From positions 39,306,014 to 39,370,013 of the forward strand of contig CP141144.1 of NCBI GenBank assembly GCA_035235625.1: 64,000 bases of DNA. Reading direction: 5' to 3'. Positions 1-64,000 of the stretch are shown one piece after another. Origin of the DNA: Saururus chinensis. Its lineage: Eukaryota; Streptophyta; Magnoliopsida; Piperales; Saururaceae. The notes below the pieces were generated by a model that was not told the origin of the DNA, did no database searches, and saw nothing but the letters and a program-made list of their open reading frames with translations. The number at the start of each line of letters is the position of its first letter. The first letter of the stretch is position 1. The position numbers were made by a program, and so were the translations under genes.

Positions 1-224
1 CTCATGAGGCAACGGAAGACAGAAGGATATGAGTTTTCCCATGATGCTCCACACCTATGCATGCCAGAGCCAAATTTGGCGGTATCCAAAATTGATAGCT
101 TTTGGGCTTTATACCAAATAACTAAACAGAGAGTCCGAAGACCCAAATCATCAAAAACTTCACTGTCAAATCAAATCTTGAATAAACATTTTTTATTAAA
201 CCAGATTTGTAATCGAAATTCACT

Positions 225-1115
225 TTAATACACTAGCAGAATTAACCTTGAAGCTATCCACTAACACCTCATGTCCTATACCACAGGTGTTTGATGGTTT
301 CTCCTTAACAATTCCGCAGGCAATTGAGATAAATTTGCTAAATTTTAAATCTATTTTCAAATACCCAAGGATCTGAAATCAAAATTCCATATCAAATCCA
401 CCAGCAGATTCAACATTAGAGCAATCCACTAACGCCTGATATTTCATATCACAGGTGTTTAGTGATTTCTCTTCGGGATTTCCACTATTTTTCAAAACAG
501 ATTTACTCAAAGATCAAGTAAACATTCAAAATATATCGGTATAATTTATTGCAGGGTTGTCCATTAACACCTCACTTTCTATACCGTGGGTGTTTGATGG
601 TTACTTTGAGGTGGTTCCACCGCCTTTGAAAAAAAAATTATTTCTAAATCAAAATATTTTCTAAAACAAACAATTTGAAATCAAAATTTTATTTCAACAC
701 CCTGGTAGAATTAACCATGGAGTTTTCCACTAACTCCTCATGTCCCACACCATGAGCATTTGGTGGTTACCCCGTGATAATACTATCATCTTTGAAAAAA
801 AAATATAATAATTTCTAAATCAAAAACATTTTCTAAAATAAACAATTCAAAATCAAATTTTATTTCAATACTTGAGTAGGATTAACCATGGAGTTTTCCA
901 CTAGTGCTTCATGCCACACAGCATGAGCAGTCGATGGTTACCTCTTGATAATTCTACCGTCTTTGAAAATAATTTAATTTTTATATCAGTCAAAATAAAA
1001 TTTGATTTAAATACTCAAGTAGAATTAACCGTAGGATTTTCCACTAAAGCTTCATGTCCCATAGCATGAGCGGTCGGTGGTTGCCCCATGGTAATTCTAC
1101 CCGTCTTTGAAACAC
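225..1115. repeat. Degenerate ~145-167 bp tandem array inside LTR element C1
   Basis: About six diverged units are visible, each built round the phrase 'ttaaccatggagttttccac' or close variants, followed by 'cctcatgtcc', 'catgag' and 'ggtggtt'. Unit starts lie near 237, 404, 548, 703, 868 and 1014, so the period varies from about 145 to 167 bp. The array lies on the internal side of the primer-binding site of LTR C1, so it should be untranslated internal sequence of that element (inference). No coding potential was seen. Confidence 0.7.
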
Positions 1116-2313
1116 ATTGAAATCAAAGTTGCAGAAAACCAAAAAAACTGTAACGAATCCAAAACAATTTTTTTTGATCGAGTCAAATTCAAAATCAAAA
1201 TTTGTAAAAATCAAGGTTTCAGATTAAATCTAAAATCACACTTGTGAAACAAAATTTCAATTCATTCTTGATGAAAAATTGAAATTTAGAGAAAATCGAA
1301 ATCTGTCTAAAATTCAATGTAACACATACAAAATGGAATCCTAAATTAAATCTAAATCAAATTATTCAGAAAGAATTTTCATATATCTTACAATTAAAAT
1401 TTATAATTTATAAAAATCAAAATTCATATAAATCCTGATGTCACATGTACAAGATGAAGATTCAAAAGCAAGTTCATTAAAAAAATTTAGCATAATGCAA
1501 CACATTCAGACTTAAACTATAAATAATTTTCAATAAAAATTATCAAATTGATGTTTGCATCAAAACTCATGCAACACATAGCGATAAAAATCTCAAATAA
1601 TTCTTCGATTACATCTCATACTAAATCAGATGCATCATATTCAAAGCAAAAATTCCAAATCAATTCTAATTTAAAATCGACATCTATAAAGTCTGAACAT
1701 GCCATCAATCAGATACACATACGTAGGATAAAATAAAAATTACTTCTAATTAAACAAATCAAAATTTCTCAAAATCAGAGTTTGATGTAATTTTAACATC
1801 ACATAAGCAGAACAAAATTACATGTCACAATCTGGCACGATTTATTCATAACAACATTTTCAAATCATTTTTGTTTAACATTAAAATTCATAAGATTTAG
1901 AATCATAGCAAATCCATTGCAAGGTATGCAAACGGAAATTTCAATTCAAAATCTACTTAAAAATTAAGTTCTTAAAATTAGAGCCCATATTAATCTAAAG
2001 TCGCACATGTAGAATAGAACGTTCAAAATCAAAGCTTTTATTAAGTTCAATGTTACATGTGCAGAACAGAAGTTCAAAATTAAATTTGAATTAAAATCTA
2101 ATATCATATGCGCATAACTGAAATTTGAAAATCAGAATTCAAATCAACGATAACATGTCTAGAACAGAAATTTATTTCAAATTTAGAAATCAAAATTCAT
2201 TTCAAAATAATCACAACACATTAAAAACAGAAATTTCCAATTATATCAAAATTAAAATCAAAATACTTATTAAATTAATGATTAAAATATCAAACTCTCG
2301 TAGACAAATCAAT
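1116..2313 (-). mobile_element. AT-rich non-coding internal region of LTR element C1
   Basis: Very AT-rich DNA made of loosely repeated phrases of about 60 bp ('tcaaaattcatataaatc', 'acatgtgcagaacagaa' and variants). No gag or pol similarity is visible in either strand. With the primer site at 2314-2325 it forms the start of the internal region of a minus-strand LTR element whose remainder lies left of the window. This is the composition expected of a non-autonomous large derivative (LARD-like), but the rest of the element is not visible. Confidence 0.5.
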
Positions 2314-2325
2314 GCTCCGATACCA
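2314..2325 (-). other. Primer-binding site of LTR element C1 (tRNA-iMet type)
   Basis: Read on the minus strand this is TGGTATCGGAGC, one mismatch from the plant initiator-Met primer site TGGTATCAGAGC. It starts two bases after the LTR end at 2328, the normal spacing. It fixes the orientation of LTR family C: transcription runs right to left here, and 2328-4166 is the 5' LTR. Confidence 0.8.
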
Positions 2326-2327
2326 TT

Positions 2328-4166
2328 TGTAACGACCCGACCCGAGCCAGGCCCACAAAAATCACTAATAGAAATTTTTTATTTCTTTGAGTCATGAATC
2401 ATCATTTGTGTGCAAGAGGTACAACAATCGTCTATGCACTATGGAGCTTCAAAGCTTCCCCATACGTAGACTTAGGTTATAACGGACACTAACACACAAC
2501 GAAGCTTTATAGTTCATCGCGTGTCAAATATAATAAAACATATATTTATAATTAATTTGGATCAGGCCAACGTTGTCTTGTCTTTGGTTGCCTACCTACG
2601 TATTAAATACTATTCCAATACGAACGGATCCAAACATAGTTCTACCTAATGGCTAATACATACATACAACAAGCGTCACAAAATCATATACGTTAAAATA
2701 CGTATATATAGATATTTAGTTTGAGTTATACAAAAATTCATCATATATTGGAGTCAAGCGGAAATTAATAAGCCAACGAAAACATACATCTCGCTCTACT
2801 ACAGAGTGGGATCAAAACTACATACACACGTCTCGCTCCATCACTGAGCCAAGACTGAACTCACACACATACTATATGTCTTGCTCTACCCTAGAGTAAG
2901 ATGGAACATAAACATGTCACATCAAAGCATAGCATATTAGAGCACAAAGGGTCATGGCATAGCATAGCACACATCATAATTTAGCACATACAACTCTTAA
3001 CCCGGATGTCAGAAATACTTACTCTCCTCATGTCTCGTAAGGTAATGATATTCGGAGTTGTTCATTATTTCTTGGTGTCCTCCCTTTAGGATTCAAAGGC
3101 AATAAACGGAGCTTCCTCTAGCCTCCATATGTTCCTCATCTTGCACTAAAAGACTACGTACAAACATTCTCCTTGCCATAGATTCTTCTTGTTTTTCGTG
3201 CCAGTGGGAGGTGGATAGAACCTCCCCTACTCAGGGATGTTCCTCATACGTCGTGTCTCTTTAGTGGAAGACAGAACTTCCCCTACTCTGGATTGCTTCT
3301 CTTGTTCTGGCCCGACAACTTTAAATGGAACCTTGTGTTACTTCTGACTCCTTTTTCTTTCTCTGATGCTTGAGGACACGGGCAGGGCTTCTCCTTGTCT
3401 CAGGGCATTTCCTCCTCATACGATCACCAACTCATAAAACGGACCCCTCCATTGTGAAGAGCATGCTCGATTTAGTCAAGAACGCCTCCTGGGTGGAATA
3501 AATCGGAGCTAGGATGCTCAGGAACAAAGAAAAAGAAGATTGTCAGTGCTCTAAGACAACAGGCAGAATATCTCCTTGTCTTGGGGCATTTCCTCCTCCT
3601 ACGAAACCGCGGCGTCATGCCGCCAGAAATGGCGACACCACAATTTTGGGTGGCAGCGCCCGTGGAAACGAGCGGCATGCTGGCAGCACCCGCGGTTTTG
3701 CACTGCGTACGCAGCGCGATGCCTGTGTGTTACACGCGAGTCAACCGCATGTTGAAGCCACGCATTACATGCACCACGGTCGCGCGTGTCACGCGCCTCT
3801 TAATTTTTATTATTTTTTATATAAATCTAAATCTTCAAACGCACGTAACTTTCTACCCTGGATTCGGATTCGCGTGTTCTTGGTACCGTTGGATTCATAT
3901 CGATGAGCCCTTCGATACGAACCCACTTAAAGCTAAATATCATGCTCTTTATAAGTGGGTCCTACCTATTTTTTATGATTCTCAATGGTCATAACTTTCG
4001 GTCCCGACCTCCGTTTTGCCCTTTTTTAATTTGTTACAATCATTTCTTCGAGCTCTTTTTAAATACAGAGCTTTCAACCTTTAAAATCATCTATAGTTTA
4101 TTAAAAAAAACACTAATTACCTCTAACCCCTTTGGTTAGACATAATCGAAAAGGCAGGGTATTACA
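2328..4166 (-). mobile_element. LTR C1: 5' LTR of a Ty3/gypsy-like element
   Basis: A 1839-bp LTR bounded by TG and CA. On the minus strand it begins TGTAATACCCTGCC and ends GGGTCGTTACA, followed by the primer site. It aligns with C3 (5114-6954, opposite strand, 1841 bp) and C2 (26983-29230). A GC-rich middle at about 3600-3800 matches the GC-rich core of C2 but shows many C-to-T style changes. The short open frames at 3472-3994 lie inside the LTR and are not genes. No target duplication is expected at 2328 because that side is internal. The sequence at 4167 onward is the insertion target. Confidence 0.8.
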
Positions 4167-4982
4167 ATTTGATACATGTAATTATTTAGGGTGAATGTGG
4201 ATATTGAGACATGCTCTTGTAGGATGTGAATATTGGTTATTGATTCATACAGGATGTGAATGCTATAATAAGATTTATATGATTGCACATGGCGTGCATG
4301 TGTGTTGTGAATTATGAATTAACCTATGATGCACAGGTGGCATGAATGTGTTTATGGAATGTAATTTACATCATGATGCACAGGTAGCATGAATGCTCAT
4401 ATGGAATGTAATTTATCTCATGATGTACAGGTGTAGAGAATAGATATGTGATGCATGTTTAAATTATGAATACATGTAGTGTTTTCATGAATTTATATTC
4501 CGTTTCAAAACCCTTACTGAGCTAAGCTTACCCCTCTTTTTTGTGGTTTTTATTTTTGGGCTATATGTTGTGCCATGCAAATGCTTAGGATGGTCCTATA
4601 TGGATCATGAGGATGGATACACACCATGAGAGGGGCTAAAGTTGTTTAGATTATGTTGGATTTGTCTTATGACATGTTAAACTTACACTTGACTTTACTT
4701 CACACTATGTTCAGTTGGTGTTGCCTTTAGACTTGTGTAGCCCTTGAGGCTTGCTATTATGTTGCTATCCAGATGATGTGTGTATGTGTGGACTAAGATT
4801 GTTAATTAGTCTTCTTTATATTCCTCTATTTGCTTTTGCACAAAGAGCACATGCCCGCACTTTAATGTGTTTCACCTAACGGGTTAAGTCTTCTGCAAGT
4901 CTTTACACTTCACTTCGTCATGCCACGTACCGCCTCTTTGGACTTGGTTCAGGTCAGGGGTGGTGTGTACAGGGATATGACA
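4167..4982 (+). mobile_element. LTR E3: right-hand part of an LTR E copy
   Basis: This resembles 35220-36038: both carry 'ttactgagctaagct' followed by 'caccc' or 'acccc', then 'gttgtgccatg' and 'gcttaggatg', and both end in a G-rich stretch closing with 'tgaca'. The left part is cut off by the insertion of element C1. It contains about 2.3 copies of a 47-bp tandem repeat from 4327 that begins 'tgatgcacaggt'. The exact 3' end is uncertain; 4982 is the TGACA that best matches E1. Confidence 0.55.
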
Positions 4983-5113
4983 AGACTATGTCTCATCACA
5001 GGGGACAAGATGGAGATCTAGAGGAGCTGCAAGCACTAGCAGATGAGCCAACCCAGCACGTTAAGCCAAACTGACAGTTCATATGCAAAGTTCACTACAT
5101 TTAGGGATGCGAT
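4983..5113. other. Unassigned spacer between LTR E3 and LTR C3
   Basis: A short stretch that continues after C3 at 6955 once C3 and its target duplication are removed. One frame reads through about 30 codons, but no family is recognised. It may be the tail of a retroelement internal region. Confidence 0.3.
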
Positions 5114-6954
5114 ATGTAATACCCCACTTTTCCAATTACATCTAACTGAAGGGGTTAGGGGCAACTAGATAATTTTTGTATAAGTTTTTGAGGGTTTGAA
5201 AGGTTGAAACCTTTGTATATGGGTAGAGATCGAATAAATGAGTGAACGAATCAAAGAAAGCACAAAACGGAGATCGGGATTGAAAATTACGACCTCGAGA
5301 AGCATGCAATATGGGCAAGACTCACTTAAAAAGAGTGGTATAAAAGCTTTAAGTATCTAATGTTGTAAGGCTCATCGATACAAGCTCAACGGTACCAAGA
5401 ACACGTGAATCCAAGGTCTGGGTTAAAAAGTTATGAGTGTTTAAAGATAAGGTTTAAAAAAACAAAAAACAAACGCCACGTGCAATGATGCGCACGCATT
5501 AAGCACAATCATGCATGTAATGCACAATCCAGTAGGCACCACCATTTTTGGCAAGGCGGCGCCACTGTTTTGGTGCAGCCAAAGGCTATAAATAGCAAAT
5601 TTCTATGTTTTTGATGTCAGAACTTTGTTTTCTCTATTTATGATCATTTTGAGTCTGATTTGGTCCATTCAAGAGGCATTCTTAACTAAATCAAAGCATG
5701 CTCTATGCAAAGGTAGGGGTCTATTCTTTGATTTAGCAACCATATAAGGGGAAACATCCCGAGGCAAGAAGAGATTTTGTCTATCGTCCTTGAGCACTAA
5801 AGAAAGAGAAGTGGCCCAAAACAAGAGGGGCTTTCGTCCTCTGTTGTCGGGCCATAACGAGAGAAGTGGCCCAGAGTAGGAGAGGCTCTATCCTCCACCG
5901 AAGGACCACACAATGAGAGAAACATATCCAAGGTAAGGGGTGGTTCTGTCCGCAGCTTACAAGCGCGGGTAGAAGAAAGTATCTCCGGATAAGGGGATAG
6001 TATGTCCATCATCTCCTGGCACGGAAAGTGAGAAGCGTCTCTAGGTAAGGGGATATTATGTCTATCGTTTATGGGTGTGGAAAGCGAGAAGCATCTCCAG
6101 GTAAGAGGAGGCTTTGACTATCATCTCCGAACTTGAAGGAGAGGATGCTCTGATGGAATGAACAATTCCGAACACCACCACTTCCATTATTTCAAAGGAG
6201 TAAGCATTTATTACCATATGTCTTAATATAAATATAAGAATACATAGGCATTATAAATAGTTAACTTAGGATGTTAAATGACTTATATGCATGCACATCT
6301 TAATTAGTGATATTAATATACTATTTAAGATATATGAAGTAGCCATGATCTAATATGATTTAATAATCTCTAATATACTCTATTATGATCTAATTTGATA
6401 TGATCTAGCATGGTTAGATGGGATCTGATATGATCCATTCCCCTCTATTGTGTTCTACTCCGCTATGTGATAGAATGAGATGTGTAATTCTGTTAATTTG
6501 TTAGCTTCCATTTAACTTAGATGATTTATGAGATTTTCTATATAACTCTGATGATTTATGAGATTTTTATCTAACTCTAATGATTTATGTGATTTTAGCC
6601 TAACTTCAAATAATATATTTGGATATAATGAAATACGTATTTTAACATATTTGATTTTGTGATACCTGATGCATGTAACTGTTAGGCGAAACTACATTTA
6701 GATTCCATCATATTTAAATAATATTGTAAATGGTATCCAATACGTACGTAGGCAACCAACGGAAAGGTAACGTTGGCCAGATCCAAATTAGTTATAAATA
6801 TAAGTTTTATTCTGACCTACACGCAGTGAGTTTTGTAGCTATGTAGTGCGTAGAAGAACATTATACCTCTTGCTCATAGATGATGTTTCCTTTTCTTAAG
6901 AAAGATCATTTTTATTCGAGATTTCTGAATCCCGGCTTGAATCGGGGTGTTACA
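5114..6954 (+). mobile_element. Solo LTR C3
   Basis: An 1841-bp LTR running from TGTAATACCCC to GGGGTGTTACA, inverted relative to C1. The flanks 'cgata' (5109-5113) and 'tgata' (6955-6959) form a 5-bp target duplication with one change, so this is a solo LTR rather than one end of an element. A TATA box (TATAAATA, 5587-5594) sits about 475 bp from the start and is the likely LTR promoter. The module shared with LTR B (GTACGTAGGCAACC) lies at about 6690-6795. Confidence 0.8.
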
Positions 6955-7571
6955 TGATATTTCAAAGTCTTGCAAGTGTCACATGGATGATTCGCGACAT
7001 ATTCTATGAGTTGAGAGTAAGGGGGAGTAGTATGATGTGGATGATGATGCTAGATATGCTTGATGTTGTTTTTCTTTATCACTTTGTCATGTATTTTTGT
7101 TCTTAAACTTGTTTCATTTTATTTTATGTTTTATTTTACTATGAGATGTGTTTTGAATATTATTATGTGATAGATATGTGGTGGACATGGTTTTACTTTG
7201 TGGATTCATTATTTTTCATGTCTTATGGTGATATTTATGAATTATGCTTTTTTTAGTACATTTGTTAATTATTACTTAACTTTTTGTCTATTTATGTCGA
7301 AAAGAGGGATAAATGATTAATGAAAATTAAAGTGCTTATTTTTATACTTATTTGGATAGTACTATGCAAATAAATTTAATTTTAAGTGTACAAAATAAGG
7401 AAAGGATTATACAAGGCTTTTTAAGATTAATTCCAAAGTGTCTATGTTAAGTCTTAATATTATCAAGTCATATGTACAAATTGAAATTTAATGCACTATG
7501 TCATGAGTTGTAATTTTATTTTAATTTTCAATCTTGTAATGTTTTGTCACAAAATAGCCAAGTGGGGAGAT
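6955..7571 (+). mobile_element. Probable 3' internal end of a copia-like element with polypurine tract
   Basis: AT-rich DNA without a recognisable protein. Two purine-rich stretches stand out: 'agtaagggggag' near 7017 and 'aagtggggagat' at 7560-7571. The second stops exactly at a TG that starts an LTR-like sequence and has the look of a copia polypurine tract (family knowledge). The pol gene itself is not visible. Confidence 0.4.
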
Positions 7572-9300
7572 TGAAAGAATATATGTGTCATGTGTAATGT
7601 TAATTGGCTAATTTTGTTGGTCGAAACTATGTCAGAAATCTAAAGTATGTAATTAGTCTTAGAAATCTAATTAGATGCAGTTATGATTGAGTCAGGTTTG
7701 GAATTGATGGACTTGAAAAATAGAAGCAGGCATGTGCTTATAGATCAAGATTGAAGACTAAAAAATGTTGATAGTTAATTATGTTTATTAAGTACACATT
7801 CTTATAAAAAAATCACTTGGAGAAGTTTCAAAGGTGATTTTGGAGGTTGTATATGAATTTAGGGTAAAAAGGGTAAAATTGTTTCAGATCACTGACGGGT
7901 CCAAGGCGGTAAAGGAAGGCTCAGCCTTTTTGTTTGGGCTCTTCCCTTGAGGCCAGTCATAGCGTCAAGAGGGAGGGTGGAAGGGCAAATGGCATAGGAA
8001 GGAATGCTCTTATACCAGTGATAGAGATCACAATCTACATAGAGAAATTTTAGGGGGAAAAGGGAGAGAAGGCAAGGAGGATCAAAACTAACAATTTAAC
8101 TAAACTAATTGCTAAATTTTTAGTCATTGATTAGAACATGGCTATGTACTACAATTTATAGGAGAATTAGAAATTAATCCTATTAGCATATAGAAACCAA
8201 TCCTAGTCTAATTGTAATTAAATCAAAATATCAAACCCTACTTAATCTAGGAAATAAGACCTAATTTAGGAAAGCTGAAATCTAATTCAATGTAATTCTA
8301 ATAAGGGTTGGACATATCACATCGATCGATTACTAGGAAAAACATAGGGAGAAATGATCAATCAACACCTAAAATAGCCCATTGTTAAACAAAGATGAGA
8401 GTTTATCGATTGATCGATCAAAGAGTCGTGCACTAAGAAAACAATAAACAAACGATCACTATTTGGAACAATAAATCACTAGTAGTTTTAGTTGGTTAAG
8501 ATAAGTTTTTTCATAAGAGAATTCATTCTTAATTGAAATCAAAGAGTCAATTTGACTTGGTGACCTATATAAAAGGCTTAGGTATGGCGAATTGGAAGAG
8601 AGGAAAACTTAAAAAATATTGGAGAAGATATGAGTGTCTTTTATATATTGTTTTTCTAGAGAATTCACAAAGAGCTTAAAGAAATTGTTTATGGTAAATT
8701 TATGTTGATGCATGAAGTGAGAAGATTTCACATAGCAAATACAAGAGGAGAGTCTGCAAAGTTCTTCATTAAGGAGTGATTGAAGAATTTCAAGAAATAA
8801 ATAAACAAACAAGGAGTATAAAATTGAGGTGCCAAAAGGAGAAGTCGAAGAATAAAGCACGGAGAAGGAAAGATTCAAAGAGGAATAATTGAATGTCAAC
8901 AACAAAAGATGATTGAACAAAGAATTTATATTAAGTCTAGAGGTTTGTTGGTTGTTTTGTATCTTGTAAGTTCTATATTTTTATAGTGTATTGAATTAGC
9001 CTTAGTTGAGGCTACCATGGTTTTTTTACCCTCGTTAGGGTTTTCCACGTAAAATTCTTTATGTGTATGTGGTGTGCATGTTTGATTTAATAGTTGATTA
9101 ATCATGAATAGCTATTAGATATTATGGTTTATTTATTGTGCTTCAAAATAAATTTATATTCATAGAGGCTAGATCTCTTAATTACTTACTTGCTAAAGTA
9201 CTAGGGTTATAAATAATCTAATAATCAACTATCATCATCTAGTTAGATATTAAACTCTCAAACTCTTCAATTCACATTTTTCAATCCTTAAACTACCCTA
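7572..9300 (+). mobile_element. Copia-like 3' LTR G (right end not defined)
   Basis: It begins TGAAAGAATATATGTG directly after a polypurine tract. A TATA box 'tatataaaag' lies near 8565. Around 8995-9060 there is a U5-like stretch, 'gaggctaccatgg' then 'cctcgttagggttttccac', a style common in plant copia LTRs. No matching 5' LTR and no clear CA end were found, so 9300 is approximate. The 103-codon frame on the minus strand at 8609-8920 lies inside this LTR and is not supported as a gene. Confidence 0.45.
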
Positions 9301-10166
9301 ATTCTCTTATTGTAGAAGCATGTGTATCATTTTAAATTTGTTCATAGTAATTTTGTCATAAAATTTGGCAATTGTATATATTTGATTTTACAGTAGTAAA
9401 CCACTCATCCTATATAATATGCATTTAGTACTCAAAGATTTATAATTGTATATCTTTCTATAATAATTAAATTTAAATATAAAATTTTAGTCTATTATAC
9501 ATCTTGCACAAGGACGGTTCAAACCCCCTTCTCTTGCTCAAACTATCATTAGTGATTATAGCAATTGGAAAGCCTAAGAAAAGTGTTTAAAAATAGGCAT
9601 GGGCAGGGAGGACTACAACGTCACTATGGAGAAATATGACGGCCAACATAAATATGTGAGGTTCATTTTTGTGGTAAATCACTCACGCAATTAGACCTTT
9701 GATTAAATGACATGGGACAACTTTCTTCTAAAGCCATGTAAGGAAGTAATCATATTTATGACAAAGAGACACCCACAACCCTAAATTTTTATGTGACTTC
9801 CATTTATCTTGATTGATCTGTCGCCCAAGTCTTCTTTCATATTTTTAGAAAATGATATTCTATTCCATTTTATCTATATCTTACACCACCTTTAATTAAA
9901 TAAGAAAAGTAAGTCCCACCTAACAATATAACACTCTTTGAAATACCCACATATAGAAACTTGTATGTTGCTGTTTAGTGCACTAGTGCTCAATTAGATT
10001 ATCAATTTGGCTAATGCTAAAGAGACTCTCACTTAATAACCAATGCAATGACATGTAATGATCATGTTCATAAAGCTGCCTCTTGATTCCAATTCCAAAA
10101 CGTAATCATGGAACAAAAAAGAAGATGTTGGCAATTATTAATGCAGCTAAGAGAAAAACAATAATA
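9301..10166. other. No gene recognised
   Basis: AT-rich intergenic DNA. Neither strand carries a convincing open frame, RNA gene or repeat beyond short A/T runs. Confidence 0.5.
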
Positions 10167-11912
<1,746 letters not shown>

Positions 11913-12599
11913 TACTAACAACCACTAGTTTTCCAAGTCAGGGTTAAGTTGGGTAATATTTTATCTGCTTCCTAAATTCTTATCCATACTCTAGTCATTA
12001 AATTATTTGGCCATTTCTCAAATCTTTGTCCATATTTTACTTGTTATCTTTTACCCATCCAGCAATGAGGTGTAAATGAATAATATGATAATGAAGAACC
12101 TTATTGGTAAATATTTCTTCTTCTCAATGAGTAGCACAACAAGAAGAAGAAATTATTCTTTTCAATGAGTAGCACAACAACAAGAGATTTTTCCATATTA
12201 CTTACCCTAAGATATAAATATTTTATACCCTGAATTTTAACACTTATACCATATGACCTGGGTTAGGATAAAAATACCCTTAAGTTATAAATAAACACAT
12301 GCCCAAATTTTTATCTCATTAATGAATAATGGAAGGGGTGGGGGCACTAGCGAGTTATTGGTGCCAGTTCACCAAAGTTATATCACCGTTAAGTCATTGG
12401 AGGTAGTAAAACCCCTCATTTCTTTATTTTTTTTATCTGCAAAAGCTTTCTTATAAAAAAAAACTATCATTTCTCTCGCACTTACAACCTATTTTTTGGC
12501 ATAATGGTCAGAGTGGCTTAGGATACGATGTTGTCAATTTTGCATCAACAATAACATGACATATCAATAATGTGTTATTGATAATATGACGTGTCAAAT
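11913..12599. other. No gene recognised
   Basis: Intergenic AT-rich sequence. A 40-bp phrase, 'cttctcaatgagtagcac' with 'aacaagaag', occurs twice around 12120-12190. Nothing else is supported. Confidence 0.5.
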
Positions 12600-13440
12600 T
12601 GTATTAACAGTAATACTATGTGGGTTCTTTGAGCCAACGCTCTATAATACGATGTGGTTCATATGATATATATATATATATATATATATATAATAACACA
12701 ACATGTTAATGATACATGATATTGATAATACGATATGCTCTATATCGCATATACAAAAACACAATATTTATCATATTACATATATGATAACACAATATGT
12801 GTTCTTTCAATTGGCAACCTATAATCAAATATGCTCAATATTGCATATACAATAACACGATATTCATCATATCGCATATACAATAATACGATATTCTTCA
12901 TAGCGAGTTAATAATAACACAATATGTGTTCTTTGAGCCAACAACCCATAATACGATATACTCCATATTGCATATATAATAACATGATATTCATCATATC
13001 GCAAATACAATAACACAATGTGTTCTTTGAGACAATGACCCATAATATGATATGCTCCATATTGCATACATGATAACACGATATTCGTCATATCATGTTA
13101 ACAATAATGCGATATGTGTTCTTTGAGCCAGTGACCCATAATATGATATGCTTCATAACGCATATACGATAATACAATATTAGTCATATTGCATATACAA
13201 TAACACGATATTTGTTAAATCATGTTAATGAAAACACGATATGTGTTCTTTGAGACAGCGCCCATAATATATGTTCCATATCACATATATAGTAACACGA
13301 CATTCGTCATATAACATATATGATAACACAATATTCATCATATCATGTTAACGATAACACGATATGTATTCTCTGATTCGGTGACCCATAATACAATATG
13401 CTCCATATTGCATATATGATAACACGATATATATTCTTTA
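12600..13440. repeat. ~95-128 bp tandem array rich in 'cacgatat' words
   Basis: Six to seven units, each with the phrase 'atatgtgttctttgagcca' or a variant, then 'cgacccataatacgatatg', 'ctccatattgcatat' and 'aacacgatattcatcatat'. Unit starts are near 12605, 12788, 12916, 13012, 13108, 13234 and 13354. Shorter words of about 33 bp recur inside units, which explains the variable period. A (TA)n tract sits at its left at about 12667-12692. The minus frame at 12867-13091 is a by-product of the repeat. Confidence 0.8.
12667..12692. repeat. (TA)n microsatellite
   Basis: About 13 uninterrupted TA units. Confidence 0.9.
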
Positions 13441-14382
13441 AGCTGGACTCCCTCTTTACATAGTAGGATAAGAGGTCATTATAGCTATTCTACATAGTCC
13501 TTCTTAGTGTCTACATCTTTCTCCATTCTTATATATTTATGTTCTCCCAGCTAGTCCCCCATAATTTACTTTTTGAGTTGCAAGCGTCATCCTTTCTTAT
13601 GTAGGGATAAGGAGTTTATGTGGTTAGAAATTTTCAAATATAAATCGGAGAAGTTCGATTGCCAATAAAGTGACAAATGCCAACAATCACCAAACGGAGA
13701 TTGGTATTCACTGTTGAAGGGAGTCACGGAGCAAAAATCACAAATCGGTAGTAAGTTCCGATCACCTCTTCACTTGTGCACCATCATCAGCGACTTTACA
13801 CAATTTTAACCCCTAACTTTTATTATAAGGGCATTTTTGTCTAATTTTTTTAAAAAATTGTATAAACCTTAATTTTATGAAATTTTTTTACAAAACTAAG
13901 AAATATGAATGTTTGCATCTTCAGCCAAGTAATACAGAAAAATCTTCAACAAGAATTATAATAACTCCAAAAAATGTCATTAACGAACATTTCACCGGCA
14001 AGAGTTCTTGCTGAATTTCAACATGAAAGAAAAGTACAAAGTGAAGTAAACGTAAATGATGAAGGGGAACAGGAAATAATTTACAGTATAATATACCATA
14101 TAATTTGTGTAACGGACAATGGAATGGAGGATAGGTTACTCACACCCATCCCATATCATAAGTAGGTGGGTTAATTATGCACTTACTTTATCTATTGCAT
14201 AAATAAAAATTACTTGATCATTAAATTTAGGCGAGGTAAAAGGGCACCAATTCACAGCCCTAATCTAAGGAGCGGCAAGGGTTATTAATCAATTTTATTT
14301 TCCTTCAACATGTAACAGATCACCACACATGAGAGAGAATATATATTATGGATGGAGACTCAACCGGATGTTCTTCACTCAT
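13441..14382. other. No gene recognised
   Basis: AT-rich intergenic DNA. A 63-codon frame at 13974-14165 has no recognisable domain and no promoter or splice support. Confidence 0.5.
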
Positions 14383-14549
14383 AATGAGCCTAGTGTAAGC
14401 TATGCATAAGTGCCTTTTTTCTAGGAGATTAAGGGCATACATGCTAATATATATTAGTATTAATATCACCAATACTAATATGCATTAACGTATACATTAC
14501 CAATCTTAAACATCAAAGACTCCCACACTTAACTAACATTAGGCTCATT
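14383..14549. mobile_element. Candidate MITE, copy 1
   Basis: The left end AATGAGCCTAGTGTAAG is matched in inverse by 14533-14549 (reads AATGAGCCTAATGTTAG inward), and 'atatatattagtat' lies in the middle. A second element with related ends lies at 14832-14986. The superfamily and target duplication were not determined. Confidence 0.4.
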
Positions 14550-14831
14550 GTTAACAAGAAGCATAAAACACTTTTCAGTGACCCTGTGTTAGAATATATA
14601 GGTACAATTCTGCTATAGAAGCATGTGGGTTAGGTTTAGCATTTTTTTTTCTTAGTGGATTAGGTTTGACATTTCTTTGTCATTTGGGACCACAACACGC
14701 TGACGCTTAAATGATTATATGGGGCAACTAGTTTCATATCATCAGCCCCCTTGAAATAGTGGGAATTAGCTAGAAAGGATAAAGCTTAAAGCTACGTTGA
14801 AAGGGAAGTGTTTACTATGCACCTCAATTAT

Positions 14832-14986
14832 TATGAGCCCAAAGCACAAGGATAAGAAATACTTGTGAAACGTTGATACACATGATAATGTATATTAATG
14901 TTAATAATATTAATATATATTAGTATATGAGCCATCAATAATCTCGTAGATGAACGTTCCTAAATAGTCCTTACCTTAGGCTCATA
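14832..14986. mobile_element. Candidate MITE, copy 2
   Basis: The left end TATGAGCCCAAAGC and the inverse right end TATGAGCCTAAGG flank a core with 'aatatatattagtat', as in copy 1. This is two diverged copies of one small family, inferred from the shared GAGCC-containing ends and core. Confidence 0.35.
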
Positions 14987-16927
14987 AAAAGTGGGAGGTT
15001 AGAAAATGCTTCCCATTAAAAGGTATTGGAAAAACATGCCAAAAAAATGACATGGATCAAGCTACGATAAATAATTAGTACAGTGTCATGGGGTCATCTC
15101 TAATTCGAAGTTAGTTAATTATGTATATTTAGCTTAATCAATCATGTTTATTATCATTAAAATTACCAATGGATAGTGATTCATCTAATTTATTGATTCG
15201 ACGTTTAGAATTTTGCACGTTGGATCCCTGTGCCGGGGGTGTCCTTTTTCCCTGCTTTCCCTGGAAAAGGGGCCATTGGATCGGCCCAAGAGGTCGGCGT
15301 CCCCTTGAAAGCGTGACGCGGCACGGCCCACAAGTCGCGGTCGCGAGCCGTGACTGTGTATGAAACAAACATGGGCCTAGAGTGCGTGTCTGACTCGTGT
15401 AGAGTTGATAGATGACTTGTGTTTCATGCAATAAATTGCTTTTTCCCATTGCCGACAAGTTTTTTTCTCCTTTTTTGAATTAAAGAATGGCCGGCAAGTT
15501 AATATACGGCGAGTCAAACTAAATAAAACCGCATGAAAATGACCAAAGCTTAAAGTTTAAATTAGTAAGTACTTTAACAAATATAAAAAAAATTACTAAA
15601 AAATTAGGTATAGAGTATTTCATAGAGTTCGACCTCCATTCTATTAGTCATCATATATTATTTTCTTTTTGTCTCGCATTAATAATTTAATTTAATTTTT
15701 TAAAATAAATTTATTTTAATTTATTTTCAAAAACTAAATTAAATTTATCAATTTAAGATAGTGAGTATATAAATTTAATTATGCACTGTAATGTATATTT
15801 CTAAGCGTGTGTTTTATGAAAAATTTGTCTGGCCTTATGTTAAAGGTGTCACACTATCAAAATGATGCGAGTACATATAAATAGTCTATTATACTTTATT
15901 AGTCTAATATTAATTATTTTATTTTATTTTAAAATTAATTTTATTTTAAAAAACTAAATAGAACTATTAATTTAGAATAGAAAAAATATATAAAAGGTGG
16001 TACACTTATGTCAACTTGAGATGAAGTTTTTTATATTAAATTTTCGTACTCATTTTTGTAGGGACGACCATCAAAGACGACTGTGATTTAAGGAGTGAGT
16101 GGCAGATTATGAATAAATTATGTGATACCCTAAGGAGTGCCACTTAGGATTTATTATCACTTTACATGAGTCATCAATTTTGTGCTAGTGCATGGTAACG
16201 TAAATGAAAGACCTTTCATTCGTGCTAACTAGTACGTGTTCATGTGATTTTTAAGATCGACAACACCTGTAAACTAAGAATAACTCCCTAAGGGTTTTCC
16301 GGGGTACTCAATAATTTCTTAAAATTATAGGAGTGTAGTCTTTGTAAAGTTAGAACCCATATTTATAAATGGGACCAACTCGAAGTTAGTAGAAGTTTTA
16401 AACCCAAATTAATTATTGAAATTTGATGAGATTAACTGGATAGGTCACATTTGCCTAAATGACCATGAGTTTAGTAGACCTCATTATTAAAAGGAATATT
16501 TAAATTTTAATTGGTCTTGCACCTCTCATATATCTATAGAGATCAAAATTAAAAAATCCAATGTCAACAATTAATTTAAAGGTAAGATTAAAGTATTACA
16601 AGGGGGGAGGGGGATTTTTTTAAAGATGTTCTTTGGATTTTTCTTGGTTCCACTCTCAATAAATATTGATGAGGCCTATTTTTTTAAAAAAATAAATATA
16701 ATAAAATTTACATTTATTTTGAGTTGAATTTTTTTTCATATTTTACTATTGTATAAAGCATAAAAAGTGGATGATAATTTTTTTCCAAACCTTCTAAATC
16801 ACCCTCATATTTCCTATAATAGCCTTTAATACAAGTTTGAATTAATACTTAGTTTTAAGTATATTTTTATAAAATTATTTACATAGATTCTTTTATACGA
16901 TATGCACCCTACTTTTGATATTATACT
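14987..16927. other. Intergenic DNA with a GC-rich island
   Basis: Mostly AT-rich. A GC-rich patch at about 15220-15360 is open on both strands but matches no family I recognise; it is not rDNA. Two related AT-rich stretches at about 15660-15780 and 15890-15990 share 'aaaaactaaat' and 'atcaatttaagatag'-like words and may be old MITE remains. Confidence 0.4.
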
Positions 16928-17417
16928 TAGGGTTGCAACTAAGTTAGGCCATAGCGGGATGAAGCTAGGCCCTAGCTTGGCCCTAACCTAGGCGGGATTC
17001 CAAAAGTTCAACCCTAGCCCGACATAAGTTGGCTCGATCGGCCACGGGCTTTTATTCTTTTTATTTTATATTTTTTTAAATAATTATATAATAAAATATT
17101 TATGAATTTTAAGTGGGGTCCTGCATATTGACCCCATGATATCAAATCATAAGCATTTGGCCTTTGGATAAGATCCTTCCAACCAAACATTATAACTTTT
17201 CACGCTAAAAATCTCTTAAATTTTATTAAAATATATAACCTCCACAATTTCTTTTTCTCTTAGAATCTTAAAAATAATCATTTTTATACTTAAGGGTTGG
17301 CCTTTCAGTTTTTTTCCTCCTAGTCGTGCCTGCCCCTATTTAAAGAGGGCAGAAAAATTTAGACCATAACTTGCATAGGCATGGCTGGTGGGTTGGCCTT
17401 TAAAAGTTACAACCCTA
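16928..17417. mobile_element. hAT-like non-autonomous element (MITE)
   Basis: The left terminus TAGGGTTGCAACT and the inverse right terminus TAGGGTTGTAACT form a 13-bp inverted repeat with one mismatch. The flanking 8-mers 'attatact' and 'gttatcca' agree at 5 of 8 positions, as expected for an old 8-bp hAT target duplication. The 490-bp interior has no coding potential and is rich in words such as 'ctaggccctag' and 'ggttggcctt'. Confidence 0.6.
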
Positions 17418-18740
17418 GTTATCCAATATTTATTTTAACTTTGCAAAGTTATATTTTGCACTATTGACCTTAAATTAACACGTTCTTAATACTATTGGAA
17501 AGCTCTTGACGAGCTATATCAAATGATATCTCACATAAAGATGTTTTCTCAAACATTTTTTTAAGTCTCATGTATATAACTCACTTCTCGAAAATAATTT
17601 TTTGCATATTTTCTATATTATATATTTGTGCATTTTTTACAACTTTGGAAAACTCCTAATGCCCTCTATCAAATGAGACTTGTTACCAAACTAGTCCTTA
17701 ATATTAAAGATGTGCTTCATGAATCAAAGACCTTGGACATTGTTATTCTCACCAACTTATGACATAATATTAAACTTAAAGAGATTTAGACTTACAATTG
17801 CTTATTACAAGTGTTTAGGACTGTATAATGCTTATAATTACATGTGTGAATAATTTATAATCATTATGATGCTAGAAACAAATATTATAATTATAGCATG
17901 TAATGGAAACCTTTGTTTGATACATACTTTATTTCTAATTAATTTTATTTTTTAATTTAATTTATATTTACACACATAATATATATGTGCATTTTTGCTA
18001 GTTATATAAAAATTTATTTTATATGCATCATGTGTGGCCTTGTACATATGGCAAAGGGTTGGAGTGCTTTTAAGTAGGGCTACGTTTAAAACCCTAACCC
18101 AGAGTCTTGAACCTGTCTTGGGCTGAGTCCGGTCCAAAAAAAATACTAAAATAATTCTTAAGTCAGGTTAGGTCAAGTATGTAAAAAAACTTGAATACTA
18201 ACCTAATTTAGCAAACCAGAGTTTTTAATTAACATACAAAACTATATCTAACCCAGGTAGTAAATTTTTTTATAATTTTTCATAGTTAAAACAATAGTGT
18301 CAATTCAGTTTGAATTATTACAACTAACCCAACCCAACCCGAAATAGATGGTGCCTGTTTGGATTCTAAAGTTTCTAGTCCAGGTATAAGAAATTCAATT
18401 CCAATCTTAAGTAGGGTCAGGTCCAAAATACCCGATTTCTAGCTAAGTCGGATCATATAATACCCAACCTAACCTAACCCAACCCAAAAAGGGTCCATAC
18501 TTTTAAGAGGCTCTTATAGATTGTTAAGAAAGAAAATAATATAGTGGAAGCAATCAATGGTGTTTCATTAAGAATTTTGAAAGGTGACGACTGATGAGGA
18601 GTTTTTGCTACCGTTAATTTTGACATTTGAAAATTGCCTTTAATATGCAAATAATGTGTTCTGGGCCATCTCCTAACACTCCGCTGCAATTATGCCGTTA
18701 TTTTCTTGGCCCGCAACGGTAAAATGCTAATTTCCTACAT
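17418..18740. other. Intergenic DNA with AACCCA-rich remnant upstream of ENODL
   Basis: At about 18040-18490 degenerate AACCCA/AACCTA words and 'gtccggtccaa' phrases suggest another decayed hAT-type MITE, but its ends are not clear. The rest shows no gene. The minus frames at 17952-18137 and 18474-18689 have no recognisable content. Confidence 0.4.
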
Positions 18741-18760
18741 GACCTGACCTACTCTGATAA

Positions 18761-18774
18761 GTATATATATATCG
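18761..18774 (+). promoter_or_regulatory. TATA box of the ENODL gene
   Basis: GTATATATATATCG lies about 130 bp upstream of the ATG at 18900. Transcription would start near 18795, giving a pyrimidine-rich leader of about 100 nt. Confidence 0.55.
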
Positions 18775-18899
18775 ATGCTACCATCCCCAACTTTCTACAA
18801 GACTCACTGTCCTCCTATATCCGTCAGCATCCTTCAGCATCTTGTTCTGGTGCTTCTGCTATCCATTGGGAAACATTGAAGAAAAGCTTCATCAACCCC

Positions 18900-20089
18900 A
18901 TGATCATGGGCAGGTTCTTGATTTTTGCTCTCATGGGTCTGATCATAGGCCATTCAAGTGCTTATGAATTCTATGCTGGTGGGAGAGATGGGTGGGTGCA
19001 GACCCCAAAAGAGGAATACAATCACTGGGCTGGGAGGATGAGATTCCAAGTGTCTGACACTATAGGTAAGCTAGTTTTTCAATTTTACTTGTTCTGATTT
19101 TGTGTAGATCATTTTTTTCCCAATCTGGTTCAGACCTTTGATTATTCATGTGAAATTGGATTTGTATAGTTTTCAAGTACAAGAAAGGGGAGGACTCTGT
19201 GCTGGTGGTGACCAAGGATGACTACAATGCATGCAACACCAAAAATCCAATACAGAAGTTTGATGATGGCAATTCTGTGTTCAAATTTGATAGGTCTGGT
19301 CCTTTCTTCTTCATCAGTGGGGCATCAGGTCACTGTGAGAAGGGGCAAAAGCTGATTGTGGTTGTATTGGCAGTGAGGCCCAAAGGTCAAGCTCCAGCTC
19401 CAAAGTCTTCTCCATCCCCTTCTAAATCTCCGCTGCCTTCTCCACCTTCCTCTTCTCCATCTCCATCTCCGCCTCCACCTTCTTCCTCTCCTCTTCCTTC
19501 TCCATCTGCCTCTCCAGCCCACTCTCCATCCACCTCCCCTGTGCCATCTCCCTCTACTCTTCCTTCTCCCTCTGCCTCCCCAGCACACTCTCCATCCACC
19601 TCCCCTGTGCCATCTCCCTCTACTCTTATTTCTCCCTCTGCCTCCCCAGCCAACTCTCCATCCACCTCCCCTGTGCCATCTCCCACAACTATTTCATCTC
19701 CTTCTGCCTCTCCAACCTTCTCTCCCTCTTCATCCCCTTCTCCACTTACTTCACCATCTGCTTCTCCAAGTTATCCTCCATCCACCGCTCCCATATTATC
19801 TCCCTCTCCTTCTTCCTCTCCTCTTCCATCCCCAACTACTTCTCCACCTGCATCAGCTCCTTCAAGTCAACCTCCAATAGGGTCCCCCTCATCCGAGGCA
19901 TCATCACCTCCTTCACCTCCAGGGGCCATCCCAGGATCACCTTCTGGGGTCCCAGCAGCTGGTTCCTCCGGCAATGAGACAACTCCCTCCACACCTCGTT
20001 CTTCAGCCCCATCTGCTACATCCTGGACTTCTGGGCTCTTCGTTGGATTCGTCACCCTGCTGTTGGCTTCCTTTGTGGGGTACTTCTAG
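18900..20089 (+). CDS. Early nodulin-like protein (phytocyanin-domain chimeric AGP, GPI-anchored)
   Basis: Two exons, 18900-19065 and 19170-20089, with a 104-bp GT-AG intron that splits the codon of Val56, a usual position in this family. The product is 361 residues. In order it has a signal peptide (1-21, ending SSA), a plastocyanin-like domain (22-126, with [23 protein letters not shown], Cys77 and Cys111 for the disulfide, and GHCEKGQKL), a Pro/Ser-rich arabinogalactan-type region (127-330), an N-glycosylation site in GNETT, and a hydrophobic C-terminal tail ([14 protein letters not shown]) typical of a GPI-anchor signal. Two copper-ligand positions are Ser (Ser65 for His, Ser105 for Cys), so copper binding is unlikely, as in other ENODLs. 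It should act at the outer face of the plasma membrane or cell wall. ATG 18900 is chosen because the upstream frame has no ATG; ATG 18906 is an alternative. The Pro/Ser part has three near-identical 63-66 bp units from 19496 to 19690. Confidence 0.95.
19066..19169 (+). other. ENODL intron
   Basis: It begins GTAAGCTAG and ends TTTGTATAG. Removing it joins DTI to VFKYKKGED in frame and restores the conserved phytocyanin core. Confidence 0.93.
19496..19690 (+). repeat. In-frame 66-bp tandem repeat in the ENODL AGP region
   Basis: Units at 19496-19561, 19562-19627 and 19628-19690 (the last one codon short) encode [12 protein letters not shown] followed by SPVPSPST with few changes. The repeats lengthen the hydroxyproline/O-glycan-bearing stalk. 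The near identity suggests recent expansion or contraction by slippage. Confidence 0.85.
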
Positions 20090-20476
20090 ATGATGATAAT
20101 ACCCATTACCCAGGCAATTTCTTTGTAATATAGAAAGAGATTTGGCTTCATTTTTTCGTTCCTTTCCCTTTCGTGGTCATAGATAAAATCAATAACAGTG
20201 TATGCTTTTATCTTTGTGAGGATGTGTGAGCTGGGGCCTTTATTTGAACGCTTCCAAAAAATAAGAGATGTATACTTCCATCCCACAGATTTTTTTTAAT
20301 ATACAATGGTAAAATAATCATCTTTACAAATCTTGTAGACGGTTGTTTTCCACAGTGTTTGTGTGTGGAAAACTTTGTCTTTGGGCAATAAATGAAATGG
20401 TTGAATATCTTCTTGGGTGTGTCTCTGATTGCTGTGAAGCCTGCCGTCCTAAGATGTCTCTAGCGTTTTCTCTTGG

Positions 20477-20828
20477 GGACACGTTCACCATGACTGAACA
20501 CTGTTCTGGACAAGGTCGGACCCACGAGTGTGGCTGCGATCAAACTTATCATTTGAGCGAGCACAGGAAAAGGGGAAGGAAAGCTTCTTTCATGGCGAAC
20601 TTGACGTGTGTTGTATTGTCTAAAGACTTACCAGCTGTGCATTTGCTGCGTTGGACACGTTCACCATGACTGAAACTGTTCTGGAAAAGGTCGGACCCAC
20701 GAGTGTGGCTGCGATCAAACTGATATTTTGAGCGAGCACAGGAAAAGGAAAGCTTCTTTCATGGCGAACTTGACGTGTGTACTTGGTTGTATTGTCTAAA
20801 GACTTACCAGCTGTGCATTTGCTGCATT
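20477..20828 (+). repeat. 176-bp tandem duplication downstream of ENODL
   Basis: Copies 20477-20652 and 20653-20828 both begin 'ggacacgttcaccatgactg' and end 'gtgcatttgctgc' plus 'gtt' or 'att'. They differ by a few substitutions and small indels. It lies 390 bp beyond the ENODL stop. Opposite-strand and same-strand frames exist, but no protein family is recognised, so it is treated as non-coding. Confidence 0.85.
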
Positions 20829-21611
20829 GGACTGTGTTAGGACTTCTGCTCAATTAAAAGTTCTTTTGCCATGAAATAAAACAATAGCTAATCTAAATAG
20901 CCACATGAATGATATTATTAAGAAATCCACAACACAATTGTTTATCAGCTGAACGGTGGATATTTGGGCCCAAGCTATAAATTTGCTGACTTTAGATGAA
21001 GGGAAGATTTTTGGTCCTAATACCTGGTATCCACTAGGATATCTGCCACAAGTAGGAGACCCTTTGATTATGAAGATCTCTTGCATTAACAAATTTTACA
21101 AATAACAGAGATTTTAACGGACATCCTCGAAGGCGACTAAAATTTTTCAAGATGAAGATGAATAGAAGATGAATTAGTTTGTGAATGGCACAAGACTAGT
21201 TCCCCCTTTAATGCCGGGTCCTGCTTGCATAGATAGCTCAGTCGTCACAAGCCTGACAATTCACGGATGCGACAAGTCTGTCTTACCGACCTTTATTGTG
21301 CTAATATAAGTTATTGTCATCAATGTTACGACCAATGTTAATATGGGCATTGATGAGCTATAACCTAGTCCAGCCAGATTGATGATCTCAATCCCAGTTA
21401 GACCGGCAGGCACGGGGACGTGGGACACGGCTCTGGCCACATCCAATATGCGCCGTCAGATATTGCTTGTCTCACGGCGAGGACGGGGTCATGATGTGGA
21501 TGTATGTGTTACAAATATCAAATTTTGTATTAAAAGATATCACATTATTAATTACCAGTAAGATTATAAATATATTTTATATATAGATATATATTAAATA
21601 AAATAAAATAA

Positions 21612-21615
<4 letters not shown>

Positions 21616-21648
<33 letters not shown>
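21616..21648. repeat. (TA)n microsatellite
   Basis: About 16 uninterrupted TA units. Confidence 0.9.
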
Positions 21649-21651
<3 letters not shown>

Positions 21652-22620
21652 AATAAATATCTCTCTTATATATTATAGTTATAAATTAATATATTATTTT
21701 AAGGATCACAATGATTATTAACATATATATAAGTTTTATATTAACTCATATACACTTGTTATAGGCAACTTTAGATCTAAATCTCATAGGCTAGATATTA
21801 TGTGGTAGATCGGTGAAGATAATGGTGTCCAAAGGTCATGTGCCATAGAGTACATTATTCATATTCAGGACCATTTTAGCTATAGGTCTTATTTGATATA
21901 ATTCTTCAGGGGTTTTCAAAGTATGTTAAACATATAAAAATTTGAATATGTATAATATATTCAAAAAATATAAAAATTATTATTGAGAAGTGCGTTATAT
22001 ACATGTAGTCTATAAAAAAAGTTTGAGAAAATATAGTCATGTGGGATATCATGGTTGTCATTCCTTGCTCCCCTATTAACACCACCAAACTCTGAGCAGG
22101 AGCGTACACCTAGGAGAGCTAAGTTATCCTCGAGCTTGCCCTCCACCCATTCTTCTACTACTTCGACCACTACTTCCACCCCTCTTACTATCACTATGGA
22201 TAAACACAATCAATTAGTAGATGCACTTCTCAAAGCCCCGAGGGAGTATTATACTCCCAATGAGTTGAAAAGCCGTACAAGCACCGAAACGATTTCTTGG
22301 ACTTATGCACGATCTTTAAGTTCTCTAACTTGACCGATGAGCTATCAAACTTTGGTTTTTCCCTTTCACATTAAAAGATAAGGCTAACGGCTCCACCCAA
22401 TAGAACTAGACACAATCACAACATGGGCACATACAAGTGGCCCATGTTACAATCCCTTGGGTCAAAGATGTCGGGTAAAGTAGAAAATGATTGTCTATTT
22501 TTTTAAATCACATGTATTTGAGTTAGTTAAATATGATCCGAGGTGGAATGCTTCATGTTTACTATTGTGCTGATTTGTATGCTTTATACATATGTTTTTC
22601 AAAGCATAAGTTGTAAATAA

Positions 22621-22653
22621 GTGTGCGTGTGTGTGAGAGAGAGAGAGAGAGAA
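22621..22653. repeat. (GT)n(GA)n compound microsatellite
   Basis: About seven GT/GC units followed by about nine GA units. Confidence 0.85.
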
Positions 22654-23086
22654 GAAATTTTTATTATTTATTGTTTGTTTTATTGTGTGATGGCTTGGTG
22701 TAATTATAAAATTTCATGGTCTTGTCTTTGAACTTTTGTCGGAGGATTAGTGTACTAGTTCTATCGAAGGCTACCTGAGGTGTGATAGATATGTTCTCTT
22801 AGTTATGATGTGTAAATACTCATTAAGAACATTGGTGTCTAGCATAAACCACCATGTTACCAAATTATTTATTACAATTTTCATGTAATTCCTTATATTA
22901 TACCAGTGGTCCCCACTCTAGGACCCATGACTATCCACATTGTTGCACCAACTTCTTGGGTTGCCGATCTTCACTTGACATCTTAGATAGGCTTGAACCT
23001 TGTCACATTCATTCTAGCCTATTTTCCTAAGTGGGTTCACTTATTCATTTGTTGGACCCATGCAAAGCCCACTTATTTACCCTTAT

Positions 23087-23094
23087 TATAAATA
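23087..23094 (+). promoter_or_regulatory. TATA box of LTR E1
   Basis: TATAAATA, about 230 bp inside the LTR, followed 30-60 bp later by a plausible transcript start. Confidence 0.5.
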
Positions 23095-26000
23095 GCCACA
23101 TTGGCCATTCCTTTTATTTGGGCTGAGCTGAGACTTTTGAAGGGTTTAGGTGCTCTACCTCCTCTCAAGAAGGAAAAACTTCATCCAAGGTAAATCAATC
23201 AAGTTTCTTCAAGTTTTTATATATTTTACCTTCAATTCCATGTTCTTCTTCTCTTGAATGTGATTCTATGTCATCTCCTCTTCAAAGCCCATTCTTTTAC
23301 CTACGCTTTGAAAGCTTAGATCTTTGTTTCTTGCTTCTACTCTTATGATTACTGTTTTGTGCACAAGAGATTGATGGATTTGTTTTCTATTAGTGATTTT
23401 GAGACCATTTGGTGGAAATGTGTGGTTTTTGTTTATAAATAATGTAACATAATTTGTTGGGTAGGGATTTCTTGAACTTGAAAGAACATCAAAGGTTTTA
23501 CCAACTGATTTGAGGTAGGAGGTTTTTGTTTGATGATGTTTTCCTTACATAACACCAAGGTTGTGTGTGGATTCATGTTTATGAAATATGTGGATGTGAG
23601 CTTAAATCTTCTTCAATATGTGTTTTAATGATGTTTTGACATGAATATGTTTGAGTTATGTCAGATCTATCATGTCTAAGGATTAGATGATAGTTACTTG
23701 AAGTTTTACGAAGCATTAATGGGGATTTTGGATCGGTTTTGTTTTTCTGGGCTAACTAATCAATCTCCATGTCGGGCCAATCGATCAGTTACACTGCAAA
23801 ATGACTCTCTTTGATCTCTTTGTGCCCAATGCCCCTTAAGGTTGATTGATCAGCTAAGGAGAATTCAAATTTTATGCTTATTTTTAAGTCGGATTTGGAT
23901 GGTTTCATCATACTCTTGTCACAACCTGGATTTTAGAACCCTTTTTATATAAAGGACACATGATAAATCATGACATTTTTTTTCTTTAAATCAAATCAAA
24001 TCAATCGACTAAAATATCTAGGTCGTGATAACTGGGGTTCACAAATACGAATATCAAAACATTTGATAGTATTACATGTGTCAAAATTCGATAAACAACA
24101 TGTTAACCCTCTAAGTACAAGTCTGTCATCTATCAAAAAATAAATAACCAAGTAAAGTTAGCTCTCACGCCAGTAATTACAATTACTTATAAGATTACAG
24201 AAGTAAGAAGCTAGATCCCACTAGTGCAATGTCATCCTCAAATGCCCACCAACGTCTTGATCTCGCAACATCCCCATCTAAAAAACCTGCAAGCAAACAA
24301 GACAAAACAAAAATCAAACATATCCTCCCCTTAGAAGAACGTTTCAAAAGAACAAAAGTAAAATTTAATGTTTTACGGATTGGGCCAACATCACTCGATG
24401 TTAGTTGCCTATGTACTCATCAGACAACATCTCCAATGTTTCCAACAAGATTGGATCAGACGTAGTTCTACCTGAAACTACATTATTCTAAGAAGCATAG
24501 CATCACACATGCAATACTTAAGTATTTTAAACCAACCTACATTTTATCTAAGTCCTTTAATCATTCCATTTGTTCTAATTAAACAAGCAATATTAAACAA
24601 TGTTATTAATTATCTCTCAAACCATTGTTCGACAAATAATATCCCTGTCAATCCTAATGACAAACAGACTCATTAGATGTCAACCTAAGTGACAAATGAT
24701 AAATTTACCATAAACCACCCTCAAAGGTAAATCCATGACGAAACACCTTAGAATCCACTGGGAAGTACCATCACCCCTCCTAGCCCATGAAAGATTTGAC
24801 CGGAGTGGAAGGGCATGACCCACAACTGACCTGAACAGAAGTGGTGAGAAAAGCCAACCAAGTAGGATATTAGCTAATCCAAATGTATGTGCACTAAAAG
24901 ATCCTCAATAGATCTATGGTGAGCCCAACTCACGCATAGCTTCCTCCAATGGGGAGGTGCAACTACGTGATCAAATCAGCGGCTCCTCAATAGAGCTAGA
25001 ACTCAGGAAATTATTTGGAACCCTATCTTGCTCATCATTAAGCTAGGATTTCAAATTACTATCCCAAACCCTATTAGTCCCTTCTAGACTAGGGTTTGAA
25101 AGTCAAAACTGCCATCGATTTATTAACCAAGAAAAATTGTCAGGTCAAAAGCTTTGTTCACTCTATGAACTAGTCATAGATCCCTTTGAGGTATTTTAGT
25201 CCTTATATTGATTAGGTGTTCTCACCCAATCCAAAGCTATCCACCCCATTAATTAATCTTTCAATAATCTTATGCCAGTAATAAGTTATCTTCACAACAT
25301 CATTAGCAAATATCGAAACAATAAACAACAAAAACAATCAGAACAACACAAGTTCAAGCAGATCATAATATCAATAATTAAATTCAATAATGATATTAGA
25401 ATTGATCAAGTTCTCGTGCCTTAACCCTCCTTAGGTTAACTTATTATTTTTTTATGAAAATAGGTCATAATGCACCTAATGACATTAAAGTAATTATCTA
25501 ACATTGGATATGGTCCTCTCTGCTCTCAGGCAAGTCGTTAACCCACCAAAAGGTTTCAGTATCACATTGGCCCGTTAATAACATCCACATGAATGCGGGC
25601 TGGTCCACTAATAGGAGTATTTCTATCTTTTTATTCAGGGCGTCTCTAAACCCTAATTGGTCTAAAACTAATCACTAGGTTACACCTTGGCGTTATGCAC
25701 TCGAGGTAATTTTCTTGCTGTTTAACGAGGACATAAACCCCTTGAACCGACTCCGGTTCAATTAATTATTATACCTGAACCCTAAGGATAAAATAGTCAA
25801 TTCTCTATTTATTGGGATTTTTCCCTAACTTGTGGCTTGGTCCAAATTTGGAATACATATTAAAATCTCACTGATAATTTTCTTAATTTTTGAATCCACT
25901 CATAGGCTGCTGAAACGGAGTCCATAAGTATGGTCAATAATTATTATTCTATGCTTTAACTTACAAAGGTAAATTAGTCGTTTAAAAGCTTTTGGGATTT

Positions 26001-26982
26001 TCCCTAAGTCTGAAACTTGGTACAAACATTCGGCATCTGCTCAAGGTCATTTGTATTTTTTCTAAATTTTTATGACCATTTTATCCTACTAAACCGGACC
26101 TGGTTCAGTGGGTGTATTTTTTTTTAAAACAATTGAGCCGAACCAAACCGGGTAGGGTAAGCCGACCCAGTTTAAGGAGTGACGACCCGCATCGCAGGTC
26201 ATCTTCCTTGTGATCGGCCTCTGGCGGTGCCGCCCCCCTACCGCAGCGGAGGGGTGGGTGGCTCAGGTCTTTCAGACACGGCGGAACTCACTTCGTCAGT
26301 CCTGTTGCCGTCCAGTGGCTAGCCTGTCAAGGCCCAGATTTTTAAAAGCATTTTTAAATAGCACGAACAATAAGTAGCGAGAAATTTTTTTTCTTTACAT
26401 ACAAAACAAACCATTTGATTAAATATCCAGGTCATGATAACTAGGGTTCACAAATACGAATATCAAATCATACGATATTATTAACGTCTAAAAATTCATA
26501 AAGACCAGCTCATCCATCTAAGTACAAGTCCATCGTTCGTCTGAAAATAAATAATAAGTTGACTCACACGCTTAAGGTACACTTACATACCAGAGTTACA
26601 GAAACGCAGAAACCTCTTGTGCACGCCTGCCTTGGTCTCACTTTTCGTCGCCTGGAGAATCTGCAACAAAGCAAACCAAACAACAACCACAACCACAATG
26701 GAGCATCTCTGCCCACAGGAGAAGAGCTTCCAAAGGACAAAAGGTTTTATTAATATTTTTTGGATCGGGCCAACATCACCCGATGTTAGTTGCCTACGTA
26801 CTCATCAGACAACATCTCCAATATTTCCAACAAGATCGGATCCAAACGTAGTTCTGCCTAGAAACTACTCTATCCTAAGAAGCATAGCATCACACATGCA
26901 ATGCTTAGATATTTTCAACCTACATTTTAGTAAGTCCTTTAACCGTTCCACTTGTCTAATTAACAAGCAATATCAAACATTG

Positions 26983-29230
26983 TGTAACAACCCGACCCGA
27001 GCCGGGCCCACAAAATCACTAATAGGAAATTTTCTCTTTCCTTAAGCCAGGAATCATCGTCTGAGTGCGAGAGGTACAACGTTCGTCTACGCGCTACGGA
27101 GCTTTAAGGCTTCCTCGTACATAGACTTAGGTTGTACACACGACGAAGCTTCATAGTTCGTCGCGTGTAAAATAGAACAAAACATATTATTATAATGATT
27201 TGGATCGGGCCAACGTTGCCTTGCCGTTGGTTGCCTACGTACGTATTGGATATTATCCCAATACGATTGGATCCGAACGTAGTTCTGCCTAATGGCTACT
27301 ACATACAACAAACATCACAAAATCATACGTATAAAATACATATCTCCGAATATTTAATCAGAGTATACAAACACTCATCATATATCGGAGTCAAGCGGAA
27401 GTTAATAAATCAACGGAATAGTACATCTCTCTCTACCATAGAGCGGGATTAAAATCTTATACACATATCTCGTTTCATTACTGAATCGAGACTGAGCACA
27501 TCACCCGGCTCGCTCTATCACTGAGCCGAGACCGGACACACACATCACGTGTCTCACTCCACCCTAGAGTGAGACAACACACATCATGACATATAAGCAC
27601 GTAGCATGGCATATAGGCACATAGCATAGTATATCGGCACATAACATGGCATATAGGTACATAGCATAGTATATAGGCACATGGCATGACATATAGGCAC
27701 ATGGCATGGCATATAGGCACATAGCATGGCATATAGGCACATAGCATGGCATACACGCCGTTCTATAATAAAAATGGGAGATCAGAAAAGCTTACTGCCC
27801 TCATATCTCATATAGTAGCGGTAGACGGAGTTGCTCACACGAGCATCCTCTCCTTCAGATCCGAAGATATTAGATGGAGCTTCCTCTAGCCTCCATACAT
27901 TCATTGTCTTGTACCGAAAGACTACGTATAAATGTTCTCCTTGCCGGAGATTCTTCTCATTTTCTACGCCCGTGAGCGGCGGACAGAACCTCCCCTACTC
28001 TAGATTACTTCTCTTGATGTAGCTTGGCAACTTCAGACAGAATTCCGTCTTGCTTCGGGCCCATTTTTCTTGTTCGTTGCTCGAGGATCATGGGTGGAGC
28101 CTCTCCTTGTCTCGGGGCATTTCCTCCTTATATAGTTGCCAAATCAAAGAACGGACCTCTCCATCGCGTAGAACATACTTGATTTAGTCAAGAATGCCTC
28201 TTGGACCGACTAAATCGGAGTTGGGATGGCCAGAAACGGAGAAAACAAAGTTGGTCGGTACGGGTAGAACCTTTCCTTGTCTTGGGGCGTTTCCTCTTCA
28301 TACGATTGCCAATTCAGAAAACGGAACCCTCCACCATGTAGAACATACTTGATTTAGTCAAGAACGCCTCTTGGACCGACTAAATCGGAGTTGGGATGGC
28401 CAGAAACAGAGAAAACGAAGTTCGTCGGTACATGAAGATAACGGACAGGACCTCCTCTTGTCTTGGGACGTTTCCTCATCATACGGTCTTCAACTCGAAG
28501 AACGGACAACTTCATTGCATAGAGCATACTCGATTTAGTAGGAAACGGGTCTTAAACGGCCTTAATCGGCCTCAGAACGGTTAGAAACGGGGGTGGAGAA
28601 GTTCTGGTGAAGAATGAAGCGAAAATGGGGGTATAAATAGCCCCCGAGCCGCCGAAACCGCGGCGTCGCGCCGCCAGAAACCGTGGCGCCACAGTTTCGG
28701 GCGGCGGCACCCGCGGAAACGCGTGGCACGCCCGCGGCGCCCACCGTTTCGCGTCGCCCGCGTGCAGCGCAACGGGCGCGTGTACCACACGCAATGACCT
28801 CGCGTCACGGCCGCGCGTTATGCGCGCTGCGGTCGCGCATGCGTCGCGTGCGCACCACATATTTTTATTTTTTACTTTTTTTATTTTTAAATCAAATCTT
28901 CAAACGCACGTATCTCCCTACCTCGGATTCAGATTCACACGTTCTTAGTACCGTTGGACTCGTATTGATGAGCCCTTCGATACTAACCCACTTAAATAAG
29001 CAAATCACACTATTTCCAAGTGTGTCCCACCTATTATCTACGTTTCCCGAGGTCGTCACTTCCGGTCCCAACCTCCGTTTCGCGCATTCTTCAAATCGTT
29101 ATGCTCGATATGCCAAGATCTACCTAGCTATGGGTATTTTATCTAATGAATACCATTAACATTAATCTCAAATTACTAAATTACCCTTAACCCTCCCGGG
29201 TTAAGCGTAACCGAAAAACAAGTCGTTACA
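26983..29230 (-). mobile_element. Solo LTR C2 nested in B2
   Basis: A 2248-bp LTR, same family and strand as C1, longer mainly through a minisatellite and a GC-rich core. It is flanked by a perfect 5-bp target duplication CATTG (26978-26982 and 29231-29235). Removing it joins 'tatcaaacattg' to 'ttattaattatctc', exactly the uninterrupted arrangement in B3 near 46564. The CpG-rich core at 28650-28860 is much better preserved than in C1, which fits a younger insertion. Confidence 0.9.
27590..27751. repeat. 20-bp minisatellite in LTR C2
   Basis: About eight copies of 'ggcatataggcacatagcat' with A/G and C/T variants. The corresponding part of C1 (about 2920-2990) has only short, irregular relatives, so the array expanded after the copies separated. 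Open frames across it are repeat artefacts. Confidence 0.88.
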
Positions 29231-32200
29231 CATTGTTATTAATTATCTCACATCCCTTGTTCGATAATTAAAACTATCAAATCTGCAACTCGGAGATGAC
29301 TCGCCCCTCGAGAAATCCCCAAACAAAGTACTCCAGCCTTGGAGTGGACTGCTTAACAGCAGCTTGACCCAAATCCCTAGGGCTCTCAATAGCCTGCCAC
29401 AAATCCGGAGAAGAGGATCCCAACTATGCTCATGTACACAGATTGGCAAGAAACACAAGCCTTCCATGATGCTCATGTAACTCCGCTTTTCGTACGTACT
29501 AAATAGTCCTGGGAAGACCTGCGGGAGACCCGCGGTAAAGACCCTCTGGTCAATACCCAAACCGTCGTGGCGATGAAGATGCATATTGCAATCTCCACCT
29601 TCCCAATGCTGGGAGAAAATGTCTCATAAGACTTTACTAATATATCCATAGAAGCCTAAGGTCCTTATGACCATTGACTCCCCCGAACATCTGAAACTTA
29701 GACTAGATTATTTTCATCCAGTCAAGTAACCACTCAACTATGTGGGTCCTCTTCACCTTGTGAATCGGCCCACTAAATAGCTCATCCACTGAGCTATGAC
29801 TCAGAGAACATCCCAAAATCACTCTCGGTTCATTAACCAAGGTCAAAATCTATGCCAGGGACCTGTTCACTCCATGAACTGGTCCCAACCCTAAAGAGGG
29901 TATTTTAGTCCTTATCTTGATTATATGTTCTCCCCTCAAACCAACAGCAACCCATGTCTCTTGATTAATCTTCATTAATCTTATGTTACTGATATAAATC
30001 AATGCATCAATATCAAAAGCATGCATCAACATAAATAATCATGCAATCATACAAACGTATAAATAATAAATGGAGGCCCATTGCATTCATTTGCAAGGCC
30101 AGGGCTCAGAGAATTCAAGCCCGATATGTAAAATAACATATTCCACAAGCGCCGTATATAATGCCCTAGTGGATTTTTGCGCTGTGTTACAGACACGTGT
30201 AATATACTGCCCTAAACCCTGAGAATTAGGGTCCTCCATTGGTTTCCCATGACACTATGACTTGTCAAGGTCTTCGTGTCACCTACCAGTCACACCCCTT
30301 CCTTTTGAAGTCAATTATAGGGTACCTTAACTCTTGATTCACTAGGTCATCTGTTTAATCAGAAACATAACATATTGCCCCTAAGGGCATTAGGGTATTT
30401 TTACCACCTAAGGTATGATACCCTCCCTTAGGTCATTCTAATCATTTTACTACCCCTATATTGATTTAAGTCATTGACCACTCACAAGGCTCCACTCTCA
30501 GACCAACTCACGCTTCCATTCACACGAATGTTGGCGGGTCACACTTTAAGGGGTATTTCTGTTATTTGGTTTAAAGCCTTAATGACATCCAATAGGTCCA
30601 AAATTAGGCTCAAAGGAACTACTTGACTTCATGGACCATGTGTAATTTTCTTATGTGACGCGGTCGTGAACCCCTTGAACCGACCCAGGTTTTGACTAAC
30701 GGTTTACTATAAACCCTAAGGGCAAAAGGGTCAATTAACCACTCATTGGTATTTTTATTCACTAAGAGATTTGGCCTATATTTAGGTTACTCAGTAAACT
30801 CTCACTTAGAATTTTCCCAAGTTTTAAACCAATTCATCGGCCCCTGAACCGGAGCCCCGAAGTCAGGTAAATGGTTTTCACACGATGATTTAACTACCAG
30901 GGGTAGAAAGGCCATTTTAGAGACTTTGGGATTTTTCCCGGCCCTGAGACTTGGTCAAGACACTCATAACCCTCTCAAAGTCTACAGGTAATTTTTCTAA
31001 ATTTTTAGAACAAGTAAAGGCCCTTGAACCGGACCCGGTTCGATTCCCCCCTTTTCTTTCTTTTTCTTTTTTTTTAAAAACCCGACCCAGGCCGGGCCGG
31101 TTTGGGTTGACGACCCGCAACGCGAGTCATCTTCCCATGTCCTGCCAGAGGCGGAAACGCCTCTGGTGGCGCCGCCCCTAGCCACCACGGCCTGTCGGCG
31201 GGCTGGGGTCCATCGGATCGCCGCCATGCGGCGATCACAATGGACCTGGCCCCCGCCGTTGCCCGGTGGCCGGCTGGGCCAAAGTCGCCCTCTTTCTCTT
31301 TTTTTTTTAAACGAACTATTCGGCACGGCGGCCAGTCACCATGGCCGGGAAATGTCCCAGAACCGACCGGATCGCCGGGATCCGGCGATTCTAGAAGCCT
31401 AGACCCGCCGCCTGTCCCCAGCCGACCCTGCCCTGCTGAGAGCCGGAAACTGTTCCCAGGACCGGCACGCCCCTCTAGACATGGGTCCAGCCACCAGCGG
31501 TCTGCCAATGGTCAGCCGGCAACAGTCAGAAAACAAAAACAGTGCAAAGTGAACAGTGATTGCAAAAATCACTATTCACACCATTAACAAAATGGTTTAT
31601 ATTTTAATAATAAAATATCACTAATCTGGATTCAAAATCCTACTTCGAAGGCTGAGTTGTTGTTGATCCACTGTCGCCAATGCTTCGCAGGAGTCTCGCC
31701 GGAAAATTCCCTCATCTCCTTCTCCGTCCCAAAAGCTCCCCCAAATCGGACAAAAGACCCCCTCCAATTGTGCCCTAAGAAGGCCTTTTATAAGCATGAG
31801 ATTAGGGCTCCTAATCCCATGAGAAATTAGGCATCAAAAACCCAATTTCGGAACAGTAATTGATCGGGCCCGCATTGCAACTTCAATGGATAGTTCGCGC
31901 GTTCAAATCGGGTAAACGGATCCTGCACGATATATTCAACTTCAGACAATCGTTTCTCCCTCGTCTAGACTCTGATTCACACGTTCTTGGTGGCGTTTCG
32001 AAGTTCTTTTTGTCTACTTTCTATCCATATAGATTTCAGCCACCACTGCCAACTGATGATTAAGTTATTCCCACGGAAAGGTCAACGGGTCCTACACCTT
32101 AATTTCCACGTGTACGACTGCGGGAATTTAAAAAATTCCCGGACGTTACACAGCCAGCGGCCGGAAAGCCGCCTTTTTTATTTTTTATTTTTTATTTTTT

Positions 32201-33783
32201 CCGTGCGGCAGAGCTGCCTTTGCGGCCAGGGCCACCGCGGCCCAGGCTAGCGCTACCGGGGCCATCATGGCCTAGATCGGCGTGGCCTCAGCCAGCGCGA
32301 CCAGTGACTATTTTTTAATTTATTTATTTTTGTTTCCCTTTTGGTGACCAAGGTTTGGATTGGGAGAAAAATATTCAACCACTCAGTGAAGAAGGACCGG
32401 TCGACCGACCAATGACCGTTCACTTGAATCAACAGAAGCTTCAATGCAAATTTACTATTCTCTATAATTACATAATGCTAATCTCTACAGTGCACTTACA
32501 AAATTACAGAACAGTTGCAAAAATTTCTGTTTATTTTAATTACACCACTACATTCAATTTTTATAATCATATAATCTACATCTTAATTATTCAATAAATA
32601 GTCATTAATCTCGACTCAAAACTAATATAACGAACTTACCTTAATTGCTAATTTGCCGTCAATCCACTGTTGCTGGATCCTTGCCAGAGCCTCGCCGGAG
32701 CTTCACCGTTCACCCCATTCTCTCCTCCCATCGAGCAAAAGACCCCTTAATTGTGCCCTCAAAAGCCTTTTTATAAGCATGGAGATTAGGGTTCTAGAAG
32801 TTGGGCCAATCCCCCTCAATTAGGCCACTTAATTGGGCCTCTAAAAATTAAGTTTGGAACTCTAATTAATCGGGCCCGCAAAACAACTTAGACGACCAAA
32901 TTACACGTTAAAATCGGCTAAATGGGCCCTATACAATATGTTCAACTTCAAACAATCATATTTCCCTCATCCAAACTTTGATTAATGCATTCTTGGTGGC
33001 ATTTTGAAGCTTTTTCTGTCTACTTTCTAATCATATATGTTTCAGCTACAAATTCTATCTAGGGGGGAAGTTATTATACTAAAAATTTTAATAGGTCAAG
33101 TACCCTATTTTCTACATATTTAATTTTGGAAACCTAAAAAAATTCAGGATATTACACTTTACATGTAATTAGTAAAGTATTATCATGCTGAAGTATGAAT
33201 GTTGGCACACATATAATGTTTTTCATGTATGAACCATATTCCACATACTTTAGCTCATTTATGAATATGATCACTTATGTTTACACGCACTTATGCATAC
33301 ATGACCTCATTATCGATGTATAGACCATGTCTATTGCATGATAGGGTTGTTTATTAGTATGACTACACTTACATGACCATGTTCCCCATGAGTGAACCAT
33401 GTCTCACGCATGATATAATTATTTATTAGCATGAATGCTTATGCTTGCATGTATTTAACATTACTCACGTATGACTCAAGAAAATGGATTGTTAAACCAT
33501 GTTTAACTGTGACTAGTCATGACATTTTACATAGTTTTCCTTATTAGTCATATTGGGGATTTGAATTAATCGGTTTTTCTTCCGAAAGGGAGGGGTTTTA
33601 TGTCCAAAAGGGCAAGGTTTTACATCCAAAATGGTTGGTTCCTCCCTAGGTTGAGAAGAGCTAAATGCTATAGTGAGAAAACTAAATGAGACTTTTGGAG
33701 TGGGCTATAGGCCGGTTTGCCCGTGTGCACTAGCTAACCAAGGGCATTTCCGATTTTTAGGATTTGTCAAATGCTTTTGGTAT

Positions 33784-35213
33784 TGATTGTTTATAATTAA
33801 ACCCTTTGCAAGTGTACAAGGTAATTGTACTTGGATAAGTATTTAAGGGTTGTCGAATCTCAGGGATGGATAAATTATCACTAAATCTAAAGAGGAATTT
33901 GCTGATTAAAAACTAGAAAGAACTTAAACTTAAATTAAGCAAAAGAAAGGAATCAACTAGTTTAAAAGCAAGAGATTAATATGATGGGAATTACTTAGGA
34001 AATCAAATCCACTATAGAACCATAATAATTTCTTAACTTTTAATCTAAATCTAGTGTGAATATGAATAAGTATTATCAGCTACAAGCTAGAATTACTTTA
34101 GAAAAAATCATTAATTAAATTCCATGGCATGAACTATCTTCGACAATAGCACGAATCATCTACACTAAACTAGCTGTAGGCATGACCCGTCTAATCTTAG
34201 TATAACTCATCCAAGTCATTAATTATCTGAACATTAAAACTATTGTATGACCATCTCATCTAAATCACAGAAATTAGAATCGATGTAAATATCAAAACCA
34301 TATCAATCTATCATCTACAAGATAATAAATCAACATAGACTTCAATAAACATTAAAAGTTCTTCTATTAAAAAGGAAATCCATATGATACAATTGTCATC
34401 ATTCACAATTGAGATCTAAATTAAAAAGAAAAGAAACTGAAACTTATCTATAGCTTCATCAACTCCTAAGTAAAAGAAAAGTCTAGTTTTCTATTGTAGA
34501 AGAAAGCACTTGAATCTCCATTAAAAGCTTTAAGTTCTCTTCCATCTTCTTCTTTCTTTTTCTCTTCATAAAATCTACTGAAATCATCTGGTTTCAAGCC
34601 AAATATGTCTTTTTATAGGCATAAGATCCGTAGGAAGAAGTCCAATATGAAAAGGATTGAAAATTTGATAAAACTAGGAAATTGCACGTTATGTTGTTCG
34701 AACGCCCTGCATGCCCGTTCGAACGCTTGAATTGTATTTTCTTCAAAATCACGTTATCCTGATTGAATGGTAACTGACCTTGTTCGAACGGCTACAATGT
34801 TTCTACAATCTGGACAGTTTTTCTGGACAGTCCATATTCTGTTCATTAAGCTTTTCTTCATGTCCATATTAATTTCCAACTTGTTTATAACTCCAAAAGT
34901 TGTCCAAATCACTTTAAAGCATGTCAAGACTATTTTTAATTATTTCAAACATCGTCCAAGTACTTAAATAAGCGCACTTTACCTATAAAATATAAAATAT
35001 CATCCTTTAGACATGTACAATATAATTAAAATCCCAACTTTGTTCAAATACATATCTAAACTACTAATAACTATAAAATTATTAATAATTAAACTAAAAT
35101 ACTAATTTCTATCTTAATCTAAATAAACTATAACTAACTCTTAATTAACCTAATCTATACTAGCAAATAAGGTAAAAAGGCATAGAAAATAGATATATAT
35201 TTCATACTTATCA
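33784..35213 (-). mobile_element. Solo LTR F nested in LTR E1
   Basis: A 1430-bp element with TG...CA ends (TGATTG to TTATCA) and a perfect 5-bp target duplication GGTAT (33779-33783 and 35214-35218). Minus orientation is a guess from the TGATAAG start on that strand. No internal coding region is present and the superfamily is not assigned. The motif 'gttcgaacg' occurs three times at about 34697-34790. Confidence 0.75.
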
Positions 35214-36038
35214 GGTATTTCTGACTTAAGAATATTGGGTAAGTAGGTATTAGGTATCTTCGAGTACCGAAAGTTCTTTATCGATGATTTATGGATTATT
35301 GATGCTTATTTACATAGGCTATGTATATGGATTATGATGCTCATTTACACAAGTTCTATGTAACAATTATGATATTTATTTACCAAGGTTGTGCGTAGAC
35401 CATGACACTTAATTATGCATGTTGTGTATAAACTATGACACTTGAATGCACGGGTTGTGTATTTGAATTATGATACATAATTGAGGTATTTGTACATGTT
35501 TTACTTATGGATTATGATGCATGATTGAGATATTGCATAAGTTTTATGTGCATGGGATTTGACATGGTCTTATGATCATAGCACCGGTATTATTGCATAA
35601 GGTTTATGTTATGCATCTTAAGGATTATATTTTTGGTATTAATGTGAACTCTATGCTTTCAATCCCTTACTGAGCTAAGCTCACCCTAGTTGTCTTGTCC
35701 CCCTCTAGGATCATCTGTGTAGTTGTGCCATGTAAGTGCTTAGGATGAATTGTTTTGTGAGCATGAAGGAGATTAGATATACACAAAGTGGGGATATGAG
35801 ATAGATTTTAGATGGTTTTTTATGTAACTTTATGACATAACTATGACACTTGACTATGTTGTGAGATAGCCTTATTTTGATGGCATAGACATGCTTATTT
35901 TGATGGTAATTTCTTTTGCACAAAGTAAGTGTTGTGTACTTCGATCTAGATCGGGTTTAGGTTAGAACTCATTTTATCACACCCATGTCATTCTTTCTTG
36001 GTTTGGTTTGGGTCATGGGGGTATGGCGGGGGGTGACA

Positions 36039-36828
36039 GTATGTGAGTTATTTTATTGGGTGTAAGCTCATGGGTAGTTTTGTTTTGTATGGACTTTCTA
36101 TTGAGTGTATTTGTATACACAAATGCATTCGAGTTTACAGATGCATGTTAATGGGAGCTTGAAAGCATGCTGAATAGATATTTGTCTTGAGTGACAAGGG
36201 TAGAAGCAATAAAGATTTTGCTAGTTGAAGTGGACTCTATTTAGTAGTTTGTTTACTTTGATAATTGTAATAACTATGCCATGTGATGATTCATTTGGCT
36301 AGACTTATGTTACTCATAGTTCTATAGTTTATTTAATTGGAGAATAATTTGTTAGTAATTGATTTATTATCTTCAAGTGGGTCTCACTATATTTTGAAAG
36401 TAGCCTGAAGGACCCTCTGGTCGGGGTTGTGGACATTTATCTATAAAAAGAAAGGGGAAGAATAAATTAGAAAGAAAATATGAAAACAATTAAGAATGAA
36501 ATAAAATAATAAGATGAAAAAAAATTAAATACCTCAAATTTGTGTGGGTACTCGAAAATTGCTCATTGGAGTTTGGAGTGTAGAGAATTGGATGATGAAG
36601 ATTAATTTGTAGAGAGCTTGAAGAATTTGAAATCTTGATTTTAGAAGAACTTGGAGATTTCTTGAAGAATTTGTAGAGAGCTTGAATCTTCTTCAAGAAC
36701 ATGAGAGATTGACTTGAGTGAAAAATCCCCACCCCCTCCCTTTTATTTATAAGGGAGAAACTTCTTATTAAATGACAACAACATTCTTCATAATTATAAA
36801 AAAATAGCTTTCTTGGTGGGTATATAGG
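36039..36828. other. No gene recognised
   Basis: A low-complexity stretch near 36540-36700 repeats 'tagagagcttgaa' and 'agaatttg' words. No gene is supported. Confidence 0.5.
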
Positions 36829-38209
36829 TAGGGGTGTTCACGGACATCCAATGCCCATTTGACAGTCTCTGTTCGCATCCATGGGTACATAGGGTGGACA
36901 AATGTTTTGGTCCAAAGTGGGCACAGACACGAATCGCGGATTATTAAATCGTTCCATCCTTATAGGTGTCTGTGGATCCGAACAAACTATTATTTGTATT
37001 CGCTAATGTCCATGTCCACCACTTAATTTGAATTTATTGTTTACACTTTACACATATTCATCACATTACCCTAACTCTAATCAGTCTCATGACTGCGATG
37101 ACCAGCGCCTTGCTACTCTGCTTCTCATAAGGGCAATTCCCATTCCTCTGTTTTGCAAAGTCTACACCTTTGAACTTCCCTCTGCACCTTTGTTGCCTGC
37201 TAAGCATAAAACCATAGTCCTCATCGCCTGCCGCCAAGTTGGATCACAACCGCCTTCAAAGAGAAGGTATTTCGCCCTTGTTGGCCACCACAGAGTTGTA
37301 GTCACCCACCGCATCCTCAACTTCGCCCTATTAATTGTTTTGACCACGTGTTTGAAGGTCTTCAAGTGAAGGATCGCGGCCTCCTACCAAAAATAGGTAT
37401 TGCCATATTGGGCCTTGCCACAGACTTGTGGTTGCCCACCACATCCACTACTTTAGTACATTCTTTTTTACTACGAGTATGCAATTTTGTCTATCCTCAT
37501 ATGCTGCTTGTTTCTGTACTGCTGAGTTCTGCTACCATAGAGGAGGTACCCTATAGCCACTTGTTTAATTCTTTCTATTGGTGTAAGGTGAACATTTTAC
37601 TTGAATAATTGTTTATTTCCATCTCTTGGAGGAGCGGCGTCACTGCAATGCCTCTTGTGTCTAGCCATGAGACATATATGTTATTTCTCTTATTTCTTTT
37701 TTTGGTGTAGATGGTGTGACCTAATAAAAAAAATTGTTGCTTGTCGTTTGCATGAACTTCATGGCATGAGCTTTGTAATATCCAGGAAGCTGTTGGTTTT
37801 CTGGTATATTACTTTCTTTCTTAATGTATAATAAGTGTCTATAATATGCTTTTATGATATTTTGTTGTTGGTATGCCAATTATCCAGATGATCCATTAGA
37901 AAAGGAGAAAATCCTTGGAGGAGATAAGGCAAGAACTTTGCCCGGTATGACTTGCTAATCTCATTAAATTATCTAACTAATCTTTTCTAGATATGCATCG
38001 ATCTTCTTTTTCTTTGAGAGCCATAAGTGTTCTACTCCATATCTTCTTGAACAACTAGCCAGTTTATGTGGTCAAGAATATGATGTTGAAGTTCCTGTAT
38101 GGATACAAAATGCTTGATAATTTGTAGTTTCTCATGCCAACAACTTTAAATGTGATTTCAAAAAATGTGGTTTTGTTTGTCTCACAGTTCATGTCTTGGA
38201 CATTTGACA

Positions 38210-41200
38210 TGTAATGTCCCTGATTTTTTTATGATTTTTTGTGATTTTCCTACTATTTTTTTGTCATATTTGGCATAAAAATGTGACACTTCCGGTGTAT
38301 TTATATTTGCATATTTGACCTTAGTATTATACTTGTAGAGTCAGGTGTGGGGCTTAGTCGCAGGCCATAGGCCTCGACGCATGCTTTCGGCTCAAAGTTT
38401 GGAGGTACAATGCATAAATAGGAGGTTAGTGCATGATGAGGACATAAAAGGAAAAAAAGAGTATAAAGTATGGAGGGATCGACACATTCTAGAATCTCCA
38501 AGACGTCCATAAAGTTTTGACGTCCAGTAAGAATGAGTGAAACCTAAGAGAGTTTTCAGTCGCTCCACCGTGCTTCCTCTGTTGTGGGATTCTACTAGTT
38601 CTTTTCGGGATCCATTTCGCCTTACCACCACGAGTCTATTGGTACCTGCTAGGACCATTGCCATGTCCTCCTTTCTCCTCCACGAGGTACCAGCCTTTTC
38701 CTCTATTTTTCTCACCTTGTAAATTTATTTTTGGGCCGCTAGAAGGCTATTTTGTCACTGTTTGCTGCCTCCCTCCATTGGACTTATCTTCGTCCAGCAA
38801 CCAAGAATCCATAGGCCCTAGCCAAGGCTACCACCATGCTTTCCTTGATCCTTTGCGAGATGCCAATACATTGGGTGCATCTTGGGTCGTTGCCATCGGT
38901 GAGCTATAGGCCATTTGGCCATCATGGGCTCTGCCCAGCTCGGCGATAGCGAGGGCCAACCCCACTTGGCCTGATTACACCTCTACTCGAAATGGGCCAC
39001 TTGCTCCTTACCTTATCCCGTGAGAGATGCACAATTGCCAGCACCAAATGTGTTGGTTGTGATGGCAATCAGCGATGTTGCCATTTTGTTCGGCCACCAC
39101 ATCTTGGTCCTCACTTAGTTGCCCTTTTGCAGACCTTGGGCTGCCACTGTCTGACCCACCTTCCCCTAGAGTGACACTTTTTGGCCACGTGTACATATGG
39201 ATGTGCATGCATTTCAGGGTTTAGGCATCACATTTGTGCCACATCACCATCGGCTGGCTCCTCCACCGACTGGATTGACCATCAGAGCCCTCCTATGTCT
39301 GTCCTCCACCCTTGAGCATCACCCCATGCCCTCCGCCTTTATGTGGGCCCTTGTAGACACTAAATTGACGTCCTTGGGTATTGTTCATGACCGATTTCGA
39401 TATCTTGCAACCGACTGACTACTTCTCAACCACCTGCTGACCTTCAGTGAGTACACCAAGACTTTTGGTTGCTTTTGTGATTTCTGTTGGCACGACCTTT
39501 CTCCCAACTGCCCTTAGTGTGCCACCATGGATTGCAGATTTTGTCGAGTTAATTTGTGTTACCCAGTTTGGCCATGAGTACTTCCGGCGCTTCCTAAACC
39601 CTCGGGACAACAACTCTCTCAACTTGGCAATGCGTTTGGTCACCAACTCCGCCACCAACACCACCACTATCTTGTGCTCGCCATCAAACATCATGGATTA
39701 CGAGGTAGGGGAGCTTTGACCTTGTAATTTCATGATAGCATACTTTGAATGTGTAGCCACATGCTAGGATTGTATGATTCAATGCTTTGGATGAGAAATC
39801 ATGATTTGTTAGCATGATGTAAGAGGATAAATTATGCCATGTTGAAATGCATATGACATGCATGTGAGCTCTAAGTATGGTTGATGTATGTATGTGCTAG
39901 TGATGGTTAGCGAGTATGTTGATAAGCTATGTATGTGGAATATGTGTGTGCTAGTGATGGCTAGCGAGTATATCTATGTATGTGGATTGTGTGTGTGTTA
40001 GTTATGGCAAGCAAGTATGTTGGTAAGCTATGTATGGAATTGTGTGTACGAAAGTATGTGTGATGGACATACATATGTATGATGCAATGGATATGTGTAC
40101 GTGTGTGTGGGCGGAATTATGAGTGATAGACGGTAAGAGGTGATAGAGGGTTTGGTATGGACTTGAATGTGGATGTGTAAGCATATGACGAACGGGCGAG
40201 GATTGGAATGGATCAGTATGGGTTGGAGTGTATGTGGAGAATTGTCAGAAAGTAAGAGTATTGCATAATTGTACAAGCATAATGTACAAATTATGAGGTG
40301 AAAAGTAAGCAAAATAAGTGAGGTATAAGTAAAAGGGTGATAATTGGGTTTGACTCCGAGGAACTCAATTTGATAACTTCCAAGTAAGATGTGTTAGCCA
40401 TAAGGTGGATGGCGGAGATTGTATGAATATGTAAGGATTTGATGTACGGTGAGTTGTGATCATGAGATAGATGGGTGAAGTGAAGTCTGCTGCCCTGACG
40501 AACTAGGATTTCGGATTAGGCTCAGCTTCAATTTGATCAGTAGACCACTATATGTTTGAGAGATTTATGGCATAATTGTACCCGCATAAATTACTTAATT
40601 CAAACTTGAATTATAAGAAAAGTTAATGATAGCATTGTGAGTTTGAGACCTAAGGGTATCAATAAATTAAGTTATGTGTTTGAGCTAGCCGATGATGAGT
40701 CAACTGAGCATTTCTCATGTCTTACCATGGTGTTTATCCTACGCGATGTTGTCTGTGTGCTGTATTAAAGCCTAGATGTTTAATGCTTTGTTGAGAGCGA
40801 TGTATGTTTTCGATTTGGTCTGTGTGCCATATTAAGCCCAGACGTTTGATGCTCTATTGAGAGCGATATATGATTCTGCCAAAGAGTGGCACTCTATGAT
40901 TTCTACCCAAGAGTGACACTTTATGATTCTACCCAAGAGTAACATTGTATGATTTTTGCCCAAGAGTGACACTAACACTATAAGACCCCTAAAATGTGGG
41001 TAATTTTATGGCCCTAATGTGTGGGAATTTGTGTTTGTGTGCTCAGGTAAGTAGTATCATGGAACCACCTTACCTGTTTGATCCTGTGCCCTATGAGCAT
41101 TGGTGTGCCTTATATTTGGAAATGTCCATGACATCTAGTCACTCCCCGGAGGTTAAGGTGATGCCCAAGTGGCATTCCTTTCCATTTCAATGTTGGAGCT

Positions 41201-42297
41201 TATTAGTTGTAATGAGCTTTAGTGGTTGATAGTATGTGTACTACTATATGAGTGAGTATATATGTTTCTGAGTAAGTGTAAGTATCTGAGTAAGATTGTA
41301 AGAGTATGATTATGAGTAAGAATATAAGTGTAAGTTTCTGAGCAAGACTATAAGCATAAAGTTTCTGAGCAAGACTATAAGCGTATATTTTTTAGCAAGA
41401 CTGTAAGCGTAAATTTCTGAATAAAACTGTAAGCATATGTTTCTAAGCAAGACTGTAAGTGTAAGGTTGTACAAGTAAGGCCGTATGAGTAAGATTGTAT
41501 GAGTTAGGTCATACGAGTAAGGTCGTACAAGCATGTGTAAGTTGTATAGGTAAGTGTACGATTGTACAAATAAGTTTGTAAGACTTTGATTAAGAGTGTA
41601 TGTGTAAGATTGGTTTGATGGTATGCATTTGACATAATTGTATGCGTATGTGCCTGATTATTATATGCCTTTCTGCTTCATGTTTGAGTTGCATGAACAC
41701 ATCTATGTATGGACTTACAGAGTTCACTGTTTAGAACTCCCCTACTGGGTATATTCCTACTGAGTATAAAAATACTCATTTACCCTATATTTTTAGCCGC
41801 AATGTTTTGGAGGCTTTTGCTGGTTTGTGACGGAGAGCTCCTTGAGATGGATGCTTATTTCTGTGGTGGATTGATTCCCTTTAACTCATGTATATCCTTG
41901 ATTCACTGCAAGTATTATTTGTGCCATGATCTAATGTATTGGATGAGATGAGAATGAAAGTGTTTATGTTTTCTGGACTTGTAATTTGGATTAGACTGTG
42001 GAATGTTATAGGACTTGTACTCAGGGATTCCTAAGAGATATTTGTATTTAAAGTATATGATCATATATATTTATTTCGTACATTTATTTTCAAGTAGCGC
42101 TTGAAGATGTTTAGTTTGGACGTTCGATGTTTGAATGAGTAAAAATTTATATGGGAAAAATTGATGTGTAATGTTTTAAATTATAAAACTGCTTTCACAA
42201 GTTTTGCATTTGCCATTTTTCTTGATTTACAACCGTTATATTGCAAAAAATTTCTGTAAATTTTAAAGAAAATGTGATGAAAAATCTTGGGGTTACA
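38210..42297 (+). mobile_element. Solo LTR A1 (4.1 kb) inside the hAT element
   Basis: It runs from TGTAATGTCCCTG to TTGGGGTTACA and is the inverse of the LTR A copies at 47056 and 48927. Flanks 'tgaca' (38205-38209) and 'cgaca' (42298-42302) are a 5-bp target duplication with one change. It is about 0.7 kb shorter than the other A copies, mostly in the GC-rich 5' third. Plus orientation is by analogy with LTR C (TGTAATACCC at the start). Open frames at 38301-39719 and 40996-41951 are inside the LTR. Confidence 0.85.
40730..41590. repeat. Minisatellites in LTR A1
   Basis: Two arrays: about four copies of a ~28-bp unit around 'acccaagagtgacac' (40870-40980), and many ~25-30 bp units around 'tgagcaagactataagcgta' (41260-41580). 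Counterparts in A2 and A3 are in inverse orientation (47700-47970 and 48240-48380; 49550-49850 and 50050-50265). They also share duplicated 'gctctcaacagagc' hairpins. Confidence 0.75.
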
Positions 42298-42913
42298 CGA
42301 CAACCTTGTGCAAGCATTGTTTTTAAACTATCAAAGTGTCAATTGAATTCATCATACACTCATACTTCATAGACATGTTGGCTAATACCCTCTTTACCAC
42401 TCCATCTTCTTTAAGAGAGCCACCTGCACAAAAAGATCCTGTCGTCGGCTCTTTCTAGTCATAATACTTCTTTGCATTAGGCTTGTTCCAACCTTCACCA
42501 TTATTGAAGATCACATTAATTTGTAGATAAAAGCTGATTTAGAGATGTTAGAAATATTAGAACATGTTAGCATTTAGTTAATTTTTTAAAAAAATAAGAC
42601 TACAGTTGAAGTATTGCATGAATAATATTTAGTCTCTTAGGTAAGCCTACTTGTTACTTGGTGGAAGATTGGGAGGAAGAGCCTAACAATAAACAGGAGG
42701 AAAAAGCCTCTATGCATTATTTTATGACAAATTCAATTGATATGTATATGTATATGATTTCTATTTTGTTAGGATTAAATGTCATTTTCTATATTGTTGG
42801 GATTAAATTTTATCTTAATCTGAACAATTCTTTTTCATGAAGATAATTATTTTATTTATTAGGTTAATTTCCATCCTATATATAAATGTTATATTGTTTC
42901 TTGTTTAGTGACC
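42298..42913. other. hAT internal sequence upstream of the transposase
   Basis: AT-rich, with no domain recognised. It continues the sequence interrupted by A1 at 38209. Confidence 0.35.
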
Positions 42914-44946
42914 ATGTTTGACTATAAAGGGAAAATGGTCATTGACAATGAGGAGCAAAATGCTCCAACTACTACTCAAGCTTTAGTTAGTTAAAAATGT
43001 GGTTGTGTCCATTGATGAAGCACCGTCTAAAAATGGTTTAGAATGAAATAATGTCTCTTCAAAAAGGAGTAAAACACAACCTAATGAATCAAAACCAACA
43101 AGGAGACTCACTTCTAAATGATGGGAATATTTTAAGAAGGATGTGGATAAAAATAGGAAATAAATTGCTAAATCCAATTATTATTCTAAGCATGTAAAAG
43201 GAGATACTAAAAGTCAAGGTACCAACCCAATGAAAAGGCACTTGGAGAAAAGGGGAAGTTTCAAATTAAAGGGCAACAAAAATTAGTATTGGGGGAGAAA
43301 AAAATGATGGGAGTTGTTCAATTGAGTCATTCACTTTTAGCCAAGAAAGAAGTAGAAGACAACTTTGTGAGGCCATTATCTTACATGAATATCCTTTTAA
43401 TATTGTTAATCATGTTGCCTTGAAGAAATGGGTTAGACATTTACAACTGCAATTTAAGTTTGTGAGTTATACAACCATTAGAAGGGAGTTTTCAAAAATT
43501 TATGATAGTGAGAAGAAGTAGACATTTGATGAATTGGAGAAGCTTGAGATTCGAATTAGTATAACAAGTGACATGTGGACATCTATTCAAAATATTCTCT
43601 ATATTGTTTTGACACTTCATTACATTGATGAGAAGTGGAGGTTACAAAGTCAAGTGCTCAACTTTTGTAAGGTTGAATCACATCATACTAGTGAATGCAT
43701 TGCTAAAATTGGAACATTGAGAGGAAACTATTTAGTGTTGCTTTGGACAATTGTAGTGCAAATGATGTTGCAGCTCTTGAGTTGAAACATGATCTATTGT
43801 ATAAGGGATTTCTTGTATTTAATGGTGAGTTTTTTCATATGTATTGCACCACACATATTCTCAACATGATTGTTCAGTATGGCTTGGAAATGATTAGAGA
43901 ATTTGTGGAAAATATAAGCGAGTGAGAGGTATGTGAAATCTTCTCCTCAAAGATCACAAAATATCTACAAGCATGCTAAACAACTTTAGGTGCCAAAAAA
44001 GAAATTGGTTCTCAATGTTCCTAATAGATGAAATTCAACATATATGATGCTTGATGTTGCTCTAGAGTTTAAGGATGTGTTTGCTCATATGGCATCGATA
44101 GTTCTCGATATACTTTCGAGCCATTAGTACAAGAGTGGGAAGGAAATGTGAGGATGGTTAATGATTGCTTAAAAGTGTTTTAAGGATTAACTGATATTTT
44201 CTCCAACACCAAATATCCCATTTCAAACATGTTTTTTGGTAGAATATATGAGTTGAATATCTTATTGAATAATTGGAGCATTGATTGTAATCGATTCATT
44301 TCATCTATAGCGATTAAGATGGTTGTAAAATTTGATAAATATTGGAATGATATTCATATGGTGTTGGCAATAGCTTCCATTTTAAATCCTAGATTGAAAA
44401 TGAAAGTGGTTGAGTGTTATTTTACTATGATCTATGGTGAACAACTTGGTCAAATGAAACTTAATGAAGTTCATGATGCTTTGAGAAAACTTTTTGATGA
44501 ATATGTTTCATGGGTACCGGGGTCAAGTGAGTTTGATGGCATAATTGCAAGTAGTTAAACTTCTATTAGTAGTGAGAGGTCTTCATTCTCTCTAGTGGTG
44601 GATGCGGTGCTGCCTTTTGTAGTATGTTTAATAAGTATATGGAAGATAGCTCATCAAGCCAAATATCAAAAGTTAAATATGAGTTGTATTTGGAAGAGCC
44701 CATTCTCAAAGATCCTTTTGGTAATACATTTAATATTTTGGCTTAGTGAAAAAAGTTTGCTACAAAATATCCCATCTTATAAAAAATGGCACAAGATATC
44801 TTAGCTATTCCTTTGTCTACTGTGGCATCAGAATTGACATTTAGTACGGGTGGAAGAATTATTAGCCAATCAAGGAGTTGAATGAGCACAAAGATGAAGC
44901 AAAAGTTAATATATGCATGAAGTTGGTTGAAGGCTAAGTTTGAAGG
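42914..44946 (+). pseudogene. hAT-family transposase pseudogene
   Basis: A likely ATG at 42914 is followed by a decayed zf-BED region (about 43107-43255, with NPMKRHLEK but a missing zinc Cys: SNYYSKH), then EYPFNIVNHVALKKWVR, ITSDMWTS (43556-43580, around a catalytic Asp position of hAT transposases), LTLHYIDEKW, DNCSANDVAALELKHDLL, GEFFHMYCTTHILNMIVQ, LAIASILNPRLKMK, and the C-terminal hAT dimerisation domain (about 44679-44900, with YLEEPILKDPFGNTFNILA and PLSTVASE). Frames change several times and stops interrupt it, for example after the DSEKK segment and at ILA-stop before the WKKF motif. It cannot be functional. It gives the orientation of the host hAT element. Confidence 0.9.
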
Positions 44947-45885
44947 TAATTTTTTTAAAGTATTTAATATACTTATGTGGCTCTCATGCTTAGAAGAGTA
45001 ACTTGTGTTGTTTTATGATTTGTTATGAAGGTGTATCATCGGAGGTATTCTAGGGTGAATAAGTTATTAATTCAATCAATTTTTAGATGATCTTAGAAGA
45101 TGAAGATAAACTTGAAGCTTAGTTGCTTAAGAATGAGGCCCTTGGTTATTTGGAGGTTAGAAATCATCTTGATATTCTTGTTTAGCATCTTCTTGCTTAA
45201 TTTCTTGAATTTACATTAGTTCTATCATGAAATGTTATTATATTGAATTTCATATTCATCTTTTTTATCATAAAAAGCTGCCACATCATTCTTATATAGT
45301 TCTCATTTAACAACCTTATCTGATTGTGGTGCATCTACACATCTAGTTGAGTTTTGCTCCTACATTTATTGTATTTATTCCCTTCTTCATTTTAGGGCTA
45401 GAGATTAGATGCTGACTCTGACACTATGCTGAGAGTTCTTCACGAGCAATTGGTGTCTTTGGGTCCATTGCAACCAATTTGAAGTCTTTTGTAAAACTTA
45501 CTAGTAAAAGGGTTGTTTGTTCCGGAATACAACCAATTTGTTCTATGCAATTTTTTTCTCTAAAACAATCAACTATCACTTTGTTATATGCAATTTTTTT
45601 TTACTGCTTTAGTTACATGGTAATTGCATTGTTCTTCTAATTGATGACATTCCTTCTCAAAATATCAAAGTTGCTTTCATTTTCAAGGAATGGTGATTTG
45701 ATTTGCTTAAATATGTAATAGTTAAAGCTGCATGGTTAATGAGGATGAACTAAAATTAGATAGTCCACCTCTAGCCACTTCCACCACAATGTGTTAAGTT
45801 AATTTAATACCAAATTTAGACATTTTTCTGTAGCAAAATTATATGACTATCCTATGGTTTGGAAGGCCATGAAACAATCTCCTGC
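44947..45885. other. hAT 3' internal sequence
   Basis: AT-rich sequence between the transposase end and the B3 insertion. No gene is recognised. Its continuation is expected after the gag remnant at about 57905. Confidence 0.35.
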
Positions 45886-46984
45886 TGTCACTGCCCGAAT
45901 TTTTAAAACCCTTTTTATAATAAAGGACACACGATAAATCACAATAAAATTTTTTCTTTCATAAACACAAAACAAATCATCTGATTAAATATCTAGGTCG
46001 TGATAACTGGGGTTCACAAATACGAATAACAAAATATATGATATTATTATACATGTCAAATTCCGTAAATAGCAAGTTAACCCTCTAAGTACAAGTATGT
46101 CATCTTTCCAAAAATAAATAACTAAGTAAAGTTGGCTCTTACGCTAGTAATTACAATTACTTACACGATTGCAAAAGTAAGAAACTAGATCCTACTAATG
46201 CAACATTGTCCTCAAATGCCCACCAGCGTCCCGATCTCGCAACATCCCCATATAAAGAACCTGTCAGCAAACAATACCAAACATGCAACAAAACATCTCC
46301 TCCCCTTGGAGGAGCATTCAAAAGAACAAAAATATTATTTAATATTTTTTGGATCGGGTCAACATCACCGATGTTAGTTACCTACGTACTCATCAGACAA
46401 CATCTCCAATGTTTCCAATAAGATCGGATCCAGACGTAGTTCTGCCTAATGTTACACTATACTAAGAAGTATCGCATCACGCATGCAATGTTTAAGTATT
46501 TTCAAGCAACCTACATTTTATGCAAGTCCTTTAATCATTCCACTTGTTCTAATTAAACAAGTAATATCAAACAATGTTATTAATTATCTCTTGAACCATT
46601 ATTCGATAATTAATATCCCCGTCAAGTCCCAATGACAGATAGACTCATCATATGTCGACCTAAGTGGATTCCAGGGGCCTGGTGGATTTTAGGGGTAAAA
46701 AAGTCATTCTATAGTCTTTGGGATTTTTCCCAAGTCTGAAACTTGTTAAGAATACCCCCACGCTTGTCAAGATCCAATAGGAATTTTCCAAAAAAAATTT
46801 GACATTTTTATCCCCTAAACCGGACCCGGTTCGACCCTTCTTTTCTTTTTTTTTAAAATCGGACCGGTTTGGTTCGGGCCGATGACCCACAACTTGGGTC
46901 GTCTTCCCCACATTCGGCCTGAGGCAGAAATGCCTCTAGCGGCACTGCCCCTGGCCGCCATGGCAAGGTGGTGGCCTGGGCTCC
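45886..46984 (-). mobile_element. LTR B3, truncated
   Basis: It opens TGTCACTGCCCG and aligns with the first 1.1 kb (plus-strand reading) of B1 and B2, including the shared module at 46351-46448, then breaks off near 'cctgggctcc' and abuts unrelated DNA belonging to element D. It lacks the uninterrupted other half. It is a useful control: its 46555-46600 stretch shows the empty C2 target. Confidence 0.7.
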
Positions 46985-47050
46985 AGAACTATTCAGAACT
47001 TCTCCCCTTTCGTCTTCCTTTCTCCTCTTTCTTGAGTGATTGTGTAAGGT
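46985..47050 (+). mobile_element. 3' end of the LTR of gypsy element D (split by LTR A2)
   Basis: About 66 bp, continuing at 56606-56633 once LTR A2 is removed. The joined end reads 'gtaaggtactat' then 'tgtgcccaac' and 'caca aca', directly followed by a primer-binding site. Only this stub of the LTR is left. Confidence 0.55.
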
Positions 47051-48400
47051 ACTATTGTAACGCCCGAGATTTTTCATCCCTTTTTCTTAAAACTCACGGA
47101 ATTTTTTTTATAATACGATGAATCGGAGTCAAAATGACGAAATCAAAACTTGTATAAACAATTTATAATTTAAAACATCATACGGTTAAACATCGTACCG
47201 CCTAATCAAATATCCCCAGGCATTACTTAAAAACAAATGTATGACTAAATTACCATGATCATGGATTTTTAAATACAAATAACTCTCAGGCATCCCTGAG
47301 TACAAGTCCCATAAACAGTCTATTATCTGATCCAAATTAAAAGTCCAAAAGATATAAACACTTAAATCTCATCTCACCCAATACATCAGATCGTGACACC
47401 AAATATACTCACATAGAGTCAAGGTTAAACCTGAATCAAAAGGGGAAACAATCCACTGCAGAATCGAGCATCCATCTCCAGGAGCTCTCCAACACAACCT
47501 GCAAAAGCCTCCCGAACAACGGGGCTAAAAGAAGTAGGGTGAGTATTTTTATACTCAGTAGGAAAATACCCAGTAGGGGAAGTCCCAAATGGTGAACTCA
47601 ATAAGTTCATAAATACATGCATCATGCAACTCAACATGAGGCAAACAAAGTATAACATAATTATGCACATAAGCATATAAGCACGCATAACACACCATCA
47701 TATCAAACTTACACAAACACCCTTAATCAGGGTCTTACAACTTACTTGTACTATCAAAGACATACTCATACAACTTACATGTACTTGTTCGACCTTACTT
47801 GTACAATCTTAAACTTACTCGTATGACCTTACTCGTACAATTTTACACTTACTCGTACGACCTTACTCGTACAATCTTACACTTACTCGTATGACCTTAC
47901 TCGTACAGTCTTACAGTCGTGCTCATACTCATAATCATACGCTTACTTAGAAACGCACACACTCATTCATACAGTCGTATACATACTATCGACCACTGAA
48001 GCTCATTACAATTAATAAGCTCCAGCATCGAAAAGGAAAAGAATGCCACTAGGGCATCACCTTAACCTCTGAGGAGTGACTAGACGTCATGGACTTTTCC
48101 GAAGGTAAGGCACACCTATGCTCATTGGGCACAGGATCAAACAGGTAAGAGTAGATCCATGATACTACTTACCTGAGCGCACAAACATACACCCACACAT
48201 AAGGAGTCATACTATTGCCCACACATAAGGGGTCTTATAGTGCCATACAATTGCCCACCATTATGGGTCTTATAGTGCCATAGAATTGCCCAACATTATG
48301 GGTCTTATAGTGCCAGTGCCACTCTTGGGCAGAAATCTTACAATGCCACTCTTGGGCAGAACATACAGTGCCATTTATAGGCAGAAATATACAGAGCCTA

Positions 48401-48560
48401 CGAGGGGCGGAAACTTACAGCGCTCTCAACAGAGCATCAAACGTCTGGGCTAAATGCAGCACACATACCGAAACAAAACATATATCGCTCTCAACAGAGC
48501 ATCAGACGTCCGGTGCTCTATATAGCACACAGACAAAAATCCCGCAGGATAACCACCATG
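48401..48560. repeat. Duplicated hairpin block in LTR A2 (matched in A1 and A3)
   Basis: The words 'gctctcaacagagc', 'agcatcaaacgtc' and 'gtgctctatatagcac' occur as a tandem pair of about 65-70 bp. The first can fold as a six-pair stem with a four-base loop. The same pair is present at about 50285-50400 (A3) and, inverted, at 40780-40880 (A1). Confidence 0.6.
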
Positions 48561-48926
48561 GCAAGACACAAGAAGTGCTCAGTCGACTCATTATCGGCTA
48601 GCTCAAACACAGAACTTAATCTGTTGAACCCTCAAGTCTCAAACTCACAACGCTATTATTAGCTTTCTCATAATTCAAGTTTGAATTAAGTATATTATGC
48701 GGTACAATTATGCCACACAACCTCACAGTCCTCTATTGATCAAACCAAAGCTGAGCCAGATCAAAACCCTAGTTCATTAGGGCAGTAGACTTTACTTAAC
48801 CTGTCCATATCGTGATCAAATTCACTGTACATCAAATCTTTACGTACTCATACAGCCTCTGACATCCACCTTATGGTCAAAACATCTTACTTACATCATC
48901 AAACTGAGCTCCTCACAGCATATCCC

Positions 48927-51900
48927 TGTAACGCCTGAGATTTTTTATCCCTTTTTCTTAAAGCTCATAGAAATTTTTTTTATACGATAAATCGGAGTCA
49001 ACATGACAAAATCAAAACCCATATAAACAGTTTATAATTTAAAACATCATACTGTTAAACATTGTACTGCCAAATCAAATATCCTCAAGCGCTACTCAAA
49101 AACACACGTACGACTAAATTACCATGATCATGGATTTTCAAATACAAATAACTCCCAGGCGTCCCCGAGTACAAGTCCCATAAATAGTCTAATCTGATCC
49201 AAATTAAAAGTCCAGAATACATACACTTCAATCTCATCAAATACATCAGGTCGTGACACCAATATACTTGAGTCGAGGGGGAAACAATCCACCGCAAAGA
49301 CGAGTGTCCATCCCCAGGAGCTCTCCAACACAACCTGCAAAAACCTCCCGAACAACGGGGCTAAAAGAAGTAGGGTGAGTATTTTCATACTCAGTAGAAA
49401 AATACCCAGTAGGGGAAAATCCCAAACGGTGAACTCAATAAGTTCATAAAACATGTGTCATGCAACACAACATGAGGCAAACAACGTATAACAATTATGC
49501 TCACATGCAACTAGTCATGCGTAGCATACCATGAAACCAAACTCGTACAAATACCCTTAATTAGGGCCTTACAAACATACTCGTACCATCGTACACTAAC
49601 TCATACAACTTACTCAACTTGTACGACCTTACTCGTACAATCTTACACTTACTCGTACGACCTTACTCGTGCAGTCTTACACTTACTCGTACGATCTTAC
49701 TCGTACAGTCATATGCTTACTGTCTTACTCAGAATCATCGTCTTACAGTCGTGCTCCGACTCATACTCATACTCATACAACTTACTCAGAAACACACGTA
49801 CTCATATTCATACTCTTACGATAGTACTCATACTATCGACCACTGAAGCTCATTACAACTAATAAGCTCCAGCATCGAAAAGGAAAAGAATGTCACTGGG
49901 GCATCACCTTAACCTCTGGTGAGTGACTAGACGCCATGGACTTTTCCGAAGGTAAGGCACACCTATGCTCATGGGGCACAGGATCAAACAGGTAAGAGTA
50001 GATCCATGATACTACTTACTTGAGCGCGCAAATATACACCCACACAAGGGGTCATACAATTGCCCACACATAAGGGGTCTTATAGTGCCATAGAATTGCC
50101 CACCATAATGGGTCTTATAGTGCCAAAGAATTGCCCACCATAATGGGTCTTATAGTGCCAGTGCCACTCTTGGGCAGAAAACATACAGTGCCACTCTTGG
50201 GCAAAAAACATACAGTGCCACTTGGGCAGAAACGTACAGTGCCACTCTTGGGCAAAAACATACAGAACCCACGAGGGGCTCAAACTTACAGTGCTCTCAA
50301 CAGAGCATCAAATGTCTGGGCTATACAACACACAGACCAAATCAAACATACATTGCTCTCAACAGAGCATCAGACGTCCGGTGCTCTATATAGCACTCAG
50401 TCAAAAATCCTGTAGGATAACCACCATGGCAAGACACAAGAAGTGCTCAGCCGATTCATTATCGGCTAGCTCAAACATGGAACTTAATCCGTCGAACCCT
50501 CAGGTCTCAAACTCACAACACTATTATTAGCTTTCTCATAATTCAAGTTTGAATTAAGTATATTATGTGGTACAATTATGCCAAACTGACTCATAGTCCT
50601 CCTCGACTGATCAAACTGAAGCTGAGCCCGATCGAAACCCTAGTTCGTCGGGGCAACAAACTTCACTTACCCGTCCAAGTCACACATAACTCACTGAACA
50701 CAAATACTTACATACTCATACAGCCTCTGACATCCACCTTACGGTTGAAGCATCTTACTCACATCGTCAAACTGAGCTCCTTATAGTAGATCCCCGTTAT
50801 CATCCTCTTACTTAAAACCTCACTTATTATTCTTACTTTTCACTTCATAATATGTACGTTATGCTTGTACAATTATGCACGCTCTTACTGTATAATAAAC
50901 CCTCATATTTTTCTTACTTACCGAACCCCTGACGTATACTCCAAACCAAACTGACCCATCTCAAATCCTCGTTCCTCAAACTTACTTTGTCTATCTTCCG
51001 TCATGCACTTACGCATCCACATCCACATCCAACTTCATACCAAACCCTTACCAATCTTACCGTCCATCGCCCATACCTCTGCCCACACAGTCCACATACG
51101 TAACTTACTCGACATCGCTAGCCATCACTAGCATGTCCAACACACACATACGTAGCACACTAACATATTCGCTAGCCATCACTAGCGCATACATCATACA
51201 TCATACACATACATAAAACATGCTTACAACTCACATGCATACATACATGCATCTCAAAGTGGCATAATTCACTATCTTACATCATGCATACATGTCATGA
51301 TTTAATATCCATAACATGGAATCATGCAAGCCTAGCATGCGGCTACTCATTCAAAGCATGTTGTCATGAATTTACAAGTTCAAAGCTCCCCTACCTCGTA
51401 ATCATGACGTTTGATGGCGAGCACACGATGGTGGCAGCGTTGGTGGCGGAGTCAGTGGTCAACATCATTGCCTAGCTGAGAGAGCTACTGTCTCGAGGTT
51501 TTTAAGAAGCGCCGGAACTACACACGACCAAAAGGGGTATCAAAATCAATGCGGCAAAATCCGTGATCCACGGCGGCACACTAGGGGCAGCCGGGAGAAA
51601 GATCGTGCCAACAAGTGGCAGGTGTGACCGGAAGGCAGGGTGTACTCACTAAAATTCGACCGGCGGTTGAAAAATACACAACCGGTCACAAGACATCAAA
51701 ATCGGCCGTGGACAGCACCCAATGGCGTCGATTTCACATTTACCAAGGCCCACATAAGGGCGGAGGGTGTGGGTGACACACAAGGATGGAGGAGACTGAT
51801 GGAGGACTCCGATGTCAACTCCAGATGATGGCAGAGCCATCTGACGGTCGGGCGGCGCCAAAGCGGCACCAATACCCTAACCCGCACGCGTGGCTACTTG

Positions 51901-53688
51901 CACACGCTGCCAAGGGAAGAGGGGAGGGTTAGACGGTGTCGGCCCAAGACTCTGAAGGGCGGTAGGGCCATGCCCAAGGGCGGTGACCAACAATACGGCC
52001 TTTGCCGTTGTTGTGCCGAGGCAGGCCGACTAGAGGCCAATCGGCGTCCGACGAGGGTAAGATGGTCAAAGGGCAACACGTGGCGCTCTCTATAGAACAG
52101 TCAGACACAATCGGCAGAGGGGAACTTGGCCCATGCCGAAAGAAGAGGGGTGGTGCCGCACTAGGGCGGCCAGCCATCCCCAGGCTGAGACCCGCCACAC
52201 TAAGGTGGTCCAAGGGTGTTCGACATCCAACGATGCTCGATGGCCCATAACGGGTGGAAAACCCTAGGGGCACAACGACGAACAGGGTTTACTGGCAGCT
52301 CTGGCCCGTGACGCCAAGGCCCTAGTAACCGGGCCGAGCTGGGTGGAGGCGGCTACACCAGTGCCGCTAGGCCAAGGCTGGCCGACCATAAGCTCACCAC
52401 CAGCGCGGCCACAATTCCCTTCAAACCAAAACAGGGAAGAGGGACCGACCGGGGGAAACCAGCCCAGGCGGAGCGGCTGTGGGGGCGGTTGACCTAGCTA
52501 GGGGCGGTCCTACCGTCGTCATCCCAAGGCTGGTTGGCAAGAGGCGAGCCGAAGGCTGGCTCTCGCCGGCGCAGCCCCCAAAGTCCGTCACAGACAGAAA
52601 TAGGGGAGATGCGGGGCGGATCAAATCGGGTCGGGGCGGTGCCAAGGAGGCGGCTTGGCCGAGGCAGAGCCAAACAGAGGTCCATCATCCATGGCTCGCA
52701 ACTGCCGGCCTCTGTTCCACTAAGACCAATCACCGGCAGAACAGGGGAGGTGGAGGCATCTGGCCAGAGAAGAAATGCACAAGGACGGAGGTGGAGGTGG
52801 AGCTGACCGGTTGGGGGCCGTCCCTGGCCATCGCCAGGCCGAGGCGGAACCCACGATGGTCGGCTGGCCACTGCCAGCCATCACCGGCGGTGACAAGGCC
52901 CAGAACAGAGGGGCGTCGTCTGTTCGGCAAAAAATAGGGCAGAAAAGGGGGATGAGGATGGGCGGCGGAACGGAGGCCCACTGGGCCGGAAGGGATGGCC
53001 TCCTGCCGTTGCCGGCCCGGGGCGGAGCAGTGGCCGGCCATCGGGCCTTGGCGGCCCATGGCGACGGCTCAAATCGGATCACAGTGAGAAAAGGGAGCTA
53101 ACTGGGCGAGGAGGAAGAAGCTGACCGGGTTGGCTTGGGCGGCGGCCCTGCTATCGCTGGCCTGTGGCTGGCCGGACGGAGGCTGGAAGGAGCCCCTCGG
53201 CCATCGCCGGCGCCGCCACAACACCAAACAGAGAAACTATGGCAGAAATGGGAAAACAGGGGAGAGGCACGGGGCAGATAGTGGAGCGGCCATAGGGCCG
53301 GGACGGAGGTCCCCCTGCCGTCGCACAGCCGGGGAGGAGCCGGTGGCGGCGGCCCACTGGCGGCCAGTGGCAGCTGGGACCGAGAGAAGCCGGAAGGGGG
53401 GGTGGGCAATGCACTGTTCACTCCAGAAATTTTTGAATTGGGCTCGGCCGAGCCCGAGCCCATTTTCTCTATTTTTTTTTTCTTTTTTTTTCTTACTTAT
53501 CCTCTGCAGTTCCGATCTTCAACAATTTTTCGCACCAGAAGCGCGCGTCGAGGCCCGTGGCCCACAACTGACCCGAGACCCTGCTACGGGTATGAATACC
53601 AAGGTCAAATATGCCGAAGCATCACAATATCTCGCTGAAAATGTTCAGATAAAAAGTAGAAAATCGTAATAAAATCTGGGACGTTACA
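48927..53688 (-). mobile_element. Solo LTR A3 (4.8 kb) nested in A2
   Basis: A 4762-bp LTR with 7-bp inverse ends TGTAACG and CGTTACA. Flanks 'atccc' and 'attcc(c)' look like a slightly altered 5-bp target duplication. It interrupts A2 at the equivalent of its own position 50794, so each half of A2 aligns with a part of A3. The GC-rich block 51400-53500 corresponds to the 5' part in minus orientation. All open frames in it, including the 179-codon one at 53130-53669, are LTR sequence. Confidence 0.9.
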
Positions 53689-56634
53689 ATTCCCGTTATC
53701 ATCCTCTTACTTAATTCCTCACTTATTATACTTACTTTTCACTTCATAAGTTGTACATTATACTTGTACAATTATGCATGCTCTTACTATCTAATAAACC
53801 CTCATAAGGTTCCAAGCCTAAGTCCACTTACATATAGAACCCCTGACGTATGCTCCAAACCGAACCAAACCAATCTGCTCCACTCCTTGCCTGTCAAACT
53901 TACGTTTGTTGTCTTCTGTCACACGCTTACACATCTACACCCACATACACATACAAATCCTCACCAAACACTTTGCCACCTCTTATTGTCCATCGCCCAT
54001 TCCTCTGCCCTCACACATAGTCCACATATGTAACTTACTCGACATCGCTAGCCATCACTAGCATGTCCATAATACACATACAAATCATACTAACATATTC
54101 GCTAGCCATCACTAGCGCACACATATACCACATCCATAAAACGTACATACATCTCATACGTATCATATGTATCTCAACGTGATATAATTCATTATCTTAC
54201 ATCATACAAACAGATCATGATTTAATATCCATACACATGGAATCTTACAATCCTAGCATGCTACTACTCATTCAAGCATGCCATCATGAAGTTACGAGTT
54301 CAAAGTTCCCCTACCTCATAATCATGACATTTGGTGGCAAGCACACGATGGTGGTGGCGTCGGTGGTAGAGTTGGCAGTCAAAACCATTGCCTAGCTGAG
54401 AGAGCTGCTGTTCTGAGGTTTAGGAAGCGCCGGAACTACATACGACCAAATGGGGTGTCAAAGTCAATGCAGCAAAATTCGTAATCCACGGCGGCACACT
54501 AGGGGCTACCGGGACAAAGATCATGCCAACGAGTGGCAGGTGAGACCAAAATTCAAGGGTGTACTAATTAAAGGTCGGCCGACAGTTGAGAAATACTCTG
54601 CCGGCCGCAAGATGTCAAAATCGGTTGTGGACAACACCCAACAACATCAATTTCGCGTTTACAACGGCCCACATAAGGGTGGAGAGCGTGGGGAGACACT
54701 CAAGGATGAAGGATAGGTGGTGGAGGACTCCAATGTCAACTCCAGATGATGGCAGAGATATCTGACTGTCGGTCGGTGCCAAAGCGGCACCAATACCCTA
54801 ACCCGCACACGTGGCTACTTGCACACGCGGCCAAAGGGAGGGGAGAGGGCTAGACGGTGTTAGCCCAAGACTCGGAAGGTCGGTAGGGCCATGCCCAAGG
54901 GTGGTGACCAACAAAGATGGCCTTTGCCATTACCGTGCCAAGACATGCCGACTTGAGGCCAATCGGCGTCTGGCGAGGGTAGAATGGTGGCGCTCTGAAT
55001 GGCGCAGTCAAACACATATCATCAACAGAGGGGAACTTGGCCCATGCCGAAAGAAGAGGGGCGGTGCCACACTAGGGCGGCCAGCCATCTCTAGGCTGAG
55101 ACCCACAAACTACAAGGTCCAGAGGTGTTCGGCATCCAACAACGCTTGGTGGCCCAAAATGGGTGAAAAACCCTAAGGGCACAATGACGAGCAGGGGTTA
55201 CCAATGGCTTTGGCCGGCTCTGTAGTGGCCCTAGCGGCCAGGAGGAGCTATCTCCGGCTAGAGGTGACAACCAAAGTCAGTAGCGACACACTGGACAATT
55301 AGCACAGTGAGAAACATCCACCATCGTTGAGGGAGCCAAAGTCAGTGGCTCGGTTTTCTACGATTTTCTGTGGACGAGCACATCAACCGGCGAGCGACAA
55401 ATCTCGTTCCAACGGAACGTAGGGGACGAAGGCTAAACTGGGCTGGGTGGAAACATCCACCATCATTGCCCCGCCGAAGAGATGCTGAACAAAGGTCTGG
55501 TGGGTCAAGTCTGGCGTCCAGCTGACGGTGGAAGCCAGTGAACTCATACACGGCAAAAATAGGGGAGATGAGGGAAAGGTGAACTAGAATAGTGCTAGGG
55601 CCAGTGAACCTGAGCTGGGACGGTGGCTTAGCCGTCGTCAGGCTGGGGCGGAGTAGCATGGAGGTCCATCATCCAAGGCTCGCCGCCGGCGGCCTCTGTT
55701 TCACAAAAATAGAGCACCGGCGGATAGGGCAAAATGGGAGAAGATGGTAGGAGAGGATGGGGCTGCGGGGTGGCTAATTGGGGCTGGGAGGGATGGCCCA
55801 TCACTGTTGCCGGACCAAGGCAGGGCCAGACAAAGTTTCAGTCAGCGGTGGCTCGCCGCCGCAGGCGACTGTTTAATCAAAACAGTAGGGCGGCGGAAAA
55901 TTGGGGTGAAGGGGGATGAGGATGGGGCAGCGGAGTAGAGGCCTCTGGGGCTGGGAGGGGTGGCCTCCCGCCGACGCCAGCCCAAGGCGGGGCCATAGCC
56001 GGCCGGCCAAGCCTTGCCAACCCGTGGTGGCGGCGGAACAACACAATACAGAGAGGGGCAGAGAGAGCTAACCGGGATGATCCAGGTGGGGGAGCCGGCA
56101 GGACTAGCTAGGGCGGCGGCCCTGCTGTCACCGGCTTGAGGCTGGGCGGAGCCCACCAGCCACCGCCAGCACCATCCACTCACAAAATCAGCGAGAGCAG
56201 AGAGAGACTGGTGGAAACAGGGGAGAGGTGGAGCGGAGGCCGGGGCGGCCAAGGGGGCCGGGATGGAGGTCCCCTTGCCATCGCACGGCCGGGGTGGAGC
56301 TGGTGGCGGTGGCTGGGACAGAGAGAAGCCAGAGAAGGGGAGGTGAGCACTGTTCCAAAATTTTTTCTGGATTGGGCCGAGCCCGATTTGATCTTCTGTG
56401 TATTTTTTTTCATTTTCCCCTTATCTTCTGTAGTCTCCTTTTTCTCAAATTTTCGAGCCATAAACGCGCGTCTAGGCCCGTGGCCTATGACTGGACTCAC
56501 ACCCGACTATACGGGTCGTGACCAAATATGCCGAAGCGTCATATTTTCCCGCTGAAAATGACCAAAAAAATCTCAAGAAATTGTAGAAAAATCAGGGACC
56601 TTACAACTATTGTGCCCAACACTAGGCACAACAT

Positions 56635-56647
56635 TGCTATCAGAGCC
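56635..56647 (+). other. Primer-binding site of gypsy element D
   Basis: TGCTATCAGAGCC differs by one base from the initiator-Met primer site TGGTATCAGAGCC. It starts right after the LTR stub ending ACAACA and lies 16 bp before the gag ATG. It shows that gag belongs to element D rather than to LTR A2. Confidence 0.75.
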
Positions 56648-56662
56648 TTCACGATCTTCGCC

Positions 56663-57903
56663 ATGGCTCAAGGCAAGCAGCCTATCGCAGCTCCGGAAGT
56701 TCAACCAGAGAAAGAGGCAATTGCCTCAGCGAACAACCTAAGAATGGTTCCAAAGACCATCAGCGAACCTACCATGGTGTAGATCATGGCTGAAATCAAG
56801 TCCTTCAGCATGACCGCGACCAAGGTAGACTCTCTAAGCCTAGCCGTGTCTCAGCTTTAGGAGGAATGCGCAACGCCCCTCTTGACTAGGTCATAGCCAG
56901 CCACCATGGAGAAGGGGGAGCCATCCCAGGCCCTTGAATGGTGCTGCCCTAAACTTTAGGCGATGGCAAACAAAGATGTACCCTTTCCCCAAGGTCTTGT
57001 GCGCATTGGCACAGTTGATCAGGTTGTAGAGGGGAGGCGCCAGGCCTAGGATATACGAGGCACCCTAGGTGTTCGGAAAAATGCCCCAATGATGCTGCCA
57101 CCCAAAAACTTGTTTTAGGAGATGGAGGACGACTGGGAGGAGTACCCGGGACCTTGTGGAGGACCATGAGGAGGAGCTGAGCCTCGTTTAGCCCAAATGC
57201 AGTTCTTACGCTACAATAAGGATGATGACCTAGTGGAGTGTCTATACATGGCTGAAAAGTTTTTCTCCTACCAGGGAACACACTCCGAGGTAAAATGGCT
57301 GCACATAATAGTATTCCACTTGGACGGTGATGCTTTCGTTTGGTTTTAGAGTTTCGAGAAGGAGGTGCGCTACCCCACTTTGGCCGCCTTCTTTGATAAA
57401 TTGTGTATCCAGTTCGGACCCAACGAGTTCTAGGACTTCAACGAGATGCTCTCTACGCTAAGACAAACCACCATCGTCCGGGCCTATTACACGAAGTTTA
57501 TGAAGGTTGCCAATTGCCTTCCCGATTGGCCGGTGGCAGCCTTGGCTGGGACGTTTAAAGAGAGTCTAAAATTGGAGATATCTGAGGAGATGTGCCATTT
57601 TTCATGTGCTAGTATGTGGGACGTTGTGCGGCATGCATGCATTGAGGAAGAGAAGTTGGCTAGACAGCGGAGAGGGGGTGGCTTGGGCCCTTCCTGCGTT
57701 ATACTGTTAGCACTAGCCCCCTTCCCGCCCTGGCCAGTAACTCAGTGCTAAGCCAACCTGACCAACAGCCCCCTTTGCCAACCCAGATTGTCGGTCATTT
57801 TACATCGGCACAGATGAAGAAACGTCGGTCTAAAGGACTATATTTTCATTGTGATGAAAAGTTCGTTCTAGAGCATTGTTATTCCGTCAAAGGCAGCATG
57901 TAA
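56663..57903 (+). pseudogene. Ty3/gypsy gag pseudogene of element D
   Basis: The start MAQGKQPIAAPEVQ at 56663 is in strong context (gccATGG). The capsid-like gag domain at about 57193-57670 reads FLRYNKDDDLVECLYMAEKF, FSYQGT, FHLDGDAFVWF, FEKEVRYPTLAAFFDKL, FGPNEF, LRQTTIVRAYYTKF, LPDWPVAALAGTFKESLK and EEKLARQ, a typical plant gypsy Retrotrans_gag pattern. A decayed CCHC knuckle follows (GLYFHCDEKF...H) near 57820-57890. At least six in-frame TAG stops and some frame shifts break it, and it ends before any protease or reverse transcriptase; pol is gone. Most stops sit where Gln (CAG) is expected. Confidence 0.88.
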
Positions 57904-58438
57904 ATTGTTGAGTTAAGATGGTGCATGAGAGTTGTGGATATTTTTTAACTGTATTGGTGTTGCATGAATGCTTTTGAGCGAGCTATATGGCTTATTGCTG
58001 GCTATGAAATGGTTACAGAAGGAATTTAACTTTCTTAGTAAAGTGTAGGTGTTGGTGCACCATATTTCTGAGATCACCCAAGACAGAAACTAATATAGCC
58101 ATTTCCACCACATTGTGCAGGAGCATGCGCTCAATCGAAAGCAGTGTAATAGCAAAAGATTGATAAATAAAAAAGAAGCCCAGTAATATTGCTAATGCAT
58201 GGACTAGGTAGGAATGAGAAATGAATCCAAAACATGCTTAACTTGGATAGGGAGATAGAGTTGGACCCTTGGTCCATGTCCGTCCGTATCTAGCACTAAC
58301 ACCAGTGGACGAACACGTTTTATATGTCCAGTGCGGACACAGATGGATATGGACAAAATATCCTTATCTAGGAGACGAATATGGACATCCTCTTTTCATA
58401 TCCATGTCCATGTCCATGTCCATCCGTAAACACCCCTG
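57904..58438. other. hAT right arm
   Basis: AT-rich DNA ending in the 'gtccatgtcc'-rich subterminal repeat (58380-58425) and the inverted terminus. No gene is recognised. Confidence 0.4.
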
Positions 58439-58728
58439 CACATGGTAATTGGTTCATATGAACCATTTTAGAGCCGTTGGAAGCATAAGAGCTGTTTCTA
58501 AAGGCTCTTTTTGGAGTTGTTGGCGCCTTAGGCCGAGCCTTGCCTGGGCGTTTTTCAAGTAGTGGGCCATAAATCGTAGCCAAGTACAAGCCGCCCGTAC
58601 ATGCCAACGGGCCAGCCCGGCCCATTACCACCTCCACTGTAACAACGTACCAAACTCCGCTGAAGTGAGCAACAGTACATCCCCGCTCAAGATCCGACTA
58701 TTACTCCGTTTGGGTCCGCATAGCGCCG

Positions 58729-58736
58729 CTATAAAT
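58729..58736 (+). promoter_or_regulatory. TATA box of the glycyl-tRNA synthetase gene
   Basis: CTATAAAT, 83 bp upstream of the ATG at 58819, in a GC-rich promoter (58500-58818) that contrasts with the AT-rich surroundings. The leader would be only about 55 nt. Confidence 0.5.
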
Positions 58737-58818
58737 GGTTCTTGACTTGGGCGCTGTGGCCAATCGCCGGAGGGGAGGGAGGCGAGGTCCCTTATCTTCT
58801 CGGGCTTCTCCCCGCGCC

Positions 58819-60850
58819 ATGGCAATGCTGGCATTTCCTCTCGCTCTATCGGCCGTACGAACCCGCCGGCAGTGCTTCTCCATCTTTCGCGCCGGAAGGC
58901 GGAGCACCGCCCGATTCTATGGTTTCTTTCGCCGCCGCTCGTCGGCCACTCCCTTCTGTGCTTCAGCCGTCAGCACTTCCGCCGCATCTCAGCCTGCGTT
59001 GGAGGGTTCCAATAAGAAAGGGGTCTGCGCTCCCACGTTTCAGCAGGCGATTCAGCGGCTACAGGTGCAACCAGTTCAACTTTACTGCTCTGTTGTTAAT
59101 ATTTGTCTTCGCTCATTTATGAGCTAAGTTCCGAATGTTACTGTAATGATAAATTGCCTAAGCGTAGTCCACTCGATATTACAGCTGTATGGTACAATTG
59201 AATGTGTTCATTGTGTTGTAGAAACCGCTTCTAGTGTTTCACCTGTAAAGTAATGGTCTTTGCCGCTAACTGCACGGAATTCTTTATATGTCGCTTTGGC
59301 TTAGTTGGTTCATGTATTGTCAATGCTTCTGGTTGCGGAGTAATCGTCTTCTGTTTTTCATTTTGAGTTCAACGTTTGACAGTTTAGTTGAGCACATATG
59401 CTAACCTAAGTGGAAGGAGTACATAAGAATTGGAGGCGAGAAGATTAGGTGCATATATGCAATTAAGTTGTTGAACCGTAGTTTTACATGAGATTTGAGA
59501 TGGGGTGGATCTTTTGGATGTGCAGAATCTTAAAAAACAATTGCCTGGACCAGCTGCTAGCACTGATGTTTGTCGCTCCACTAGTAAGATGAGTGAGCAA
59601 CCTTGGAAGTGTTATTTGCACATTGTGGTTACATCTAAGATTTTGGGTCTGTTTGGATAGGAAAGGAAAATGGCTTATAGGGCCTTTCCACCAGCCTCCT
59701 GAGGAGGAGGGTTAAGTTTCAAATGCCCTTATAAGTTGATTTGTCATTTTACACAATGAAATGACCCAAAATTATTTTGCATTAAACTGAAGTGGAACCC
59801 AAACAGGCCTTTTGGGGGTGTTGTGGGGGGAACGTGAGAAAAATGCCTGTTTGTTTGATCGTAATTTTTGGTGCAGTGTCTGTTGAAGATTTATAAAGAG
59901 TTGCGAGCCTGAGTTGTTATGGTCATCTATCTGACTTTTTTTTAATAAGTAATATGTGACCACTTGAGCTGAACTGTTTGGGCTGAATGACAATGTTTAA
60001 TAGTCTGGGCTAAACCAAATCATGGAGGAACCTGTGTTATAGTTTCTTGGAATATTTAATAGTAGAAATGTGGAGTAACTTATAAACTGCTGAGTCAATT
60101 TGAGGGACGATTGCAAAGAATCTGTTTTAGTTTTATAATAATTATTTTTTTTGTGTTTATAGCTGCTCAGTAAAAGATCTAGATGCCTGTGTTATTGCTT
60201 TGTTGCTTGTGTGTTGCTATTCAAAATTGAGAGGACAAACTACCTCTTATTTAGAATTTTTAATGTTTACTTATTTTTTTGTTTCAATGGAAAAGCCAAA
60301 CTTACTGCAATGTATGTCACCCCTAGTCAAAATTACAGAGTTACAACATATTGCCACAAAAAAAAGCTACCAAATTTGTTTTTGGCATGCTATAATAATT
60401 TTTTTTGAATATTGTGAAGGGCACATTTATTTTGCATAGCTAATGTCTTTGATACAATTTACTGGAGAAATGAGATTAAAAGATTGAGTTAAATTGTTCA
60501 CATTGTGATGGAATCTACTGCTTGAACAATTCATGGCCTTAGGCAGCTTGATTGTATTTGATTTTTTAACGTACCTTACCTCTGGTAGTTCAAAAGTTTT
60601 AAACTTTTGTTTAGACATTTCCATTCATACCTTTTTTTTTGGTTTTTCTTGGTCATTTACATTTGTTTTTTGAGCAAGTTGTTTAGCTGCACAATATCTC
60701 TATGCATCAGTTAAATGTTCATTTATTTTTTTCGACATGTCCTGAAATGTATATATATATTCACCTGTTCTTCTGATTGCAAATTTACATGAATTTTAGG
60801 AGTATTGGGCTTCTGTTGGATGCTCTGTAATGCAATGTAGCAACACAGAG
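58819..60850 (+). CDS. EDD1: Glycyl-tRNA synthetase, organellar (EDD1 type), exons 1-2 only; 3' partial
   Basis: Exon 1 is 58819-59064 (82 codons) and exon 2 is 60800-60850 (17 codons), both phase 0 with GT-AG borders. Exon 1 encodes an Arg/Ser/Ala-rich transit peptide (about residues 1-60, MAMLAFPLALSAVRTRRQ onward) and ends TFQQAIQRLQ. Exon 2 reads EYWASVGCSVMQCSNTE. Joined, they give the start of the alpha-subunit domain of the bacterial-type fused GlyRS, which charges tRNA-Gly in plastids and mitochondria; the Arabidopsis homologue is EDD1, needed for embryo development. The residue after MQ is Cys where Pro is usual. The next exon (expected VGAGTMNP) is not found before 64000, so intron 2 exceeds 3.1 kb. 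ATG 58819 is in gccATGG context; the frame open from 58735 lies in the leader. Confidence 0.92.
59065..60799 (+). other. Glycyl-tRNA synthetase intron 1
   Basis: A 1735-bp intron from GTGCAACC to GAATTTTAG, AT-rich with poly-T tracts. It holds a 165-bp MITE. Short open frames in it are not supported. Confidence 0.85.
59645..59809. mobile_element. 165-bp MITE in glycyl-tRNA synthetase intron 1
   Basis: Left end GGTCTGTTTGGAT and inverse right end GGCCTGTTTGGGT form an inverted repeat with two mismatches in 13. Both sides carry 'ttttg'. This 'CTGTTTGG' terminus is common in plant MITEs. The superfamily is not certain. Confidence 0.6.
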
Positions 60851-62000
60851 GTAATATGCTCATGGACATTTCGTCTCAAATTATTCTATGTGATCCAGTT
60901 CTTTCTTGTCTATTTACTAAAATTCATACAGAGATGAAATTAGACTTTCATATGTACTTAAGTTGTATAAACCAATCAGATGAAAAAGTTATGGCAATTG
61001 TGCTATGAGCAACTCTGTCAACCTTGATTTAGATGGCTTGAAGCAGAGGGAGGTAAATGAGGATGTTGCTCATAAAACTTGAGCTGGGTAGCTAAAATAG
61101 AGAGTAGCTTTGTGGATGTTGTGTGATGGTGCAGCTGTGGTTAATTGAAAACAGAATTTATTGGGTAGCAACTAAACCTGGAAGACTAGGTGGAATGAGT
61201 AGTTAAAGATAGAGGGTGTTCAGGTGGATGAGAGAGATGTCAATATCATATTATGGATGATCAGTTGATCACGTTAGGGAGAATTCTGGGACAGCTCTAA
61301 CTTGTGATCAAATGGCAAAAACCCAATCTAAATGGTGTCATTACAGGCAATAGAGACAACCAACAACATTTGTAAGACATGATTTGTAGAGGCAATAGTA
61401 GGTAGTAGTCAAAGGAGTTCAAAGGAGTTATAGAAAGAACTTACGTATATATGCTAAAGTTAAAAATGGCCTAAGTAGAGCTGAAAGGTGGGCAGAATGC
61501 ATAAATTTTGACTCCAAATGATAGGGTTTAAGTGTTGAAGACGATGATGTTGATATATCTAATCCATTCTCAACCACATGAACTTAACATTGATATAACT
61601 AAGTTAGCTATTCTCAACTACACAAACTTAACGAAAATTACCAACTGTCATTTATTTTGTGGGTACCCTATTCATGCCCTCATTAACCCTAGGTGGCAGT
61701 AATGTTATTTTTTGTGTGGGCTTGTTGTGGTAAGCAAGATTGTCAATTGATTAGGTTATATGGGAAACATCTTAGATTGGGTGAATTTGGTAAATACCGT
61801 ATAGCATGGTTTGCAATCTCGGAACTTGGTCTTGTCTTGGTCGGCCAAAGAGACAACATCTCAGAAATATCTCGAAGAGATCATGTGAATGGTCTCAGTC
61901 CTCCCAAAGAGTATTTTTACAGATGTTTTGTCAATCTAGTACTAATATTAATTTCATACAATTATATAATTATGTGGCTATACTTGTTTTAACAAAATTT
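60851..62000 (+). other. Glycyl-tRNA synthetase intron 2, proximal part
   Basis: It begins GTAATATGC after exon 2. AT-rich, with no further exon recognised. Frames at 61693-62024 show no family similarity. Confidence 0.6.
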
Positions 62001-62689
62001 AGGTTAATTGAGTGGAAAACGTGATGATACTTGAGAGTTTTGTTAACCGAATCAGCCGATAGTTAGGATCTTCCAAACGATATAAGTAAAAATAGAAGAG
62101 TGCATGAAGAAGTTGCTTAGGGGTGCCTATATAAGAACAAAGGGGGAGAAGTCTACTTTACGGGGCTTAGCAGGATTTATAGGGCTCCCTCTCCCAACCT
62201 TCTTCCTTGTCTTTCTCCTTCTTCCTTCTTTAACTTTTGTTTTTGTGGGTTGGGGGTGGGGGTGGGGGGAGAGGAAAAATTGGTGCAGCTTGAGGTTGTG
62301 GTATCTCTCAGTAGAGTGACACAAGGTGAATAGAAGAGATTAGGAGAAGGAAGAGAGCTTACTTTACTAGTCCATTGTTTATGTATCACTGTAGCAATGG
62401 TTCAGTAAGCCCCTTTATAGTTTTACACTTACCTAATTATAACTCATAACCAAACTAGGAAACTAACATAAAATAATGCATAAACTAAACTAGGAATGCT
62501 AATTGAATTAAGCTTTCAAACTAGGAATCCTAAGACTTCTTAAAGCAAAATAATCTTAAACTAGGAAACTATAAGACTAGGAATCATAAAGCCTATTCAA
62601 ATTAAAACTAGGAAAGTCCTAAATCAGTAGATTTCTTCAAATCCAATGGAGGCAATGCTTATGGAGGGGCCATAACATCCCACCACACT

Positions 62690-64000
62690 CCGCTTACGCC
62701 AATTTGGAAATTGAGCATAGAATTCATCCTCCGCCACCCATGTAGCATCCTTAGGTGGTTGGTATAACCCAGAAACCAAAATCTCCTAGCCAACACATCT
62801 TCCACGCTGACATGACGTCGTTGTAGTATAACATGCAGAATAGGGCACAATAAATCTGAAGGCAAAGGTGGAGGAAGGGTAGGAGAAGCAACCAAGAAAT
62901 CAACAACATACTTTTGAAGCTGTGAAATGTGAAAGACCAGATGAATTTGGGACCCCGGAGGTATCTGCAGGCGACATGCCATATCACCAATCTGCTCAAT
63001 GTTGTATGTCACACTTGAGACCACACCAAGCGAAGCTTTGGGACACCCCCTTGTAGCTGCGGGAAATGCCCTTATGACCAGCCATAGGTGTACAACAGAA
63101 ATGATGAAGGATATCACCCTTAGAATCCACCTGGAGGCTGGCAATAAGAGCAGAAGTTTGTGAATAGTTGGTGTAGGAGAGGCGGAAATCATCCAAGAAA
63201 GGGAAAATGGGGCCACTCAAGGCATACAATGATGAGTGCTCAACCTGCTATGACCAAGCACCAACTGCCCTATTATCTATGTCTCTTTTATACACAATCT
63301 CATAATCATAACCGTGCAACTTTGTCATCCTTTGGCATACAATGATGAGTGCTCAAACTGCTATGACCAAGCACCAACTGCCCTTTTATCTATGTCTCTT
63401 TTATACACAATCTCATAATCATAACCGTGCAACTTTGTCACCCTTTGTTGTTGTGCCAAGTAGAAATATGCTAATCCATGAAATACTTAAGAGGATGATG
63501 ACCAGTCCATATAATAAAGTGTCGGCCAAGTAACAAAAATGACATTTTGTTACTGCATGCACAATAGCAACTATCTCACGCTTGTAGGCAGAAAGGAGGA
63601 GGGAGTAGCCCGGTAAAGCCTTATTGAAAAGGCAATGGGGCAGTCATCTTGCATAAGTACGACACCTAATCTGATATCGGAAGCATCACTCTCCACCACA
63701 AAGGTCTTAGTGAAGTCTGGAAGTGCTAGGACAGGGCCTAAAGTCATAGCCTCCTTGAGCCTAGCAAAAGCACATTATGCATCACTTGTCCAAGTGAAAG
63801 CCCCCTTCTTTAGGAGGGTGGTGAGAGGGGCATTGAGAATGCCATATCCAAGAATAAATTTCCTATAATACCCTATCAAATCCAGAAATCCTCGAAGTCC
63901 TATAGAGGAGTCTTTGGTGTCAGCCAATTGCTCATGGTAGCTACCTTAGCCGGATCGATCACTTTCTCAGCAGCAGAGATAATGTGGCAGAGATATTCCA
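62690..64000 (-). pseudogene. Ty3/gypsy pol pseudogene (RT-RNaseH-truncated INT)
   Basis: The minus strand shows, with several frame changes, [60 protein letters not shown] (RNase H), a decayed HPLKYF segment, KLHGYDYEIVYKRDID and GHKGISRSYK from the integrase zinc-binding region. Then, with no catalytic core, it jumps to QIGDMACRLQIPPGSQIH and VFHISQLQKYV. The tail PPKDATWVAEDEFYAQFPNW is in another frame and resembles a chromodomain region. The DDE integrase core has been deleted near 63005. Stops and a 113-bp duplication also disable it. Confidence 0.9.
63221..63446. repeat. 113-bp tandem duplication within the gypsy H RNase H region
   Basis: 63221-63333 and 63334-63446 are copies with about four differences, both starting 'ggcatacaatgatgagtgct'. 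The unit encodes the RNase H/integrase junction on the minus strand. 113 is not a multiple of three, so the duplication also shifts the frame. Confidence 0.92.

Follow-up and report, generated by a model that had tools for sequence, protein, structure and literature searches.

Organisation of the locus

The 64,000-nucleotide stretch of Saururus chinensis DNA analysed here (the window) contains, between positions 22855 and 36038, a stack of transposon-derived elements that are read as solo LTRs. An open reading frame (ORF) for a plastocyanin-like (phytocyanin) protein lies to one side of the stack (19154-20086), a hAT-like transposase ORF to the other (44184-44555), and Ty3-type remnants are also present in the window. 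The first-pass annotation had assigned the stack to three LTR families; by the naming used here it holds four (E, B, C and F). Three levels of insertion are shown (C2, B2 and B1), and a fourth, in which the whole would lie within E1, is probable.

The innermost element, C2 (26983-29230, minus strand; 2248 bp), is a solo LTR with the ends TGTAACAACC...GTCGTTACA, has the relatives C1 and C3, and is bordered by copies of the target duplication CATTG at 26978-26982 and 29231-29235. It interrupts B2 (26325-32150; 3573 bp when C2 is subtracted; ends TGTCAAGGCC...GGACGTTACA), of which the left part (26325-26982, minus strand) has 74% identity to B1 and B3, and the right part (29236-32150, minus strand), the 5' side in its own orientation, carries a TATA-like CATGCTTATAAAAGGC at own-strand nucleotide 359. 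B2 is in turn bordered by TAGCC on the left (26320-26324) and CAGCC on the right (32151-32155), and interrupts B1 (23917-33156; 3409 bp when B2 is subtracted). The left part of B1 (23917-26324, minus strand), which is its own-strand 3' side, shows from its first base 84% identity to B3 and 74% to B2, and the right part (32156-33156, minus strand), its own-strand 5' side, has CATGCTTATAAAAAGGC at own-strand nucleotide 382, and its last base aligns with the end of B2. A TATA box, CATGCTTATAAAA, is common to B2 and B1 at these two positions (359 and 382).

Evidence for the inner three levels

The duplications flanking C2 match at five of five positions and those flanking B2 at four of five, agreements for which the local base composition gives chance probabilities of 0.0012 (5/5) and 0.019 (at least 4/5). 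B1 has TG...CA ends and lacks a target duplication (flanks ACTCT/CTTTA); its ends are set by homology, on the left with B2 and B3 and on the right with B2. B1 and B2 align from first base to last, and both parts of B1 match B2 in the correct order.

Removal of C2 in silico, as had been proposed for checking the nest, left flanks (70 + 70 bp, with one copy of the duplication kept) that, once joined, gave an unbroken alignment to B1 and B3, and both of these therefore represent empty sites. An empty-site allele for C2 had been claimed in B3; the empty site is indeed there, and also in B1, but both are further members of the family rather than alleles of this locus. Flanks joined across the B2 site matched B2's own region weakly (7 of 500 shuffles scored as high). 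All of these comparisons were made within the window, and they leave us nearly certain that C2 lies in B2 and B2 in B1, C2 being the innermost and apparently the youngest element.

F (33784-35213), 1430 bp long with TG...CA ends and also read as a solo LTR, is bounded by a perfect duplication, GGTAT, at 33779-33783 and 35214-35218, and is a separate insertion, in agreement with the first-pass annotation, whose duplications for C2, B2 and F were all recovered. Searches of the window revealed no convincing relative of F, the best matches being AT-rich and weak, and its CpG observed/expected ratio of 0.60 gives it no place in the age order. That F is an insertion that duplicated 5 bp of its target is nonetheless highly likely.

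The outermost element

E1 (22855-36038; 2509 bp when the inserts are subtracted) is a putative LTR in three parts. The left part (22855-23916, presumably plus strand) begins TGTTACC and has a TATA-like TATAAATAG at nucleotide 233; the middle part (33157-33783, plus strand) adjoins B1 and F and resembles the other parts in composition; and the right part (35219-36038, plus strand) terminates in GGGGGTGACA. The ends are LTR-like but there is no target duplication (flanks CACCA/GTATG). The four-level nest of the first-pass annotation is well supported by duplications and homology for C2 in B2 in B1, whereas for B1 in E1 no second E copy in the window spans either the B1/E1 or the F/E1 junction, so that this step cannot be demonstrated from an uninterrupted copy elsewhere in the window. 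Support for the fourth level comes from the end motifs, from composition and from a TATA box resembling that of a promoter, and it is on these grounds that we consider E1 to be probably one LTR split by B1.

Two rival explanations bear on this level. The better of them, although still unlikely, is that B1, E1 or both arose by recombination between different elements belonging to one family. The two E flanks would then derive from two different insertions and the outermost level would be illusory. B1 and E1 both lack duplications, which makes inter-element recombination possible and would allow the E flanks to stem from more than one insertion, and no other copy in the window joins the left part of E1 to its middle and right parts. 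Solo LTRs without duplications are moreover a recognised class, attributed to inter-element recombination; in pear, according to the solo-LTR counts of the study concerned, 2,896 solo LTRs with duplications and 552 without were found among 7,247 elements, with one mismatch tolerated in the duplication (PMC4668562). Against this, the parts of E1 are near equal in GC content (0.354, 0.357 and 0.349) and similar in TG/CA excess (1.26, 1.35 and 1.32, above the 1.14 of both 1-kb flanks), and they have LTR-like ends on both sides in one orientation together with the TATA box. An old insertion could also easily have lost its 5-bp duplication by decay, with no need for inter-element recombination.

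Less probable again is that E1 is not an LTR at all, its TG/CA ends having arisen by chance and B1 and F having inserted into an unrelated old repeat or intergenic DNA. The missing duplication would suit this explanation, as would the left part, 22855-23916, which has no match with E below 0.07 elsewhere in the window and whose best match (to 1-2327) was reached by 72 of 200 shuffles. The right third of E1, however, aligns to E2 (4167-4982) over 392 columns at 68% identity, a score far above chance that was reached by none of 200 shuffles, and at least this part of E1 therefore belongs to a repeat family. The match covers part of the third (35443-35855, against 4280-4694 of E2); a looser alignment reaches both 3' ends, where the match is weak and not clearly above chance (the last 140 bp alone were equalled by 31 of 500 shuffles), which would also suit this rival. 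The TATA box and the composition also favour a single split LTR. An apparent near-identity of the insertion sites of B1 in E1 and C1 in E2 was set aside, the E1-E2 alignment there being too poor to establish homology. The motif TTACA-N-CATGTAA occurs three times in the window (4162, 22872 and 33152) against 0.18 expected, and two of the occurrences span an LTR end.

Solo LTR status

Among ORFs counted from stop to stop, 20 within 22855-36038 reach 80 codons, and none of them contained a retroelement domain in a Pfam scan, a weak kind of search where ORFs have decayed; four had matches below the cut-off (E 0.047 to 0.61), all to non-retroelement families. Ten of the 99 other ORFs in the window served as a rough positive control and included matches to a hAT transposase (4e-30) and a Tf2-1-like SH3 domain (3.9e-7), and a gag remnant which itself reached only 0.051, below the cut-off. 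A scan allowing up to two mismatches detected no tRNA-Met-type primer site inside the nest; the five sites that it returned across the window are uninformative as a count, because shuffled patterns gave 0 to 5. No tRNA genes were found in the window. The members of the nest are read as solo LTRs because both a retroelement domain and a tRNA-Met-type primer site are lacking inside it, which fits the original description of every member as a solo LTR; the internal retroelement sequence that had been named as evidence to the contrary was not found within the nest by these scans.

Family C, by contrast, does not look to be all solo in the window. C1, the relative of C2, has a tRNA-Met-type primer-site-like sequence, TGGTATCGGAGC, at 2314-2325 on the minus strand, two bases from its inner end, and so resembles a 5' LTR whose element continues beyond the left edge of the window. 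This adjacent primer site supports a two-LTR, full-length element for family C only. It is very improbable that B, C and F, instead of being solo LTRs, are complete in themselves as short non-autonomous elements. No full-length two-LTR relative of B or F is visible in the window, but the primer site at C1 is placed as for a 5' LTR, repeat searches of the window detected no terminal direct repeats within any of B, C and F, and an LTR-internal block is common to B and C.

CpG decay and the age order

The use of nests as relative clocks is established practice and the idea is sound; the REANNOTATE program, as its published description sets out, orders nests and bounds the ages of solo LTRs (PMC2672092). 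Plant nests of LTR retrotransposons treated in the available accounts (maize adh1-type nests; those of REANNOTATE, PMC2672092; nested pairs from fifteen plants, PMC7251063) resemble the present one in having insertions within insertions and solo LTRs, and likewise in that order is taken from containment and bounds are placed on solo-LTR ages. The present nest differs from them in that every layer is a solo LTR and no LTR pair can be dated directly, and CpG decay took the place of such a date.

The relative clock proposed for the stack is borne out, with caveats, since CpG decay follows the nesting order: from the outermost to the innermost element, the CpG observed/expected ratio is 0.32 in E1, 0.66 in B1, 0.77 in B2 and 1.27 in C2, and the order is the same in bins under 48% GC (0.31, 0.52, 0.67 and 1.17, respectively). 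The right flank of E1 is similarly low to E1 itself (0.41). Of the CpGs aligned between B1 and B2, B1 alone has lost 37 and B2 alone 14 (p=0.0018). A further nest in the window, G2 in G1, behaves similarly, with 87 losses in the outer element and 45 in the inner (p=0.0003). Our literature search found no paper that combines CpG decay with nested solo LTRs.

Differences between families confound the CpG order across the nest, and families do differ in CpG islands, as described in the sections on Del LTRs of one study (PMC4029996). The K80 distances between paralogues are 0.231 for B1-B3, 0.290 for B2-B3, 0.402 for B1-B2, 0.329 for C1-C2 and 0.200 for G1-G2. To judge from the distance of 0.40 between B1 and B2, compared with 0.23 between B1 and B3, B1 and B2 are separate subfamilies, and the difference in CpG between them may therefore be partly inherited. 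Polarisation of CpG loss with three copies was abandoned, the counts being too small (six in B1 only, two in B2 only and five in B3 only), and CHG depletion was rejected as a second clock, its observed/expected ratios (C2 0.49, B2 0.77, B1 0.74 and E1 0.29) failing to track the nesting order. Absolute dates were rejected as well. At a substitution rate of 1.3e-8 per site per year, the B1-B3 distance would place B1 under ~9 million years, a figure judged unreliable because of methylation-driven C-to-T change.

Proposed history and affinities

We hold with good confidence that the locus is a stack of solo LTRs derived from long-LTR retrotransposons, probably of the Ty3/gypsy type. Each element would have integrated in full-length form, duplicating 5 bp of its target, as is observed for C2, F and B2, after which recombination between its LTRs would have deleted one LTR and the whole interior, a step of which only the end product is seen. 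Containment places B1 first, then B2 within B1 and then C2 within B2. E1 would predate B1, and F would be a later insertion into E1 that is not ordered against B1, B2 and C2. For B1 and E1 the duplications may have been lost by decay, or these LTRs may have originated by recombination between different copies. No function of the nest is apparent, and what it offers is a record of the order in which the elements inserted.

The possible affinities of B, C, E and F are judged from their LTRs, the window being without their coding parts. In the rows listed by the sources concerned, the Del/Tekay group of Ty3/gypsy chromoviruses similarly has long LTRs, of 1.2-4.2 kb, and the group is also alike in having CpG-rich stretches and many solo LTRs (PMC4029996; PMC4668562); in the pear data tabulated, the ratio of solo to intact Tekay elements is 6.93 (PMC4668562). 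The commonest Del U3 att sequence given in the material on Del termini is TGTAACACCC (PMC4029996), to which the own-strand starts of B2 (TGTAACGTCC) and C3 (TGTAATACCC) are similar but not identical.

A conserved block shared by families B and C

A block of ~160 nucleotides on the 3' side of the LTR (in its own orientation) is common to B1, B2, B3, C1, C2 and C3, and lies on the minus strand at 24346-24506 in B1, 26731-26893 in B2 and 27171-27323 in C2. RNAalifold predicts a structure of 28 pairs for it, in which 94.0% of cells pair; shuffles gave 90.9%, with 1 of 500 reaching the observed value, and sliding the structure gave no more than 40.7%. The covariation score is 0.229 compared with 0.184 in shuffles (6 of 500 as high), whereas the pairs altered on both sides (3 compared with 1.9; 120 of 500 shuffles as high) and the further pair types (12 compared with 12.6; 464 of 500) are close to the shuffled values. 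With statistics drawn from six related sequences, the case for a conserved RNA fold in this block is no more than suggestive. At gathering thresholds, Rfam gave no match in 22000-37000, a region in which the B1, B2 and C2 copies of the block lie; a covariance model built from the block (R1) found only its six building copies, and no description of the block was found in the literature searched. We propose tentatively, as a possibility that the folding predictions raise and do not yet make the likelier one, that the block is a multi-branched folded RNA of 28 pairs selected on the retrotransposon transcript, in LTRs of B and C that are otherwise different.

Significance

Nests of this kind are ordinary in plant genomes, and the present one leaves the picture of plant genome evolution unchanged. 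It offers a clean, small case in which containment order can be compared with CpG decay, and the G2-in-G1 nest points in the same direction. The part of the nest most worth following is the block common to the LTRs of B and C; if it is indeed a selected RNA fold, it could serve in plants as the signature of this LTR lineage.

Further LTR copies and shared sequence elements

Besides the nest at 22855–36038, the window contains a second at 47056–56605. Its outer element, the solo-LTR-like G1 (47056–56605), is flanked by the target duplication ACTAT/ACTAT and carries within it a member of its own family, G2 (48927–53688; ATCCC/ATTCC). When the two copies are compared with each other, 87 CpGs have been lost in outer G1 vs 45 in inner G2. 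An inverted relative, G3 (38209–42298, left end inferred), is more decayed than both and lies at a K80 distance of ~0.29 from them. The stretch 56635–57748, just beyond G1's right end, holds a primer-site-like sequence together with a gag-like but broken reading frame, the frame giving a weak, below-cut-off Pfam match to Retrotrans_gag.

At the window's left, a tRNA-Met-type primer site (minus strand) lies 2 bases away from the inner end of the LTR C1 (2314–4166). C1 is therefore likely to be the 5' LTR belonging to an element that extends past the left edge. C3 (5115–6954, plus strand), a relative of the nested copy C2, is a further solo LTR with flanks CGATA/TGATA.

The motif TTACA-N-CATGTAA occurs three times in the window (4162, 22872 and 33152) against an expectation of 0.18; one copy straddles the right end of C1, another that of B1, and the remaining one lies at the start of the putative element E1. 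A block of ~160 nt (2527–2684, 6654–6816, 24346–24506, 26731–26893, 27171–27323 and 46320–46480) recurs in each of the six B and C copies detected within the window and may possibly adopt a conserved RNA fold.
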